A stretch of DNA of 64,000 nt from an uncultured Archangium sp. (GTDB taxonomy: Bacteria; Myxococcota; Myxococcia; Myxococcales; Myxococcaceae). Below the pieces are notes generated by a model that saw nothing but the letters and a program-made list of their open reading frames with translations, made no database searches and was not told where the DNA came from. Within the stretch, counting starts at the first letter, position 1. Each line of letters begins with the position of its first letter. The position numbers and the translations under genes were made by a program. This document shows, piece by piece, positions 1 through 64,000 of this stretch. The DNA lies in contig CAIVGN010000107.1 of assembly GCA_903905455.1 (NCBI GenBank), positions 1-64,000 on the forward strand, in the 5' to 3' direction.

Positions 1-1508
1 ACGACGCGCGGGTGCGCGAGGTGCTCGACGCTGCCCGGCGAACCATTTCGAACGTCTCGACGATGAAGGCCCTGGGGTTCTGCGTGAGCGTCGGCCACGC
101 CCGGTTCATGGCGGATCGCTTCAACCGAGCGAACCTCCCTTCCGTGGCCATCACCGGCGAGTCGACCGAGACAGAGCGCCGGGACGCCCTGATTCGGCTC
201 CAGTCCGGCGCCTTGCGCGCGGTTTTCACCGTCGACCTCTTCAACGAAGGCATCGACCTGCCCGATGTCGACACCCTCTTTCTCTTGCGGCCCACCGACA
301 GCCCGACCCTGTTCATCCAACAATTGGGGCGTGGTCTTCGAAAGCGCCCGGGCAAGGTGCTCACGGTGCTCGACTTCATCGGTCGTCCGCACCAGGAGTT
401 CCGTTTCGACCGGCGATACCGCGCGCTCGTCGGTGGCACTCGGCGCCAGCTCGCAGAGCGACTGCAGGAGGGCTTCGGCTTCCTGCCGCCGGGGTGCCAC
501 TTCGAGCTCGATCGAGTCGCCCAGGAGAACGTACTCGCGAACCTGCGCCTGGCACTCACGACGCAGTGGAACACCCTGGTGCAGGAGCTCCGCTCCCTGG
601 GGGATGTGGCCCTGCCGCAGTGGCTGGCTGAGACAGGACTCGAGCTCGAGGAGTTCTATCGTGGCTCTGTTGGAGAGCGCGGGCTTGCGGCCTTGCGCTG
701 CGCCGCGGCACAGGGAGCGCCAAAAGGACCTCACGAGAAGGGGCTCAGCCGCGCCGTGATGCGATGCCTGCACCTGAACGACGCGGCGCTGCTCGACACG
801 TGGAGCGCCGCACTCGCATCGCCCAGGCCTCCACTGCCACTCACCAGCAGGGCGCGCGTGGAGTGGTCGATGCTCAGCGCCATCCTCTGGGACCGGCAAA
901 AGTTCGCGTCGCTGGAGGAGGCACTCGAACTGCTCTGGCAACACCCCGGCATCCTGCGGGAACTCAAGGAACTCTTCGCCGTGTTGCGAGGGCGCGTTGA
1001 TCATCACGGGATCCCCCTCGCCCGCCTCCCGGGCGTGCCCCTCAAAATCCACTGCCGCTACTCACTCTCGGAGGTCCTGGCGGCATTCGAGGAGCACCGG
1101 CCGGACCGGCCCTTTCGCACGCAGGCGGGTTGCCACTACGTGAAGTCACAGGGCGTCGACCTCTTCTTCGTCACGCTCCGGAAGAGCGACCGGGACTACT
1201 CGCCCACCACCATGTACCGGGACTTCGCGCTGACGCCGCACCTCTTCCACTGGGAGTCGCAGGCTGATCAGACGCCCGAGAGCGACGCAGCACAACGCTA
1301 CGTACGCGATGCGCGCGAGGGCAAAGGGCCGCTGCTCTTCGTGCGTGAGTCCAAGCAGGACGCTCGCGGCGAGACCGCCGCCTACACGTTCCTGGGCTCC
1401 GTGGGATACGTGCGGCAAGAGGGTGCGAGGCCCATCGCCTTCACGTGGAGTCTCACGCAGCCCATGCCTCCAGACGTGTTCTCTGCGGCGCGCGCGGTCA
1501 GTGGTTGA
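1..1508 (+). CDS. Superfamily II DNA/RNA helicase C-terminal part with DUF3427-like region (5' truncated)
   Basis: The gene enters from the left edge, so the start and the DEAD motor half are missing. Helicase motif V is visible as FNEGIDLPDVD and motif VI as QQLGRGLRKRPGK, both in the first third of the visible protein. These mark RecA-like domain 2 of an SF2 ATP-dependent helicase. The following roughly 350 residues, including YSPTTMYRD and a nearby LFHWESQ, resemble the DUF3427 region found at the C terminus of such helicases. Family members of about 1000 residues often carry a PLD-nuclease domain first and are linked to DNA repair or defence islands; that domain, if present, lies outside the window. 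The family call is firm and the biological role is not established. Confidence 0.85.
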   Translation, partial: DARVREVLDAARRTISNVSTMKALGFCVSVGHARFMADRFNRANLPSVAITGESTETERRDALIRLQSGALRAVFTVDLFNEGIDLPDVDTLFLLRPTDSPTLFIQQLGRGLRKRPGKVLTVLDFIGRPHQEFRFDRRYRALVGGTRRQLAERLQEGFGFLPPGCHFELDRVAQENVLANLRLALTTQWNTLVQELRSLGDVALPQWLAETGLELEEFYRGSVGERGLAALRCAAAQGAPKGPHEKGLSRAVMRCLHLNDAALLDTWSAALASPRPPLPLTSRARVEWSMLSAILWDRQKFASLEEALELLWQHPGILRELKELFAVLRGRVDHHGIPLARLPGVPLKIHCRYSLSEVLAAFEEHRPDRPFRTQAGCHYVKSQGVDLFFVTLRKSDRDYSPTTMYRDFALTPHLFHWESQADQTPESDAAQRYVRDAREGKGPLLFVRESKQDARGETAAYTFLGSVGYVRQEGARPIAFTWSLTQPMPPDVFSAARAVSG

Positions 1509-1540
1509 TTCGCCCGTCACTTCCCCCCCACAAAGCCCCC

Positions 1541-2419
1541 TTGCGCATCGCCATCCTCGGCCCCGGCTCCATCGGCAGCACCTTCGCCTTCCACCTCTCG
1601 CGCGCCGGCCACGACGTCTGCGTCATCGCCCGCACCACGCGCCTCGCGCAGCTCGAGGCCGACCGCGCCATCCTCACCACCTCCGGCCTGCGCGCGCCCA
1701 TCACCCCGCTGCCGGCCCTCGCGCCCGACGACGTCTTCGACCTCGTGCTGGTCACCGTGCTCGCCTCCCAGGTCGACGCGGTGCTCCCCGCGCTCACGGC
1801 CAATGCCTCGAAGCGCGTGATGTTCATGTTCAACGCCTTCAACGGGCTCCCCGCGCTGCGTGACGCCGTCGGCCGCGAGCGCTTCGCCTGGGGCTTCCCC
1901 GCGGTCATCGCCAGCCTCGTCGACGGCAAGCTCGCCTCGCAGGTCGTCCCCCGCGCCATGGCCGCCCTGCAGATCACCACCGTCGGCGGCCTCGCCGACT
2001 TCGCGCCCCCGGGCCTCGACGACCTCGCCCGCACCTTCAGCGCCGCCGGCATCCCCACCGTCGTCCACCCCGACATGGAGAGCTGGCTGCGCACCCACGC
2101 CGCCTTCATGGTCCCCCTGATGTTGAGCGGCGTGCGCCCCCTCGCGTGGACCGAGGCGCGCGCGCTCGCGCTGCGGATGAAGGAGGGCTTCGCGCTCGTG
2201 CGCCGGCTCGGCCAGCGGGTCACCCCGTTCGGCATGGGCGTGATGGCCGGCCTGCCGCGCGTCGTGATCAATTGCCTGTTGTGGGTGATCAGCCGGTCCC
2301 AGGCAGGCAAGGCGCTGGGCGCGGGTGAGGTCGAGGCCAGGTGGCTCGGCGAGGAGATGAAGAAGAGCGGCCCCTCACCCTGGCCCTCTCCCCGCACGCG
2401 GGGCGAGGGAATCGCTTAG
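1541..2419 (+). CDS. Ketopantoate reductase (ApbA/PanE)-like NADPH-dependent oxidoreductase
   Basis: The N terminus carries the Rossmann dinucleotide motif GPGSIGSTFAFHL, followed by the alternating strand and helix pattern of the ketopantoate reductase family. That family reduces 2-dehydropantoate to pantoate in coenzyme A synthesis, but many paralogues act on other substrates, so panE is not assigned. A TTG at 1541 puts the Rossmann strand at the very N terminus; an in-frame TTG at 1505 is the alternative. No strong ribosome site is seen. The last 17 or so codons (tail [16 protein letters not shown]) are made from a dispersed GC-rich repeat, so the natural C terminus was probably replaced or extended by repeat insertion. 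Confidence 0.75.
   Translation: MRIAILGPGSIGSTFAFHLSRAGHDVCVIARTTRLAQLEADRAILTTSGLRAPITPLPALAPDDVFDLVLVTVLASQVDAVLPALTANASKRVMFMFNAFNGLPALRDAVGRERFAWGFPAVIASLVDGKLASQVVPRAMAALQITTVGGLADFAPPGLDDLARTFSAAGIPTVVHPDMESWLRTHAAFMVPLMLSGVRPLAWTEARALALRMKEGFALVRRLGQRVTPFGMGVMAGLPRVVINCLLWVISRSQAGKALGAGEVEARWLGEEMKKSGPSPWPSPRTRGEGIA
2369..2410 (+). repeat. Dispersed GC-rich repeat, copy 1 (GGCCCCTCACCC...GGGCGAGGGA)
   Basis: The imperfectly palindromic element runs from ggcccctcaccc to gcggggcgaggga. It forms the 3' end of the preceding reductase gene. Similar copies lie near 6.85, 6.93, 11.86, 13.45, 21.3, 36.75, 51.07, 59.83 and 61.97 kb. Confidence 0.85.
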
Positions 2420-2431
2420 GTTCACGGGTTC

Positions 2432-4462
2432 GTGCGTGCCCTCAAAGCGTTGGTGAAGGTGTTGCTCGGCCTCTCTCTCGGACTCCTGCTCGCCGAAGGG
2501 GCGTTCTGGCTCCGCGACCGCGGCGCCTTCCCCCACCTGAACCTCTACCTCCCCGACGAGCGGCTCGGCGTGCGCCTCTGGCCCCACACCGAGATGAAGC
2601 TCCGCGTCGCCGACAACGCCGTCACCTCGGTGCGCATCAACAAGGAAGGCTTCCGCGGCGCCGACTGGCCCGAACCCTCCCCGAGCGAAGTCCTCGTCGT
2701 CGGTGACAGCCAGGTCTTCGGCCTCGGCGTCGAAGAAGGCGAGACCTTCTCCGCCCAGCTCACCGAGAAGCTCAAGCGCCCCGTGCTCAACGCCGGCGTG
2801 CCGACGTACGGCCCCCGCGAATACACCGCCGTCGTCGAGTCACTGATCCAACAACGCAAGATCGGCACCGTCGTCTACGTGCTCAACCTCTCGAATGATC
2901 TCTTCGAGGTCGACCGCCCGAACGTCCAACGCCACACCGTCTGGGACGGCTGGGCCGTGCGCGCCGAGACCGCCCCGGCACCGGGCGAGACCCGCGACTT
3001 CCCCTTCCGCCGCGAGCTCATGAGCCAGTCGCACCTCGTCTTCGCGCTGCGGCAGCTGATCAGCTCCACCGCCAAGCCAGTCACCGAGGGCTTCTCCACC
3101 GAGGGCACCTGGAAGGACGTGGTGCAGGCCAGCGCCGGCGTCACCCCGCCGCCCCCCGAAGACGCGGCCGCGCGCACCCTGCTCACGGCCCGCTCTGCCC
3201 TCGATACGCAGCTCGGCGACGTGGCCCGCGCGCTCGAGAGCCACTTCCAGGACAAGGTGAACGACGACCCCGCCTTCGCCGCCGCGGTGAAGCCCCTCGT
3301 GCCCCGCGGTGGTGACGCCCGCGACATCGTGCAGGTCACCTACGCCGAGGGCGCGCGCCCCGTCGATCGCACCGCCTACCACCTCTTCATGGCTGCCCTC
3401 GGCGAGGGTCGCAACGAGGTCTTCCTCGAGGAGCTCGCGAAGAAGCGAAAGGACCCCGCGCTCACCAAGCTGCTCGAGGAGCGTCGCGCGCTGCGCGGCA
3501 AGCTCGACGCGCTCAAGCCCCCGGGCGAGGCCGCCCACGCGCTCCCCATCGACGTGGTGCTCGCGAAGACCAAGGCTGCGTGTGACGCGGTGGGAGCGCG
3601 GTTGCTCGTCGTCGCCCTTCCCCTCGACGTCATGGTCTCCGCGGACGAGTGGCAGAAGTACGGCGTCGCGCCCCTCGACATGACGCCCACCCGGGTGCTC
3701 GTCGAGGACGTCGTCGCCCGTGCCGAGCGACTGGGCGCGGTGGGCCTCGACCCCACGTCCGCGCTCCTCGCCGCCGAGCCGGGCGCGTTCCTCCACGCCG
3801 ACCTCCACCTCACCGCGAAGGGTCACGCGGCCCTCGCCGGCAGCATCGTCGAGGCCTTGAACCGCCCCGTGAAGCCGCGCAGCACCCTCGAGCTCCCCGC
3901 GGACCGCAGCTGGCCCCCCACCGACGATGAGTGGCGCCGCCAGGACGAGTGCACCGTCAAGGGCAGCACCGCCGCCGGCTGCGAGACCAAGCTGGTGCGC
4001 GAGTGGCTGCGCGTGCGCTGCCTGCCCAAGCCCGCTCCGGGTGACGACTACGGCGACGTGAAGCCCGAGGTCATCGAGCTGATCCGCGGTGGCCACGGGG
4101 ACTGGCGCGCGTGGGCCGACGAGGCCGCGACGTTGATCATCCCCGTCGTCCCCGGCGATTCGGCGCGGGTGCGTTTCGCGTGGAACCAGGTCGACCGCGA
4201 GCTGACCCTCGAGTTCCCCCGCGACGGGAAGCTCGAGATGGCCTTCTCTTCCCCCCGCAAGCGCGTGAAGCGGCCCGTCGAGGAGCAGCTCTCCTACCGC
4301 GCGCCCCTCGTGGGTGACCCGCTCGCGCCTCCTTCCTGTCCCGCGGGCCAGCGCGCTGCCGGCTCGCTCTTGCGCTGCGCTCCTTCCTGCGTCGACGACG
4401 CGGGGTGCCACGTCGGACACTGCGAAGCCTGGCCCGGTGGTGGCTTCTGCGCGGTGCCGTGA
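2432..4462 (+). CDS. Membrane-anchored SGNH/GDSL hydrolase-like protein
   Basis: The 676-residue protein starts at GTG 2432 with a hydrophobic signal anchor (about residues 8-24, VLLGLSLGLLLAEGAFW). The block I SGNH motif appears as VVGDSQVFGLG near residue 92. A C-terminal catalytic D-x-H-like motif, HADLHLT, lies near residue 455, and extra domains follow. SGNH hydrolases act as O-acetylases, acetylesterases or lipases, often on sugars or lipids outside the membrane. The gene overlaps the di-iron gene by one base (TGATG), and that gene in turn overlaps the carbamoyltransferase, so the three are translationally coupled. SGNH proteins beside carbamoyltransferases are a recurring arrangement in sugar- and metabolite-tailoring loci. 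The substrate is unknown. A cysteine-rich tail (six Cys in the last 40 residues) is unusual for the family. Confidence 0.7.
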   Translation: MRALKALVKVLLGLSLGLLLAEGAFWLRDRGAFPHLNLYLPDERLGVRLWPHTEMKLRVADNAVTSVRINKEGFRGADWPEPSPSEVLVVGDSQVFGLGVEEGETFSAQLTEKLKRPVLNAGVPTYGPREYTAVVESLIQQRKIGTVVYVLNLSNDLFEVDRPNVQRHTVWDGWAVRAETAPAPGETRDFPFRRELMSQSHLVFALRQLISSTAKPVTEGFSTEGTWKDVVQASAGVTPPPPEDAAARTLLTARSALDTQLGDVARALESHFQDKVNDDPAFAAAVKPLVPRGGDARDIVQVTYAEGARPVDRTAYHLFMAALGEGRNEVFLEELAKKRKDPALTKLLEERRALRGKLDALKPPGEAAHALPIDVVLAKTKAACDAVGARLLVVALPLDVMVSADEWQKYGVAPLDMTPTRVLVEDVVARAERLGAVGLDPTSALLAAEPGAFLHADLHLTAKGHAALAGSIVEALNRPVKPRSTLELPADRSWPPTDDEWRRQDECTVKGSTAAGCETKLVREWLRVRCLPKPAPGDDYGDVKPEVIELIRGGHGDWRAWADEAATLIIPVVPGDSARVRFAWNQVDRELTLEFPRDGKLEMAFSSPRKRVKRPVEEQLSYRAPLVGDPLAPPSCPAGQRAAGSLLRCAPSCVDDAGCHVGHCEAWPGGGFCAVP

Positions 4463-5115
4463 TGGAGGCGCCGACCCCGTCGCCGTGGGTGCGGCTCACG
4501 CGCCCGCTGAGGTGGCGCAGCGCGAAGGGCACCGCCCGCATGCTCCTGGCCTTCGCCCGCGCCGAGCGCTCGAGCTTCTACGACATGATGGAGGCCGCCA
4601 ACGCCAGCGCCGACCTCGCGCGCAAGGCCCAGTACGTCGCCCACGCCGTCGACGAGGCCCGCCACGCGAAGATGTTCACCCTGCGCGCCCTCGAGCTCGA
4701 CCCCTCGCGCGCCACGGATCCATCGTTGTTCCACGCCGACTTCGAGCACCTCTTCACCGTCCTCGGCGAGGCGAAGTTCATCGCCTTCGTGCACGTGGGC
4801 GAACGGCGCGCGCGCGGCCAGATGCAGCTGTTCCGCGAGGAACTGGCGCAGCTGGAAGGCACCCCGCGGGCCGACACGAAGACGAAGGCGCTGCTCGACG
4901 CCGTGATGCGCGATGAGGAACAGCACGAGACGTACTCGCTGGCGCTCTCCCAGGAACTCGGCGGTTCGCTCGGGAGCGCTCGCCTGTGGGAGCTCAAGCG
5001 CGGGTGGCTGCGCGCCGGCGCCACCTTGAGCGGCCTCGTGTACACCGCGCTGATGTCGGTGCTGTACGTGGCGCTCTTCCCCCTCGCGCTGATCGAGAAG
5101 GCCCGCCGCCCGTGA
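4462..5115 (+). CDS. Ferritin-like di-iron carboxylate protein
   Basis: The 217-residue, mainly helical protein has two carboxylate/histidine pairs: an early glutamate with DEARH (about residues 61-65), and a later DEEQHE (about 152-157). This E...ExxH twice pattern is the metal-binding signature of ferritin-like di-iron proteins, including oxygenases and demethoxyubiquinone-type hydroxylases. The C terminus carries a hydrophobic stretch (GLVYTALMSVLYVALFPLAL) that should sit in or on the membrane. ATG 4462 overlaps the preceding stop, and its own stop overlaps the next start (GTGA), which indicates one coupled cassette. Its partners suggest an oxidative tailoring step on the same product the carbamoyltransferase modifies; this is inference. 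Confidence 0.7.
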   Translation: MEAPTPSPWVRLTRPLRWRSAKGTARMLLAFARAERSSFYDMMEAANASADLARKAQYVAHAVDEARHAKMFTLRALELDPSRATDPSLFHADFEHLFTVLGEAKFIAFVHVGERRARGQMQLFREELAQLEGTPRADTKTKALLDAVMRDEEQHETYSLALSQELGGSLGSARLWELKRGWLRAGATLSGLVYTALMSVLYVALFPLALIEKARRP

Positions 5116-6806
5116 GCGCCATCCTCGGCATCAGCGCGAACTCCCACGACGCCGCCGCGGCCCTCGTCATCGACGGCCAGCTCATCGCCGCCATGCAGGA
5201 GGAGCGCTTCACCCGCATCAAGAACGACGCCCACCTGCCGCTCGGCGCCGCCCGCGCGTGCCTCGCGATGGCCAAGCTCGACCCCCGCGCCCTCGACGAG
5301 GTCGTGTTCTACGAGAACCCCTACGGGAAGCTCGAGCGGGTGCTGCTCTCCATGCTCCGCACGTTCCCGAAGTCGCTGCGCCAGTTCCCCCGCGCGCTCG
5401 CCTCGCAGCTGGGGAACAAGCTGTGGGTGCTCGATGCGCTCAGCGCCAAGCTCGGGGTCGACCGGGCCCGCGTCACCTTTCGCGACCACCACGCCTCGCA
5501 CGCCGCCAGCGCGTACTTCGCCAGCCCCTTCTCCCGCGCCGCGGTGCTCACCGTCGACGCAGTGGGCGAAGAGACCAGCACCGGCCTGTGGCTCGGCGAG
5601 GGGAATTCGCTCACCTGCAAGGCGCGCATCGCGTTCCCCCATTCCCTTGGGCTCCTGTACTCCGCGCTCACCGCGTACCTCGGCTTCGAGGTCAACGAGG
5701 GCGAGTACAAGGTGATGGGCCTCGCCGCGTACGGCACGCCCCGGTTCCGCGCCGAGTTCGAGCGGTTGATCCAGGTGGATGACCAGGGCTTCACCCTGAG
5801 CCTCGAGTACTTCGACTCGCACACCAACACCGAGGTCGGGTTCTCGTCGAAGCTCGAGGCGTTGTTGGGGCCGCGGCGCATGCCGGGGACTCCGTGGCGG
5901 CTCGATGGGAATGCGGAGGACGCGCGCGCCGCGGACGTCGCCGCCACGCTGCAGGTGGTGCTCGAGGAGGCGTTGCTCCGCCTCGCCGCGCGGGTGAAGG
6001 CGCTCACCGGGGCCAACGCGCTGTGCCTCGCCGGGGGCGTGGCGCTCAACGCCGTGGCCAACGCACGGCTGTTTCGCGAGGCCGGGTTCGAGGAGTTCTT
6101 CGTGCAGCCCGCTGCGGGCGATGCCGGGGGCGCGCTCGGGGCTGCGCTGCTCGCGTCGGCGGAGCGCGGGGAGCCGCGAGGGACCTTTACGCACGCCGCC
6201 TGGGGCACCGGGGTGTCGGGCGACGTGGCCTTCGGGCTCGCGACGGCGCTGGGCTTGAAGGCCTCGCGCCTCGAGTCGGTCGTCGAGGGCACCGTGGAGC
6301 GGTTGGTGCGCGGGGAAGTGCTGGCCTTCGTGCAGGGTCGCTTCGAGTGGGGTCCGCGCGCGCTGGGTCACCGCAGCGTGCTGGCGCTGCCCGCGCCCGT
6401 CGAGGTCAAGGAGCGGATCAACCGGGTCATCAAACGCAGGGAGCCGTTTCGCCCCTTCGCGCCCATGGTCCTCGAGGGGGCGGCTGCGGCGTATTTTGGA
6501 GCGTTCGCCCCGCGGCTCGCGCCGTTCATGACCACCGTGGCCGAGGTGCGGGTGGAGGCGCGGGAGAAGTTGGCCGCGGTCACCCACGTGGATGGGAGCG
6601 CGCGGGTGCAGACGGTGAGCGCGGGGTCGCTGTGCGGCGAGGTGCTCACGCGCGTGGGTGCGGAGACCGGCGTGCCGGTGTTGCTGAACACGTCGCTCAA
6701 TGGACAGGGCGAGCCCATCGTCGCGACCGAGGCTGATGCGGTGGCGTTCTTCTTGGCGCACCCGGTCGATGCGTTGATCATCGCGGACGTGGTGATCAGC
6801 CGATAG
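5112..6806 (+). CDS. Carbamoyltransferase, NodU/CmcH/TobZ family
   Basis: The 564-residue protein begins ILGISANSHDAAAALV, the typical start of the ASKHA-fold YrdC-like carbamoyltransferases. It has the conserved DHHASHAASA histidine cluster, the VDAVGE and CLAGGVALNAVAN phosphate-binding motifs, RFEWGPRALGHRS, and the C-terminal block PVLLNTSLNGQGEP. The family transfers a carbamoyl group from carbamoyl phosphate, via carbamoyl-adenylate, to a hydroxyl group on sugars, antibiotics or toxins. GTG 5112 overlaps the upstream stop by four bases, so the start is well supported. It is the last gene of the coupled cassette with the SGNH hydrolase and di-iron protein. The acceptor molecule cannot be inferred. 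Confidence 0.92.
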   Translation: MSAILGISANSHDAAAALVIDGQLIAAMQEERFTRIKNDAHLPLGAARACLAMAKLDPRALDEVVFYENPYGKLERVLLSMLRTFPKSLRQFPRALASQLGNKLWVLDALSAKLGVDRARVTFRDHHASHAASAYFASPFSRAAVLTVDAVGEETSTGLWLGEGNSLTCKARIAFPHSLGLLYSALTAYLGFEVNEGEYKVMGLAAYGTPRFRAEFERLIQVDDQGFTLSLEYFDSHTNTEVGFSSKLEALLGPRRMPGTPWRLDGNAEDARAADVAATLQVVLEEALLRLAARVKALTGANALCLAGGVALNAVANARLFREAGFEEFFVQPAAGDAGGALGAALLASAERGEPRGTFTHAAWGTGVSGDVAFGLATALGLKASRLESVVEGTVERLVRGEVLAFVQGRFEWGPRALGHRSVLALPAPVEVKERINRVIKRREPFRPFAPMVLEGAAAAYFGAFAPRLAPFMTTVAEVRVEAREKLAAVTHVDGSARVQTVSAGSLCGEVLTRVGAETGVPVLLNTSLNGQGEPIVATEADAVAFFLAHPVDALIIADVVISR

Positions 6807-6838
6807 GTGGTCGGAGGTCCGGCCCCGCAGCGGTTAGT

Positions 6839-6954
6839 TCCCTCTCCCCTCGAGAGGGGAGAGGGTCAGGGTGAGGGGCCGAATTGGCACCACGCCCTGT
6901 GCTCGACATGGCCCCTCACCCCGACCCTCTCCCCGCTGTCGCAGGGCGAGGGAG
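6839..6954. repeat. Head-to-head pair of the dispersed GC-rich repeat (copies 2 and 3)
   Basis: One copy (6839-6880) is inverted and itself contains a strong CCCTCTCCCCTCGAGAGGGG-type hairpin. The other (6910-6954) is in the forward orientation. The facing ends, GTGAGGGGCC and GGCCCCTCAC, could form a long cruciform or a bidirectional terminator between the convergent carbamoyltransferase and zinc-ribbon genes. Confidence 0.85.
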
Positions 6955-6955
6955 T

Positions 6956-7348
6956 TTAGAGCGTCATCCCGCAGAGCGGACACGCGGACTCACCCGCCGG
7001 CACCACCGTCGCGCAGATGGAACAGCGCACCCCACCCTGCCCCGCCGGCGCCGCCACCTTCACCACCGGGGCCGCCGGCGCCCCCATCGAGGCGTCGACC
7101 CTCCGCTCCAACTCGGCGGCCTCGGGCAGTACCGCCCCCGGCGCGGCCGGCGCGAACACGAAGCGCGTGCGCACCGCGTCGACCCGCACCACCAACCGAT
7201 GCGGCCCCGACTGCGGGTTCACGAACTGCAACTCACCCGTGGTGCGCGTGGACACCGTGTAGCCATGGGCCGACAGCCAGCGCTCCACCCGCTGCATCAG
7301 CCGCGACGGCTCCACCGCCCCGGCGCGATCGAACGTCACTTCCTTCAT
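6956..7348 (-). CDS. Small protein with C-terminal zinc ribbon
   Basis: The 130-residue protein has no recognised N-terminal domain. It ends in two CxxC knuckles (CSIC at about residues 108-111 and CPLCG near 124-128), a rubredoxin-like zinc ribbon that suggests nucleic-acid or protein contact. ATG 7348 overlaps the TGA of the upstream gene, giving translational coupling. A GTG nine bases upstream is a less likely alternative. It ends the minus-strand run that begins at parA. Function is unknown. Confidence 0.65.
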   Translation of the reverse strand: MKEVTFDRAGAVEPSRLMQRVERWLSAHGYTVSTRTTGELQFVNPQSGPHRLVVRVDAVRTRFVFAPAAPGAVLPEAAELERRVDASMGAPAAPVVKVAAPAGQGGVRCSICATVVPAGESACPLCGMTL

Positions 7349-7833
7349 CAATGACACCCTTCCACTTGTGCCCGGCGCAACGTCTCCCGGGCCCCGTCCA
7401 GCTCCTGCTCGAGGGGCGCGGTGGGCGTCGCCGGCGCCGCTTCCTGCACGCCCGCCATGCAGCGCGCCCAGGCCGGCTGCCCCAACGTCCGCAGCACGCC
7501 CTGGCAACGCGCCCGCTCCTTCGCCTGCGCGGCCTCCTGGTCGGGCTTCACCTGCGCGAGGCGCTTCTCGACGTCGGCCACCTGCGCCTTCGCCCGCGCA
7601 CAACTGTCGGGCCCCACCGTCGGTGCAGGCGTCGGCGTCGGCTTCACCGCGCGCGAGGGGCCCGCGTCGTCACCTGACACGGTGTTCAACGGCGCGCCGC
7701 TGGTGACCTTCGACTTCACCCCCCTGGGGATGGAGCCGGGGTCGTCGGTGAAGTGCGACTCACCCTTCGAGTCGACCCACTCGTACAGCGTCTGGCTCAA
7801 CACCACCGTCATCAGGAGCGCGCGGAGCATCAT
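7348..7833 (-). CDS. DUF4124-domain secreted protein
   Basis: A short signal peptide (LLMTVVLSQ) is followed directly by YEWVDSKGESHFTDDP, the hallmark of DUF4124. The rest is a proline/threonine-rich linker and a charged helical region with three cysteines. DUF4124 proteins are common exported proteins of proteobacteria and myxobacteria with no assigned biochemical role. It is coupled to the zinc-ribbon gene downstream (ATGA overlap). Confidence 0.7.
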   Translation of the reverse strand: MMLRALLMTVVLSQTLYEWVDSKGESHFTDDPGSIPRGVKSKVTSGAPLNTVSGDDAGPSRAVKPTPTPAPTVGPDSCARAKAQVADVEKRLAQVKPDQEAAQAKERARCQGVLRTLGQPAWARCMAGVQEAAPATPTAPLEQELDGARETLRRAQVEGCH

Positions 7834-7860
7834 GCGGGCACTGTAACGCCGGGGGGTTGA

Positions 7861-8265
7861 TCAGCGCACGACGCAGGCCGTGCCCTCGACCGCGAGGGAC
7901 TGGGTGGCGAGCACCTTCGCCCAGGCGTCGATCTCACACTCGAGCGCGCTGTCGCTGACCTGGAGCACCTCGCGGGCCCGCATGTCGCTGACCGGCTGCT
8001 TCTGGCCGTTCTTCGTCTCGAGCGTCGCCGCCCAGCCGCAGTGATTGCAGCACGCGTGGTCGCAGAACATCTTGGTGCACATCGTGGGGTTCACCGCGAG
8101 CAACCCGGCCGCCGCGCCCGGCTCGCACCGGGGCAACGCCGCGAGCACCGCGCGCAGCTTGTCCGCCGCCGCCACGTCCGCGCTCACCTTCGCGCTCTTC
8201 TTCTCCGTCGCTTCCGTCGTCACGCACCCGCCCAGCAGCGCGAGGCCCAGCAGCCACTTCTTCAT
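7861..8265 (-). CDS. Small cysteine-rich lipoprotein
   Basis: ATG 8265 is preceded by a strong GGGAGG ribosome site. The signal peptide ends in the lipobox LLGGC. The mature part of about 115 residues contains a cysteine cluster (CTKMFC, CCNHC) that could bind metal or form disulphides. The family was not recognised. Its start overlaps the stop of the next upstream lipoprotein gene by four bases, so the two are made together. Confidence 0.65.
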   Translation of the reverse strand: MKKWLLGLALLGGCVTTEATEKKSAKVSADVAAADKLRAVLAALPRCEPGAAAGLLAVNPTMCTKMFCDHACCNHCGWAATLETKNGQKQPVSDMRAREVLQVSDSALECEIDAWAKVLATQSLAVEGTACVVR

Positions 8266-8711
8266 GTTCCACCCTCCCACGAGACAGTGCGACACACGGT
8301 CAGCGCCGCCTCGACTTCTTCAGGCTTCGCGCTCGCCGTCGTCGCGCACCACACGACGCGCGGACCGGCCTGGCGCACGCCGAGAAAACCCTGCTTCACC
8401 GCGTCGGCGCCCAGCGTGTAGCGGGCGCCCACAAAGTCACTTTCAGACTCTTTCTGCACCACATTGACCTCATCTGCCTCGAGGGCAGCGAGGAGCGACT
8501 CCAGCTCGGGCAACGGGTTCCCGGTGCTCTCGATCTGCAGCACCACGCGCCCCTCGGGCCCGACCTGCAGCAGCCCGTCGGTGCCCACGGCCTGCTTCCA
8601 GCCCTCGGGCACCACCACGTGCAGCCGCGCCGCCGCCTCCGGGGCCACGGGCTTGCCCGGCGTGTCACACGCCGAGACCAGCACCGCCGCGCCGAGCAGC
8701 AGCCCCTTCAC
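8262..8711 (-). CDS. Small lipoprotein, family not recognised
   Basis: The 149-residue protein starts with GTG immediately after the bactofilin stop codon (TAAGTG). Its signal peptide ends in lipobox LVSAC. The mature region is predicted mixed alpha/beta, with VVVPEGWK near its start. It is coupled to bactofilin upstream and the cysteine-rich lipoprotein downstream. No function can be assigned. Confidence 0.6.
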   Translation of the reverse strand: MKGLLLGAAVLVSACDTPGKPVAPEAAARLHVVVPEGWKQAVGTDGLLQVGPEGRVVLQIESTGNPLPELESLLAALEADEVNVVQKESESDFVGARYTLGADAVKQGFLGVRQAGPRVVWCATTASAKPEEVEAALTVCRTVSWEGGT

Positions 8712-9137
8712 TTACTTCGCGCCGGGCGCCGGGGGAGCCGCGCGGTTGGCCGACAGGCTGTCCATCTTCATGGTGCCGTCGAAGGTGACGTCGCGCTCCA
8801 TGGTGACGTTGGGCGACTCGATGGTGCCCTTCACCTTGGCGTTCTTGTGCAGCTCGACCACGTTGGTCGCGCGAATGATGCCCTCGACGTGGCCGCTGAT
8901 GATCACCGTGCCCGCGGTGATCTCCGCGTTGACCCGCGCCGACGGGCCAATGACCAACACCTCGTCGGTCATGATCTGCCCGCTGTACTTCCCGTCGATG
9001 CGGACCTGGCCCTTGAAGACCAGCTTGCCTTCGAACTCGCTGCCCTTGCCCAACAGCGTGTCGATGTCACCACCACCCGTCTTCACAGACACAGCGCTCT
9101 CCTCACCTTTGGTGCTGCCCTTGTCGAACAAAGCCAT
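8712..9137 (-). CDS. bacM: Bactofilin cytoskeletal protein
   Basis: The 141-residue protein has a short disordered N terminus, then the beta-helical bactofilin core of repeated short strands (VFKGQVRIDGKYSGQI, VIISGHVEGII, KVKGTIESPNV), then a proline/alanine tail. Bactofilins polymerise without nucleotide into filaments that shape cells or position other proteins. In Myxococcus xanthus, BacM lies next to parB and supports rod shape, which is why the symbol is used. Here it follows parB directly on the same strand, 39 bases away. Length and position fit BacM. Confidence 0.88.
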   Translation of the reverse strand: MALFDKGSTKGEESAVSVKTGGGDIDTLLGKGSEFEGKLVFKGQVRIDGKYSGQIMTDEVLVIGPSARVNAEITAGTVIISGHVEGIIRATNVVELHKNAKVKGTIESPNVTMERDVTFDGTMKMDSLSANRAAPPAPGAK

Positions 9138-9176
9138 TCCGCGGACTCCTTGGTTTCGGTGCCGTTCCCAGCGTCT

Positions 9177-10088
9177 TCAGCGACGGATGAGGGCGACGAT
9201 GCGGTCGAGGTCTTCGTAGCTGAAGAACTCGACTTCCACCGTGCCTTTCCCGTTGCCCTTCTCGATCAGCCGCACCTTCGTGCCCAGCTTGCGCTGCAGG
9301 TCTTCCACCAGCTTCTTGGCCTCGGGGCTGCCCTTCTGGGGCTGCTTCTTCTTCCCCGGCAGGCCGGTGGGGCCGCGGGCCGCCTTCACCCGGGCCTCGG
9401 TCTCGCGCACGGTGAGCTTGTCGGTCACCACGTCGCGGGCGAGCAGCACCATCTCCTTGCTCGACGGCAGCCCGAGGATGGCGCGGGCGTGGCCCATGTC
9501 GAGGTCGCCCTCGGCCACCAGCTGCTTCACCTCGTTGGGGAGGTGCAGGAGGCGCAGCGCGTTGGCCACGCTGGAGCGGTCCTTGCCCACGCGGTCGGCG
9601 ACCTGCTCGTGGGTGAGCTTCCGCTCTTCCACCAGGCGGCGGTAGGCCTCGGCCTCTTCCAGCGGGTTCAGGTCGGCGCGCTGGATGTTCTCCACCAGGG
9701 CCAGCTCGTAGGCCTCGGCGTCGGTGGCCTCGCGGATGACCACGGGCAGCTCCACGAGCCCGGCCTGCTTCGCCGCGCGCCAGCGTCGCTCGCCGGCGAT
9801 GATGCGGTAGCCCTTGCCATCGCGGCGCACGAGGATCGGCTGCAGCACGCCCTGGTGCTTGAGGCTGGTGGCCAACTCCTCCAACTGGGCGGCGTCGAAG
9901 GTGCGGCGCGGGTTCGCCTTGTCGGCGTGAATCTGGTCGATGGGCACCCGGGCCACGCCGTTGGCCTGGGCGTTGGTGCGCTGCTCGGTCGGGGTGGGCG
10001 CCCGCGCGTCAGCCAGCAGCGCGCCGAGGCCTCGACCCAGCGCGGACTTCCGGTTCTGCGGAGGCAACATCTTGATGACGCCTGGCAT
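9177..10088 (-). CDS. parB: Chromosome partitioning protein ParB (CTP-dependent sliding clamp)
   Basis: The 303-residue protein has the full ParB layout: the ParA-stimulating N terminus RKSALGRGLGALL (about residues 13-25), the CTP-binding box GERRWRAA near 100-107, the second nucleotide motif ENIQRADLNP near 131-140, the helix-turn-helix that reads parS, and a C-terminal dimerisation domain. ParB loads at parS and spreads as a clamp to organise the origin region. Five parS sites lie within 3.3 kb. ATG 10088 is used; an in-frame ATG six codons later is possible. Confidence 0.95.
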   Translation of the reverse strand: MPGVIKMLPPQNRKSALGRGLGALLADARAPTPTEQRTNAQANGVARVPIDQIHADKANPRRTFDAAQLEELATSLKHQGVLQPILVRRDGKGYRIIAGERRWRAAKQAGLVELPVVIREATDAEAYELALVENIQRADLNPLEEAEAYRRLVEERKLTHEQVADRVGKDRSSVANALRLLHLPNEVKQLVAEGDLDMGHARAILGLPSSKEMVLLARDVVTDKLTVRETEARVKAARGPTGLPGKKKQPQKGSPEAKKLVEDLQRKLGTKVRLIEKGNGKGTVEVEFFSYEDLDRIVALIRR

Positions 10089-10136
10089 GCGGCTCTACTC
10101 CCCTCTTTGGTGACGTGATGGCAAGGGCGATTGCAC

Positions 10137-10946
10137 TCAGCGCGCCGACGCGTGGGGCGCCGGGGCCCCCTTCTTCAGGCGGGCCTTCTCGCGGCGCAGC
10201 AGCTCGCGGGCCACGCCGAGGTACGCCTCGCAGCCCTTGGAGCGGATGTCGTACAGCAGCACCGGCTTGCCGAAGCTGGGGCTCTCCGCGAGGCGCACGT
10301 TGCGCGGCACCACTGTGTTGAACACCAGCTGGGGGAACACCCGGCGCACCTCGTCGCTGACCTGGTGGCTGATGTTCGCCCGGGGGTCGAACATGGTGAG
10401 CACGATGCCCTCCAGGGTCAGCTTCGGGTTGAGCTGCTGCTGCACCAACTCCACGGTGCTCATGAGCTGCGCGAGGCCTTCCATCGCGTAGTACTCGGTC
10501 TGCAGGGGAATGAGGACGGCGTCGGCCGCGGCCAGGGCGTTGAGGGTCAAGAGGCCCAGCGACGGCGGGCAGTCGATGAGGATGTAGTCGTACTTGCGCT
10601 TGAGCGGCTCGAGGGCCTGCTTGAGGCGCAGCTCGCGGTGCTCCATGTTCACCAGCTCGACCTCGGCGCCGGTCAGGTCGGAGGTGGCCGGCACCACGTC
10701 CAGGAACCGGAGCTCGGTGGGCAGCAGCACCTCGGCCAGGGGCTGGCCGTCGATGAGGGCGTCGTAGACCGACCCCTGGAGCTGGGTCTTGTCGATGCCC
10801 AGCCCGCTCCCGGCGTTGCCCTGGGGGTCCAGGTCGATGAGGAGCGTCTTCCGCTCCGCCGCCGCCAATGATGCCGCGAGGTTGATGGCCGTGGTGGTCT
10901 TCCCCACGCCGCCCTTCTGGTTGGAAATGCAGAGAACTCGACCCAT
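10137..10946 (-). CDS. parA: Chromosome partitioning ATPase ParA (Soj)
   Basis: The 269-residue protein has the deviant Walker A motif KGGVGKTTT at residues 11-19, Walker A' IDLDPQGNAGSGLG, and Walker B ILIDCPPSLGLLT. It lacks the N-terminal HTH of plasmid ParA, so it is the chromosomal Soj type. It binds DNA as an ATP dimer and moves ParB-parS complexes toward the poles. It lies just upstream of parB, with a parS site 72 bases before its start that may let ParB affect its transcription. Confidence 0.96.
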   Translation of the reverse strand: MGRVLCISNQKGGVGKTTTAINLAASLAAAERKTLLIDLDPQGNAGSGLGIDKTQLQGSVYDALIDGQPLAEVLLPTELRFLDVVPATSDLTGAEVELVNMEHRELRLKQALEPLKRKYDYILIDCPPSLGLLTLNALAAADAVLIPLQTEYYAMEGLAQLMSTVELVQQQLNPKLTLEGIVLTMFDPRANISHQVSDEVRRVFPQLVFNTVVPRNVRLAESPSFGKPVLLYDIRSKGCEAYLGVARELLRREKARLKKGAPAPHASAR

Positions 10947-11018
10947 GACCGGGCTTCCTACTCGATGGGTCCGACAAGTGGGTGAAGGCCTTTCGACCTT
11001 CCTCTGCTTTTTGCGGGT

Positions 11019-11034
11019 TGTTTCACGTGGAACG
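11019..11034. promoter_or_regulatory. parS: parS site 1 (one half-site variant)
   Basis: TGTTTCACGTGGAACG matches the 14-bp parS core except for T instead of C in one arm. It sits between rsmG and parA. Confidence 0.85.
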
Positions 11035-11042
11035 TGAATCCG

Positions 11043-11690
11043 TCAGCCGAAGACGGCGACGCCGCGCGGGTCGTTGGAGTGCGGCAGCGTGAAAGTCCGG
11101 CGGCTCAGGAGCTTCAAACCGGCGTCGGCGGCCAGCTGGGCCAGGACTTCGGCCTTCGGGGTCTGGCCGAGCATGGTCACGACCCGGCCGCCGGGCACCA
11201 GGTAGTGGCGGGCGAGCTGGAGGAAGGGCCCGACGTCCATGAAGGCCCGGGAAATGACCAGGTCGACGGTGGGCAGGCCCTCGGCGGCCGGTTTCCCGTC
11301 CGCGCGCACGTGGATGGCCTTCACCCGGTCGATGACCCCGGCCTTCACCGCGCCGGACTTCATGAAGGAGACCTTCTTGGACACGGCGTCGACCAGGGTG
11401 GTGCGCAGCTGGGGGAGCGCGACCGCCAGGGGGATGCCGGGCAGCCCGGCGCCGGCGCCCAGGTCGAGGAGGTGGGTGGCGCCCTGGACCTCGGGGAGCA
11501 CCGCCAGCGAGTCGAGCAGGTGCTTGTCCACCACCTCGTCGGTGCGGGTGATGGTGGTGAGGGAGATCTTCTCGTTCCACTTGAGCAGCTCGGCCACGTA
11601 CGCCAGCAACCGGGCCTGGGCTTCGGCGGGGAGGGTCAGGCCGAGGCGCTCGAGGCCCTGGGAAAGAAGGAGGGGGGCTGAGTTATCCAC
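11043..11690 (-). CDS. rsmG: 16S rRNA (guanine-N7)-methyltransferase RsmG (GidB)
   Basis: The 215-residue protein carries the SAM-binding motif DLGAGAGLPGIPLA (about residues 69-82) and the conserved VDLVISRAF block. RsmG methylates G527 (E. coli numbering) of 16S rRNA. GTG 11690 gives the usual family length; the extended frame upstream runs through parS and repeat DNA and is not coding. Its start codon lies inside a perfect DnaA box (TTATCCACA). The position between parA and mnmG is the classic gid-par arrangement. Confidence 0.93.
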   Translation of the reverse strand: MDNSAPLLLSQGLERLGLTLPAEAQARLLAYVAELLKWNEKISLTTITRTDEVVDKHLLDSLAVLPEVQGATHLLDLGAGAGLPGIPLAVALPQLRTTLVDAVSKKVSFMKSGAVKAGVIDRVKAIHVRADGKPAAEGLPTVDLVISRAFMDVGPFLQLARHYLVPGGRVVTMLGQTPKAEVLAQLAADAGLKLLSRRTFTLPHSNDPRGVAVFG

Positions 11691-11691
11691 A
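11683..11691 (+). promoter_or_regulatory. DnaA box (TTATCCACA)
   Basis: This is a perfect match to the high-affinity DnaA box and overlaps the rsmG start codon. It suggests DnaA control of rsmG or an origin-associated cluster. Confidence 0.6.
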
Positions 11692-11765
11692 GGGGTACTC
11701 CGGAGGGAGGGTGTCAACCCGGTGGAATGAGGCGGCTCCGGGTGCGCCCGGGGGTTTCGCACATG

Positions 11766-11774
11766 TTGTCCACA
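11766..11774 (+). promoter_or_regulatory. DnaA box variant (TTGTCCACA)
   Basis: It differs by one base from TTATCCACA and lies 83 bases from the perfect box, in the same orientation. Confidence 0.4.
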
Positions 11775-11804
11775 CCCCCAAGTTTCAGGACGGGGCTCGG
11801 TGGG

Positions 11805-11820
11805 TGTTCCACGTGGAACA
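11805..11820. promoter_or_regulatory. parS: parS site 2 (perfect palindrome)
   Basis: TGTTCCACGTGGAACA is a 16-bp perfect palindrome with the M. xanthus-type parS core. It lies upstream of rsmG. Confidence 0.92.
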
Positions 11821-11843
11821 GGGAGGGACGGACGGTCCCTGGG

Positions 11844-11886
11844 CTCCCTCGCCCTGCGGAGCGGGGAGAGGGCCGGGGTGAGGGGC
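11844..11886 (-). repeat. Dispersed GC-rich repeat, copy 4 (inverted)
   Basis: It reads ctccctcgccctgcgg to ggccggggtgaggggc, the reverse orientation of the family. It lies between parS sites 2 and 3. Confidence 0.8.
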
Positions 11887-11968
11887 GATCGCGGGCCACA
11901 CACAGGACACTGAGGCCCCCTGCCCTGCCCAACCGTGTCGAGGTGGAGAGTTGGGACCTGGGCACGAC

Positions 11969-11984
11969 TGTTCCACGTGGAACA
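11969..11984. promoter_or_regulatory. parS: parS site 3 (perfect palindrome)
   Basis: TGTTCCACGTGGAACA, identical to site 2. Confidence 0.92.
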
Positions 11985-12170
11985 TCGATCGGCCTGGTCG
12001 GCTCGTGCCGGATTGGGGACTGCCGATGAAGGCTCTCCTCACCGCTTCTTCGTGGAGGCGCTCTTCACCGCTTCTTCGTGAATGACCGGCGTCACGCGGA
12101 CTTCGCGTGTGCATCGATTGGTCGCGAAGGCCAAGAGCAAGGGACGGAGCGGCAACCAGTGTGAGGTATC

Positions 12171-12186
12171 TGTTCCACGTGGAACA
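12171..12186. promoter_or_regulatory. parS: parS site 4 (perfect palindrome)
   Basis: TGTTCCACGTGGAACA, identical to sites 2 and 3. It lies about 50 bases before the 26-bp tandem array begins. Confidence 0.92.
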
Positions 12187-12234
12187 CATCTTCCGATCAT
12201 CGGCACGTGCGGTTCCGTGCGACCGCAACCCCTG

Positions 12235-13333
12235 GCTCGAACGCTTCTTCCTCGTGCACCGGCTCGAACGCCTCTTCATCGCGCAGTGCTCGAACGCTCC
12301 TTCCTCGTGCACCGGCTCGAACGCCTCTTCATCGCGCAGTGCTCGAACGCTTCTTCATCGCGCAGTGCTCGAACGCTTCTTCGTCGCGCAGCGCTCGAGT
12401 GCTTCTTTGTCGCGAAGTGCTCGAGCGTGTCTTCATCGCGAAGTGCTCGAGCGTTTCTTCATCGCGAAGTGCTCGAGCTCTTCTTCGTCGCGCAGCGCTT
12501 GAGTGCATCTTCGTCGCGCTGCGCTCGAGTGCTTCTTTGTCGCGCAGCGCTTGAGTGCTTCTTTGTCGCGCAGCGCTTGAGTGCTTCTTCGTCGAGAAGT
12601 GCTCGAGCGTTTCTTCATCGCGAAGTGCTCGAACTCTTCTTCGTCGCGCAGCGCTTGAGTGCTTCTTCGTAGCGAAGTGCTCGAACTCTTCTTCGTCGCG
12701 CAGCGCTTGAGTGCTTCTTCGTCGCACGGCGCCCGAACGCCTATTCACCACGCAGTGTCCGAGTGCTTCTTCGTCGCGCAGTGCTCGCTTCTTCCTCGCG
12801 CGGCGCTCGAGTACTTCTTCGTCGCGCAGCGCTCGAGCACTTCTTCATCGCGCAGCGCTCGAGCACTTCTTCATCGCGCAGCGCTCGAGCACTTCTTCGT
12901 CGCGCAGCGCTCGAGCACTTCTTCATCGCGCGGCACTCGAGCACTTCTTCATCGCGCGGCACTCGAGTGCCTCTTCGTCGCGCAGCGCTCCAGTGCTTCT
13001 TCGCCGCACAGCGCTCGAGTGCTTGTTCAGCGCGCGGCGCTTGAGTGCCTCTTTAGCGCGCGGCGCTCGAGTTCTTCTTCGTCACGCAGCGCTCGAGTGC
13101 GTCTTCATCGCGCGGCGCTCGAGTTCTTCCTCGCCGCCCACCGCTCGAGTGCTTGTTCAGCGCGCAACGCTCGAGTTCTTCTTCGTCGCGCAGTTCTCGA
13201 GTCAGTCTCCGTCGCCCAGCACTTGAGTGCGTCTTCGTCGCGCAGTGCTCGCGTCTTCGTCGCACAGTGCTCGCGTCTTCGTCGCGCAGTGCTCGCGTCT
13301 TCGTCGCGCAGCGTTCGAACGCTTCTTCGTCGG
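12235..13333 (+). repeat. Array of about 42 degenerate 26-bp tandem repeats between rsmG and mnmG
   Basis: The unit reads GCTCGAGTGCTTCTTCGTCG followed by CGCAGC, with common swaps (GAA/GAG, CAT/CGT, CAG/AAG, T/C at the end). Most units are 26 bp; near 13245-13310 three are 22 bp, and a few are truncated. Two related TTCACCGCTTCTTCGTG-like pieces lie near 12035-12080. The unit has no stop codon in several frames, so long open frames cross it on both strands. Because 26 is not a multiple of three, each unit shifts the frame, and they cannot encode one repeated peptide per unit. There are no unique spacers, so it is not CRISPR. Each unit holds a near-palindrome GCTCGAGC. It is bounded by parS sites 4 and 5. 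Confidence 0.9.
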
Positions 13334-13374
13334 GCCTGCTCGCCCGACCATCGCAGCCTGAACACGAAGCGAGT

Positions 13375-13390
13375 TGTTCCACGTGGAACG
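13375..13390. promoter_or_regulatory. parS: parS site 5
   Basis: TGTTCCACGTGGAACG holds the complete 14-bp palindromic core. It lies about 40 bases after the tandem array and before the end of mnmG. Confidence 0.9.
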
Positions 13391-13427
13391 CGCTGGCGCT
13401 CAGCCTTCATCACCTGCGCGCAACTTC

Positions 13428-13469
13428 GGCCCCTCACCCTGGCCCTCTCCCCGCTCGCGGGGAGAGGGA
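13428..13469 (+). repeat. Dispersed GC-rich repeat, copy 5
   Basis: It runs from ggcccctcaccctgg to gcggggagaggga and abuts the mnmG stop codon, where it could act as the transcription terminator. Confidence 0.8.
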
Positions 13470-15269
13470 TCACGCCTTCGCGGCCCGCAACGCCACCAAC
13501 AGCAAGCTCATCGCCGCCGGCGTCAACCCCTGCACCCGCCGCGCGTGGCCCACCGTGTCCGGCCGCACCAACTCCAGCTTCTCCACCGCTTCCCGACTCA
13601 ACCCGCGCACCTCCGCGTAGCGAAACCCCTCGGGGATCCGCCAGGCGTCGTGCGACTCCACCTTCCGCGTCCACGTCGTCTGCGCCTGCTTCACGTAGCC
13701 CGCGTACTTCGCCTCCACCTCGACCTCCGCGCACAAGTCCTCGGGCAGGGCAGGGCGATGGACGTCCTCCGCCGCGAGTGACGCGTAGGTCACCTCCGGC
13801 CGGCGCAGCTTCGCCAACAACCGCGCGCCCTCGAGCCGCGCCAATTCCCCGCGCACCTGATCAGCTCGCTGCGCCGACGACGCGGCTTCCACCGCCGACA
13901 CCAGGCCCACCCGCGCCCCGTGCGCGCGCAACCGAAACTCCGCGTTCCCTTCGCGCAAGGTCAACCGGTGCTCACTGCGGCTGGTCATCATGCGGAACGG
14001 CTCATCCACCCCGCGCGTGACGAGCTCGTCGAGCAACACCGCCCCGTGCGCCTCGTCACGCCCGAGCACCAACGCCGGCGCGCCCTGCACCTGCAGCCCC
14101 GCGTTGATCCCCGCGAGCAGCCCCTGGAACGCGGCCTCCTCGTAGCCCGAGGTTCCATTCAACTGCCCCGCGAAGAACAGCCCCGCGACGCGCTTGGTCT
14201 CGAGCGTGGCGTGCAACTGCGTGGGCGGCGCGTAGTCGTACTCCACCGCGTAGCCGTAGCGCGCGACCTGCACTTCCTCGAGGCCCACGATGCTGCGCAG
14301 GAACCGCAGCTGCACCTCGGCGGGCATGCTCGTCGACAGCCCCGCGGGGTACACCAACGGCGACTGGTGCCCCTCGGGCTCGAGGAACACCGTGTGCCGC
14401 GCGCGGTGGGCGAAGCGCACCACCTTGTCTTCCACCGACGGGCAGTACCGCGGCCCGCGCCCGACGATCTCCCCCTGGAACAGCGGCGACGCGTGCAGGT
14501 TGTCGCGCAAGATGCCGTGCGTCTGCGCGTTGGTGTGCGTGACGAAACAATCGAGCGGCGCGCGGAGCGGGAAGGGTGCGCGCGGCGTGCGCAATGAGAA
14601 CGGGCGCGGCGACACTTCCCCCGGCTGCCGCTCGCAGCGCGCCCAGTCGATGGAGTCCTTGAGCAACCGCGCCGGCGTGCCGGTCTTGAATCTCCCGAGC
14701 GAAAAGCCGAGCGCGCGCAAGCTCACCGAGAGCCCCGTCGCCGCCGCGTCACCCAGCCGCCCACCCACCGACTTCTCGTCGCCGAGGTGCATCAGCGCCT
14801 GCAGGAACGTGCCCGTGGTCACCACCACCGCGCGCGCCGCGAAGCGCCGCCCGTCTTGCAGCGTGACGCCCACCACGCGCGCGCCCTCCACCTCGAGCAC
14901 GCTCGCTTCGCCTTCCACCACCGTGAGCCGGGCCTGCGCGCGCACCGTGGCCTGCATCACCTCGGCGTACACGTCGCGTTCGCACAGCACGCGCGTCGCG
15001 CGCACCGCGGGGCCCTTCGAGCCGTTGAGGGTCACGAAGTGCGTGCCCGCTTGATCCGCCGCGCGCGCCATCTCGCCCCCGAGCGCGTCGAGCTCGCGCA
15101 CCAGGTGCCCCTTGGCCGTGCCGCCGATGGCCGGGTTGCAGCTCATCAGGGCGATGCGGTCGGCGCGCATGGTGAGGCCGAGCGTCGAGAGCCCCATGCG
15201 CGCGCACGCGAGCGCTGCTTCACAGCCCGCGTGCCCCAGGCCCACCACGATGACGTCGTACGACTCCAT
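13470..15269 (-). CDS. mnmG: tRNA uridine-5-carboxymethylaminomethyl modification enzyme MnmG (GidA)
   Basis: The 599-residue protein opens with the FAD-binding motif VVGLGHAGCEAALA. It has the family signatures MSCNPAIGGTAKGHLVRE, RFKTGTPARL and GLFFAGQLNGTSGYEEAA. With MnmE, MnmG modifies the wobble uridine (cmnm5U34) of tRNAs. ATG 15269 is preferred to the in-frame TTG three codons upstream. Here mnmE lies 5.5 kb away with unrelated genes in between, although the two usually sit close together. The gene continues the minus-strand gid-par block. Confidence 0.95.
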   Translation of the reverse strand: MESYDVIVVGLGHAGCEAALACARMGLSTLGLTMRADRIALMSCNPAIGGTAKGHLVRELDALGGEMARAADQAGTHFVTLNGSKGPAVRATRVLCERDVYAEVMQATVRAQARLTVVEGEASVLEVEGARVVGVTLQDGRRFAARAVVVTTGTFLQALMHLGDEKSVGGRLGDAAATGLSVSLRALGFSLGRFKTGTPARLLKDSIDWARCERQPGEVSPRPFSLRTPRAPFPLRAPLDCFVTHTNAQTHGILRDNLHASPLFQGEIVGRGPRYCPSVEDKVVRFAHRARHTVFLEPEGHQSPLVYPAGLSTSMPAEVQLRFLRSIVGLEEVQVARYGYAVEYDYAPPTQLHATLETKRVAGLFFAGQLNGTSGYEEAAFQGLLAGINAGLQVQGAPALVLGRDEAHGAVLLDELVTRGVDEPFRMMTSRSEHRLTLREGNAEFRLRAHGARVGLVSAVEAASSAQRADQVRGELARLEGARLLAKLRRPEVTYASLAAEDVHRPALPEDLCAEVEVEAKYAGYVKQAQTTWTRKVESHDAWRIPEGFRYAEVRGLSREAVEKLELVRPDTVGHARRVQGLTPAAMSLLLVALRAAKA

Positions 15270-15335
15270 GCTGATCAACCTGTACCACGGCAGCGAACGT
15301 TGACAGCCCCGCGCGCGTCCCGCACCGTTGGCCCC

Positions 15336-15827
15336 GTGAGCGACACGCCCGACGCACCTCCTGAAATGGACCCCCCGGCGTCGGCCAACGGCACCAACTG
15401 GGACCTCGTCAAGCGGCTCAAGGCCGAGGGCGTCACGCCGGCCGACGCCGTCGCCCGCCTCAAGGCCACGGGCCTCGACGACGAGTCGGCGAAGGTGCTG
15501 GTGAACTCGGTGATGGGCGCGATGCCCACCGACATTCCCAGCGCGCAGCTCACCCCGGGCACCAACATCCTCGCGCCGGCGGTCTTCACCCTGTCGGACA
15601 TCGGGCTCACCGGCTCACCGACGGTGGTGGGCGTGTATTGGATTGGCTTCGGCGCGGCGATCCTCCTCGCGCTGGGCGTGGGCTTCATGATGACCGCGAC
15701 GGACCTCGTGAAGCTGCCTGACGACGTCGGCTACTACGCGGTGCGCCTGTGCGGCGTGGCGTCGATGACCTGCATCGCCTGGGGCGCGTTCCGCTACTCG
15801 CAGGGCATCACCATTCGCCGCAAGTGA
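15336..15827 (+). CDS. Hypothetical membrane protein with two transmembrane helices
   Basis: The 163-residue protein starts with GTG. An N-terminal soluble part contains a short helical region (residues about 20-60, with LVKRLKAEGVTPADAVARL) resembling a UBA-like three-helix motif. Two membrane segments follow, near 98-117 and 130-150. It is divergent from mnmG. The family was not recognised. Confidence 0.55.
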   Translation: MSDTPDAPPEMDPPASANGTNWDLVKRLKAEGVTPADAVARLKATGLDDESAKVLVNSVMGAMPTDIPSAQLTPGTNILAPAVFTLSDIGLTGSPTVVGVYWIGFGAAILLALGVGFMMTATDLVKLPDDVGYYAVRLCGVASMTCIAWGAFRYSQGITIRRK

Positions 15828-15836
15828 GCGGGGCGC

Positions 15837-16490
15837 TCAGCCCTTCGCCCGCCGCGCCCGCGCGCCCACCCCGAGGTACCCCAGCACCAGCGCGCTGAGC
15901 TCGTCGATCAACGTCTCGGTGTCGAGCTGCGCGGGGCGCTCGAGCACCTGCAGGTGCGCCACCGCCTCCACCGCGGTCACCAGGAGGTACGTGGCCACGT
16001 CGAGGTCCACGCGGCGAAGATGCGCGCGCTGCGTCTCGAGCCACTGCCGCACCAGCGCCGCCGACTGCTCCGAGCCGCGGGCCACCACCGCGCGCCCGCC
16101 CTTGAGCCGCGGCACCTGTTCCACCAGCACCCGGTGCAGCTTCGGGTCCACCGCGTGCACCATCACCATCGCGCGCAGGTAGTGGCGCACCGAGGCTTCG
16201 AGCGACCGCGGCCGCGCCGGGTCGTCCTGCACCGCCGCGAGCAACACCGCGAGGCCCTCGTCGGCGTGCTGCTCGGCGAGCGCCGCCACCAGCGCCTCCT
16301 TCGAGGGGAAGTATTGGTACAGCGAGCCGATGGACACGCCGGCCCGCTTCGCCACCGCGTTGGTGTTGCACGCGTCCCACCCGGCGGTGCGCAGAATGTG
16401 AGCAGTCGCTCGCAAGATGGCATCCACCGTGGCCTGGGCCCGGGCCTGGGTCGGTCGCTTGCGGGGGGACTCGGTTCGGGCGCGCGCCAT
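15837..16490 (-). CDS. TetR-family transcriptional repressor
   Basis: The 217-residue protein has an N-terminal TetR helix-turn-helix (NAVAKRAGVSIGSLYQYFPSKEAL) after a basic arm, and a variable all-helical ligand domain. ATG 16490 is the start best placed relative to the HTH. It is divergent from the P450 gene, with 52 bases between the starts that contain an inverted repeat. It probably represses the P450 gene and itself until an effector binds. Confidence 0.88.
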   Translation of the reverse strand: MARARTESPRKRPTQARAQATVDAILRATAHILRTAGWDACNTNAVAKRAGVSIGSLYQYFPSKEALVAALAEQHADEGLAVLLAAVQDDPARPRSLEASVRHYLRAMVMVHAVDPKLHRVLVEQVPRLKGGRAVVARGSEQSAALVRQWLETQRAHLRRVDLDVATYLLVTAVEAVAHLQVLERPAQLDTETLIDELSALVLGYLGVGARARRAKG

Positions 16491-16497
16491 GGGGCTC

Positions 16498-16525
16498 AAA
16501 TGCGAGTTGAAGAACGCGAGCATTT
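16498..16525. promoter_or_regulatory. Candidate TetR operator between the divergent TetR and P450 genes
   Basis: The inverted repeat AAATGC...GCATTT is centred midway between the two start codons. TetR-family operators are usually palindromes in exactly this position. Confidence 0.45.
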
Positions 16526-16542
16526 ACTCACATCATGTCCCC

Positions 16543-17874
16543 ATGAACAACCCCACCGTGGTCCCCGGCAGCCGGCCCCTGGTCGGCGCGTTGCCCCTGC
16601 TCCAGGAAAACCCGCTGCGGGTGATGGAGCGCGCGGTGCTCGAGCACGGCCCGGTGACGCGGCTGCCGCTGCCGGGCGCCGACGGCTACGTGCTGGGCTC
16701 GCCGATGCTGGCGCAGCACGTGCTGGTCACCAACGTGAAGAACTACGTCAAGCAGACCCGGGCCTACGAGATGTTGCGCATGGTGCTGGGCAACGGCCTG
16801 GTCACCAGCGAAGGCGACTTCTGGAAGCGCCAGCGCCGCATCGCGCAGCCGGCCTTTCACCGCGAGCGCCTCGCGGGCTTCGGGCTGGTGATGACCCGGG
16901 CGGCGAACGAGATGGTGGGCCGCTGGGAGCTGGGCGTGCCCTTCGACTTCGCCACCGAGATGATGCGCTGCACCCTGCGCGTGGTGGGCGAAACGCTGCT
17001 CTCGGCCGACGTGATGAGCCAGGCCGACCACGTGGGGGCCGCGCTCACCGACGCGCTGGAGCACCTCATTCACCGCACGCTGCACCCGCTGAGCGCGCCC
17101 GACTGGGTGCCCACGGGGCGGAACCGGCGCTTTCACCGCGCGCTGGAGACGCTCGACGGGGTGGTGCTGGGGCTCATCGCCGAGCGGAGAAAGGGGCAGG
17201 GCCCAACCGGCGACCTGCTGGCGATGCTCATGGAGTCGAAGGACCCGGAGACCGGCGAGGGCATGACCGACGCCCAGCTGCGCGACGAGGCGATGACCAT
17301 CTTCCTCGCGGGCCACGAGACGACGGCCAACAACCTCGCGTGGACCATGATGCTCGTGGGCCAGGCGCCGGAGGTGGAGCGCCGGTTGCTCGCGGAGGCG
17401 AGCGAGGTGCTGGGCACGGGGACGCCGAGCATGGAGTCGGTGCACCGGTTGCCGTACGGCACGAACGTCATCAAGGAGTCACTGCGGCTGTACCCGCCGG
17501 TATGGTCGCTGGGCCGGCGCGTGGTGGAGGAGGAGGTCGTCGACGGGTGGCGGTTCCCGAAGGACGCGCTGCTCTTCGTCTCCCCGTGGGCGATTCACCG
17601 GCTGCCGGAGTTCTGGCCCGAGCCGCTGAAGTTCAACCCCGACCGGTGGAACGTGGAGGACCCGCGGCGGCAACACGGGAGCTACCTCCCGTTCAGCATG
17701 GGCCAGCGCAAGTGCATCGGCGATTCGTTCGCGATGATGGAGGCACAGTTGATCTTCACCACCGTGCTGCAGCGCGTGCACCTCGAGCTGGTACCGGGGC
17801 AGGACTTCGAGCCCGAGCCGGTCATCACCCTGCGACCGAGTCACGGGGTGAAGGTGGTGGCGACGCGGCGGTGA
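16543..17874 (+). CDS. Cytochrome P450
   Basis: The 443-residue soluble P450 has the I-helix oxygen motif AGHETT, the K-helix ExxR in ESLRLYPP, and the haem-ligand loop FSMGQRKCIG with the axial cysteine near residue 390. It has no membrane anchor. P450s use electrons from a ferredoxin or reductase (none is nearby) to hydroxylate or epoxidise small molecules. The divergent TetR regulator suggests induction by its substrate. Substrate class cannot be told from sequence. Confidence 0.93.
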   Translation: MNNPTVVPGSRPLVGALPLLQENPLRVMERAVLEHGPVTRLPLPGADGYVLGSPMLAQHVLVTNVKNYVKQTRAYEMLRMVLGNGLVTSEGDFWKRQRRIAQPAFHRERLAGFGLVMTRAANEMVGRWELGVPFDFATEMMRCTLRVVGETLLSADVMSQADHVGAALTDALEHLIHRTLHPLSAPDWVPTGRNRRFHRALETLDGVVLGLIAERRKGQGPTGDLLAMLMESKDPETGEGMTDAQLRDEAMTIFLAGHETTANNLAWTMMLVGQAPEVERRLLAEASEVLGTGTPSMESVHRLPYGTNVIKESLRLYPPVWSLGRRVVEEEVVDGWRFPKDALLFVSPWAIHRLPEFWPEPLKFNPDRWNVEDPRRQHGSYLPFSMGQRKCIGDSFAMMEAQLIFTTVLQRVHLELVPGQDFEPEPVITLRPSHGVKVVATRR

Positions 17875-17875
17875 G

Positions 17876-18895
17876 TCAGCGCGTGGCGGAGGCGAGCTGC
17901 GCGTCGCCGCCGTACGAATCGTAGAGCCGGCGGCCTTCGGCCTGGATCTGCTCGTTGGTCATGGGCCACGCCTTCTTCGTGCCGGGGAAGGCGACGTAGG
18001 AGACGCCGCTGCCAGCGCCGCCGTGGCGGGCGTCGGGGTTGATGCCCAGTTCCTGCGCGAGCTTGATGCTGCCTTCGCCGAGGTGGTCGCTGGGGCCGAC
18101 GTCGGCCACCACAGCGAACACCGTCTTGCCGGTGCGCTCGTTGCGAACCGCGACGAGGTCACCCAGCTTGAGGCCCTGGTCTCTCAACTGCGGCGCCATG
18201 GCGATGAAGGGAATCTTCTCGGAGTCGACGTAGCGCCGCGGATCATTCGCGGGGTAGCGCGTGTCCTCGAGCGAGGTGGTGGACACGTAGTTGCCCGGCG
18301 AGGGGTCGTTGGGGCCCTGCACGAAGGGCTTGCCGTGGGAGTCGGTGGCGATGCCCCACCACTTGCCGGGGCGCCCCGCGTTGCCCAGCGCGTCGAGGCC
18401 GGTGTTCTGCTTGTTGTAGGCGTTGGGGGAGCCGTCGGCGTCCACGCTCATGCCGCTCTTGAAGGCCACGCCGTTCTTGCCGGCGACCTTGTAGGTGGAG
18501 ACGCCGCCGATGCTGTCGGTGCGCGAGCGGGAGGTCTCGACGGGGGTCACGTCACCCGACGGCGTGGGCTGGGTAGGGCTCGGCGTGGGGGTGGAAGGGG
18601 AGGGCGTGGAGGGGGGCGGCGCGACGATGCCGCCGGCGAGGGCGTTGCGGGTGACCGGACCGACCACGCCGTCGACCGAGAGGCCATTGGCGCGCTGGAA
18701 GGCCCGCACCGCGCGTTCGGTCTTGTCGCCGAACTTCCCGTCGAGGGGTCCCGGGTCGAAGCCTTCGCGCGCCAGGGTGCGCTGGAGCTCGAGCACGTCA
18801 GCGCCGGACTGGCCCTTCTTGAGGGCGCTGCGGGACACGGCCGAGGTCTGCGTGCTCTGCGGAATGAAGGCCGGAGTCGAAGAAGTGACGCGCAT
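17876..18895 (-). CDS. Peptidoglycan-binding plus GH75 chitosanase-like protein
   Basis: The 339-residue protein has a PG_binding_1 domain (residues about 28-90, with GADVLELQRTL and VDGVVGPVT). A Pro/Ser/Thr linker (about 92-115) and a C-terminal domain follow, with VAFKSGMSVDADGSPNAY, GDLVAVRN and AVVADVGPS. This resembles the glycoside hydrolase family 75 chitosanase fold, where conserved Asp and Glu are catalytic. No signal peptide is seen at the N terminus, which is odd for a wall-active enzyme and suggests another export path. It is convergent with the P450 gene (two bases apart). Confidence 0.7.
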   Translation of the reverse strand: MRVTSSTPAFIPQSTQTSAVSRSALKKGQSGADVLELQRTLAREGFDPGPLDGKFGDKTERAVRAFQRANGLSVDGVVGPVTRNALAGGIVAPPPSTPSPSTPTPSPTQPTPSGDVTPVETSRSRTDSIGGVSTYKVAGKNGVAFKSGMSVDADGSPNAYNKQNTGLDALGNAGRPGKWWGIATDSHGKPFVQGPNDPSPGNYVSTTSLEDTRYPANDPRRYVDSEKIPFIAMAPQLRDQGLKLGDLVAVRNERTGKTVFAVVADVGPSDHLGEGSIKLAQELGINPDARHGGAGSGVSYVAFPGTKKAWPMTNEQIQAEGRRLYDSYGGDAQLASATR

Positions 18896-18970
18896 ACATT
18901 TGTTGTCGGCGGGTTCTCACCAGGAGTTGCGCACTGTTACCCGGCTTCACACGGGTGGTGCGCGGGTGTC

Positions 18971-20071
18971 TCAGTCTTCCTCGAAGCGGAGGGCGAAGTG
19001 GGGGCCTTCGACGAGGTCGCCGTGGATGAGGCGCGCGCCACTCGCATCGGCCTCGCCGTTGAGGACGAGGTCCTCGCCGTAGATGAACGCGGCGCCAGTC
19101 GCGGCCCTGCCGAGCCAGACCTCGCTGCTGGGTTGGTGCCCGAACGGCTCCGCAGGGTTGATGCGCCGCGCGTCGTACATGGTCTGGGTGTCAAACGTCA
19201 CGACCGGCACCTGCGTCGTGGTGTGCGCGGGAGGCCACCACGGAGACGACCAACCCATGGTGAACCTGGGCGTCCCGGAGAGCGGGAACGCCTCGTCGGC
19301 CGAAGTACGCAGTGGGAGCCGCTTCGCGAGGGCGCGCCAGTCGCGCTCGAGGCCCGTGAGTGGGGCGGGGTCATGTCGACGACCCAGGGAGAGCGCGTGG
19401 AGCCGCGGAGGTTTCGTGGCGGCCAGCACCTGGAGCACCCGGCGGGCGTGTTCCAGTTCCTCGCCGTCGGGCGCGCAGGTCGCCACGTGGACCGTCAGGC
19501 GCTCGAGGGCATCGGCGAGTGGGCGCTCCAGCAGAAGCGCGAGCTCCGGCAACTCGATGGAGCGTACGGAAAGCGCGGTGAGCACGCCGTGGGTCCACAC
19601 CGCGTCGAAGGTCCCGCTGGTGAAGGGGAACACCTCGTCGCCTGGGGTGCGTCCCTCGAGCACGCACTCCCCGAGGGGATCTCCGGCTTCGGCGAGCCGG
19701 TCTGCCCAAATCAACCGGGCCGTCTCGTCGCGGGGGTCGAGTCCGGGGCGAAGGGGCGGCTCGCCGCCGTAGCGAAAGCGCGCGTCGCCCATGCACACGA
19801 GGTCTCCGGGGTTGAGCCGTCGCGCTTCACCGGGGACGTTGGGGACTCCGTTGATCAACGTGGGTGACGCGATCGCGACGCCGCCGAGATACCAGTCGCC
19901 CTCCTTGAGCAGGAGGCGGGCGTGCTGCGAGGTAATCATCGGGTCGGTCAACTGGAGCGCGCAGGACGTGTCGGAGCCAATCAATCCCTCGCGGATTTCG
20001 AGGGTCTCGAGCAGCTCGAAGTCGTCGTTGCCCCCGCCCGCGCTGCCCAGAAAGCACCACACGCCGCCCAT
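18971..20071 (-). CDS. FHA-domain protein with TIGR02996-type motif
   Basis: The 366-residue protein has an N-terminal forkhead-associated fold (LIGSDTSCALQL, ITSQHARLLL, LINGVPN), which binds phosphothreonine made by Ser/Thr kinases. A repeat-companion (TIGR02996-like) motif follows, DETARLIWADRLAEAGDPLGE near residue 120, then an uncharacterised region. Such proteins are common in myxobacteria and planctomycetes. ATG 20071 is preferred to one six codons earlier. The promoter-side hairpin repeat at 20085 begins 14 bases upstream. Confidence 0.7.
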   Translation of the reverse strand: MGGVWCFLGSAGGGNDDFELLETLEIREGLIGSDTSCALQLTDPMITSQHARLLLKEGDWYLGGVAIASPTLINGVPNVPGEARRLNPGDLVCMGDARFRYGGEPPLRPGLDPRDETARLIWADRLAEAGDPLGECVLEGRTPGDEVFPFTSGTFDAVWTHGVLTALSVRSIELPELALLLERPLADALERLTVHVATCAPDGEELEHARRVLQVLAATKPPRLHALSLGRRHDPAPLTGLERDWRALAKRLPLRTSADEAFPLSGTPRFTMGWSSPWWPPAHTTTQVPVVTFDTQTMYDARRINPAEPFGHQPSSEVWLGRAATGAAFIYGEDLVLNGEADASGARLIHGDLVEGPHFALRFEED

Positions 20072-20084
20072 GCGCGAAGCCTCG

Positions 20085-20136
20085 CACACTGACGGACTCC
20101 GTGGTGGTGCGGACCCCCACGGAGTCCGTCAGTGTG
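20085..20136. repeat. Hairpin repeat ACTGACGGACTC, copy 1
   Basis: The stem CACACTGACGGACTCC pairs perfectly with its complement 20 bases downstream. It lies just upstream of the FHA gene. It is the longest stem of the five family members. Confidence 0.85.
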
Positions 20137-20381
20137 AGCGCCACGCGGCGAAGCCCGAGGACGCGAGTCACCCGATGCTCGCGCCGAGGCGCTGCACGCG
20201 ACGCGCAGGGCCCAGGTCGACGTGAGCGCCCCCTGTCCCCAGGGCAGTGGCCTTTCCCGACGTCGCTACCGGCAAGTCGCGCAGCAAACTGCAGCCTCGA
20301 TGCGAGTGGGTGTTCAGGGGTCTTCTTGCCGTGCGCGTCGCCGGCGTGCTCCTCGATGGCGCGGCGTCTCTCTTCCTCCAC

Positions 20382-20427
20382 ACTGACGGACTCCGTGGTG
20401 GTGCGGACCCCCACCGAGTCCGTCAGT
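20382..20427. repeat. Hairpin repeat ACTGACGGACTC, copy 2
   Basis: The 12-bp stem arms ACTGACGGACTC and GAGTCCGTCAGT flank a GC-rich loop. It begins the first unit of a 192-bp direct duplication. Confidence 0.85.
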
Positions 20428-20573
20428 CGTCATCACGAAGCCTGCACGCGCGAGTCAACGAAGGCTCGGGCCACACGGCTGCACGCGCGGGCCACCCTGC
20501 GGCGAGCCCCCAACCATCACCGCGACCCCGGGGCCGTGGCCGTTCCCTTCCCGACGCAGGACCGCTGGAACAC

Positions 20574-20619
20574 ACTGACGGACTCCGTGGTGGTGCGGAC
20601 CCCCACCGAGTCCGTCAGT
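20574..20619. repeat. Hairpin repeat ACTGACGGACTC, copy 3
   Basis: Same sequence as copy 2, 192 bases away. It lies downstream of the mnmE stop, where it could terminate transcription. Confidence 0.85.
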
Positions 20620-20734
20620 CGTCATCACGAAGCCTGCACGCGTGAGTCAACGAAGGCTCGGGCCACGCGGCTGCACGCGCGGGGCACCACGCTGCGAGCT
20701 CCAGCCATCACCGCGACCCCAGGGCCGTGGCCGT

Positions 20735-22336
20735 TCACTTCCCGATGCAGAACCGCTGGAAGATGGCGTCGAGCAGGTCGGTGCTCGCGTCGGCGCCGGT
20801 GAGCTCGGAGAGCGCGTGCACCGCGAGCGAGAGTTCCCCCGCGACCACCTCGAGCGTGGCCACGTCCGCCGCCAACCGTGCGCGAGACAGGGCCTCTTCC
20901 ACCTGTTCGAGCGCCAGCACGTGCCGCTCGCTCACGCTGATCACCGCGCCGGCGCCGCTGAGTCGGGCCACGAGCTCGTCGCGCAACTCCACGAGGCCGG
21001 CGCCCGTGAGCCCGGACACTGCGAGGCGATCCGGTGCGCCCTGCATGTCGCGCGAGGAAGAGCCACGGGTGCGCTGCTCCGCGCGCCCGGAGACCGCGAC
21101 GAGATCGACCTGGCCCGGCACTGCGCGCGCATCAGCAACCTCGGAGCGTTGATCAGCGAGCACAGGGACCGCGACGAGCTCGACCTGGTTCGGCACTGCC
21201 CGCGGATCAGCAGCCTCGGAGCGTTGATCCTCGAGTCCGGACACAGTGCCCCGGCCTTGTCCCGAAGGTGAGGGAGTCGACCTCGGGCCGTAGTGCCCCG
21301 TGCGGCCCCTCACCCCGGCCCTCTCCCCGCTCTCGCAGGGCGAGGGAGAGAGATCCGCCTTTCCCCACACTTCGAGCGGCGCGTTCACCTCGGCCCCCCA
21401 CGCCGCGCGTTGCTCCACGGTGGCCTCGGGAGGCAGCACCAGCACCGCCAGATCCGCACCCCGCAGCGCCTCCTTCGTGCGCTCAATGCCCAGCGCCTCC
21501 AACCGCCCAGCGCCCTCCCGCAGCCCCGCGGTGTCCACCAGGGTCACCGCGAGCCCAGCGAGTTCCACGCGGGCCTCGAGGGTGTCGCGCGTCGTCCCCG
21601 GCTCCGCATCGACGAGGGCGCGGTTCGCGCCGATGAGCGCATTGAAGAGCGTCGACTTCCCCGCATTGACCGGCCCATAGAGCACCACCCGCGCCCCGCG
21701 CCTGATCAACGCCCCCCGCTTCGCGTCACCCAGCAGCGAACGAACGTGCGCCACCAACGGCTCGAGCCGCGCCGCTGCGTCGGCCTCCGCGCCCTCGGCT
21801 TCCTCGGGGAAATCCAGGGCGCCCTCGACGTCGGCCTGGAGCGCCAGCAGCGGGGCGTGCAGGGCCTCGAGGCGCGCGGTGAGCTCACCGGACAGTTGGG
21901 CGGCGGCGGCGCGCACCTGGGCCTCCGACTCCGCGGCGATGAGGTCGGCGACGGCTTCGGCGCGGGTGAGGTCGACACGCCCGGACAGAAACGCGCGGCG
22001 GGTGAACTCGCCGGGGGTAGCCAAGCGCACGCCCTCATGGCGCAGCACCTCGGCGAGGAGCATCGACAGCAACCGCGGCGCACCGTGGGCGTGCAGCTCG
22101 ACCACCGCTTCCCCGGTGAAGCTCTTCGGCGCCGCGAAGTACAGCGTGAGGCCCTCGTCGAGCACCGCGCCGGCCGCGTCGGTGAAGCGGGTGAAGTACG
22201 CATGCCGGGGCACGGGGGCGTCCGGCAACCCGCGCACCACGCGCCGCGCGGCCCCCAGGGCCTCCGGGCCAGACAGCCGAATGATGCCGACGCCGCCGGC
22301 CGAAGGGCCCGTCGCGAGGGCTGCGATGGTGGACAT
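20735..22336 (-). CDS. mnmE: tRNA modification GTPase MnmE with an inserted G-domain segment
   Basis: The 533-residue protein has the MnmE order: an N-terminal folate-binding domain starting TIAALATGPSAGGVGIIRLSG, helical regions, a GTPase domain (G1 GPVNAGKST near residue 227, G3 DTAGL near 268, G4 as WGKADL near 325), and the C-terminal CIGK. It works with MnmG on wobble uridines. It is 70-90 residues longer than usual because repeat-derived sequence is inserted just after G4 (about residues 330-435). G4 reads GKAD rather than the usual NKxD, so the guanine-contacting Asn is missing. The frame is intact and CIGK is kept, so it may still function. The long upstream frame is non-coding; ATG 22336 is the start. 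Confidence 0.92.
   Translation of the reverse strand: MSTIAALATGPSAGGVGIIRLSGPEALGAARRVVRGLPDAPVPRHAYFTRFTDAAGAVLDEGLTLYFAAPKSFTGEAVVELHAHGAPRLLSMLLAEVLRHEGVRLATPGEFTRRAFLSGRVDLTRAEAVADLIAAESEAQVRAAAAQLSGELTARLEALHAPLLALQADVEGALDFPEEAEGAEADAAARLEPLVAHVRSLLGDAKRGALIRRGARVVLYGPVNAGKSTLFNALIGANRALVDAEPGTTRDTLEARVELAGLAVTLVDTAGLREGAGRLEALGIERTKEALRGADLAVLVLPPEATVEQRAAWGAEVNAPLEVWGKADLSPSPCESGERAGVRGRTGHYGPRSTPSPSGQGRGTVSGLEDQRSEAADPRAVPNQVELVAVPVLADQRSEVADARAVPGQVDLVAVSGRAEQRTRGSSSRDMQGAPDRLAVSGLTGAGLVELRDELVARLSGAGAVISVSERHVLALEQVEEALSRARLAADVATLEVVAGELSLAVHALSELTGADASTDLLDAIFQRFCIGK
21095..21244 (-). repeat. 75-bp in-frame tandem duplication inside mnmE
   Basis: Two adjacent 75-bp units (21095-21169 and 21170-21244) encode 25-residue repeats that share the DQRSE and RAVP motifs. 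The unit length keeps the frame. They lie inside the post-G4 insertion. Confidence 0.85.
21303..21348 (+). repeat. Dispersed GC-rich repeat, copy 6, inside the mnmE coding sequence
   Basis: It runs from ggcccctcaccccgg to gcagggcgagggag. It is translated on the minus strand as SPSPCESGERAGVRGR directly after the G4 motif. Confidence 0.9.
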
Positions 22337-22380
22337 GTGCCCGGAATCACTAGCACGGCGGCGATCGACTTGATTTTTAC

Positions 22381-22392
22381 GCACGCACGTTC
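22381..22392. promoter_or_regulatory. Candidate operator GCACGCACGTTC upstream of TetR
   Basis: It shares GCACGNACGTTC with 23047-23058 at the start of the next gene. It sits 14 bases before the TetR start in a locally AT-rich stretch, so it may be an autoregulatory site. Confidence 0.3.
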
Positions 22393-22405
22393 TTATTTTC
22401 AGGGC

Positions 22406-22996
22406 ATGTCGAAAGGTGAAGCCACCCGCGAGCGCATCCTCGACCGCGCCTTCCTGATGGCGGGGAGAGACGGGCTCGACGGGCTCACCATCGGCGCCCT
22501 GGCCGACGAACTCAAGCTCTCGAAGAGTGGGTTGTTCTCGCACTTCGGCAGCAAGGAAGAGCTGCAGGTGGCGGTCATCGACCTCGCGGAGAGCCGGTTC
22601 ACCGAGCTGGTGATGTTGCCGGCGTTCAAGGCGCCGCGCGGGTTGCCCCGGTTCGAGCGCATCTTCGAGCAGTGGATCGACTGGGTGATGGACACGCGGA
22701 CGCCGGGCGGCTGCATCTTCGCGCAGGCCATCGCGGAGCTCGATGATCGCCAGGGCCGGCCGCGAGACGTGCTCGTGCAGACCCAGGAAACGCTGGTCGA
22801 TGCGCTGGCGAAGTCGGCGCAGCTGGCGGTGGACGAGGGGCACTTCAAGAAGGACACCGACGCGCGCCAGGTGGCCTTCGAGCTCCACGGCATCATGATG
22901 ACGCTCAACATGTACACGCGGCTGCTCAAAGACCGTCGGGCCGTGGACCGCGCCCGCCAGGCCTTCAAGCGCCTCGTGCAGTTTCACACCCCGTAA
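22406..22996 (+). CDS. TetR-family transcriptional regulator
   Basis: The 196-residue protein has an N-terminal TetR HTH (ALADELKLSKSGLFSHFGSKEEL) and a C-terminal domain of the TetR_C type often linked to lipid or alcohol metabolism. ATG 22406 is preceded by an AT-rich probable promoter. The next gene, an alpha/beta hydrolase, starts 25 bases downstream on the same strand, so the two probably form an operon. The divergent neighbour is mnmE. Confidence 0.85.
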   Translation: MSKGEATRERILDRAFLMAGRDGLDGLTIGALADELKLSKSGLFSHFGSKEELQVAVIDLAESRFTELVMLPAFKAPRGLPRFERIFEQWIDWVMDTRTPGGCIFAQAIAELDDRQGRPRDVLVQTQETLVDALAKSAQLAVDEGHFKKDTDARQVAFELHGIMMTLNMYTRLLKDRRAVDRARQAFKRLVQFHTP

Positions 22997-23021
22997 CCAC
23001 CTGAGTTGAAAGGCACTTTCC

Positions 23022-23888
23022 ATGGAATCGGCTCGCCCACAAACAAGCACGAACGTTCGATTTATCGTCCCCGTGGTCCGCATGCTGGAGCGGGTGGCGC
23101 CGGCCTGGGTGGAGGCGCGGGCGTTTCGGTTGTGGGGACGGCCTTCGCGCAACGCGGGGAAGGGCCACGTGGGCGGGAGGGCGTTCAGGCTCGAGGTGAG
23201 CGGCGTCACGCTGGCGGCGTGGGAATGGAATGCCGGAGGGGCGCGCGGGACCGCGTTGTTGGTGCACGGGTGGAGCGGCAACGCGTCGCAGATGAGCAGC
23301 TTCGTGGAGCCGCTGGTGGGCCTGGGGTTCCACGTGGTGGCGGTGGACTTGCCGGCGCATGGGGCGAGCCCGGGCGACTTCGCGACGGTGCTCTCGCTGG
23401 GGCTCACGGTGGCGGCGCTGGCGACCCGGTTTCGGCCGCGGGTGATCATCGCCCACTCGTTGGGGGCGACGGCGACGACCTACGCACTGACGAAGGGCGC
23501 CAGGCCTGAGCGGCTGGTGTTGCTCGCGCCGCCGGTGCAGTTGCCGCCGTACCTGAAACACTTCGCGGACCAGGTGGGTCTGTCGGGGGCGATGCAGGCG
23601 CGGTTGATCAAGCGGGTCGAGGCGATGTTGGGACAGCCGATCAGCGAACTCGACCTGCGCACCCACGCGCCCACCCTGGGCGACGTCGCGGCGCTGGTGG
23701 TGCACGACCGGGCCGATGCCGTGGTGCCCGTGGCGTCGTCACGGGAGTTGGTCGAGCGGTGGCCCGGGGCGCAGTTGATGGAGACGGAGGGGCTGTCGCA
23801 CGACCGCGTGCGCCGGGAGAAGTCGGTGGTGGCGCGGGTGGTGGCGTTCGTTGGGGACGAGGGGACGCAGGTGAGTGCGCGCAGGTGA
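23022..23888 (+). CDS. Alpha/beta hydrolase
   Basis: The 288-residue protein has the oxyanion HGWSG motif, the nucleophile elbow AHSLGA (Ser in xSxxG context), an Asp in HDRADAVVP and a catalytic His in LSHDRV. This makes a complete Ser-Asp-His triad of the serine hydrolase fold. No signal peptide is present. It is paired with a TetR regulator and is probably an esterase or lipase-like enzyme induced by its substrate. Substrate unknown. Confidence 0.85.
   Translation: MESARPQTSTNVRFIVPVVRMLERVAPAWVEARAFRLWGRPSRNAGKGHVGGRAFRLEVSGVTLAAWEWNAGGARGTALLVHGWSGNASQMSSFVEPLVGLGFHVVAVDLPAHGASPGDFATVLSLGLTVAALATRFRPRVIIAHSLGATATTYALTKGARPERLVLLAPPVQLPPYLKHFADQVGLSGAMQARLIKRVEAMLGQPISELDLRTHAPTLGDVAALVVHDRADAVVPVASSRELVERWPGAQLMETEGLSHDRVRREKSVVARVVAFVGDEGTQVSARR
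23047..23058. promoter_or_regulatory. Candidate second operator GCACGAACGTTC
   Basis: It matches the site at 22381-22392 in 11 of 12 bases and contains the palindrome GAACGTTC. It lies in the first codons of the hydrolase gene. Confidence 0.25.
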
Positions 23889-24354
23889 ACGGCGGCTTCG
23901 ATGGGAGGGGGGCGTCTCCTGCGATCGGCAGCGGTCGCATGCTTGTTTGGGTGCCCGGGATCGCCCCAATCCCTTCCTTTCCCCGCGGGGAAAGGCGAGC
24001 GCACAGAAGTTCGGGGCGTGGCCTCCATCTTCAGGAACGGTCGGCCGTGGTTGATCCACCGTCGGCCCTCGACGGTTTTCGTGAGTGGCGACGCGGAGCG
24101 CTGAAGCAGCAGCATCCTGCTGCGGCAGGTGCTGCCCTTCGGCAGCCACGACTGGACGTCAGGGGTTGCTGCCTGGGCCGTTGATCCGGCGCATGCGCAA
24201 ATCATCGACGAGAAGCGTGGGTCGGCCAAGGCAAAGGCCAAAGCCATGGGAAGCGCGGGGATTGTGTGGCCCGGCGCCGTGCTCGGATTGATCAGCCCCT
24301 CGTCCCGGGCGCGACGATGACTGGTCCGTGCAGGCTTCGTCCCGGTGAGCGCAC

Positions 24355-24401
24355 ACTGACGGACTCCTGGTGTCGTCCCCATGCGCTGAAAGTCCGTCAG
24401 T
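24355..24401. repeat. Hairpin repeat ACTGACGGACT, copy 4 (diverged loop)
   Basis: Arms ACTGACGGACT and AGTCCGTCAGT are conserved, while the loop differs from the other copies. Confidence 0.8.
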
Positions 24402-24462
24402 GTTGATCAATCAAGGCACGACGATGACTCGTCCGCCCAGGCTTCGTCTCGGGCCATGCACT

Positions 24463-24506
24463 CTGACGGACTCGGTGGGGGTGCGCACCCCCACGGAGTC
24501 CGTCAG
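24463..24506. repeat. Hairpin repeat CTGACGGACTC, copy 5
   Basis: Arms CTGACGGACTC and GAGTCCGTCAG enclose an inner hairpin GTGGGGGTGCGCACCCCCAC, giving an almost fully paired structure of about 44 bases. Confidence 0.85.
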
Positions 24507-24677
24507 TCTTGCGGAATCGAGACGCCGCGCCTTCGCGGGGCTCACACGGGAGGCGCACGGCCGACGACCCGCGCACGCCCGCCACCCTTCCGGCTGCTGT
24601 TCACCACCTCGCGTCCGAGTTCCCCACGCGCGCCGACTCCACCACCCCATGCACGCCGCCCATGCGAGTCTGCCCCG

Positions 24678-25025
24678 ATGCTGACCCGCGCCCGCTTCCG
24701 CAAGCTCGCCCTGTCACTCGACGGCGTGACCGAGGTCCCGCACCTGGCTCGCACCGCGTTCCGCACCAGGCGGGCCATCATCGCCACGCTGCCGCCCGAC
24801 GGCCGCAGCGCGAACCTGAAGCTCAACCTCGAACTCCAGGCGACCGTCGTCGCCGCGGCGCCACACGCCTTCAGCCCCGTCCCCGGCGGCTGGGGTCGCC
24901 TGGGCTACACCACCGTCGACCTTCAGGTCGTCACGGAAGCCGTCCTCGTCTCCGCGCTGAAGGAAGCACACTGGCTGGCGAGCGCGCCACCTCCGCGCAA
25001 GAAGGCGAAGAAGCCGCGCCCGTGA
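24678..25025 (+). CDS. MmcQ/YjbR-like small protein
   Basis: The 115-residue protein opens RFRKLALSLDGVTEVPHLART, typical of the MmcQ/YjbR family, which adopts a CyaY-like double-wing fold. Members are often annotated as DNA-binding, but their role is not settled. It ends in a lysine/arginine-rich tail. It is convergent with the ceramidase-like gene. Confidence 0.75.
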   Translation: MLTRARFRKLALSLDGVTEVPHLARTAFRTRRAIIATLPPDGRSANLKLNLELQATVVAAAPHAFSPVPGGWGRLGYTTVDLQVVTEAVLVSALKEAHWLASAPPPRKKAKKPRP

Positions 25026-25035
25026 GCCCGGCCCC

Positions 25036-27330
25036 TCAGCGCGTGAACGAGATCGACAGCACCGCGCCATTCTCGTTGCCGTTGGCGTCCACCACCGCCC
25101 CCGGGGCGAAGTCGATGCTGTACGCCCCCGTGGTCGTCAACGGCTCGCTCACCCACGCCGCCTCGGCCGAGTTCCAGGAGAGCGTGGTCATCGCCGACGT
25201 CGCGTCCGGCGACCGCAACAAACCCGTCACCATCGCCCCCACCGCGCCCAGGGCCCGGGCGCCATCCCTCGGGTTCACGAACGCGTCGCGCACCCGGTAG
25301 TTGTGCACCACGTCGTGCACGTCACTGGCGTACTCCGTCTCGTTGGGCGGGAAGCGCGGGTCGAGAGCCAGGCGCCCGTCGCTCGTCAACCGCGCGCGCA
25401 CGTTGATCGCCCTGCTCTTCACCACCTGGAACACGCGGCTGATCAACTCGTAGGGCGACGTCACCCCCGCCACCTTCGTCGAGCCCCGGGCCACGAAGCG
25501 GTACGCCCCCAGCGGCGTCGTGGGCAGCGTCTCGAACTTCACCGTCCACAGGTGCCGCCGCGTGGTCGCCCCGGGGTCTGCCTTCGTCGTCGGCTCCGCG
25601 TCGTAGCGGATCATCAACTCCGGCCCGTTGATCACCGCCCGCGTGGGGCTGGCCTGCACCGGCCCGAAGACCCCGCCGTCCTGCACCTCCAGCGACACCT
25701 GCGGCAACCCGAACGCCGGGTCCCCACCCTCGAACACCATCACGTACGTCGCCAGGCGCTCCGAGTCAGGCGGCGGCGTCACCACCGCCACCGGCCCCGG
25801 GGCGTCGGCCGGCACGCGCTTCGTCGCCTCGGGCACCGGCAGCACGTCGGCCGGGGTCTGGGATTGATCCACCGTGGCCACGAACGACTGCACCTCGCCC
25901 AGCAGGTACGGCCCGAACTTCCAGCCCCACGCCGACACCGTCGGCTCGTAGCCCCCGCGCAGCCAGTCGTCTTCCTCGAGCAGGTACCCGTAGTGGTCCT
26001 GCGCGTAGCCCACGGTCAACGCGGTCTTCGCCCCCAGCGGCGCGAGCGCACCGGTGATCTTCCGCGACAGCCCCGTGCCCGGCTCCCCGGGCAGCGAGAG
26101 CAGCACCACGTCGTCCCCCAGGCGCAGCATCGACAGCGCGGTGTGAAACGGGGTGCGTCGCTCGAGCGGCAAGCAGACGACCTCGCTGGGCAACGACTTG
26201 TAGACCCCGCACGCCCCGGGCCCGCCAGCCGCGCACTGGATGCCGCCCCCCTCGGGGAACGCCCCCGGCGCGTAGCCGATGGCCTCCCGGCCCACGAGCA
26301 CGCCGCGCTCCAGGAAGTCGAGCCGCTGCTTTGAAGGCGCCACGCCCGGCTGCGCACGCACGAAGGCCTCGCGGGCCAACGCCGCCCCGGCGCGCCCCTG
26401 CCGCTCGAGGCCCTGCAAGTCGTTGTGCCCGAACGGGCTGCCCCGCGGCGACACGTCGCCCGCCGCCCCCTGCACGTACATCACCGGCACCCCCACCAGG
26501 TCGCTGGCGTAGAGCTCGAGCGCACCCGGCGCCTCGGTGGACTGCAGGGTGTTGTCGCTGCCCAGCACCGTGCCGTGCATCGCGTAGTGCATCATCGCCA
26601 CCATGGGCCTGATGGGCGTGCCCGCGGCGTCGACCTCGTCCAGGCGGATCATGGTCATCGCCGTGTCGCGAAAGTCGTGCCCGTACACCGGGTCGTTCTC
26701 GCAGCGCCGGTCGTTGTTGAAGTCCCCGGCCTCCATGGTGCCCACGCCTAAGCTCACCGGCTTGAGCGACGCGAAGGCCTCGGTGGTCGCCGCCACGATG
26801 GCCGTGGTGAGCCGCGTCTCGAGCTCGGCGTCGTACGAGTCCATCACCAGGGCCACGAAGTCGGAGCCCGTGCCCGGCGTCGACCCGGCCAGGCGCGCCG
26901 GCGGCATGAAGCGCGCGGGGCCGGCGTGGGTGTGGGTCGCGTACATCAACACGTGCGCCGGCTCCCCGGCGGCGGCGAGCGCGGCCAGCAACCGGCTGCG
27001 CAGCGTGGGCGAGATGATGGTCAGGTCCAGCCGCATGAAGGCCACCCGCGTCAGCCCGTTGGTCAGCGCCACCACCCGCACCGTCGGCTCGGTGTGCACC
27101 CCGCGGCTCGCCGGGAAGACCGTGGCCCAGGGAGACCCGGGGTCGGACAAGGGCCGCGTGCGCAGGTAGCCGCCCATGGACGTGCCCACCGGTTGATCCA
27201 GCTTGCGCGTGGCCACCGCGGCGAGCAGCGGGCCGGGCTCCGCGGGGGGCACGGGCTCGGGCTTCGGGCCGGGGCACGCGGTGGTGATGCAGAGAACGAC
27301 CAGGGCAGGGAACGCACGGCGCAACGACAT
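25036..27330 (-). CDS. Neutral/alkaline ceramidase-like lipoprotein
   Basis: The 764-residue protein has a signal peptide ending in lipobox ITTAC. The neutral ceramidase signatures follow in order: a Gly-rich strand near MGGYLRTRPL, the zinc-binding THTHAGPARF near residue 135, MHYAMHGTVLGSDN with a second His near 250, and VQGAAGDVSPR near 287. The C terminus carries an immunoglobulin-like ceramidase_C region. The enzyme class cleaves the amide bond of ceramide. In a sphingolipid-containing or predatory myxobacterium it could act on prey or host lipids or in its own lipid turnover; this is inference. Anchoring is probably to the outer membrane. Confidence 0.82.
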   Translation of the reverse strand: MSLRRAFPALVVLCITTACPGPKPEPVPPAEPGPLLAAVATRKLDQPVGTSMGGYLRTRPLSDPGSPWATVFPASRGVHTEPTVRVVALTNGLTRVAFMRLDLTIISPTLRSRLLAALAAAGEPAHVLMYATHTHAGPARFMPPARLAGSTPGTGSDFVALVMDSYDAELETRLTTAIVAATTEAFASLKPVSLGVGTMEAGDFNNDRRCENDPVYGHDFRDTAMTMIRLDEVDAAGTPIRPMVAMMHYAMHGTVLGSDNTLQSTEAPGALELYASDLVGVPVMYVQGAAGDVSPRGSPFGHNDLQGLERQGRAGAALAREAFVRAQPGVAPSKQRLDFLERGVLVGREAIGYAPGAFPEGGGIQCAAGGPGACGVYKSLPSEVVCLPLERRTPFHTALSMLRLGDDVVLLSLPGEPGTGLSRKITGALAPLGAKTALTVGYAQDHYGYLLEEDDWLRGGYEPTVSAWGWKFGPYLLGEVQSFVATVDQSQTPADVLPVPEATKRVPADAPGPVAVVTPPPDSERLATYVMVFEGGDPAFGLPQVSLEVQDGGVFGPVQASPTRAVINGPELMIRYDAEPTTKADPGATTRRHLWTVKFETLPTTPLGAYRFVARGSTKVAGVTSPYELISRVFQVVKSRAINVRARLTSDGRLALDPRFPPNETEYASDVHDVVHNYRVRDAFVNPRDGARALGAVGAMVTGLLRSPDATSAMTTLSWNSAEAAWVSEPLTTTGAYSIDFAPGAVVDANGNENGAVLSISFTR

Positions 27331-27537
27331 GGGCCGCCCCCTACTTCACCCGCCCGCGCACGGACATCACCGCGCACCGTTCCATTGCGACGCGTACGGG
27401 CTCCAGTGTGACCTCACCCGTCATCAACCACGGCGATGGTGGCTGCAGGTTGGCGGGTCGGGGAGGGCGGCAGCGCGGGCGAGTTGGTTCTTTCGGGGGG
27501 GGCGCTGCCGCCTCTGGTGTTTCGGAACGGCCCGGCG

Positions 27538-27819
27538 TCACGACGCCGTGCGCTTGACGATGTCGGCCACTTCCCGGGCGCGCGCGGCGTCGAGATCCAG
27601 CGACCAGCGCAGGCGACTGCCTTCACCCGCCTCCCGCTTGAGGGGAATGCCAGCCCCGGCGATGGCCTCCAGGTCGCGGCGAATGGTGCGCGTCGTGGTG
27701 CCGTGACGCTCGGCCAGCTCGTAGAGGTCGCAGCCGCCCTTGCGCGCGAGGTCGCTGATCAATTGCAGCACGCGCACCAGCTGCTCGTTCCGACCCGCCT
27801 GCGGCTCTTTCTTCACCAC
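27538..27819 (-). CDS. Short HTH (DeoR/WYL-type) DNA-binding protein lacking a WYL domain
   Basis: The 93-residue protein has an HTH_11-type winged helix (LYELAERHGTTTRTIRRDLEAI). In most relatives this heads a 300-residue WYL regulator. Here the protein stops about 20 residues after the wing, with no effector domain, and no WYL-coding remnant is seen in the 207-base gap before the ceramidase gene. A GTG at 27819 or 27816 is the likely start. It may be a mini-regulator or a truncated one. Confidence 0.6.
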   Translation of the reverse strand: MVKKEPQAGRNEQLVRVLQLISDLARKGGCDLYELAERHGTTTRTIRRDLEAIAGAGIPLKREAGEGSRLRWSLDLDAARAREVADIVKRTAS

Positions 27820-27832
27820 GCCCTGACCCCTT

Positions 27833-28666
27833 TCAGAAGGCACCAAACCCGAAGCCCGCACCGAGGGTGAAGATGACGCCCCCGGTGCTGAAGCTCAGCC
27901 CGCTCTGCAGCGACAACGCGAACGACGAGCCCAGCGAGAACACCCCCTGCGCGAGCAACGTGCCCACCAGGCCGGTGGCGCTGCCGAACACCGTGGGCAC
28001 CGTCAGCAGCGTGAACGTAGGGCCCAGCGCGAGGAGGAAGTGGGAGCGGTCTCCGAAGCGCAGGCCGGGCGCGAGGGTCGCCGCCACCAGGCTCAAGCCC
28101 GGCTGGAACGACACGTTCACGTTCGCCAACCCCACCAAGCCGACCCCCGACCGAAACCGACCGCCCACCGCGAGCAACCCACCGAGCTGCGGGAGCACGG
28201 CCAGGCCGGTCGATGACACGACCGTCAGTCCCCCCTGGAACAGCGCGTCAATGACGAAGCGCCCCGTTGGCGCGGCCGGCACGGCGCCCTGATTTTCGTA
28301 ACCGTCGGGTCGCGAAGGCTCCATGGAGCCCTCGCTGACCAACGGCCGCGCCCGCGCGCTCTCCCGCCGGCACGACTCCTCCACCAGCCCGCTGGGGGCG
28401 ATGGACTGCACGCACACCTGCCCGTCGCGCCGCACCACGCGCGGGTAGGCCTCGGCGTCGGCCGGGGGACCCGGAGGCGGCGGCGGAACGAGCGGCGGTC
28501 GCGACGGGGGAGGCAGCGGCGCCGGCTCCAACAGCGAGCTCGCGGGCGCGGGCGCCGACACGCAGACGCCAGCTTCGCAGATGCGCTCGCCCTTGCAGTC
28601 CGTGTCCTTCGTACAGCCGCCAGCCACCTGCGCCATCAGCACGCCCACCACCACCGAGAATCCCAT
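27833..28666 (-). CDS. Secreted protein with cysteine-rich head and hydrophobic C-terminal domain
   Basis: The 277-residue protein has a signal peptide, then the short disulphide module CTKDTDCKGERICEAGVC (the CxxDxDC pattern frequent in myxobacterial secreted proteins). A proline-rich linker and a C-terminal half of alternating glycine/hydrophobic strands follow, ending in Phe, as in outer-membrane beta-barrels. It may be an outer-membrane surface protein. Function is unknown. Its stop lies 13 bases before the HTH gene start. Confidence 0.55.
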   Translation of the reverse strand: MGFSVVVGVLMAQVAGGCTKDTDCKGERICEAGVCVSAPAPASSLLEPAPLPPPSRPPLVPPPPPGPPADAEAYPRVVRRDGQVCVQSIAPSGLVEESCRRESARARPLVSEGSMEPSRPDGYENQGAVPAAPTGRFVIDALFQGGLTVVSSTGLAVLPQLGGLLAVGGRFRSGVGLVGLANVNVSFQPGLSLVAATLAPGLRFGDRSHFLLALGPTFTLLTVPTVFGSATGLVGTLLAQGVFSLGSSFALSLQSGLSFSTGGVIFTLGAGFGFGAF

Positions 28667-28722
28667 GCACCCACTCTCGCGGAAGGTGCTGACAGCGGAG
28701 GTCACACTGCCCCGGGCAGCGC

Positions 28723-30186
28723 CTAATTCTGGCCCGCAAACAGTGCGCCGCTTCGTTCCCACGCGCGCTCGGCCACGGCGCGGCCGAGGATTAACCCCGC
28801 GAGGTTGTCCGCCTGGATGTGGTAGCCGCCCAGGACCCGGGAGTAGCCCGCGAGCTCCGCCGTGGCGCTGAAGGTCGGCAACGAGAGCACCACGTCGCAG
28901 GCCTGTTCGTCGGCGCCCGACTTCTTCCCGTCGACGCTCTGCATCGCCGCGTGGGAGGCGCCCTTCTCGGTGAGCTGCCCCGCGCGCCGGGCATCTTCGT
29001 CTTCGAAGCGGTCTGACCCGGTGAAGCGCTCGAGGGTCCTGGAGGCCGCGCCGCTCACCGTGCTGTGCCCGCTGACGTAGCCGGGGAAGGGCGGGGTGAC
29101 GAACGACGCGGGTGAGTAGGGCGCCCACTGCGCGGCCGGGACCTCGCCCACGCCCAGCCCCGGGCCCCGCCACCCGCGCACCTGCTGGCCCGCGTAGAGC
29201 ACCCGCACCAGCGTCCACGGGCGCGACGAGTCGTAGGCGCGCTTGGTGTCCCAGGCGGCGATGAAGGCGTCGAAGCACGCGGCGGCCACCGAGAAGAAGA
29301 GCTTCACGTCGCGCTCGAGCGAGAGCCGGTCTCGCCGCGACACGGCCTGGGCGAAGCGCAGCCAGTGCCCCGACTGCCCGGTGGACCTCGGCCCGTCGCG
29401 CATGAACTCCACCGTGGCCTTCTGCTCCGGGGTGAGGTTCGCGTTGAGCTTCATCACCTCGTCGACCTCGGCCTTGAGCTGCGGGCTGCCGAACTTCGGC
29501 GGCGGCCCCGGGCGGAATTGATCCGCGCGGCTCAGCGCGTAGGGCTGCACCCGGTACCAGTGCGGCGTGAGGAACCCCGGGCGCACCACCTCGCCCGAGT
29601 CGAGCGTGAAGGGGATGGGCTGCCACCGGTCGGGGTCGAGCACCCGCGTGGGCCCGTTGACCGGCGCGTAGAACGTGTAGTCGGCATAGGGCGTGGCGCT
29701 GGCCGCGCCGCGTTCGTCGCCGAGCTGGTTGGCGCCGTCGTGGTGCCGGGCGGTGATCAGCTGCTGGCCGGCGACGAGGCCCCGTTGATCCGCCGCGCGC
29801 TTCGGGTCGAAGCCCCGGCGCGTGGTCTCGGCCTCGAGCCAGGCCCGCTGCGCCGGGTACAGGTCGAGGAGCACCGCGCGCAGGGAGGCGAGCATGGCGC
29901 GCTGGCGGTTGAGGTCGCTGCGCTCGGCGGCGGGCGCCCGGGGGAGCGCGCCGTGCGAGGGCCGGGCCACCGGGTCGTAGAGCGACCAGGCGTCGTAGAG
30001 CGCGGCGCTGGCGAGGAAGAGCTCGCGGGAGTTGATGGTGGGCCGGGCGCCGACGCGCTCGATCTCCCGGGCCGTGGCCTCGAGCGAGAGGTCGATCAGC
30101 TCGTAGGCCGGGGTGGGCTTGAAGTCGGGCGGCGGCGGGCGGGTCTGCCCGAGGCACAGCGTGGTCAGCAGCAGGACGGGCAGCAT
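28723..30186 (-). CDS. Vanadium-dependent haloperoxidase-like (PAP2 superfamily) protein
   Basis: The 487-residue protein has a signal peptide (LLLTTLCLGQ) and a C-terminal PAP2-fold active site: PFPGYVSGHSTVSGAASR (vanadate/phosphate-binding SGH near residue 370) and GGYHIQADNLAGLILGRAVAE (second His near 460). The N-terminal region matches the extended helical part of vanadium chloroperoxidase-type proteins. The family includes halogenating peroxidases and acid phosphatases. The long N-terminal domain favours the haloperoxidase subgroup, but halide activity is not provable here. Confidence 0.78.
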   Translation of the reverse strand: MLPVLLLTTLCLGQTRPPPPDFKPTPAYELIDLSLEATAREIERVGARPTINSRELFLASAALYDAWSLYDPVARPSHGALPRAPAAERSDLNRQRAMLASLRAVLLDLYPAQRAWLEAETTRRGFDPKRAADQRGLVAGQQLITARHHDGANQLGDERGAASATPYADYTFYAPVNGPTRVLDPDRWQPIPFTLDSGEVVRPGFLTPHWYRVQPYALSRADQFRPGPPPKFGSPQLKAEVDEVMKLNANLTPEQKATVEFMRDGPRSTGQSGHWLRFAQAVSRRDRLSLERDVKLFFSVAAACFDAFIAAWDTKRAYDSSRPWTLVRVLYAGQQVRGWRGPGLGVGEVPAAQWAPYSPASFVTPPFPGYVSGHSTVSGAASRTLERFTGSDRFEDEDARRAGQLTEKGASHAAMQSVDGKKSGADEQACDVVLSLPTFSATAELAGYSRVLGGYHIQADNLAGLILGRAVAERAWERSGALFAGQN

Positions 30187-30210
30187 GGGGCCGCACTCTA
30201 CCGCGCGACG

Positions 30211-31254
30211 CTAGGTCGTGAGCTGGGCCCAGCGGCGCGCCATGTCGGCCTCGAGGCGCACCAGGTCGACGCCCTTCTCGCGCGCCACCTCGACCTCGCG
30301 GCGGAACGAGGTGCCCATGGGCGTGGGGTCATCGCTGCCCAGCACGCAGTGCACCTGGGCCTGCTGCAGCGCCTTGAGCGGCGTGGCCCCACCGTGGGCC
30401 GCCTCGAGCTTCGCGAGCGCGGTGGGGATCAACAGGTGGTTGCTCGAGGGGCACACCTCGAGGGTCACCCCTTCCTTCGCGAGGCGCTCCAGCGTGGCCG
30501 GGCTCTGCAGCGCGTGCACCCCGTGGCCGATGCCCCGGGGCGCGAGCGCGAGGGTGCGGTCGACGGACGCGTGGCCGGCGAACTCGCCGGCGTGGATGGT
30601 CAGGTCGGGCAGGTCCCGGCGCATCAGCTCCAGCACCGAGAGCAGGCCCGGCGGCAGCGGCTCGGTGTCCGGGCCGGTGACGATGCCCAGCACGTCGAGC
30701 CCCACCAGCGCCCTGGCGTGCTCGCAGATCATCGGCGCCAGCGCGCGGTAGTGCGGCTCGCTCTCGAAGGTGCGCGAGAGCCCCACGCGCACCAGCATCG
30801 GCTTGCCCGTCTCGCGGGCCGCCTGGTCGCGGGCCGCCAGCACCGCGAGCAGCACCGGCCGGGCATGGGCCTCGGCGAACTCCACTGGCGGCACCTCGCG
30901 CCACGCCCGCTGCTGGTTCTCGAGCAGCGTGCGCGCCATCGAGAACAGCGAGAGCCGCATCTCGAAGCCGTCGGAGTCCTGGGCCGCCTCGCGGAAGGCC
31001 TCGAGGGCCAGGGCGCCGATGGCCGCCACGCTCACGTAGGCGGCCCGGGCCTTGAGGATGCACTGGTAGAAGACCGTGGCGTCGTCCGACGGGGCCTGCA
31101 TGGTCAACTGCGCGGCGAGTTGATCCGGCGTGCGGAACTCGCCCTTCGTCTCGTCGAAGAAGAGCGGGTTCCTGATGTCGAACGCACGGGCAACGTCGAG
31201 CAACGCGCGGGGGCTGTGGGAGCCCTCGAGGTGCCGGTGGAGGTCGAGCAGCAT
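30211..31254 (-). CDS. Adenosine deaminase-family amidohydrolase
   Basis: The 347-residue protein has all metal and substrate motifs of the adenosine/adenine deaminase family: LHRHLEGS at the N terminus, IHAGE near residue 220, GHGVHA, EVCPSSN and LGSDDP. These bind zinc and deaminate the purine ring. Several subfamilies act on adenosine, adenine or modified nucleosides, so add is not assigned with certainty. It starts at ATG 31254 with a modest ribosome site. Confidence 0.85.
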   Translation of the reverse strand: MLLDLHRHLEGSHSPRALLDVARAFDIRNPLFFDETKGEFRTPDQLAAQLTMQAPSDDATVFYQCILKARAAYVSVAAIGALALEAFREAAQDSDGFEMRLSLFSMARTLLENQQRAWREVPPVEFAEAHARPVLLAVLAARDQAARETGKPMLVRVGLSRTFESEPHYRALAPMICEHARALVGLDVLGIVTGPDTEPLPPGLLSVLELMRRDLPDLTIHAGEFAGHASVDRTLALAPRGIGHGVHALQSPATLERLAKEGVTLEVCPSSNHLLIPTALAKLEAAHGGATPLKALQQAQVHCVLGSDDPTPMGTSFRREVEVAREKGVDLVRLEADMARRWAQLTT

Positions 31255-31385
31255 GGGGGTCCTCTACGACACTGCGGCGGAAAGTGGGGCGCGGTCTGCG
31301 CCCCCTCGCGGCGCGCGCGGCCACGCCGGGCCTCCACCATCCTCGTGACACACTGCGTCTGCCCCGCGCGGTCCGGCTCCGTGTT

Positions 31386-31874
31386 TCAGGAGGAAAGGCC
31401 GGTGGCCACCAGCAGCTCGGCGATGCGCTGGCGCACGGTGTGCCCCGGGCCCGTCGCCGGGAGCACCACCACCGGCACGGCCCGGGCCCGCTCGAAGAGC
31501 GCCGGGGCCTCGGTGCCCAGGGCCTCGTCGCACTGCGCGCAGAAGCCGCCCTCGGCCATCTCCACGCGGTGGTGGGCGGTGAGCTGCTCCCAGAGGCCCT
31601 CGAGCCACTCGCGGCTGGGGTGCGGCGCGCAGAGCGAGACGAGGCCCCCGTGGTCCTTGGTCACGGCCCGCCGGTAGAGCGGCACGGCGTGCAGCCGGGC
31701 GATGAGCGCGGGGAACAACACCTTCTCTTCGACCGCGATGCGCTGCAGCAGCCGCTGGCGAAAGGCGTCGAACCGCACGAGGTCCACCGCACCGCCAGGC
31801 GAGACACAGGACCGGAGCTGATCGCCGAGCGCAACGTGCTCCGCTTCGAACCAGGCGGTGAACGGACCACCCAT
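31386..31874 (-). CDS. Hemerythrin-like (HHE) domain protein
   Basis: The 162-residue protein has histidine and carboxylate positions typical of hemerythrin-like di-iron bundles: EAEHVAL near residue 13, EEKVLFPAL near 50, KDHGGLV near 74, and TAHHRVEMAEGG near 101. Such proteins bind oxygen, nitric oxide or iron. A near-consensus -24/-12 promoter at 31907 and a GTTTC-N5-GAAAC site 163 bases before it support sigma-54 control. It is divergent from the NnrS-like gene, which fits a nitric-oxide response role (inference). Confidence 0.78.
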   Translation of the reverse strand: MGGPFTAWFEAEHVALGDQLRSCVSPGGAVDLVRFDAFRQRLLQRIAVEEKVLFPALIARLHAVPLYRRAVTKDHGGLVSLCAPHPSREWLEGLWEQLTAHHRVEMAEGGFCAQCDEALGTEAPALFERARAVPVVVLPATGPGHTVRQRIAELLVATGLSS

Positions 31875-31906
31875 GCAGGACCCCCAAAAAACAGCGACCG
31901 TCCGGC

Positions 31907-31922
31907 TGCACGGCGCGTGCCC
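31907..31922 (-). promoter_or_regulatory. Sigma-54 (-24/-12) promoter of the hemerythrin gene
   Basis: GGGCACGCGCCGTGCA differs from the consensus TGGCACGNNNNTTGCA only at two positions and keeps the GG-N10-GC core. It would start transcription about 20 bases before the ATG. Confidence 0.6.
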
Positions 31923-32076
31923 TGATCAGCTCCGCTGGGGCCAGGTGCTCACCCACCGCCTTCGAGGGCGCACGCACTGCTGACCTCACCAGCCACCGGC
32001 GCAGACAATGCGTGGCGGGCTTCGACGTGATGGCGGGCCCCCGGGAACCGGCGGGCGACCGGGTTGGTTCGGCGAT

Positions 32077-32091
32077 GTTTCGACTTGAAAC
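32077..32091. promoter_or_regulatory. Shared operator GTTTC-N5-GAAAC, site 1 (hemerythrin/NnrS)
   Basis: GTTTCGACTTGAAAC is a perfect 5+5 inverted repeat. It lies between the divergent hemerythrin-like and NnrS genes, in activator-site position for both. Identical arms recur only at 59789 and 60927. Confidence 0.6.
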
Positions 32092-32123
32092 GCCTCGCGG
32101 CACACGCCCAGGGGAAACCGGGC

Positions 32124-32139
32124 TGGCGTGGGGGGTGCA
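32124..32139 (+). promoter_or_regulatory. Candidate sigma-54 promoter of the NnrS gene
   Basis: TGGCGTGGGGGGTGCA keeps the GG-N10-GC core and the TGGC and TGCA ends. It lies so close to ATG 32152 that the message would be nearly leaderless, or the true start is further in. Confidence 0.4.
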
Positions 32140-32151
32140 CCCGGGCCGGAC

Positions 32152-33444
32152 ATGCGTCTGCCGCTTGCGCCGAACGAGGTCCAGGGCCGCCGAACCCTTC
32201 ACGTGGCGACGCGGTCGGCCCCGGTGGTCCTGACGCCGGCCTGGCCGGTGTTCGTGGTGGCGGCCTTCCTCTGCACCCTGACCGCGGGCGGGCTGACGGG
32301 CGCGCTCGACCTGTGGACGCTGCGCGTGGCCCACAACGCCGTGCCCCTCGACCACGCACGCGGCCACGCCCTGGCACAGGTCTTCGGCTTCCTGGGCCTG
32401 TTCACCATGGGCATCTCGCTGCACCTCGCGCCGCGGTTCTTCGGCGCGGGCCCTCCGAGCCGGGCGTTCACCCGGGCGCTGACGTGGCTGGGCGTGGGCG
32501 GGGTGGCCCTGGCCATCGTGGGGCGCCTGGGCGCGCTGGTGCCCGGGTCGGCGTGGTTCGGGCTCGTGGGCGTGGGGGCGGTGCTCGCGGCGAAGACGCT
32601 GTGGGCCTCGATGCTGGTGGGCTTCTGGCGCGAGCTCCCCGGCCCGAAGGACACCCTGCAGCGCTTCCTCGTGGCGGGCGTGGGCTGGTGGTGGCTGGCG
32701 GCGGTGACGCTGCTGGGGTGGCAGCTGGGGCAGTCGTTCGGCGGCCCGGGGGCGAGCATCCCCCTCGAGGCGGTGTGGGCGCCGGCGCTCTTCGGCGGGG
32801 TGGCCTCGTGGCTGTGGGGCATCTTCTTCCGCGCCGGCATCTGCACCCTGCACGTGCCCCGGCCTCCCGAGCGCGCGCAGCGCCGGCTCTTCCTCGCGTG
32901 GCAGCCGGCGGCGGCGCTGATGGTGTGCGCGAGCTGGGCCCAGGTGCCGCTGCTCGACGCGCTCGCGGGCGGAGCCATGGCCTGCGCGGTGGGGCTGCTG
33001 TGGTGGACGGTGCGGCCCTTCTCGGGCGAGGTCGGCGACGGCGGCGCGCTGCAGCCGCGCGCGGTGCAGGCGGGCCTCGGGTTCCTGCTGGTCTTCGCGG
33101 CCCTCGAGCTCTGGGTGGCGTTGAGCGCGCTGGGGGTGTGGGCGCCGGTGCTGCTGCGCGACGCGGCCCGGCACGCCTTCACCCTGGGCGGCGCGGTGCT
33201 GCTGGTGCTGGGCTTCGCCGGGCGCATGGTGCCCGGCTTCCGCGGCGTGGGGCTGCGCTGGCCGCGGGTCTACGACGCCGGGGTGATGGCGCTGATGCTC
33301 GGCGCCACGCTGCGCCTGGGCGAGCTCTTCAGCGCGCGCGCCGGCCTGGCCCTCGCCGGGGCGTCGGGGGGCCTCGCGTTCCTCGGCCTGGCCCTCGCGG
33401 CGACCTCGCTGCTGGGCAGCCTGCGGCTCAAGCCCGCTGCTTGA
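32152..33444 (+). CDS. NnrS-family multi-pass haem/copper membrane protein
   Basis: The 430-residue protein has about 12 hydrophobic segments. It has the NnrS-type opening region with His residues in HNAVPLDHARGH and a conserved MGISLHLAPRFFGAGPPSRAF block. NnrS is a membrane protein linked to nitric oxide and denitrification in several proteobacteria, where it eases NO stress. Its position opposite a hemerythrin and its shared operator with nosZ support a nitrogen-oxide role. The start could be later than ATG 32152. Confidence 0.75.
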   Translation: MRLPLAPNEVQGRRTLHVATRSAPVVLTPAWPVFVVAAFLCTLTAGGLTGALDLWTLRVAHNAVPLDHARGHALAQVFGFLGLFTMGISLHLAPRFFGAGPPSRAFTRALTWLGVGGVALAIVGRLGALVPGSAWFGLVGVGAVLAAKTLWASMLVGFWRELPGPKDTLQRFLVAGVGWWWLAAVTLLGWQLGQSFGGPGASIPLEAVWAPALFGGVASWLWGIFFRAGICTLHVPRPPERAQRRLFLAWQPAAALMVCASWAQVPLLDALAGGAMACAVGLLWWTVRPFSGEVGDGGALQPRAVQAGLGFLLVFAALELWVALSALGVWAPVLLRDAARHAFTLGGAVLLVLGFAGRMVPGFRGVGLRWPRVYDAGVMALMLGATLRLGELFSARAGLALAGASGGLAFLGLALAATSLLGSLRLKPAA

Positions 33445-33706
33445 GCGCCGGCCACTCGCCGAAGGCCAGCAACAGCACCACGATCAACGGCCCGAAGCCG
33501 GGCACGAGGAAGAGGAAGGCGAAGGCGCCCGCGAAGCCCGCCTTCTCGAAGATGCGCCACCAGCAGAAGAGGAAGAACGCCACGGAGGCGAGGCCGATCA
33601 ACGCGAAGACGAGCCACAGCCCCGCCATGGCCGCCAGGATTCCAGCCGCGGCCGCGTCATCGCCTCGCTGCGCCAACACCACGTCCAGCAGGTTCAGGGG
33701 GTTCAT
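33428..33706 (-). CDS. Small membrane protein (two to three helices)
   Basis: The 92-residue protein has hydrophobic stretches near residues 24-48 and 57-80 (AFAFLFLVPGFGPLIVVLLL). It overlaps the 3' end of the convergent NnrS gene by 17 bases. The family was not recognised. Confidence 0.5.
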   Translation of the reverse strand: MNPLNLLDVVLAQRGDDAAAAGILAAMAGLWLVFALIGLASVAFFLFCWWRIFEKAGFAGAFAFLFLVPGFGPLIVVLLLAFGEWPALKQRA

Positions 33707-33744
33707 GTGAGCGCCAGTTAGCACGCGGGGTAGGCTCCCACGCG

Positions 33745-34014
33745 ATGCGCCGCGCTTCGATGCTCAGCCGGTTGGCCCTCGCGCTGCTCGCGCTGTGGGG
33801 CTTCGTCGCCCCGCTGGCGCCCGAGCGCGATCGCGTGGCGCAGACCTGCGGGGCGGGCGCCGGCGCGCGGAAACTCGAGGCGCAGCCGGCCGGGGTCCAG
33901 CCGCGGATCACCCTCGCGGCCGTGCCCCGGGGAGTCGCGGTTCCGCCCGCTGCCCGGCCCTTCGAGGTCCAGACCTCCCGCCGCTACCTGCTGCACCGCG
34001 CCTGGCTCCTCTGA
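33745..34014 (+). CDS. Small exported protein, hypothetical
   Basis: The 89-residue frame has a good signal sequence (LSRLALALLALWGFVAPLAP) and a short polar, arginine-rich remainder. It is divergent from the small membrane protein and followed by another tiny membrane protein. The coding call is moderate because the region is GC-rich and frames stay open by chance. Confidence 0.4.
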   Translation: MRRASMLSRLALALLALWGFVAPLAPERDRVAQTCGAGAGARKLEAQPAGVQPRITLAAVPRGVAVPPAARPFEVQTSRRYLLHRAWLL

Positions 34015-34062
34015 GCGGCTGACGAGCCCTCCTCGTCACGTTCCCCTCTGCTGGAGCTCCCC

Positions 34063-34230
34063 ATGATCACCCGTTTCTTCCGCGCCGCCGCGCGCGCGCT
34101 GCTCGTCGGCCTGCGCGCCTTCTTCATCCTGCTGATGCTGGTCATCCCCATCCCCGTCGGGGAGCTGTTCCACCGCATGCTCGTCGGGGGGCGAAGGAGC
34201 CAGGTGTCCCAGGTGAAGAAGGAGGAGTGA
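34063..34230 (+). CDS. Very small membrane protein (55 residues)
   Basis: ATG follows GCTGGAGCTCCCC, a fair ribosome site. One hydrophobic helix (LRAFFILLMLVIPIPVGELF) is flanked by an amphipathic arginine-rich N terminus and a charged tail (QVKKEE). This is typical of small bacterial membrane proteins. Function unknown. Confidence 0.5.
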   Translation: MITRFFRAAARALLVGLRAFFILLMLVIPIPVGELFHRMLVGGRRSQVSQVKKEE

Positions 34231-34267
34231 CTCCCCCTCACGGGGGCGAGGGAGTATGCGTCGGCGC

Positions 34268-34561
34268 ATGAAGACCCCGCTCGACGAGCAGAAGATCGCC
34301 GCGTTCCTTGAGGCCCACCCCGGGTGGCGCGTGGAGAACGGCATGCTGTGCCGCACCTTCGAGGCCCCCACCTTCCTGCGCGCCGTCGACTTCGTGGTCG
34401 ACATCGCCAAGCTCTCCGAGGCGGCGGATCACCACCCGGACATCGACGTGCGCTGGCGCAAGGTGACCCTGCGCTTCGTCACCCACGACGCCGGCAACCG
34501 CATCACCTCGCTCGACGCGCGGCTGGCCGCCGAGTGCTCGCTGGTGTTCGCCGCGCTCTGA
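34268..34561 (+). CDS. phhB: Pterin-4a-carbinolamine dehydratase
   Basis: The 97-residue protein has the signature EAADHHPDIDVRWRKVTL with the catalytic HH pair, which is the whole PCD fold. It dehydrates 4a-hydroxytetrahydropterin formed by aromatic amino acid hydroxylases and also appears in molybdopterin metabolism. No hydroxylase is adjacent. An ATG four codons upstream is possible. It precedes the thioesterase gene by seven bases. Confidence 0.88.
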   Translation: MKTPLDEQKIAAFLEAHPGWRVENGMLCRTFEAPTFLRAVDFVVDIAKLSEAADHHPDIDVRWRKVTLRFVTHDAGNRITSLDARLAAECSLVFAAL

Positions 34562-34568
34562 GCCCGAG

Positions 34569-35339
34569 ATGATCTCCGTACCCGCGGCGACGCTGACCTT
34601 CCCCGTCACCCTGCAGCGCCACGCCTTCGGGCCCCGGCTCGTCTCGCGGGCCGGCGACGTGTGGCGCGCCATGCAGGACGTGGTGGTCGACCAGTCGAGC
34701 TCCGTGGGCTGGACCCCCGAGCGCTACGTCGCGGCGAACGGCATGTTCGTGGTGCGCACCATGACCGTGAAGCACGAACGCGAGGTGCACATCGGCGAGC
34801 CGCTCCACGGCCGCACCTGGCCTTCCCGCGAGCGCCGCCAGATGTTGTTCACCCGCCAGGTGCGGCTCTTCGCGGGGGACGCCCTGGTCGCCGGCGCCAC
34901 GCAGGAATGGGCCTACCTCTCGCGGTCCCTCCAGCCCACCCGCGCCGGGAAGGACCTCTTCGACGCCTTCCGCCTCGAGGAGGGCTTCCCCGAGGTCGAG
35001 CTGCCGTCGTTCGTCGCGGCGCCGGGGCACCCCCTGCACGTCTTCGACTTCACCACCTGGCACGGGTGGATGGACCCCCACGGCCACGTCAACCACGCGG
35101 CCTACGTCGACTACTGCGACGAGGGGGTGGCCCGGCTGGTGGCGTCCGAAGGCCACGATGCACAGGCGCTGGTGCCCGTCGCCGAGTCGGTGCATTTTCG
35201 CGCCGCCATCGGTGCGGGCGAGCTGATCACCGTCGAGACCACCGAGGCCGGCCACGCCCTGGGCGCCCGGGTCTTCCAGCACCGCATTCTCTCGGGCAAC
35301 AAGGTCTGCGCCACGGGCACCACCCTGCGCCGCGGCTGA
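34569..35339 (+). CDS. Acyl-ACP/CoA thioesterase-like double hotdog protein
   Basis: The 256-residue protein contains two hotdog halves. The second carries [19 protein letters not shown] near residue 165, the 4HBT-like active-site loop. The first half has a less conserved [10 protein letters not shown] region. The fold hydrolyses acyl thioesters and is seen in acyl-ACP thioesterases and 4-hydroxybenzoyl-CoA-type enzymes. Substrate is unknown. It is co-directional with phhB. Confidence 0.7.
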
Positions 35340-35391
35340 GCCCGTCTGCCTTCTGGCGCACCGGGTGGGAGTGGTTCAGTCTGCACACCCC

Positions 35392-36726
35392 ATGCGACGT
35401 CCAGGTCCCGAAGACGCCGGCTTTCGCCGCTCCCACTCCTCTGATTCGTTGCGCGTGGCCGAGCGCAGCAACTCGCAGATGTCCCTGCACTTCAAGGTGC
35501 TGGTCAGCTACGTGCTGCTGTCGGGCACCATCGTCACCGTGCTGTACCTGGGGCAGAACTACGACTGGCCGCTGAAGATCGCCGCCTCGCTCATCGTGAC
35601 CCTGGTGCTCGCCGTGGCGCTGCCGTCGGTGCTGCTGCGCGTGGAGCGCGTGAAGCGGCTCTCGCACACCGCCCACGAGATCTCGTCGGGCGACATCTCG
35701 CGCCGCGTGGCCCTCGCTGACTCGTCGGCCGTGCGCGACGACCTCGATGAGCTCGCCGTGGCCATCGCCATGATGCAGGACAACCTGCGCGAGCTGGTGA
35801 GCTCCATCCAGCACACCGCCGAGTCGGTGGCCGACGCCGCCACCGCCCTCGAGGGCAACGCCGCCGGCGTGGACACCCGCGCCGCCCAGGTCGGCGAGTC
35901 GATGAAGCGCATCGCCCAGGGCGCCGAGGTGCAGAGCGCCCTCGTCACCCGCGCCAGCCGGTCCATCACCGACATGGCCGCCGCGCTCCAGCGCACCACC
36001 GCGTCGGCCGAAGAGTCGACCAAGGCCACTGCCGCCACCTCGGCCGCCGCCGTCGAAGGCAGCACCGCCGCCAGGCTCGCCAGCGAGAAGCTGCGCAAGG
36101 TCTTCGCCCGCGTCGAGGCCGCCAGCCACGAGGTCTTCAAGTTCGGGGAGAAGACCCAGGAGATCTCGAAGATCGTCGACGCCATCACCTCGGTGGCCGC
36201 CCAGACCAACCTGCTGGCCCTCAACGCCACCATCGAGGCCGCCCGCGCCGGCGAGTACGGCCGCGGCTTCGCGGTGGTCGCCGACGAGGTCCGCAAGCTC
36301 GCCGAGTCCTCCGGCAAGTCCGCCGAGGCCATCTCCCGGCTGGCCCGCGACATCTCGCAGCACTCGACCCACGTGCTGGGCGCCATGAAGGAAGGCATCG
36401 AGGAGCTCGCCCAGTCGCGCGAAGACGTCACCACCATCGTGCGCAGCATGGGCAACATCTCCGACTCGGTGCGCAGCGGCGTCGAGAAGGTCTCGCAGAT
36501 TCACCAGTCCGCGCGCGAGCAGCAGGTCGGCTCGGAGGCCATGGTGCAGGCGGTCAATGAGATCTCCGACGTCGCCAGGACCAACCTCCAGGCCACCGAG
36601 GCCGTGAAGCGGGTGATCGAAGAGCAGACCACCGCCGTGCGGCAGATGAAGAACGCGACGGAGGAGCTGACCAACCTGTCGCTGCAGCTGCAGAGCGTGA
36701 TTCGCCGGTTCCGGGTCGGGAACTAG
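35392..36726 (+). CDS. Methyl-accepting chemotaxis protein without a periplasmic sensor domain
   Basis: The 444-residue protein has two adjacent transmembrane helices (about residues 35-75) with almost no loop between them. A HAMP-like segment follows, then the long signalling coiled coil with the CheA/CheW-binding tip ([19 protein letters not shown]). Because it lacks an extracellular domain it may sense the membrane or cytoplasmic state, or signal in a non-flagellar chemosensory system such as gliding-related Frz or Dif pathways. Its stop shares a CTAG palindrome with the convergent gene. Confidence 0.85.
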
Positions 36727-37181
36727 GACGGCCCCTCACCCTGCCCTCTCCCCGCTCGCAGGGAGAGGGAGGTGGCGCGGGCTGCGCGGATCAGTCGCCA
36801 TGCGCGTGACAACCGCCGCCAGACCAGCCGCCGCGTTCGCCCCCAGGCGGTGAACGTCACCACCAGCAACCCCAGGAGCAACACCGCCACCGCGAGCTCC
36901 GGCTCGTGCGTGAGCAGCCGCGAGCCCGAGACGCCCACCATGGCCACGATGGGCGCCAACACCAGCAACGAGAACCCGAAGCCCAGCACCCGCGCCCCGG
37001 TGCCCGGGTTCTCGGCCCGCAGCGCCTTCTGCTCGGCACGGTCCAGCCACTGGGCCCAGGCCTCGGCCTCGCGCTCGAGTTGAACGGCCACCAGCTCGAG
37101 CTGCAGGTCGCTGACGCCCAGCAACTCCAGCTCCCGGAGCCTCGCCTGCAGGCGCTCCAGCTCGGCCCGGGCTTCGCTCAT
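36723..37181 (-). CDS. Coiled-coil membrane protein
   Basis: The 152-residue protein has an N-terminal coiled coil ([16 protein letters not shown]) and two membrane helices (about 67-85 and 95-112, ending [14 protein letters not shown]), with an arginine-rich cytoplasmic part. The last residues ([11 protein letters not shown]) come from a dispersed GC-rich repeat. Its start overlaps the preceding small gene (ATGA). With the Ser/Thr kinase upstream it forms a three-gene operon. Confidence 0.55.
36730..36770 (+). repeat. Dispersed GC-rich repeat, copy 7
   Basis: It runs from ggcccctcaccctgccctc to gcagggagaggga. It encodes the C terminus of the coiled-coil membrane protein and lies between convergent genes. 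Confidence 0.8.
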
Positions 37182-37492
37182 CGCGTGGCCTCGAAGACCA
37201 GCACGCCCAGGCAGAGCACGAGGCCCGCACCGCCGAGGCTGGCGTCGAAGGCCCAGGCGCCGGTGATGATCAACACGCAGCCCACCGAGAGGAGCACCGT
37301 GCGCGCCGCCGCCCGCTGTGCCGGGTCCCACAGGGGGAGCTGGCCGCGGTGCCGGTGACGCCGGATCACCTCGAGCGTGCGCTGGGCCTCGCGCAGCGCC
37401 TCGTGCCTCGACCCGTCGTCCGCCTCGAGCCACGCCACCCGCTCCCGGGTCTCCTGCAGCGTCGCCTCGAGCGCGTCGTCGTCGGGGGTCAC
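37178..37492 (-). CDS. Small coiled-coil membrane protein
   Basis: The 104-residue protein has a charged coiled-coil head (TRERVAWLEADDGSRHEAL) and two hydrophobic segments near residues 65-100. GTG 37492 follows the kinase stop by three bases, so it is in the kinase operon. It may anchor or modulate the kinase. Family unknown. Confidence 0.55.
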   Translation of the reverse strand: MTPDDDALEATLQETRERVAWLEADDGSRHEALREAQRTLEVIRRHRHRGQLPLWDPAQRAAARTVLLSVGCVLIITGAWAFDASLGGAGLVLCLGVLVFEATR

Positions 37493-37495
37493 GCT

Positions 37496-39220
<1,725 letters not shown>

Positions 39221-39249
39221 GCGGGCCGCGAGCCTAGCCCAGAGGGCCC

Positions 39250-39440
39250 TGTGGGAAGCCCGTGTCGTGTTGGGGAAAACTCGCCGGGATCCTGTCGCCA
39301 GGTGTGGGGAACTCGGAGGACCCTGGCCACCATGTGGGATGCTGGGGAAAACAGGGGGTGTTTCCCACAGGGCTCATTTCAGGAAGGACCTGAAGTCGTT
39401 GGGGAATCTGGCTTACCCACAATTGAGTCGCCTCTACTGC
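39250..39440. other. Intergenic region with repeated TGGGGAA and TGTGGG motifs
   Basis: TGGGGAA begins at 39271, 39343 and 39400, with TGGGGAACTC at 39305. TGTGGG appears at 39250 and 39332, with inverse TTTCCCACA at 39361. The stretch is less GC-rich than its surroundings and sits between a kinase and a divergent lipoprotein gene. It may be a binding region for an unknown regulator. Confidence 0.4.
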
Positions 39441-39483
39441 TTCTACGGCTTGATCAGATGACAGATCCAACAAGCAGAAGCAG

Positions 39484-39499
39484 TGGCACGTGCGCCGCA
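39484..39499 (+). promoter_or_regulatory. Candidate sigma-54 promoter of the cysteine-rich lipoprotein gene
   Basis: TGGCACGTGCGCCGCA keeps GG-N10-GC and all of TGGCACG, with CC in place of TT in the -12 box. It lies 42 bases before the GTG start. Confidence 0.4.
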
Positions 39500-39540
39500 T
39501 TGAAACTCCGACGGGCTCAAAAGAGGGAGACTGACCCGAC

Positions 39541-41736
39541 GTGACTGCCACCCGACCAGCGCTCTGCGCCCTCCTGCTCCTCGCGGTCGTGGGGGGCTGC
39601 AAGCGCGACGACCTCAGCGGGGTGACCGGCGGCCTGCGCTTCGACCCGGCCAACCTCGAGTTCGCGCCCACGTACGCTGACAGGGTCACCAGGCAACGCG
39701 AGGTGTCGGTGGTCAACGAGGGTCGAGCCGCCGTCGAAGTGAGCTGGGCGGGGCTCGCAGGGCCCTTTGAGGCCGATTTACCGGCCTCGCTGCCTCCCGG
39801 GGCGACGACGCTGATCATCCGCCTGACGCCCACCGTCGCCGGCCGCTTTTCGCAACTGGTCGAGGTCCAGGCAGGCACCGGGGGCCCCGCGAGCCTCGCG
39901 CTCGACGCCACGGTGAACGACGTTCCCGCGTGCGCGCCGAGCAACCCTTGCGTTTCCGCGCACTTCAACCTGTCGAGCGAGCAGTGCGAAGAGGAGGCCC
40001 TGGGCGAGGGCACCCCCTGCGACCCGGGCAGCCTGTGCCTGCTCAACGCCCACTGCTCCGCGGGGCGCTGCGTGGGCGAGGCGCGCACGTGCAAGGACGG
40101 CAACCGCTGCACCATCGACGTCTGCTACCCGCTGACCGGCTGTGAGTTCCTCCCGGCGCCGCCGTGCCCCGGTGACGGCCGCTGTCTCGAGGGGGTGTGC
40201 GACCCGGCCAGTGGCTGTGGCCTGCAGCCCAGGCCCGACGGCGTGTCGTGCGGAGGTTCGAACACCGGCTCGTGCACCGCGGTCGACGTGTGCATCGAGG
40301 GGGCGTGCGTCGTCCGGGATCCCCCCGATGGCTACGTGTGCGAAGAGGCCAGCCCCTGCAACGACGAGGGGCGTTGCGTCAGCGACGTCTGCTCGCGGGC
40401 GACCCCGGCGCGCGCGCTGGCGCCGTCCTGGCAACTCGACACCCTGGCCCTGGGCGACGTGGATGCCGGCATCCTCGCGCCGCGGCTGCACGACTTCGTG
40501 CTCGAGGCGACGGGCGAGCTCTCGCTCTCGGGCTTCTTCGACGTGCCCGCAGTGCTGCGGGCGAACTCGTCTGCGGCGGTGACCGCGCCCCTGGGGGCCT
40601 CGCGGCGCTGCATCTTGTGGAACACGCGCTACGTGTGCGCCGACTACCCGGCGAGCCCCAACGGCAAGGTCTCGGCCCTCGAGCTGGGCACCGGCGCCAC
40701 CGCGTGGACCTTCGACATCCGCCTCGCCCGGCCCGACTTCCTCGAGGTGGCCTCGACCATCTTCCTCGCGCGGTTGGTGGTGCAGGGCAGCGATCGCCTC
40801 GCGGCGGTCTTCGAGGCCTACCCGCGCAACGCCGTGGGCGACGCCAACACCACCTGCCGCCGCTACTTCCTCGCCGTCATCGACGCCTCCGGGCGCCTGG
40901 TGCAGGCCCAGCAGGTGACCGACCCGTTGCTCGACGTCTGCAACCACCCGCACCCCTACGGCGTGGCGGCCGACGCGGCGGGCAACCTGTTCATCGCCTT
41001 CTCGCCCACGGTCTCCAACTCCGCGCCGCTGGTGCCCGCGGACACCACGTTGATCATGAGCTACTCGCGCGACGGCGTCTTCCGCTGGAAGCGCCTCAAC
41101 GTCGGCGTGCGCGGCGGCGAGCTCGCGGTGGCCCGGGGCCTGCTCTACGCGGAGTACACCAGCGTGGTGCTCGACGCGGTCAGCGGCCAGCCCACCTTCG
41201 CCCTGCCTTCGGTGCTGGGCCGCGCGGTGGTCTCGCAGTCGCGGCTGATCCCCGCGCCGGTCGAGGACGGCAACACGCTGACGGGCTTCGAGGCCGGGGC
41301 GCTGCAGCTGCGTTGGACGGCGACGCTGCCCGGGCCGTGGCGCTTCTGGTCTGATCAGCTCCGGCTCGCGAAGTGGCAGACCTCGAAGGGGCCGCGCACC
41401 GTGGCGCTGACCTGGGTGAAGGACGAGACCGGGGGCCTGCAGCCGACCTATGGGCTGTATGGGTTCGACGTGCAGGACGGGTCCAGGGCGTTCCTCTGCG
41501 CGGTGGAGCTGCCGGCGCGCACGCCCCCGCAGCTCTTCGAGGTGGCCAACGGCTCGCTGGGGGTGATGAACGGCGCCCTCGACCCCTCCGGGAATCCCGG
41601 CTGCACCAAGTGCGACCCTCCGCTCGCGGGCAGCGCCGGGGCCTTCTTTTCGGTGCCCACCAGCAAGCTCTCGGTGGCCGACGAGCCCTGGGTGGGCACC
41701 TTCGGTGGCGCGGGCCACGATCACCGCGAGAACTGA
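39541..41736 (+). CDS. Large cysteine-rich lipoprotein with an ASH-like domain
   Basis: The 731-residue protein has a signal peptide ending in lipobox VVGGC. An immunoglobulin-like domain (LRFDPANLEFAP, residues about 30-125) of the kind found in ASH/HYDIN-like proteins follows. About 130 residues with many cysteines in C-x(5-8)-C spacing then form disulphide knots. A C-terminal beta-propeller-like region (VSALELGTGATAWTFD and FAVDxxDG-type strands) completes the protein. It is a probable surface protein, with no known function. Confidence 0.6.
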   Translation: MTATRPALCALLLLAVVGGCKRDDLSGVTGGLRFDPANLEFAPTYADRVTRQREVSVVNEGRAAVEVSWAGLAGPFEADLPASLPPGATTLIIRLTPTVAGRFSQLVEVQAGTGGPASLALDATVNDVPACAPSNPCVSAHFNLSSEQCEEEALGEGTPCDPGSLCLLNAHCSAGRCVGEARTCKDGNRCTIDVCYPLTGCEFLPAPPCPGDGRCLEGVCDPASGCGLQPRPDGVSCGGSNTGSCTAVDVCIEGACVVRDPPDGYVCEEASPCNDEGRCVSDVCSRATPARALAPSWQLDTLALGDVDAGILAPRLHDFVLEATGELSLSGFFDVPAVLRANSSAAVTAPLGASRRCILWNTRYVCADYPASPNGKVSALELGTGATAWTFDIRLARPDFLEVASTIFLARLVVQGSDRLAAVFEAYPRNAVGDANTTCRRYFLAVIDASGRLVQAQQVTDPLLDVCNHPHPYGVAADAAGNLFIAFSPTVSNSAPLVPADTTLIMSYSRDGVFRWKRLNVGVRGGELAVARGLLYAEYTSVVLDAVSGQPTFALPSVLGRAVVSQSRLIPAPVEDGNTLTGFEAGALQLRWTATLPGPWRFWSDQLRLAKWQTSKGPRTVALTWVKDETGGLQPTYGLYGFDVQDGSRAFLCAVELPARTPPQLFEVANGSLGVMNGALDPSGNPGCTKCDPPLAGSAGAFFSVPTSKLSVADEPWVGTFGGAGHDHREN

Positions 41737-41745
41737 GCCCGGGCC

Positions 41746-46170
<4,425 letters not shown>

Positions 46171-46182
46171 CGGCGGGGGGCT

Positions 46183-46213
46183 GGGTCACCCGGGGGTGGT
46201 GCGCGGGTGACCC
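46183..46213. promoter_or_regulatory. Inverted repeat between the histidine kinase and purE
   Basis: GGGTCACCCG and CGGGTGACCC form a 10-bp stem with an 11-base loop. It may be an operator for purE or a regulatory hairpin. Confidence 0.45.
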
Positions 46214-46260
46214 GGTGACAGGCCCCGACAGGCGGGCGGGCTGTAGTAGACGTGCGCGCC

Positions 46261-46784
<524 letters not shown>

Positions 46785-46785
<1 letters not shown>

Positions 46786-47927
46786 TGGCGACGGTCGGCA
46801 TCCTCGGAGGCGGGCAGCTGGGCCTGATGCTCGCCGAGTCGCTGGATCGCCTCGGCCAGGGCGTGGTGGTGCTCGAGCCCGACCCCGAGTCGCCGTGTGC
46901 GCAGCGCCGCAGCCACGTCATCGCGGCGAAGCTGACCGACCCCACGGCCCTGGCCGACTTCTTCGCCCGCGTGGACATCGCCACCTTCGACTCCGAGAAC
47001 ACGCCCTCAGGTCCGCTGCAGCCCTACGCGGCGAAGCTCGCCCCCTCGCTGCGCGTGCTCGAGGTGAGCCAGGACCGGGCGAAGGAGAAGACCTTCCTTT
47101 CGACCCACGGCTTCCGCCCCGTCTCGTTCCGCGTGGTGGCCCCGGGGGAGGACGTGCGCGCCGCGGCCCTGTCCTTCGGGCTGCCGTGCATCGCCAAGTC
47201 GGCCCTCGGGGGCTACGACGGCAAGGGCCAGTACCGGCTGCGCACCGAGGGCGACGTCGAGGCCATGCCCCCGCAGGCCCCGGGTGGCTGGGTGCTGGAG
47301 GAGGTGCTGCAGCTCGACTCGGAAGTGTCGTGCCTGGTGGCCCGCGACGAGCGCAGCGCGGTGAGCTTCCCCATCTTCGAGAACCTCCACACCCACCACA
47401 TCCTCGACCTGACGGTGGTGCCCGCGCGCGTGGAGCAGGCGCTGCAGGACGAGGCGCGGCAGGTGGCCGACGGCATCGCCAGCGCGCTGGGCCTCGTGGG
47501 GTTGCTCACGGTGGAGTTCTTCATCGGCACCGGCCGCGACGGGGTGCGCCGGTTGTATGTGAATGAATTGGCGCCGCGGGTGCACAACTCGGGGCACGTG
47601 ACGCGGCAGGCGTGCACCGTGAGCCAGTTCGATGCCCTGGCCCGCATTCTCGCCGGCATCCCGGTGGTGCAGCCCGAGGTGCACCGCGGGGCGTGGTGCA
47701 TGGGGCAGCTGCTGGGGGATGTCTGGTTGGCGCAGGGGCGTGCCGGCGGGGCGCTCGACTTGACCGCCTGGCGCGACTTCCCCGACGTGGTGGATGTGTA
47801 TGTGTATGGAAAGCGCGAGGCCCGGAAGAACCGCAAGATGGGCCACTACGTGGTGCACGCCGACACGCCCGAGCGCGCCATGGAGAGGGCCCTGTCTTTC
47901 CGCGCGGCGCTCACGCACCCGGGGTGA
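46785..47927 (+). CDS. purK: N5-carboxyaminoimidazole ribonucleotide synthase PurK
   Basis: The 380-residue ATP-grasp enzyme starts VGILGGGQLGLMLAESL and keeps SALGGYDGKGQY (the ATP-grasp loop) and NELAPRVHNSGH. It makes N5-CAIR from AIR, ATP and bicarbonate and hands it to PurE. The start overlaps the purE stop (TGATG), which indicates coupling. The gene is convergent with the nos block. Confidence 0.96.
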
Positions 47928-47960
47928 CGGGCCGATGCAAGCAGGGCCCTCGACCACCCC

Positions 47961-48497
47961 TCACCGCAGCAACTTCTTCACCGGCCGCGGCATGCCGATG
48001 CCGCACCCGTGGCCCGGCGTGCAGCCCTTGAGCACCCACAAGGAGATGACCCCGGCGGTCTCGTCGGCGCGGGCCTTCTCGGCCATGCCCAGCGGGGTGC
48101 GACCGGCGGTGGTCTTCGCGTTCACGTCGGCGCCCGCCTCGAGGAAGAGCAGCGCGTAGTCGGCCTGGCGGTGGAAGGCGGCCATGTGCAGCGGGGTGAA
48201 GCCCTCTTCATCCGCGGCCTTCACGTCGGCGCCGGCGGCGAGCAGCACCGCCACGGCCGTGGGGTCGGGGTTGATGGCCGCGAGGTGCAGGGGCGTCGAG
48301 CCCCGCACGTTCTTCACGTTGAGCAGCTCCGGGTGCGAGGCGAGCAGGGCCTGCACCTGCGCGCCGGTGCCCGCCTTGGCGAGGTCGTGGATCTCCAGGT
48401 TCCCCTGGGTGATGCGCTGGGCGGGCATCCGGGCCTCGCTCTGGGCGAGGGCGAGCGTGGCGAACGAGGCGACGAAGAGGGCGAGGGTTCGGGTCAT
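47961..48497 (-). CDS. Exported ankyrin-repeat protein at the end of the nos operon
   Basis: The 178-residue protein has a signal peptide (LALFVASFATLALA) and at least three ankyrin repeats (GSTPLHLAAIN, GFTPLHMAAFHRQ, GRTPLGMAEKA), plus a short Cys/His tail (CTPGHGCGIGM) that could bind copper. Its start overlaps the upstream nosD-like gene by four bases, so it is translated as part of the nos message. Ankyrin repeats mediate protein contacts; a role in assembling or protecting the reductase is inference. Confidence 0.7.
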   Translation of the reverse strand: MTRTLALFVASFATLALAQSEARMPAQRITQGNLEIHDLAKAGTGAQVQALLASHPELLNVKNVRGSTPLHLAAINPDPTAVAVLLAAGADVKAADEEGFTPLHMAAFHRQADYALLFLEAGADVNAKTTAGRTPLGMAEKARADETAGVISLWVLKGCTPGHGCGIGMPRPVKKLLR

Positions 48498-49777
48498 GGG
48501 GCTGTTGGCTCGGGGCAGGACAGGGTGAACGGCAGGCGCGGCCGGGGCGGCGGCGCTTCGCCCACGCGGGGGCGCGGGTCGGACAGCAACAGCTCGGGCG
48601 AAGCGAAGGGCGCGAGGCGCTCGAGGAAGTCGAGCAGCTCGAAGGCCGGCGCGTTGCGGAAGAAGGTGGCCTGCGGCTCTTCCTGCCAGAGCCGGTCGGC
48701 GAAGGTGTACGCCTCGTAGGGGGTGTCGCCGATGCCGTCACCGTCGAGGTCGAAGCCCTCGTAGTCGTCGAAGGCGTTGTCGCGCCACTCGTTGCCCCGG
48801 GCGCTCATCGGCGCGCTCACCGAGACCTGCACCAGGTTGCGCTCGAAGCGGTTGCCGTGGATGAGGTGGCCTCCGTTCTCGCCGTAGAAGTCCATGCCCG
48901 CGAGGTTGTGAGCGAAGCGGTTGCGGGTGAAGGAGATGATGGCGTCGGGCGAGGTCGGCGCGTTCGTCTTGGCGCCCACCGCGCAGTGGATGATCTCGTT
49001 GTCCTCGACGATGGCCTGGCCGCTCTCCTTGAACGAGAGGCCGGTGCCCGACGCGCCGCGCGAGTGCTGCACGGTGTTGCGCCGCAGCACCACGTCGTTC
49101 GAATAGAGCACCGCGATGCCGGTGAGGTTGGCGTCGAGCACGTTGTCTTCGAGGGTGTTGCGCGGGGCGAAGACCAGCTGCAGGCCGTAGCGCCCGGCGC
49201 GGATGCGGTTGCCCGAGACCACGTTGTCGCTCGAGTTGGCCAGGGCCACGTCGCGGGCCGCGAAGACGTCGTTGCCCACCACCCGGTTGCCACGGCCGTT
49301 CCACACCCGCACCGCGTCGCCGCGCAGGCTGTGGTCCTCGTGCTTGGAGGTGATGGTGTTGCCACACACCACGTCGTCCCGGCCCGCCTTCACGAAGACC
49401 CCGAAGAGCACGTCGTCCAGCGTGTTGTGCTCGAGGCGCGCGTGGTTCGCCTCGAGCAGCACCGCGCTGTCCATGGCGTCGTGGCTCGCGCCGCTGCCGG
49501 TGATCCGCAGGCCGCGCAGGGTCACCCCGTCGGCGGTGATGGTGATGACCGTGCCGTGGCCGTTACCGGTCACGGTGGCCGCGCCGTCGCCGTCGAGCAC
49601 CAGGGGCTTGTCGATCAGCAGTGGGCCCGCCCACAGGCCCGGGGGCACGTGGATCACCGCGCCCGGCGCCGCGGCGTCGATGAGCGGCTGCAGCGCGCGG
49701 GTGCTCTGCTCGGGAGGAACCTCGAGGCCCGGCGCCGCTGCGCAACTGGCCAGCAGGAGCAGGGACAGGTGCTTCAC
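48494..49777 (-). CDS. Second NosD-like beta-helix protein
   Basis: The 427-residue protein has a signal peptide with lipobox-like LLLASC and a right-handed beta-helix made of repeated carbohydrate-binding/sugar hydrolysis (CASH/NosD) strands. It ends with the NosD-typical tail near GIGDTPYEAY. It resembles the nosD gene at 53783 in its whole length, including the final block FLERLAPF. GTG 49777 overlaps the nosY stop. A second NosD in one nos operon is unusual and suggests duplication followed by specialisation. Confidence 0.85.
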   Translation of the reverse strand: MKHLSLLLLASCAAAPGLEVPPEQSTRALQPLIDAAAPGAVIHVPPGLWAGPLLIDKPLVLDGDGAATVTGNGHGTVITITADGVTLRGLRITGSGASHDAMDSAVLLEANHARLEHNTLDDVLFGVFVKAGRDDVVCGNTITSKHEDHSLRGDAVRVWNGRGNRVVGNDVFAARDVALANSSDNVVSGNRIRAGRYGLQLVFAPRNTLEDNVLDANLTGIAVLYSNDVVLRRNTVQHSRGASGTGLSFKESGQAIVEDNEIIHCAVGAKTNAPTSPDAIISFTRNRFAHNLAGMDFYGENGGHLIHGNRFERNLVQVSVSAPMSARGNEWRDNAFDDYEGFDLDGDGIGDTPYEAYTFADRLWQEEPQATFFRNAPAFELLDFLERLAPFASPELLLSDPRPRVGEAPPPRPRLPFTLSCPEPTAP

Positions 49778-50601
49778 ACCAGGTCGCCGCGCCGGAAGTT
49801 GACGTAGCCAATGCTCGCCGCGAGCGTGCCCAGGGCCGCCGGGTAGACCATGGAGTAGATGATGAAGTTCGGCCCGCCAAACCAATCGTAGATGACGAAG
49901 GCCGCCGGCCCGAAGACCACCAGCTGCGGGTCGAAGAGCATCAGCGCGCCGGTGCGGAAGACCTGCAGGGGGTTGATCAACGCAATGGCCACCACCGTCT
50001 CGGCCGGCACCCGGCCCTGGATCATCACCCCCAGGAGGATGAGGTCGAGGAACAGCAGGCAGGTCAGCCACAGCACGAAGGCCGAGCCCTGGGCCACGTC
50101 CGTCGAGCGCGCGAACGTCGAGAGCATCATCCCCAGGCCCAGGAAGCACCACGACATGGCCGCGAGCTGGCCGGTGTAGATGCCGAACATCCGCCAGGGT
50201 ACCTCGATGTCCTTGAACGTCGCCCAGGCCGCCGCGCCCGCCATCGCCAGGAACACCGGCAGGAACACCGTGAAGAACCGCCCCACGATGCGCCCCCAGT
50301 ACCAACTCGAGAGCGAGACCGGCAGCGACAGCAGGTACTCGAAGACGCCCGCCTCGCGGTCACCGGCCACGCTGCGCACCGTCGTCAACAAGATGAAGAT
50401 GGGCATGATGGCCATCGCCAGCTGGATGTACGTCACCAGCAGCCGCGAGAGCCCCATGAAGCCCAAGACCCGCGACTCGGTCACCCCGAAGGCGAAGAAC
50501 GCCGCGACGATGCCGCCGAAGATCAGCGAGTAGACGAAGAACCACTTCGCCCTGATGGATTCGGCGATGTCGAGGCGGGCGGTGAGCGCGAGGTGTCCCA
50601 T
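49774..50601 (-). CDS. nosY: ABC transporter permease NosY
   Basis: The 275-residue ABC-2 type permease has six hydrophobic segments and the family segment TVRSVAGDREAGVFEYLLSLP. With NosF it forms an ABC exporter thought to move a sulphur-containing or other maturation species for the CuZ centre of NosZ. It ends overlapping the second nosD. It follows nosL by 15 bases. Confidence 0.92.
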   Translation of the reverse strand: MGHLALTARLDIAESIRAKWFFVYSLIFGGIVAAFFAFGVTESRVLGFMGLSRLLVTYIQLAMAIMPIFILLTTVRSVAGDREAGVFEYLLSLPVSLSSWYWGRIVGRFFTVFLPVFLAMAGAAAWATFKDIEVPWRMFGIYTGQLAAMSWCFLGLGMMLSTFARSTDVAQGSAFVLWLTCLLFLDLILLGVMIQGRVPAETVVAIALINPLQVFRTGALMLFDPQLVVFGPAAFVIYDWFGGPNFIIYSMVYPAALGTLAASIGYVNFRRGDLV

Positions 50602-50616
50602 GGGGTGCTCCGTGGA

Positions 50617-51099
50617 TCAGTGGGTGTGGGCGGCCGCGCGGACCTGCGCGCGCTGCGTGGGGAGATCGTTGCCCGTGGGCCCCGGGTCGACGGCGCCGAA
50701 GTTGAACCCCATCGGCGTGGGCGGGCCCGGCACGTAGCGGGCCGTGCGCCCGTCGATGAAGGCGCCGTCGGTGCGGCGCGCCACCCAGAGCTCGGTCTTC
50801 GGGTCGTCCGCCCATGGCTGGGTGTCGAGCCACTTGAGCGCGCAGCCGACGTCGTCGAACTTGGTCACGTCGTGCCGCGGGCCCCCGCGGACTTGTGCCG
50901 CGTAGTGCGGGTCGCTGATCACCATGCCGCAGGCGCGGCAGGCGTCGCGATCCCATTTGATCTCCACCGGGCCCGTGGACGGGGTGTTGGTGCAGGCGGT
51001 GAGGAGCAGGAGGAGGGGGAGGGGGAGGAGTGTGAGGCTGAGGTGGGGTTGGCCCCTCACCCCGGCCCTCGCCCCGCTGGCGCAGGGCGAGGGAGTCAT
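50617..51099 (-). CDS. nosL: Copper chaperone lipoprotein NosL
   Basis: The 160-residue protein has a long leader and the lipobox LLTAC, then DACRACGMVISDP with the Cys and Met ligands that bind Cu(I). A C-terminal NosL fold (FDDVGCALKWL) follows. It delivers copper to NosZ. The first 17 residues are encoded by a dispersed GC-rich repeat, so the true start may be GTG 51060, which would leave a normal signal peptide. ATG 51099 overlaps the nosF stop. Confidence 0.88.
   Translation of the reverse strand: MTPSPCASGARAGVRGQPHLSLTLLPLPLLLLLTACTNTPSTGPVEIKWDRDACRACGMVISDPHYAAQVRGGPRHDVTKFDDVGCALKWLDTQPWADDPKTELWVARRTDGAFIDGRTARYVPGPPTPMGFNFGAVDPGPTGNDLPTQRAQVRAAAHTH
51051..51095 (+). repeat. Dispersed GC-rich repeat, copy 8, at the nosF-nosL junction
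   Basis: It runs from ggcccctcaccccgg to gcagggcgagggag. It ends one base before the nosF stop and is read in frame as the N terminus of NosL. Confidence 0.85.
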
Positions 51100-51974
51100 G
51101 AGACGACCCGCAGGGCCGGCTCGGCAGGGCCTTCTTCGAGCGACACGCGGGTCAACAGCCCCACGTACCGCGAGAGCATGCCCATGAAGCGCAGGCGATC
51201 CGCGCCGGCCACCGTGCCCGACCAGCTCACCCCGTCGTTGCCCTCGGAGAAGCCCCACTCGCGCAGGGCCTTCGCCACCGCGGCGTCGGGGCGGCGCAGG
51301 GTCACCTCGGTGCGCAGCACCCCGGTCAACGGCGCGTCGGCCACCTTGTCGTCGAGCACCACCTTGCCGCGGTCGAGCTCGATGACCCGGTTCACCAGGG
51401 CCGCCACTTCGTCGAGCCGGTGGCTGGAGATGATCATCGTGGCCTTCGACGCCCGCTCCGCCAGCAGCGAGAAGAAGACGTGCCGCGCCTCCGGGTCGAG
51501 GTTCGCAGCGGGCTCGTCCATGATGAGCAGCTCGGCGTCGCGCCCCAGGGCAATGGCGATGAGCAGCTTCTGCTTCTGCCCCCCCGAGAGCTTGAAGAAG
51601 GGCTGCTGCGCGAAGAGCTTCACGTCGAGCCCCAGGCGCGTGGCGATGGCCTCGATGGCCGCCACCTTCGTGCCCGAGACCGCGGCCGAGAACCGCAGCA
51701 GCTCCTTGACCGGCATCTTCAGCGGGGGCGGCAGCTGCGGCACGAAGCCCACCTTCTTGAGCACCTCGCTGCGGTGGGCCCGGGGGCTCTTGCCGTCGAT
51801 CTCCACCGCGCCCGCGAAGGTGTACTCGCCGAGCATGCAGCGGATCATCGTGGTCTTGCCCGCCCCGTTGGAGCCGACCAGGGCGATGCGCTCGCCGGCC
51901 TCGACGTCGAGCTCCAGCGCGTCGAGCACCTTGAGCTTCTTGAAGACCTTCGTGAGCGCCTTGAGGCTGATCAT
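51096..51974 (-). CDS. nosF: ABC transporter ATPase NosF
   Basis: The 292-residue ATPase has Walker A GSNGAGKTT near residue 36, the signature LSGGQKQKL near 129, and Walker B LLIMDEPAANLDPE. It pairs with NosY. The C-terminal 70 residues after the ATPase core form the NosF-type regulatory extension. It is downstream of nosH by four bases. Confidence 0.93.
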   Translation of the reverse strand: MISLKALTKVFKKLKVLDALELDVEAGERIALVGSNGAGKTTMIRCMLGEYTFAGAVEIDGKSPRAHRSEVLKKVGFVPQLPPPLKMPVKELLRFSAAVSGTKVAAIEAIATRLGLDVKLFAQQPFFKLSGGQKQKLLIAIALGRDAELLIMDEPAANLDPEARHVFFSLLAERASKATMIISSHRLDEVAALVNRVIELDRGKVVLDDKVADAPLTGVLRTEVTLRRPDAAVAKALREWGFSEGNDGVSWSGTVAGADRLRFMGMLSRYVGLLTRVSLEEGPAEPALRVVS

Positions 51975-51978
51975 TGCT

Positions 51979-52974
51979 TCACTCCTCCTGCTTCTTCGGG
52001 CCGCGGGGCGTGCGGGTGACGCCGGTGATGGAGAAGGTGAGCGCGCCGCCCTGGCACACGTCGATGCACATGCCGCAGCGGGTGCAGTCAGGGCCGATGT
52101 CGAGGTGCTCGGAGGTCGCGCGACCCTTGATGATGTGGTCGAGCACGTGCGGCACGAGGCACACCTTGCGGCACTCGCCTTCGTGCACGCACTTCTCGAG
52201 GTCGTAGTGCACCTTCACCGGGGAGAACGTGCCCACCACCCCGTAGGTCAGGCCGATGGGGCACAGGTACCGGCACCACGCGCGGCGCGAGTAGAAGACC
52301 TCGAAGGCCAGCAGCGCCAACACCCAGCCGAAGGCCAGGCCCGGGCCGTAGATCAACGAGCGCGAGACGATGCCCGTGGGCGAGATGGTCTCGTAGACCG
52401 TGTACCCCGTGCCGTAGGCCAGCAGCGCGAAGGTGGCCCAGATGACGGTGCGCAGCCCGCGGTGCAGCGGGTGGTCCTTCACGATCTTCTTCTTCGCCAG
52501 GAACAGGTGGAGCTTCTCCGCCCACTCCGAGAGGAAATGGTACGGGCACACCCACGAGCAGAAGCTCCGGCCGCCCAGCAGGAACCACACCGCGCCCACC
52601 GTCGCCGTGCCGATGAGCAGGTTCACGATGATGTGCTTGTGCGCCAGCATCAGCCCCAGCGCTGCGTTCAGGTCGATCATGTGAAAGCCGAGGAAGCGGC
52701 TGCCGGTCAGCGAGCCCTCCACCAGCTGCACGTCGATCCAATACGAGAGCGCGAACATGAGGTTGACGCTGATCAGCACCGCCCAGCGTCGCCGGGTCCA
52801 CACGGCGCGCCGGCGGTGGGCTTCCTCAGCGGCCTGCAGGTCCACGTAGTCCTGCTTGGTGAGCTTCTGGGTGGCGTGGAGCCGCTTCGCGCCCGGGGTG
52901 AAGTCTTCGGGCTCGGGCTTCTTCGGCTCGCCGCCGAACATCAGGCGCAGCTGGTCCAGGGTCCGGTTCTTCAT
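51979..52974 (-). CDS. nosH: NosH/NapH-type polyferredoxin membrane protein
   Basis: The 331-residue protein has four or more membrane helices and the NapH-type loop motifs CSWVCPYHF and CRYLCPIGL, each giving CxxxCP. C-terminal 4Fe-4S clusters follow (CVHEGECRKVC and CTRCGMCIDVC). It probably accepts electrons from the quinol pool and passes them toward NosZ via NosG and the cytochromes, replacing NosR in clade II systems. Its start overlaps the nosG stop by four bases. Confidence 0.88.
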   Translation of the reverse strand: MKNRTLDQLRLMFGGEPKKPEPEDFTPGAKRLHATQKLTKQDYVDLQAAEEAHRRRAVWTRRRWAVLISVNLMFALSYWIDVQLVEGSLTGSRFLGFHMIDLNAALGLMLAHKHIIVNLLIGTATVGAVWFLLGGRSFCSWVCPYHFLSEWAEKLHLFLAKKKIVKDHPLHRGLRTVIWATFALLAYGTGYTVYETISPTGIVSRSLIYGPGLAFGWVLALLAFEVFYSRRAWCRYLCPIGLTYGVVGTFSPVKVHYDLEKCVHEGECRKVCLVPHVLDHIIKGRATSEHLDIGPDCTRCGMCIDVCQGGALTFSITGVTRTPRGPKKQEE

Positions 52975-53786
52975 GACGCGCTCCAGGTCTTGCGGGCGTC
53001 GATGACGATGGCGGCGGGCTCGGCGGGGCACATCATCTCGCACACCCCGCAGCCCACGCAGGGCTCGTGCACCACCGGGGTCGGCTTGCCGCCCACGTCT
53101 TCGATGCTGATGGCGCCCTTGATGGGACACTCGCGCACGCACAGGTCGCAGCGCTCGAGCTCGTAGTCGTGGTCGCGCACCGGCTGCGGCTTCCAGCGGT
53201 CCACCTCCGACCAGCGCTTGTGGCCGCGGAACGAGCCGCCCCGCGCCGAGCCCTTCACCCCTTCCCCGCGCACCGAGAGGCACGCCTCGGGCCGCGCCAG
53301 CCGCGCCACGCCCATGCGCTCGGTGATCTGCAGCGTGGGCTCGGGCTCGTGTTCCTTGGCCAGCAGCACCGGGGCCGCTTCGAAGCGGGCACCTGGCCGC
53401 GGCTGGAGGAAGTCGGGCTTGTGGTACGCCAGCGCGCCGGTGGGGCAGGCGAGGATGCACTGGCCCACGTCGCACGAGAAGTCGCAGGCCTGGCGCCGCG
53501 GGTCGAGGTACGGCACGCCCACCCCGAAGCCGTCGAAGAGGTCGGCCGGCTCGAGCGCGTTCACCGGGCACACCTGCACGCACTGGCCACACTTGATGCA
53601 CGACGCGAGGAAGTCGTGCTCGTCGAGCGCGCCCGGGGGCCGCAGCCGCTCGGTCTTGCGCAGCAGCACCGGCAGCAGGCCGGTCATCGACAGGCCCACC
53701 ACGCCCGCGCCCACCGCGGCCGCCTGCAACAGCTTGCGCCGCTGCTCGAGCTGGCGCGGGTCCTTCGGCTTCTTCTCGTCGCTCAT
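52971..53786 (-). CDS. nosG: NosG/NapG-type ferredoxin
   Basis: The 271-residue protein has a signal-anchor-like N terminus with an RR pair before a hydrophobic helix (about residues 16-40). Four 4Fe-4S motif sets follow: CIKCGQCVQVCP, a degenerate CDFSCDVGQCILACP, CDLCVRECP and CVGCGVCEMMCP. It is the periplasmic electron carrier of the clade II nos system, partner of NosH. It overlaps nosD and nosH at both ends. Confidence 0.88.
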   Translation of the reverse strand: MSDEKKPKDPRQLEQRRKLLQAAAVGAGVVGLSMTGLLPVLLRKTERLRPPGALDEHDFLASCIKCGQCVQVCPVNALEPADLFDGFGVGVPYLDPRRQACDFSCDVGQCILACPTGALAYHKPDFLQPRPGARFEAAPVLLAKEHEPEPTLQITERMGVARLARPEACLSVRGEGVKGSARGGSFRGHKRWSEVDRWKPQPVRDHDYELERCDLCVRECPIKGAISIEDVGGKPTPVVHEPCVGCGVCEMMCPAEPAAIVIDARKTWSAS

Positions 53787-55117
53787 GGCGTCCCCCGCTG
53801 GGGCTTGTCGAAGAGGGGCGCCTCGTCCTTCACCAACAGGTCGGGCGTGGAGAACGGGGCCAGGCGCTCGAGGAAGTCGAGGGCCTCCAGCAGCGGCGCG
53901 TTCTTGAAGAAGCGCGCGGTGGGCTCCTCCATCCAGATGCGGTCGGAGTACGCGTAGAGCTCGTACGGGGTGTCCCCCACCGCGTCCGAGTTGCGGTCGA
54001 AGCCCTGGTAGTCGTCCCAGTAATTGCCGCGGTAGACGTGGTTGCCTTCGACGCCGCCGCTCTGCGCGGCCACCGGGTCGATGTTCCCCTCGAAGATGTT
54101 GCCCTCGATGGTGGTGCCCGGCTTGTCGCCCAGGAAGTTGAGGCCCACGCCGTTGTAGGCGATGCGGTTGTCCTTGATGCTGATGGTCGAGTCGGGCTCG
54201 AAGGGCGAGAGGTCCGAGCCGATGCCCACCGCGCAGTAGACGACGGAGTTGCCCTCGACCACCGAGTTCGAGGCCTCCTTGAAGCCGATGCCCAGGCCGG
54301 TGGCCCCGACCGAGTGGCTGATCAGGTTGCGGCGGATCTCGACCCCGTCCGTGTACATCACGTAGATGCCCACCGAGTTGTCGTCGTACTCGTTGTCTTC
54401 GACGACGTTGTGTTGGGCATACATGAAGTGCAGCGAGTAGCGGCCGCGCTTGCCCACGTTCTTGCGGATGACGTTGTCGTTCGAGTACCAGACCACCACG
54501 TCGCGCGAGTCCACGACCACGTTCTGTTCGACCACGTTCTTCATCGAGTACCAGAGGCGGATGGCGTCGCCCCGCAGCCCCAGGGTGCGGTCGAGGGAAC
54601 GGATGTGATTCCTGCGCACCACGTTCTCGTTCGACTGCTTGAGGTCGATGCCGAAGAGGCAGTCTTCAAAGGCGTTGTCCTCCACCACGTTGTGGTGGCC
54701 GCGCACGTTGAGGCAGGTGTCGTCGTTGCTGTGCGAGTCGCCCGAGCCGGTGAAGGTCAGCCCGCGCAGGGTGGCGCCGCTGGTCTCCAGGGTGAACACC
54801 GTGCCCCGGCCGCCGCCGTCGATGATGGCCTTCCCGCCGCCGCCGTCGATGATCAGCTTCTTCTTCACCACCACCGGCCCCGAGTAGCGACCGGGCTTCA
54901 GCGCCAGCACTCCGCCCTCGGGCGTGGCGTCCACCAGCGCCTGCAGCCAGGGAACGTTCTTCAGCGTCGGCGCGGTGGGCAGCGGGGTCGGCTCCCACGA
55001 GGCGCCCCACTGGCCGGGCGCGGCCATGCCCGCGGGGCTCTCGCCGGGCTCACCCGGCTGGGCGGCCACCGCGAGCAGGCCCGCGAACACCAGCACGATG
55101 GCGACGCGCGCGCGCAT
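53783..55117 (-). CDS. nosD: NosD periplasmic copper-maturation protein
   Basis: The 444-residue protein has a signal peptide and the NosD beta-helix of repeated Asn-rich rungs (for example NVVEDNAFEDC, NVVEQNVVV and NVIRKNV), then GDTPYELYAY near the end. NosD is needed to assemble the CuZ centre. It is coupled to nosG (ATGA). The full-length beta-helix and operon position distinguish it from the second copy at 48494. Confidence 0.92.
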   Translation of the reverse strand: MRARVAIVLVFAGLLAVAAQPGEPGESPAGMAAPGQWGASWEPTPLPTAPTLKNVPWLQALVDATPEGGVLALKPGRYSGPVVVKKKLIIDGGGGKAIIDGGGRGTVFTLETSGATLRGLTFTGSGDSHSNDDTCLNVRGHHNVVEDNAFEDCLFGIDLKQSNENVVRRNHIRSLDRTLGLRGDAIRLWYSMKNVVEQNVVVDSRDVVVWYSNDNVIRKNVGKRGRYSLHFMYAQHNVVEDNEYDDNSVGIYVMYTDGVEIRRNLISHSVGATGLGIGFKEASNSVVEGNSVVYCAVGIGSDLSPFEPDSTISIKDNRIAYNGVGLNFLGDKPGTTIEGNIFEGNIDPVAAQSGGVEGNHVYRGNYWDDYQGFDRNSDAVGDTPYELYAYSDRIWMEEPTARFFKNAPLLEALDFLERLAPFSTPDLLVKDEAPLFDKPQRGTP

Positions 55118-55120
55118 GGC

Positions 55121-56098
55121 TCAGGCCTTCTCTCCGGCGTCGGCCAGCTCGTGGCGGCGCCGCAGCACGGCCACCAACATCAACACCGTCACCGCCGCCA
55201 GCAGCGCGAAGGCGGTGGTGGGGTACGAGTGCGTGGAGAACTGCGCCACCTTCCCGTCGCCGAAGACGGTGGGCATGAAGGGCTTCACGGTGAAGGCGCC
55301 CCAGGGGTGCATGTTGTGACCGAAGAAGTAGAGCCACGCCGCGAAGGCCCCGAGGAAGAACACCGGCAGCAGCGCGGGCACGATGCCCAGCACCAGCTGG
55401 AAGCCCGGCCACTTCCACGAGGCGAACGTCACCAGCACCATGAGGACGATGAGCACCACCGCCACGATGGTGGTCGCCGTGGTGAGCCGCTCCCCCCAGG
55501 TGGCGATGCGCTCCGCGTCGCGGAAGTACTTGCCCGCCTCTTCCGTGTACTCCTTGACGTGCGTCGCCAGGCGACCCTGGCCCCACACCTCGAACACCAT
55601 CCACGCGCTGACCGCCGCGAAGCCCACCCCCAGCACCAGCACCCGCACCTTCTGGGATCCGATGGCGAAGCCCAGGAGCGCCACCGCGAAGAGCCCCACG
55701 ATGTACTTGGACAGGAAGCGCTCCACAGGCGCCCCGACCCCGATGGGGTGCATGCCCACGTAGTGGTTGATGGTGTTCATCTCGTGCATGCAGTCGAGCA
55801 CCGCCTCGGGCTTGTCTTTCGGGTCGGCCTTTTCGATGTCCCCTTCGCCCGAGCGCCAGCCGAGGTCTTCCTGCTGCGTCTCCTGGCCCAGGCGGCTGCC
55901 CTTGGGCACCGTGGTGCAACCGTTGGTGACGCCGGTGAAGCCAAACATGATGCGGATGCCGTCGGGGAACGCGTCGGGCGGGTAGTTCGGCGCGGTCAAC
56001 GACACCCACCACAGGGGCATGGAAGACGCCGCGATCATCGCGAAGGTCGCCGCGACGGCGAGCAGGCTGATCAACGGTGACTGGCGGGTGGACGGCAT
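55121..56098 (-). CDS. nosB: NosB-like clade II nos membrane protein
   Basis: The 325-residue protein has about six transmembrane helices, with a periplasmic loop after the first that contains conserved Cys (GVTNGCTTVP and LDCMHEMN) and His (NHYVGMHPIG). This matches the NosB family that lies between nosZ and nosD in clade II operons such as Wolinella. The function is not firmly known; a role in electron transfer is proposed. The symbol rests on the architecture and position. Confidence 0.72.
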   Translation of the reverse strand: MPSTRQSPLISLLAVAATFAMIAASSMPLWWVSLTAPNYPPDAFPDGIRIMFGFTGVTNGCTTVPKGSRLGQETQQEDLGWRSGEGDIEKADPKDKPEAVLDCMHEMNTINHYVGMHPIGVGAPVERFLSKYIVGLFAVALLGFAIGSQKVRVLVLGVGFAAVSAWMVFEVWGQGRLATHVKEYTEEAGKYFRDAERIATWGERLTTATTIVAVVLIVLMVLVTFASWKWPGFQLVLGIVPALLPVFFLGAFAAWLYFFGHNMHPWGAFTVKPFMPTVFGDGKVAQFSTHSYPTTAFALLAAVTVLMLVAVLRRRHELADAGEKA

Positions 56099-56180
56099 GA
56101 CGCGGCCTCGGAGGTGCTGCGGTGGATACACGCGGGGCGAGGAGGAGCCCCTCCATGCCCCGGCGTTGCTGATCAGCGGG

Positions 56181-56879
56181 TCACTTCTTCTTCGGCGCCT
56201 GCGAAGGCATCTCGAGGCGCGACATGAAGTCGACGATCGCGTCGATTTCCTTGTCGCTGTACGTCTTGATGATCTTCACCATGTCGGGGTTCGCGTTGCG
56301 GCGCTTGCCGTCACGAATGTCCGTCGCCTGGCGCAGCATGTACTTGTAATGCTGGCCCGCGAGCACCGGGTAGAACTTGTCCTTGATGCCTTCGCCGTTC
56401 TTCTGGTGGCAGGTCTCGCAGTCGCGGGCGTAGAGCTTCTTGCCCGTCTCGAGGTCCGTGCCCGGGCCCTTGCCGTTGTCGTGCGGCACCTTGAGCGTCG
56501 AGATGTACGTGGCCACGTCGGCCAGCTCCTGCGGGTCGACGAGCGTCGAGGCGAAGGGGTACATGATGGGGTTGTCCCGCAGCCCGGCGCGGATGTCGGC
56601 CATCTGCTTGATCAGCACCGTGGTGTGCTGGCCGGCGAGCTGGGGGAAGGTGCCGTCGGCCCGGCCGGCGCCGCTGGGCAGGTGGCACGCCGAGCACACC
56701 TCGAAGGCCTCCTCGCCGCGCGTGGCGTCACCCTTGAGCTTGAGCGCTTCGATCTTCTCGCCTTCCTGCGCGTTCCACTTGTAGCCCTTGCCCTCGATGC
56801 CCTCCTTCTTGGGTGCGGGCGGGCCCGCGAAGGCGGTGACGGAGACGACGGACACGAGGGCGATGAGGAGTCGGTTCAT
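56181..56879 (-). CDS. Di-haem cytochrome c of the nos operon
   Basis: The 232-residue protein has a signal peptide and two CxxCH haem sites, CSACH and CETCH, each followed by a distal Met region (YPFASTL; MVKIIKTYS). It has the layout of tandem cytochrome c4-like domains. It probably shuttles electrons to NosZ (the NosC-type role in clade II). It starts at ATG 56879, eight bases downstream of the small cytochrome gene. Confidence 0.85.
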   Translation of the reverse strand: MNRLLIALVSVVSVTAFAGPPAPKKEGIEGKGYKWNAQEGEKIEALKLKGDATRGEEAFEVCSACHLPSGAGRADGTFPQLAGQHTTVLIKQMADIRAGLRDNPIMYPFASTLVDPQELADVATYISTLKVPHDNGKGPGTDLETGKKLYARDCETCHQKNGEGIKDKFYPVLAGQHYKYMLRQATDIRDGKRRNANPDMVKIIKTYSDKEIDAIVDFMSRLEMPSQAPKKK

Positions 56880-56887
56880 GGGCGTGC

Positions 56888-57223
56888 TCACAGGCTCGAG
56901 AGGAACTGCGCCAGGGCCTTGATCTCGGTCTCGTTGACCAGCGGCATGATGCCCTTCATGGCCGCGGTGTTGCCGTTGGCGCGGGCGCCGCTCTTGATGT
57001 CCAGCATCTGGCGCTCGGCGTAGGCGGCGCTCTGGCCGGCCAGCTTCGGGTACTCGGGGAGCAGCGGGGTCTTCGCGTCCTTGCCGTGGCACGCCAGGCA
57101 GGTCTTCGTGGCGAAGAGCTTCGCGCCTTCGGCGACCAGCTTCGGATCCGGCTTCACTTCAGGCTTCTTCTCGGCGGCGACGGCCAGCGAGGGCAACGCG
57201 AGGGCGACGATCAACCACTTCAT
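56888..57223 (-). CDS. Mono-haem cytochrome c of the nos operon
   Basis: The 111-residue protein has a signal peptide (WLIVALALPSLAVA) and one haem site CLACHGKD, with a distal Met in MKGIMPLV. It is homologous in domain type to each half of the downstream di-haem protein. A 108-base gap separates it from nosZ. It is a likely electron donor of NosZ (NosC-type). Confidence 0.86.
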   Translation of the reverse strand: MKWLIVALALPSLAVAAEKKPEVKPDPKLVAEGAKLFATKTCLACHGKDAKTPLLPEYPKLAGQSAAYAERQMLDIKSGARANGNTAAMKGIMPLVNETEIKALAQFLSSL

Positions 57224-57331
57224 GGGGCGAACTCCGGAAAAGGGGGTGGGGCGTGACGTGGTGAGAGGTCTGCAGAAACCGTGCGAGGCGAGGAGCCTGG
57301 AAAGGCCCCCCGCCCCACGACGGAGGGACGG

Positions 57332-59617
57332 CTACTTCACCTTCGTGGCGCCCTTCTGTTCCAGGTACGTCTTGGCGCGCAGGCCGATGTCGGCCGCCTT
57401 CACCTGGTACTGCCACCACTGACCGGCCCAGAGCGTGGCGTTCTGCCAATCCTCTTTCTTGGCGGCCTCTTCCATCTTCTTCTTGGGCTCTTCAGCGGCC
57501 TTGAGCTGGTCCGTCGCGTCTTCCACCAGCGCCACCGCGTCGGGGAAGTCCTTGAAGTTGGTCGCGACGATCCACCCCACCACGCTGTCGATGACCTTCT
57601 GGGTCTCGACGTTGGTGTTGAACTGCTTGTCGTAGTCGGCCTTGGTGTACTCGGCCTTCGCCGCGGTGCTCGCGGTGGCCTTGTAGCCCTTGGGCTTGAC
57701 CAGGAAGTAGCCCTGCATCTCGAGGTGCAGCGCCGAGCAGAACTCGGTGCAGTAGTAGGGGAACACGCCCTCGCGGTCGGCCTTGAACTTCACCGAGATG
57801 GTCTTCCCGGGTTCCACCGAGGCGTGCACGTTCATCGCGCTGACGGTGAAGCCGTGGGTCTCGTCTTCGGCGCGCTCGAGGTTGGTCAAGTTGATGGTCA
57901 CCTCGTCGCCCTTCTCCGCCTCGATGATCTCCGGGGTGATGTGCGAGCGGATCAACGTGCCGAACACCTCGACCTTGCCCGGCGAGCGCACGATCTTCTC
58001 TTCACCCGCGCGCACCGCGCCGGGGTGCTTCTCGTCGGTGCGGCTGTTGGTGCCCACCTTGTAGCGAACGCCCGGCTTGAGGGTCGAAGCGGCAATGGCC
58101 ACCGAGTAGTGGGGCTCGCCCAGCGGCACCGGCATGTCGTACAGCAGCTGCATCTTGTCGCCGCTGATGTCGATGAGCTGGTGGTTCTGGGGGTGCAGCG
58201 GCCCGACCGGGTTGAAGCGGTCGATGGCCAGCTTGTTGAGGGCCACCAGGTAGTGACCCTTGGGGTTGACCGAGTCACCCTCCATCGTCATCAGGTGACC
58301 GATGTTGTAGTGCACCGACAACTTGTCGAGCACCTTGCCCTCGCAGTAGTCCCACTTGGCCACCTGCGAGTCGACGTACAGCGAGGTGTACGCGATGCAC
58401 GGCTTGGAGTCGTACTGGGTGTGCAGCGGGCCCAGGCCCAGCTCCACCTGCTTCTGCAGCGCGTCCTTCATGGCGATGATCGGGATGCCGTACGGGTCCT
58501 TGCCCTCGAACTTGCCGGCGGCGATGGCGGCCTGAATCTTCTCGAACGAATAGACCATCGTGTGCGTGTCGAGCTTGCCCGACACGATGATGAACTTGCC
58601 GTCGGGGGTGACATCGCTGCCGTGCGGGCTCTTGGGCTCGGGCACGAGGAAGAGGATGCCTTCCTTGATGGCCAGCTCCATGGGGATGACGTTGTGCCCG
58701 TTGATCTTCTTCGCCTTGCCGGCCTTCACCAGCTCGGCGGCCTTCTTCCAGTTGGTGATGTGGAGGAAGTCGGTGTCCTTCGCGGAGCAGCCGGCTTCGA
58801 AGGGCGGGCGGCCCAGCTCGATGCCGCCGACGTAGCGCTCGGTGCAGAACGAGTTGGTGAAGCCGAAGCCCTCCGAGGGGCCCTTGCCCGCGTCCGAGAG
58901 GTCCTGGCTGTAGGGGGGCAGCTCGAACGAGAACGACTGCGCGGGGTCGATGCGGCCCTTGGTGCGGTCGAACTTCCAGTAGGTGAGCCCACCACGGTAC
59001 TTGTCGTTGAACTGGTCGAGCGGCACGAAGCCGTTCTCCAGGGGCGCGGCGTACTGCGCGGCCTCCATGATGTACTCGGAGTTCGGGGTGACGAAGGCGC
59101 CGCCGTGCTCGCTCTTGAAGACCGGGTTGACGACGATCTGCTTCGTCTCGAAGTCGCGCAGGTCGATGACCGCGAGCCGCGGGTTGGCCTTGTCGTTGAT
59201 GAAGAGGAACTGGCCGTCGTAGGCGCCGTTGGTCTCGGAGAGGGCGGGGTGGTGCGTGTCGCCCCAGGTGATCTCCTTGCCGCCGATGGAGCCGTCCTTG
59301 AGCACCTTCTTCGACTCTTCATCGAAGCCGTAGCCCTGCCACGGCTCGGGGGTGAAGACCGCGAGGTACTTCAAGATGCGCATCGAGGGGATGCCGTAGA
59401 CGATGACCTGGCCCGACTGGCCGCCGGAGCTGAACGCGAGGAACTCGTCGCGCTTGCCCGTGGGCACGTAGGTCTTCGCCGCCGCCAGCAGGTCTTGCTG
59501 GGTGAGGTTTCGGCGCTTCAGGACTTCTTGCAGGGTCTCGTTGCCCGCCCACGCCGTCGCCGCCGAGGCCGACGCTGCGAGCACCGCGGCGAGGAGCCGC
59601 TTTTTTCCAAACATCAT
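57332..59617 (-). CDS. nosZ: Nitrous oxide reductase NosZ (clade II, Sec-exported)
   Basis: The protein of about 761 residues reduces N2O to N2. A Sec-type signal (LLAAVLAASASAATAWA) without a twin-arginine motif marks clade II. The seven-bladed propeller (for example THHPALSETNGAYDGQ and FINDKANPR) holds CuZ. The CuA site is YYCTEFCSALHLEM near residue 635. A C-terminal extension of about 110 residues follows CuA without a CxxCH haem, unlike the haem-bearing tail of Wolinella NosZ. The start is ATG 59617 or 59614, the second better spaced from GGGAGG. A -24/-12 promoter and a GTTTC-N5-GAAAC site lie upstream. Confidence 0.95.
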   Translation of the reverse strand: MMFGKKRLLAAVLAASASAATAWAGNETLQEVLKRRNLTQQDLLAAAKTYVPTGKRDEFLAFSSGGQSGQVIVYGIPSMRILKYLAVFTPEPWQGYGFDEESKKVLKDGSIGGKEITWGDTHHPALSETNGAYDGQFLFINDKANPRLAVIDLRDFETKQIVVNPVFKSEHGGAFVTPNSEYIMEAAQYAAPLENGFVPLDQFNDKYRGGLTYWKFDRTKGRIDPAQSFSFELPPYSQDLSDAGKGPSEGFGFTNSFCTERYVGGIELGRPPFEAGCSAKDTDFLHITNWKKAAELVKAGKAKKINGHNVIPMELAIKEGILFLVPEPKSPHGSDVTPDGKFIIVSGKLDTHTMVYSFEKIQAAIAAGKFEGKDPYGIPIIAMKDALQKQVELGLGPLHTQYDSKPCIAYTSLYVDSQVAKWDYCEGKVLDKLSVHYNIGHLMTMEGDSVNPKGHYLVALNKLAIDRFNPVGPLHPQNHQLIDISGDKMQLLYDMPVPLGEPHYSVAIAASTLKPGVRYKVGTNSRTDEKHPGAVRAGEEKIVRSPGKVEVFGTLIRSHITPEIIEAEKGDEVTINLTNLERAEDETHGFTVSAMNVHASVEPGKTISVKFKADREGVFPYYCTEFCSALHLEMQGYFLVKPKGYKATASTAAKAEYTKADYDKQFNTNVETQKVIDSVVGWIVATNFKDFPDAVALVEDATDQLKAAEEPKKKMEEAAKKEDWQNATLWAGQWWQYQVKAADIGLRAKTYLEQKGATKVK

Positions 59618-59672
59618 GTGTCCTCCCTTGAGCAGATGGCCGCTGGGTGCGGCAATCGGTCGCACCCCCCTG

Positions 59673-59688
59673 TGCATCGCCCGTACCC
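59673..59688 (-). promoter_or_regulatory. Candidate sigma-54 promoter of nosZ
   Basis: GGGTACGGGCGATGCA has the GG-N10-GC core and matches consensus at nine of twelve defined positions. It would give a leader of about 45 bases. The operator at 59789 lies about 109 bases upstream of it. Confidence 0.45.
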
Positions 59689-59788
59689 GGCTGATCAGCG
59701 GCGGCGCGTAGGCAGGCCCACGGCTTTCATGCACTTAGCGGCTGCAAGCGCTGCGTTCCGCGCGGCCGTGGCTGATTCGTTCCACCCA

Positions 59789-59803
59789 GTTTCACATCGA
59801 AAC
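59789..59803. promoter_or_regulatory. Shared operator GTTTC-N5-GAAAC, site 2 (nosZ)
   Basis: GTTTCACATCGAAAC is a perfect 5+5 inverted repeat in enhancer position for nosZ. Confidence 0.6.
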
Positions 59804-59808
59804 GCGCG

Positions 59809-59852
59809 CTCCCTCGCCCTGCGAAGCGGGGAGAGGGCCGGGGTGAGGGGCC
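59809..59852 (-). repeat. Dispersed GC-rich repeat, copy 9 (inverted)
   Basis: It reads ctccctcgccctgcgaagc to ggccggggtgaggggccgg and separates the nosZ regulatory region from the sigma-54 activator gene. Confidence 0.8.
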
Positions 59853-59891
59853 GGCTCAAGCACGACCCCGCGACCCCGCGACCCCGCGGCC

Positions 59892-60926
59892 TTACGCCTC
59901 GAGCCCGTAGCCCTTCATCTTGCGCCACAGCGTCGTCCGCCCAATGCCCAGCACGCGCGCGGCATCCACCTGCTGCCCACCGCACGCCTCGAGCACGCGC
60001 AGCACGTGGCGTCGCTCGGCCTCCTCGAGGGTGACCAGCTCGCCCTCGTCCGGGGGCGGCGGCGCGACCATGGGCAGGCTCAACTCCTCCGGCAGGTGTT
60101 CCAGCTCGATCACCGCGCCCTGCGAGAGCACGGCCCCGTGCTTCACCGCGTTCTGCAGCTCGCGCACGTTGCCCGGCCACGGGTACTTGCCCATGGCCGC
60201 CATGGCCTTCGCCGAGAACCCGGCGCGGTGCCCTTCCTGCTCGAGGAACATGCCCGCGAGCATGGGGATGTCTTCGGTGCGCTCGCGCAGCGGGGGCACC
60301 ACCAGGGTGAAGACCTTCAGGCGGAAGAACAGGTCTTCGCGGAAGCGCTTCTCGCGCACGCACTGCTGCAGGTTCTGGTGCGTGGCACAGAGGATCCGCA
60401 CGTCGACGTGCACCGGCTGGGACTCGCCCACGCGGCGCACCTCGCCGTCCTGGAGCACGCGCAGCAGCTTGGCCTGCAGGGGAAGGGGCATCTCGGCCAC
60501 CTCGTCGAGCAGCAGCGTCCCCCCGTCGGCCGTCTCGAAGAGCCCCTTCCGGGCGACCTGGGCGCCGGTAAACGCCCCCTTGGCGTGGCCGAAGAGCTCC
60601 GACTCCAGCAGCTCGCCGGGCAGGGCGGCGCAGTTCACCGCGATGAAGGGCTTCAACTTGCGCGCGCTGTTGGCGTGCAGGGCGCGGCCCACGACCTCCT
60701 TGCCCGAGCCGCTCTCGCCGCGGAGCACCACCGAGGCGTCGGTGTTGGCCACCGTCGAGGCGCGCTGCAGCAGCTGGCGCATGGCCGGGCTCCGGGCCAC
60801 CAACCGCGCGCACTTCCGGCCCTGTGGCGACTCGGGCAGCAGCCGGCACAGCTTGCACAGCCCGCCCCCCCGCTCGAACGGCGTTTCACAGGTGTACGGC
60901 CCCAGGGTCTCGGTGTGTTCGCCCAC
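59892..60926 (-). CDS. Sigma-54-dependent activator with an N-terminal four-cysteine motif
   Basis: The 344-residue protein has a short N terminus with Cys at 13, 24, 27 and 39 (C-x10-C-x2-C-x11-C). The AAA+ domain follows, with Walker A GESGSGKE (70-77), the sigma-54 contact loop GAFTGA (117-122) and [10 protein letters not shown], and a C-terminal Fis-type HTH ([22 protein letters not shown]). There is no GAF, PAS or receiver domain; the cysteines could hold zinc or an iron-sulphur cluster as a sensor. GTG 60926 abuts the operator at 60927; an in-frame ATG at 60992 is an alternative that would put the operator inside the gene. It is the likely controller of nosZ and its neighbours. Confidence 0.85.
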
Positions 60927-60941
60927 GTTTCGATATGAAAC
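60927..60941. promoter_or_regulatory. Shared operator GTTTC-N5-GAAAC, site 3 (activator/beta-barrel)
   Basis: GTTTCGATATGAAAC is a perfect 5+5 inverted repeat between the divergent activator and beta-barrel genes. It suits autoregulation of the activator. Confidence 0.6.
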
Positions 60942-60986
60942 ACGGCGGCACCCGGGAGGCAAGGGTGGTGGAAGGAAGGGGGGGGT

Positions 60987-61002
60987 TGGCATTCCACTCG
61001 CA
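60987..61002 (+). promoter_or_regulatory. Candidate sigma-54 promoter of the beta-barrel gene
   Basis: TGGCATTCCACTCGCA keeps the GG-N10-GC core, TGGCA and GCA. It lies directly before GTG 61015, so the message may be leaderless or the start may be further in. Confidence 0.45.
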
Positions 61003-61014
61003 TCACCGCCCCGC

Positions 61015-61929
61015 GTGCGGCTCGTGCTCCCGGCGCTGGTGGTGTTGGCTCTCGCGGCGACGCGCGCCGAGGCGGCGGCGTGTTGCCTGTCCGCGTCGGT
61101 GGTGGGGGTGGGGCGGCTGACGGTGTGGGAAGACGCCGCCGGCGGGCTGAGCACCTCGTACAGCCACGGCACCGGCCGGTGGGACGCCTGGAGCCAGTAC
61201 CGGCCCTTGGGCGCCGGCCTCCGCGAAGACGAGCTGCGGCTCGAGGCGTGGGGCCTGGTTCGGTTGCACGAGGCCTGGCAGGTCTCGGCGCGCGTCCCCT
61301 GGGTGGTGGGGGTGCGCGCGGCCGGTGACGCGAGCTCGGTGGGCACGGGCGTGGGCGACGTGAGCGCGGCGGTGCGCTGGGAGGCCGTGTCGCTGGGGGC
61401 GTTTGAGCATGTGCCGGGGCTGGCGCTGTCGTTGGGGCTCACCACGCCCACCGGCCGACGCCCGGAGCTGGCCACGGATGCGCTGGGGGCCTCGGCCACG
61501 GGGCGCGGCGCGTGGACGGTGAGCGCGGGGCTGGCCGCCGAGTACGCCTGGGCGCCGTGGTTCGTGCGGCTCGACGTGGGCGCGCTCTACAACGCCCCCT
61601 TCGTGCGGGCGGATACGGGCGTGGTGCAGGCCTTCGGGCCCGGGGGGCAGGCCGCGCTGTCGGGCGGGCGCGAGCTGCTCTCCGAGCGACTCGTGCTCGC
61701 CGCGTCGCTGCGCTTCGAGCACGAGTTTCCCTTGTCGCTGAGAGGCGCGATGACTGCGCGCAGTGACAGCTCGAGCCTCGCGGTCTCGGTGTCGGGCGCC
61801 TTCAAGGTCACCTCGCACTGGACGGTGACCGCCGCCGTGAGCAGCGACGCCCCGGGGCACCTGGGCCTCGCGCAGAACCGGGAAGAGCGGCTGGGCTTCA
61901 TGCTGGGGGTGCGACGTGGGTTCTTTTGA
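61015..61929 (+). CDS. Outer-membrane beta-barrel-like protein next to the nos cluster
   Basis: The 304-residue protein has a signal peptide ([18 protein letters not shown]) and then a CC pair (ACCLSASV). Alternating glycine/aromatic amphipathic strands follow to a C-terminal Phe, typical of a beta-barrel. The sequence has the look of the transporter-like porins encoded next to copper or redox genes. A role in copper or small-molecule uptake for NosZ is inference from location and the shared operator. GTG 61024 is another possible start. Confidence 0.6.
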
Positions 61930-61950
61930 AGCGGTCCGTGGTCTCGGGTT

Positions 61951-61995
61951 GGCCCCTCACCCCCGCCCTCTCCCCGCTGTCGCAGGGCGAGGGAG
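61951..61995 (+). repeat. Dispersed GC-rich repeat, copy 10
   Basis: It runs from ggcccctcacccccgcc to gcagggcgagggag. Its terminal GAGGGAG appears to serve as the ribosome site of the following redoxin gene. Confidence 0.8.
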
Positions 61996-61999
61996 CCTG

Positions 62000-62590
62000 G
62001 TGGTGCTGTTGCTCGCGGGGTGCGCGTCGTCCGGGGTCACCTCTCTTGCCGGGGCCACGCTCACGTCCACCAGTCGCCAGGTGCACAGCGCGCAGGACCT
62101 GGTCGCCGCCGCGCCCGCCACGGTCTTCGTCTTCTGGTCCGCCGGGTGTCCCTGCGTGCGCCGCTACCAGGAACGCATCGAGGCCCTGGCCGCCGCCTGG
62201 CGCCCCCGGGGCATCGCCTTCGTGCAGGTCTCGAGCAACGCCGGCGAGACCCTCGAGTCGCTCACCCTCGAGCACGCCCGCCGCGGCCTCGCCCTGCCGG
62301 TGTGGCGCGACGAGGGCGGGCAGCTCGCGCAGGCGCTCCAGGCGCGCAGCACGCCCACGGTGGTCTTCGTCGGGCGCGACGGCACGGTGCTCTTCCGCGG
62401 GTGGGTCGACAACGAGCGCACCCCCGGCGAGCCGGATCGCGAGGCCTGGCTCGAGGCCGCGTTGACCGGCTTCACCCGGGGCGAGGCCTTCGCCAGCCAC
62501 ACGCCCACCTGGGGCTGCACCATCACCCGTTCCCTCGGTCTCGCCACCACGCCCAGCTGCCACCAACCTTCCCCCGGAGAGACCCCATGA
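62000..62590 (+). CDS. Thioredoxin-fold (redoxin) lipoprotein
   Basis: The 196-residue protein has a short signal with lipobox LLAGC and a thioredoxin-like fold with FWSAGCPCVRRY (CPC instead of CxxC) and the cis-Pro region STPTVVFVGRDG. Such AhpC/TSA-like redoxins reduce disulphides or copper-site thiols in the periplasm. GTG 62000 is used. It is the first of a coupled pair (ATGA overlap with the next lipoprotein) and is divergent from the activator by one gene. Confidence 0.75.
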   Translation: MVLLLAGCASSGVTSLAGATLTSTSRQVHSAQDLVAAAPATVFVFWSAGCPCVRRYQERIEALAAAWRPRGIAFVQVSSNAGETLESLTLEHARRGLALPVWRDEGGQLAQALQARSTPTVVFVGRDGTVLFRGWVDNERTPGEPDREAWLEAALTGFTRGEAFASHTPTWGCTITRSLGLATTPSCHQPSPGETP

Positions 62591-63360
62591 AGTCGATGCC
62601 TGTGATTGTCTTGTCTGTCATTGCGCTCGGCTGTGGCCCGGCGCCCACCACCAGGGTGCTCCCCGTGCTGGCCACGGCCACCAGCGGCGACCTCACCCTC
62701 GAACTGCTGGGCGCCGAGCCGCTGCACGTCGGGCAGAACTACGTGAGCTACCGGGTGACGAGCGCGGGCGTCACCGCGCCGCACGCCATGCTCACCCAGC
62801 ACCCGCTGATGGACATGGGCACCCTGCAGCACGCCTGCCCGCTGCAGGACCCCGACCACGAACCGAACGCCGACGGGCTCTTCCCCGGGCTCCTCGTCTT
62901 CACCATGGCCTCGATGGCCGACGCCACCTGGTCCCTCGACGTCGAGGTGGCCCTGGAGCACGAAGACGTGCCGGTGAAGCTCTCGCTGGGCGCGCTGACG
63001 GTGGGCGACTCCACGCTCAAGCAGGTGATGACCCGCGACGGCCGCCGCGTCACCTTGACCCTCGGCTTCAGCGAGGGCGCGCCGCACGTGGGCAAGAACC
63101 CGCTGGTGGTCACCGCCCACGTCGCGCACGACGCCATGATGATGGCCTTCGACCCGGTCACCGACCTCGCCTTCGCCCTCACCCCGGAGATGCCGGCCAT
63201 GGGTCACGGCTCGTCGAACAACCAGGCGCCCACGGTGGGTGAAGACGGCCTGTACCGCGGCACGGTGAACTTCAGCATGTCCGGGGACTGGGTGGTGCAC
63301 CTCGGCGCCTCCGCCGGCGACGGCCGCGTGGGCACCTTCGACTTTCCCTTCAGTCTCTGA
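62587..63360 (+). CDS. Lipoprotein with YtkA/FixH-like beta-sandwich repeats
   Basis: The 257-residue protein has a signal peptide ending in lipobox IALGC. Two related beta-sandwich domains follow, each with a Met/His-rich segment: HAMLTQHPLMDMGTLQHACP, and AHDAMMMAFDPVTD with TPEMPAMGHG. Met/His clusters in this fold suggest copper binding. It is coupled to the redoxin gene, and both lie beside the nos genes, so a role in periplasmic copper handling for NosZ is plausible (inference). Confidence 0.65.
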   Translation: MKSMPVIVLSVIALGCGPAPTTRVLPVLATATSGDLTLELLGAEPLHVGQNYVSYRVTSAGVTAPHAMLTQHPLMDMGTLQHACPLQDPDHEPNADGLFPGLLVFTMASMADATWSLDVEVALEHEDVPVKLSLGALTVGDSTLKQVMTRDGRRVTLTLGFSEGAPHVGKNPLVVTAHVAHDAMMMAFDPVTDLAFALTPEMPAMGHGSSNNQAPTVGEDGLYRGTVNFSMSGDWVVHLGASAGDGRVGTFDFPFSL

Positions 63361-63396
63361 GGCGGCGTGCGGTGGCGGTAGGCTCGCGGGCAGGCC

Positions 63397-64000
63397 ATGA
63401 CCTTCCCCGAGCTCATCGACCACTGGCGCGCCGGCCGGCACCCCTCGACCTCGGAGCTGATCCAGCTCGTGGGCGAGCAGTTCGAGGTGACCGTGCCCTC
63501 GCTGCCGCCGAAGAAGGGCGACGCCGCGCGGGCCTGGCTCTCCGCGGTGAAGGCCGAGGCGCCTGATCACCTCACCGCGCGCCTGGCCCAGCTCGAGCGC
63601 TTCGCGACCACCACCACGGCCACCACGCTCTGGCCGCTCTTCGAGGCGCTGGCGAGGCTCCCGCCCGACCCGCGCCTCGCCACGCTCGCCACGCGGTACC
63701 TCGTGGGCGACCTGCGCCTGGCGTTGACCGCGAAGCTGCAGCGCCGGCTGCTCGACTGCGTCGAGACCCACGGCGACGACAGCCACTTCCGCAGCCTCGA
63801 GCTGGGGTTGGCGCTGCACCTGCTCCAGGACGGGCTCGCGGCCCGCGCGGTGCGGCTGATGCAGCGGGGCCTCGCCCTCAAGCCGGTGGGGCCGGAGCTC
63901 CCCCAGGCCGAGCGCGCGCGGCTGCTGGCGGCCGCCTGGGCGCCCGCGCCCGTGGCCCCGAAGCCCGACCCGCTGCGCGCCGTGTACGCCGCGCCCGGCG
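63397..64000 (+). CDS. Hypothetical protein, probably TIGR02996-type (3' truncated)
   Basis: The frame opens with ATG 63397 and runs off the window. The visible 201 residues are mainly helical and resemble a scaffold of repeat-like segments. The last residues, DPLRAVYAAPG, resemble the start of a TIGR02996 companion domain. The full length and function cannot be judged. Confidence 0.5.
   Translation, partial: MTFPELIDHWRAGRHPSTSELIQLVGEQFEVTVPSLPPKKGDAARAWLSAVKAEAPDHLTARLAQLERFATTTTATTLWPLFEALARLPPDPRLATLATRYLVGDLRLALTAKLQRRLLDCVETHGDDSHFRSLELGLALHLLQDGLAARAVRLMQRGLALKPVGPELPQAERARLLAAAWAPAPVAPKPDPLRAVYAAPG

Follow-up and report, generated by a model that had tools for sequence, protein, structure and literature searches.

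We analysed a window of 64,000 nucleotides (the whole stretch of DNA under study) from the genome of an uncultured Archangium sp. (G000). The mnmE gene in this window is a single open frame in which the P-loop GPVNAGKS, TTRDT, DTAG, GKAD and C-terminal CIGK motifs can be read. Its product was matched by the NCBIfam models NF003661 and TIGR00450 and by Pfam TrmE_N and MnmE_helical. The MnmE of 9hip was both its best PDB sequence match (E 1.1e-77) and the top PDB fold match of its predicted structure. The N-terminal TrmE domain, the helical domain and the inserted G domain with G1-G4 are all present, as is the FC(I/L/V)GK C-terminus expected of MnmE, and the gene for the partner protein MnmG lies in the same window at 13470-15278. 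At G4, where NKxD is canonical, the protein reads GKAD. The features of the locus are:

20738..22336, minus strand: mnmE (trmE/thdF) coding sequence, 533 aa, with its ATG at 22336 and its final sense codon ending at 20738
21653..21676, minus strand: G1/P-loop GPVNAGKS (GxxNxGKS in 86/86 Myxococcaceae MnmE)
21524..21535, minus strand: G3 DTAG (DTAG[LIVM]R in 83/86 Myxococcaceae MnmE)
21353..21364, minus strand: G4 GKAD, residues 325-328, with Asn replaced by Gly and with Lys and Asp kept
21304..21348, minus strand: inserted REP-type palindrome, 45-bp core, translated about SPSPCESGERAGVRG, aligned with 29 other copies from its own genome
21249..21274, minus strand: tail with inverted CCCTCACC, which can pair with GGTGAGGG of the REP core
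21170..21244, minus strand: 75-bp unit U1 (VSGLEDQRSEAADPRAVPNQVELVA)
21095..21169, minus strand: 75-bp unit U2 (VPVLADQRSEVADARAVPGQVDLVA), 62/75 identical to U1
21020..21094, minus strand: 75-bp unit U3 (VSGRAEQRTRGSSSRDMQGAPDRLA), a diverged copy
21002..21019, minus strand: G5 VSGLTG, with SG instead of the usual SA, a family trait
20738..20749, minus strand: C-terminal CIGK, the catalytic Cys motif of MnmE (FC[ILV]GK in 86/86 Myxococcaceae)
13470..15278, minus strand: mnmG (gidA), the MnmE partner, an intact 602-aa frame (TIGR00136, 623.6 bits, E 4.8e-187)
13430..13455, minus strand: another REP copy, just past the stop codon of mnmG, an intergenic position typical of this REP

The stretch from G4 to G5 is 111 residues long in the window MnmE compared to 10-17 in same-genus relatives, and the whole protein exceeds its same-genus homologues (436 aa) by 97 aa. 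The GC-rich REP core begins 4 nt past the final G4 codon, and a longer module (query 17-117) is common to a second site of the genome (G000:C82:16003-16101) at 82% identity. The VSG/VPV codon run with which each 75-bp unit starts is similar to the true G5. U3 matches U1 and U2 at 41/75 and 44/75 positions, respectively, against a codon-shuffle mean of 23, and 0/20000 shuffles scored as high. From U1 to U2, the 20 shared codons contain 4 amino-acid changes and 1 silent change, as expected without constraint on the peptide. The 75-bp units were rejected as a mobile element, since no further copy was found in the genome or in 12 relatives except for weak short matches of 27-34 nt; the array is also absent from the TRF listing of the window. 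A structured RNA was likewise rejected for the insert region, which had no Rfam match. In an AlphaFold2 model using 43 homologues, pLDDT fell below 50 only at residues 336-433 and was mostly above 90 over the remainder; the insert is predicted to form a disordered bulge that leaves the rest of the fold undisturbed. Collectively, these results confirm that the insert is real and that the MnmE reading frame has incorporated a REP, an arrangement that, in terms of sequence, is particular to this genome. The initial annotation had described a dispersed GC-rich repeat translated after a G4 of GKAD that lacks the Asn, within an intact frame ending in CIGK, all of which is borne out. It had counted two in-frame 75-bp copies in a protein 70-90 residues longer than usual; the in-frame tandem arrangement and the greater length hold, but there are three units, the third diverged, and the excess is larger. 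It had also regarded the repeat as domesticated, which agrees with its incorporation into the frame but not, as regards selection for a function, with the predicted disorder of the insert and the mostly nonsynonymous differences between the units.

REP-type repeats are usually regarded as intergenic. The 26-mer AGCGGGGAGAGGGCCGGGGTGAGGGG of the element was found in 90 copies at ≤2 mismatches in the 8.6-Mb assembly (54 perfect and 36 with one or two mismatches), compared to 0 for the reversed control, and at ≤3 mismatches the window had 9 matches versus 0 in shuffles. The element is a short, dispersed palindrome of high copy number, and alignment with the 29 other sites revealed that the mnmE copy is essentially the consensus. 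Most copies look intergenic and several come right after stop codons; about three loci among 39 distinct copies look intragenic, a call made from codon-position GC, which is a rough detector. The mnmE loop itself has atypical codon-position GC. The window sites are at 2371, 6853, 6912, 11860, 13430, 21306, 51053, 59825 and 61953, and REP density is ~12x higher in the window (8 copies at ≤2 mismatches) than genome-wide (90 in 8.6 Mb). Five of the six reading frames are open in the REP consensus, and the element lies in frame in at least two genes of this genome besides mnmE. The first is a DUF6986 gene (L019:1001-1975, contig C20) with an in-frame insertion of ~17 aa, where five same-genus relatives have a clean gap. 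The second encodes DNA topoisomerase III and RecQ in one frame (L009:1-2130, contig C22), and two REP copies lie in the linker of this topB-recQ fusion; the fusion is also found in G002, G003, G005 and G037, whose linkers hold other repeat-like peptides. A RAYT-driven REP was rejected because a search for the Y1 transposase (RAYT/TnpA-REP, PF01797) gave no match in the assembly, while control genomes did match. The element may be a remnant, may have moved otherwise, or may depend on a gene in the missing part of the assembly. Since no GTAG/CGTC tag was seen at one foot of the aligned core, we call the element REP-type and do not assign it to the GTAG/CGTC super-families.

Other repeats lie near mnmG and mnmE. 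Four perfect copies of a GTTCCACGTGGAAC palindrome were found at window 11806-13389, between mnmG and rsmG (0 expected in shuffles), and a further copy with one mismatch at 11020. We take this palindrome to resemble ParB parS sites, and the mnmG-rsmG region looks origin-proximal. The parS-like palindromes flank a tandem array of ~43 copies of a 26-bp unit (GCTCGAGCGCTTCTTCGTCGCGCAGC) at 12235-13332, also between mnmG and rsmG; the unit length is not divisible by 3. A second palindromic repeat (ACTGACGGACTCCGTGG...CCGAGTCCGTCAGT) is present at 20088-20133, 20382-20427, 20574-20619 (just downstream of mnmE) and 24462-24507, and as RNA it has a predicted fold of -35.5 kcal/mol (z -3.7).

The G4-G5 loop was compared among the MnmE of 86 Myxococcaceae and 8 other Myxococcales genomes. 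In the 86 Myxococcaceae it ranges from 8 to 222 aa (sd 37.5), while the start-to-P-loop, P-loop-to-G4 and G5-to-end lengths have sd of only 1.0, 1.3 and 0.6; loop lengths were 12-29 aa among 57 homologues, most of them from gamma- and betaproteobacteria. On an MnmE tree built without the loop (a quick search with many weak forks), parsimony requires at least 18 switches between long and short loops, taking 25 aa as the threshold, and at least 4 changes in REP presence in the loop. Even close species differ, with loops of 11 aa versus 71 aa (G027 against G098 and G107-G111). Judged from these alignments, the comparison shows the loop to be a hotspot of insertion and duplication in Myxococcaceae relative to the other mnmE segments. 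An HMM of the REP from the window's genome matched the loops of nine genomes, namely G000, G002, five g8 genomes, G008 and, weakly (E 0.001), G017. Nothing was found with this HMM inside the mnmE coding sequence outside the loop, a match for G013 in this control being reckoned upstream of the coding start. The REP peptides are of the SGERAGVRG type in G000 and G002, GEGKGEGV in G017 and, from the reverse strand, PHPDPLPEGEG in g8. Because strand and frame differ among G000/G002, G017 and the g8/G008 group, we infer at least three independent REP insertions; those of G000 and G002 could be one shared insertion. G000, G002, G003, G005 and G017 are REP-rich (100-356 copies) and G027, G028 and G033 are REP-free. 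The long loops of the REP-free G027 and G028 contain tandem duplications, each with a period divisible by three. In two of the 42 MnmE that could be read from other Myxococcota, the loop is made up of other repeats. That of G179 (L271) holds a palindromic VIPAEAGIQ...LRWHDK repeat that matches another site in a 113-kb sample of this genome (77 nt at 86%, E 9e-21), with further partial copies there, and that of G165 (L269) matches another site in the 274-kb genome sample (61 nt at 80%, E 1e-10). Reversed controls for both gave 0 matches. As far as similarity searches go, these matches show unrelated dispersed repeats in the MnmE loops of two further Myxococcota families, so the loop seems to take in whatever repeat a genome has.

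G4 and G5 are the guanine-contacting motifs, and the Asp of G4 is the guanine-specificity residue. Whatever the loop length, the G4 Asn was found in 0/86 Myxococcaceae MnmE (72 Gly, 9 Ser, 3 Ala and 2 Thr). The Lys is kept in 85/86 and the Asp in 86/86, K326 and D328 are invariant over 43 aligned MnmE, and G5 starts with VSG in 78/86. Within the same order, NKxD was present in all five genomes read of family f3, and families f2 and f9 have S/A-KxD. In the other Myxococcota MnmE the Asn is missing from 25/42 and present in 17/42, the Asn-less motifs being mostly T/S-KxD but also G-KxD, and many enzymes across Myxococcota combine an Asn-less G4 with a loop of ordinary size. Full NKxD is therefore no defining feature of the myxobacterial orthologues. 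In G000, the motifs of Der are the normal NKTD and NKWD, and a lineage-wide corruption of GTPase motifs was rejected on that ground. As read from these alignments, the Asn-less G4 is a family-wide trait that is independent of any single insert. In septins the G4 Asn is often A, S or G (PMC1931588). A survey of 298 guanine complexes reported that the Asn contact is the weakest hydrogen bond in Ras, that NKxD is not universally required and that many GTP-binding proteins bind guanine without needing the Asn (PMC11594714). The Asn-less G4 is thus an old lineage trait, independent of the insert, that offers no grounds for proposing a changed base. Base recognition probably rests on the Asp and Lys of G4 together with the backbone of G5, which would leave GTP specificity unchanged. 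The initial annotation had tied the G4 change to the insertion and proposed a shift in nucleotide specificity. The first proposal found no support, as the Asn is missing from short-loop and long-loop enzymes alike, and the second was rejected given the kept Lys and Asp and the phylum-wide loss of the Asn. It had also allowed that both peculiarities might prove normal for the lineage; this is the case for G4 but not for the insert, as G003 and G005 of the same genus have 10-aa loops.

The G4 change and the insert could together reflect loss of guanine specificity or decay of MnmE toward gene loss. MnmE and MnmG are jointly missing from G004, G011, G022, G025, G031, G117 and families such as f7; the genomes without them include G022 (100% complete) and, if its assembly is trustworthy, the same-genus G004 (97%). 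Because the two were lost together in several Myxococcales, though kept here, the wobble-uridine pathway is dispensable in the order, which would suit decay. Repeated loss of this pathway is seen in many Myxococcales, including some genomes that are 97-100% complete, and in M. xanthus deletion of gidA impairs fruiting-body development (review PMC4227215). By segment, dN/dS between G000 and its closest relatives was 0.15-0.35, near the values of insert-free relatives. In the G5-to-end segment it was 0.24-0.35 for G000 pairs compared to 0.18 for G003-G005, which hints at some relaxation and would also suit decay. However, dN/dS stays well under 1, the window has an intact mnmG, nearly all of the 86 enzymes retain intact catalytic motifs and the Asp and Lys of G4 are kept, while Asn-less G4 motifs are widespread in Myxococcota enzymes with ordinary loops and likewise in septins. 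A pseudogene was rejected on the intact motifs, the dN/dS and the presence of mnmG. We therefore regard loss of specificity or decay as unlikely; from its conservation, the window MnmE is probably a working enzyme, and it is still under purifying selection.

It is similarly improbable that selection has turned the G4-G5 loop into an evolvable disordered module, refreshed time and again by mobile repeats and enabled by an earlier rewiring of G4 (Asn to Gly) and G5 (SA to SG), with roles such as tuning G-domain dimerisation or MnmG docking. We also give little credence to an adaptive enlargement of the loop, in which a disordered peptide would be selected to regulate G-domain dimerisation, MnmG docking or localisation. 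Independent expansions do recur at one place between the two base-contacting motifs, and a related REP insert persists in the five g8 genomes and G008, but the loop sequence is not conserved between genera, close species carry loops of very different length, the tandem units diverge mainly by nonsynonymous change and the loop is predicted to be disordered. An assembly or sequencing artefact is very improbable, for although the genome is fragmented (251 contigs) and probably metagenome-derived, and repeats are well known to cause misassembly, the insert is internal to a contig of 88.6 kb, preserves the frame through 333 nt and has tandem units that differ from one another, and comparable insertions or expansions occur in the single-contig genomes G012, G027, G094 and G102.

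The data are best explained, and in our view with high probability, by nearly neutral events of repeat insertion and slippage within a tolerant loop of an enzyme that still works, without a shift in nucleotide specificity. REP copies would land at random across the genome, mostly in intergenic DNA, with selection removing those that break genes. In MnmE, an abundant REP-type palindrome inserted in frame between G4 and G5, and the stretch adjoining G5 was duplicated in frame to give the three 75-bp units, taking the loop from ~10 to 111 residues. Such in-frame arrivals would persist in the G4-G5 surface loop, where they drift and duplicate. Their survival is probably owed to the REP being open in five of its six frames and to the peptide forming a disordered bulge beside a G domain that stays folded.

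Proteins decorated by REPs are already known (PMC3733652; Rickettsia elements, PMC10969869). Intragenic GTAG/CGTC-tagged REPs are in frame, some at several sites of one gene (uvrA), and those between modules are thought to be neutral (PMC3733652). Like these, the window REP is short, abundant, mainly intergenic and sometimes in frame within genes. In contrast to them, it has no GTAG/CGTC tag in the aligned core and no Y1 transposase match in the genome, and here a single GTPase loop is the target across several lineages and for unrelated repeats. The Rickettsia palindromic elements are ~150 bp long and encode a conserved peptide in one frame (Ogata et al., as reviewed in PMC10969869). The window REP resembles them as palindromic selfish DNA that is translated in frame in unrelated conserved genes and predicted to be compatible with their folds; unlike them, its core is 45 bp and is read in varied frames and on both strands. 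The window MnmE shares all domains, the P-loop, G3, the G4 Lys and Asp and FC(I/L/V)GK with E. coli MnmE (cryo-EM PMC12397908, PDB 9hip). It differs from bacterial MnmE in the replaced G4 Asn and in the SG for SA of G5, and from non-myxobacterial homologues in having a loop of 111 aa rather than 12-29 aa. Its G4 is like the septin variants in which the Asn of NKxD is replaced and the Lys and Asp are kept (PMC1931588), although septins are a different GTPase family whose hydrolysis and dimerisation are not comparable to those of MnmE. A search of the available literature on MnmE loop expansion or Asn-less G4 in myxobacteria found no report. The novelty lies in unrelated repeats having invaded one and the same GTPase loop again and again.

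The window case cautions against assuming that a motif variant beside an insert was caused by that insert. The Asn-less G4 shared by the family, with its kept Asp, is a natural test of what NKxD must provide in a dimerisation-activated GTPase. The MnmE loop itself is a natural series of independent in-frame insertions, drawn from three or more unrelated repeat families and accompanied by tandem duplications. As orthologues of every length are available, MnmE offers a clean system for asking how repeat DNA becomes protein and which demands a loop must meet in order to take it up.

Follow-up and report, generated by a model that had tools for sequence, protein, structure and literature searches.

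The window, the 64-kb stretch of DNA that was analysed, carries the nitrous oxide reductase gene nosZ with the rest of its operon, a gene for a sigma-54-dependent activator and genes for hemerythrin-like, NnrS-related and outer-membrane proteins. These genes are accompanied by three copies of one inverted repeat, the candidate operator, and by four elements resembling -24/-12 promoters (p values against shuffled sequence):

31386..31874, minus strand: gene for a hemerythrin-like (HHE) protein, orthologues of which adjoin the activator gene in most relatives
31907..31922, minus strand: hemerythrin -24/-12-like element GGGCACGCGCCGTGCA (p=0.02)
32077..32091: operator GTTTCGACTTGAAAC, between the hemerythrin and NnrS-like genes, an exact match
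32124..32139, plus strand: NnrS-like gene's -24/-12-like element TGGCGTGGGGGGTGCA (p=0.046)
32152..33444, plus strand: gene for an NnrS-related membrane protein, the orthologue of which adjoins the activator gene in G003, G004 and G005
49774..57223, minus strand: rest of the nos operon, in the same gene order in relatives, with nosF (51096-51974), nosD (53783-55117), a further gene (55121-56098), two cytochromes c (56181-56879 and 56888-57223), and Fe-S protein, nosL-like and nosY-like genes
57332..59617, minus strand: nosZ, clade II (Sec-dependent) nitrous oxide reductase (TIGR04246, 897 bits, cutoff 625)
59673..59688, minus strand: nosZ -24/-12 element GGGTACGGGCGATGCA (GG-N10-GC; p=0.098)
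59789..59803: operator GTTTCACATCGAAAC, upstream of nosZ
59892..60926, minus strand: sigma-54 activator (bEBP) of 344 aa, recognised by its domain matches and four-cysteine N-terminus
approx. 60807..60890, minus strand: stretch coding four conserved cysteines, a candidate metal- or NO-sensing head
60927..60941: operator GTTTCGATATGAAAC, abutting the activator's GTG start codon (60926-60924), with the same position in G004, G007, G006, G003, G001, G066, G108 and others
60987..61002, plus strand: beta-barrel gene's -24/-12-like element TGGCATTCCACTCGCA (p=0.014)
60991..61929, plus strand: reading frame of a putative outer-membrane beta-barrel gene, start near 61016, co-located with the activator gene and nosZ in G002
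61916-62590, plus strand: redoxin gene, after the beta-barrel gene
62587-63360, plus strand: YtkA-like gene, after the redoxin gene

The initial annotation placed one repeat between hemerythrin and NnrS genes, and this position holds, but the NnrS label needs correcting: the membrane protein is only a weak NnrS relative (17.7 bits against a Pfam cutoff of 28), and the hemerythrin falls below the model cutoff in this genome but above it in its orthologues. The operator at 60927..60941 also lies 45 bp upstream of the beta-barrel gene's -24/-12-like element.

The initial annotation had reported perfect repeats at 32077, 59789 and 60927 only, and a search of the window returned exactly these three matches to GTTTC-N5-GAAAC against 0.04 expected, a count reached in none of 100 shuffles. 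Random occurrence across the genome had been named as evidence against a regulon; the distribution is instead non-random, as five of the six exact sites in the 8.6-Mb assembly (251 contigs) lie in promoter regions of denitrification or NO genes, and the reversed-pattern control gave no match. Beyond the three in the window, two sites lie on contig C73 and one on contig C29 (C29:40560). Two of these three sites, which were not used for defining the motif, fall in denitrification promoters, and random placement would put two of three sites there with a probability of ~1e-7, an order-of-magnitude estimate from target length. The C73 sites were invisible to the initial annotation and therefore constitute an independent test.

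The five candidate functional sites possess R at position 6 and Y at position 10, a symmetry that is broken at C29:40560, where the adjoining gene is unrelated. Addition of sites from relatives gave the consensus GTTYCRNNNYGRAAC, which matches the genome eight times: at the same five sites, at C73:15533, and at C115:93098 and C218:3057, both of which adjoin unrelated genes. The seemingly unrelated sixth site and the numerous one-mismatch matches in relatives, most of which are noise, are what might be expected of chance palindromes. The genome-wide placement and the cross-genus conservation of the sites leave this explanation a negligible probability, and conservation is regarded as having refuted it already.

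On C73 (locus L007), the operator at 8388-8402 lies between the divergent genes norC (minus strand) and nirK (plus strand), the latter scoring 354 bits against a TIGR02376 cutoff of 296. The norC side reads norC-norB-norQ-norD-norE-NnrS, and the second operator (1540-1554) lies just behind NnrS, upstream of an Alginate_exp porin gene. The initial annotation had proposed an N2O/NO regulon of four genes, a proposal that is supported but too narrow: because two sites outside the window lie in the nirK/norCBQDE-NnrS locus, the regulon is larger, and 'N2O/NO' should read 'denitrification from nitrite on'. As read from the sequence, the regulon appears to comprise nirK, norC, the porin gene, nosZ, the hemerythrin, NnrS-like and beta-barrel genes, and the activator gene itself. 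In G004, a related site GTTTCAGAAGGAAAC lies ~70 bp upstream of napD-napA (L060:5307), which suggests that nitrate reductase may belong to the regulon of some species. Upstream of an ftsH gene in G005 lies the site GTTTCAGGGTGAAAC (L058:7760), accompanied by a -24/-12-like element.

C73 also encodes an FNR-like regulator with an N-terminal CSECPLGDKGSC cluster and an FNR-type recognition helix, 5-7 kb from nirK (C73 14597 and 14665-15260). A perfect FNR box TTGATCCAGATCAA lies behind this gene, and the refined operator GTTCCATATTGGAAC at C73:15533 is found ~300 bp upstream of it. The proximity of this gene and its box to nirK would suit control by an FNR/DNR-type regulator with the dyad being incidental, but a search of the five operator promoters for NorR, FNR/DNR, HcpR, CRP and NsrR boxes found none, and the odd N5 spacing is unlike that of FNR-type sites, making such control extremely improbable.

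A -24/-12-like element lies between each operator and its gene at seven targets, those on C73 being TGGGCCTCGCCTTGCA at nirK, TGGCACGTTCGCTGAA at norC, where the -12 is CTGAA rather than GC, and TGGCTGCAATGCTGCA at the porin gene. The candidates that the initial annotation had listed at 31907, 32124, 59673 and 60987 were all found in place, although single matches are modest, with p values of 0.002-0.20 against shuffled sequence (0.014-0.098 for the four window elements and 0.20 for AlgE) that combine by Fisher's method to ~6e-6. Conservation of the elements is stronger evidence than the individual p values. Upstream of nosZ, six genomes from three genera retain GGTA[CT]G-N5-TGCA with variable middle bases. 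In the norC-nirK intergenic region of five genomes, a single operator is flanked by two divergent elements: TGG....-TTGCA towards nirK, at a distance of 40-43 bp, and TGGCACG-N4-CTGAA towards norC, at a distance of 50-54 bp. The operators lie upstream of the nosZ and hemerythrin promoters as first described, but at 100 bp (nosZ) and 154 bp (hemerythrin) from the -24, edge to edge, and not at 109-163. The short operator-promoter spacings fall near 30, 41 and 52 bp, approximately one helical turn apart, a purely descriptive observation. Directly behind the nosZ -24/-12 element of six genomes lies an inverted repeat, such as GTGCGGC-N5-GCCGCAC (window 59617-59690; L066-L069 and L073), as if the nosZ transcript started with a hairpin.

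The activator possesses a Sigma54_activat domain (PF00158, 236.6 bits) with the AAA+ lid and an invariant GAFTGA loop, followed by a C-terminal Fis-type HTH (PF02954, HTH_8, 51.4 bits) with the recognition helix GRTTLWRK. The genome encodes one RpoN. In its AAA+ module with GAFTGA, its Fis-type HTH and its candidate targets nosZ, nirK and norC, where an upstream activator site precedes conserved -24/-12 promoters, the protein belongs with the sigma-54 activators of the NtrC family. Only ~50 residues precede the AAA+ domain, and a domain search found no GAF, receiver or PAS domain. This N-terminus instead carries C-X10-C-X2-C-X11-C, or more fully C-[EDS]-x-P-F-[ED]-x-G-[GP]-x-L-C-x2-C-R-x(10)-C-x-R-[LM]-V, and none of C7, C18, C21 and C33 varies among 15 orthologues, which come from several families. 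A scan of the collection with a six-row N-terminal alignment returned nine named loci, all in Myxococcota MAGs. An AlphaFold model of the activator based on nine orthologues gave a mean pLDDT of 59 and a pTM of 0.37, values so low that the model says nothing on the N-terminal cysteines.

NorR, which controls norVW in E. coli and norAB in Ralstonia, is likewise a sigma-54 AAA+ activator with a Fis-type HTH, and its NO-related targets likewise include NO reductase and hemerythrin-like proteins. An NtrC-family AAA+ protein that adjoins NO-related genes and scores 327 bits on the curated NorR model might thus be a NorR orthologue that has lost its GAF domain and acts at NorR sites. That score, however, is far below the cutoff of 476 and also below the NifA and AtoC scores; the recognition helix is GRTTLWRK; and the operator is not the tandem GT-N7-AC of NorR sites (PMC1274295) but GTTYCRNNNYGRAAC, mostly single. 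With a conserved four-cysteine motif in place of the N-terminal GAF domain of NorR, which holds a mononuclear iron, the activator is not NorR, and descent from NorR with retention of its sites is very improbable. The regulon proposed here, unlike that of NorR, also spans nirK, nor and nos. In this breadth it resembles the DNR/NnrR regulons of the FNR family, in which one regulator likewise governs nir, nor and nos, but there an FNR-type regulator acts at the box CTTGATnnnnATCAAG (PMC1274295), whereas here the pair would be a sigma-54 activator and an N5 dyad. 

Among sigma-54 activators, those of the NifA/AnfA/VnfA type are under cysteine-based redox or gas control, with the cysteine motif in a linker or beside a GAF domain. 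The activator described here is likewise cysteine-bearing, but its motif constitutes the entire region before the AAA+ domain.

In G000-G007, G009, G014, G022, G030, G066 and G108, the operator either directly adjoins the activator start codon or is no more than 18 bp away from it, and it sits at the start codon in ~12 of 20 homologues. Relatives from several families share this arrangement: G066 belongs to another family and G108, with the perfect site GTTTCATAATGAAAC, to another (class-level) lineage of the phylum. The named relatives are Myxococcaceae/Archangium MAGs. An in-frame stop inside the G007 dyad fixes the start codon directly behind the dyad. In the window (60924-60941), there is no room for a ribosome-binding site between the dyad and the activator start codon, and the G108 dyad (L136:8774-8800) contains CATAAT; the activator may have a leaderless transcript, the -10 element of which overlaps the operator.

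Among 36 screened genomes of family f1, the four-cysteine activator is present in 11 of 11 with nosZ and in only one of 25 without it; as the relatives are not independent, p values for conservation and co-occurrence are overstated and indicative only. The single exception is G014, in which an NnrS-related gene adjoins the activator gene. An operator scoring above the 95% null score lies at nosZ in 11 of the 12 activator-bearing genomes, and the relatives' nir/nor loci have one between norC and nirK. At 11 control nosZ heads from lineages without an operator-bearing activator, the operator score is at background. A good site is lacking at the nosZ head of G005 and at the head of a second homologue in G002, and the homologues of G083 and G093 have a weak site at best. 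Orthologues with the recognition helix GRTTLWRK are paired with the GTTTC-type operator; where the helix is GRNTLWRK, no more than GGAAC-type half-sites are present. The pairing of activator and operator appears to be conserved in denitrifying relatives. Use of the site by the neighbouring activator, as first proposed, is supported by the operator at its start codon, the co-occurrence with nosZ, the lack of the site at nosZ in activator-less lineages and the adjacent -24/-12 elements.

The same 5-bp arms and N5 spacer recur in other myxobacteria, Myxococcus-like genomes without the activator, where the core GTTTC-N5-GAAAC is kept between a divergent HxlR-type regulator gene and an SDR/MFS gene. 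This palindrome, GGTTTC-N5-GAAACC (L150-L157), is probably the own operator of the HxlR-family regulator. Its existence allows that another DNA-binding protein, such as an HxlR-family repressor, binds the denitrification dyads and that the bEBP is a mere neighbour sharing the regulon. However, the HxlR-type operator is longer, stands in another gene context and has neither a sigma-54 element nor the activator, and the denitrification sites all lack its outer GG/CC. No HxlR gene was seen in the denitrification loci, and the dyad there goes together with the bEBP, directly adjoins its start codon and keeps a fixed spacing to conserved -24/-12 elements. Binding by another protein is consequently unlikely. 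Since the core is shared, bare GTTTC-N5-GAAAC is not diagnostic, and the context and the R...Y refinement matter. The initial annotation knew of no described regulator with this motif; for the core this must be qualified by the HxlR-type operator, but searches of the open-access literature, to which this result is confined, turned up neither an account of the motif nor one of a sigma-54 protein regulating myxobacterial nosZ. The operator appears to be previously undescribed, and regulator and operator appear to be new members of a known general type.

What was observed directly is that operator, promoters and activator are present, how rare they are in the genome, where they lie, and that they are conserved and occur together. 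It is highly probable that these elements constitute a dedicated myxobacterial denitrification/NO regulon, composed of the bEBP (59892-60926), the dyad GTTYCRNNNYGRAAC and sigma-54 promoters. The activator would bind the 15-bp dyad as an upstream activator site, a nitrogen-oxide signal at the cysteine head would release or assemble it, and it would then remodel sigma-54 RNA polymerase at the -24/-12 promoters, driving nirK, norCBQDE-NnrS, the C73 porin gene, nosZ, and the hemerythrin, NnrS-like and beta-barrel genes. A point against this scheme is that most promoters here have a single dyad, whereas an activator of the NtrC type usually works from at least two sites. The dyad at the activator's own start codon probably mediates negative autoregulation, as proposed for NorR2 of Vibrionales, which has a single site at its own gene (PMC1274295).

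The activator gene adjoins NnrS-related, ScdA_N/hemerythrin (RIC-type) or DUF1858 genes in G066, G083, G108 and G014, and these neighbours, together with the napD-napA site of G004, suggest that the signal is NO and not N2O. The four N-terminal cysteines would most likely be the place where NO, or a reactive nitrogen species, acts, perhaps by way of a metal or Fe-S centre in place of the iron-GAF of NorR. That the C-X10-C-X2-C-X11-C head is a new NO sensor, probably of a metal or Fe-S type, that gates a sigma-54 AAA+ domain without GAF and acts as master switch of the whole Myxococcota denitrification pathway is offered tentatively, with somewhat less than even confidence.

To our knowledge, the regulation of clade II nitrous oxide reductase is poorly known, and most of the regulators described for the complete denitrification pathway are of the FNR type. 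If the proposal is true, a sigma-54 activator that links nirK, nor and nos through its own operator would fulfil the same role by a second architecture, for which the exact operator, the promoter set and the four cysteines are now available as testable targets. In this soil myxobacterium, all the enzymes that reduce nitrogen oxides, among them the one that breaks down the greenhouse gas N2O, appear to be switched on through one operator and a single sigma-54 activator whose head is rich in cysteines. Such a switch would allow a prediction of when N2O is consumed by myxobacteria and not emitted.
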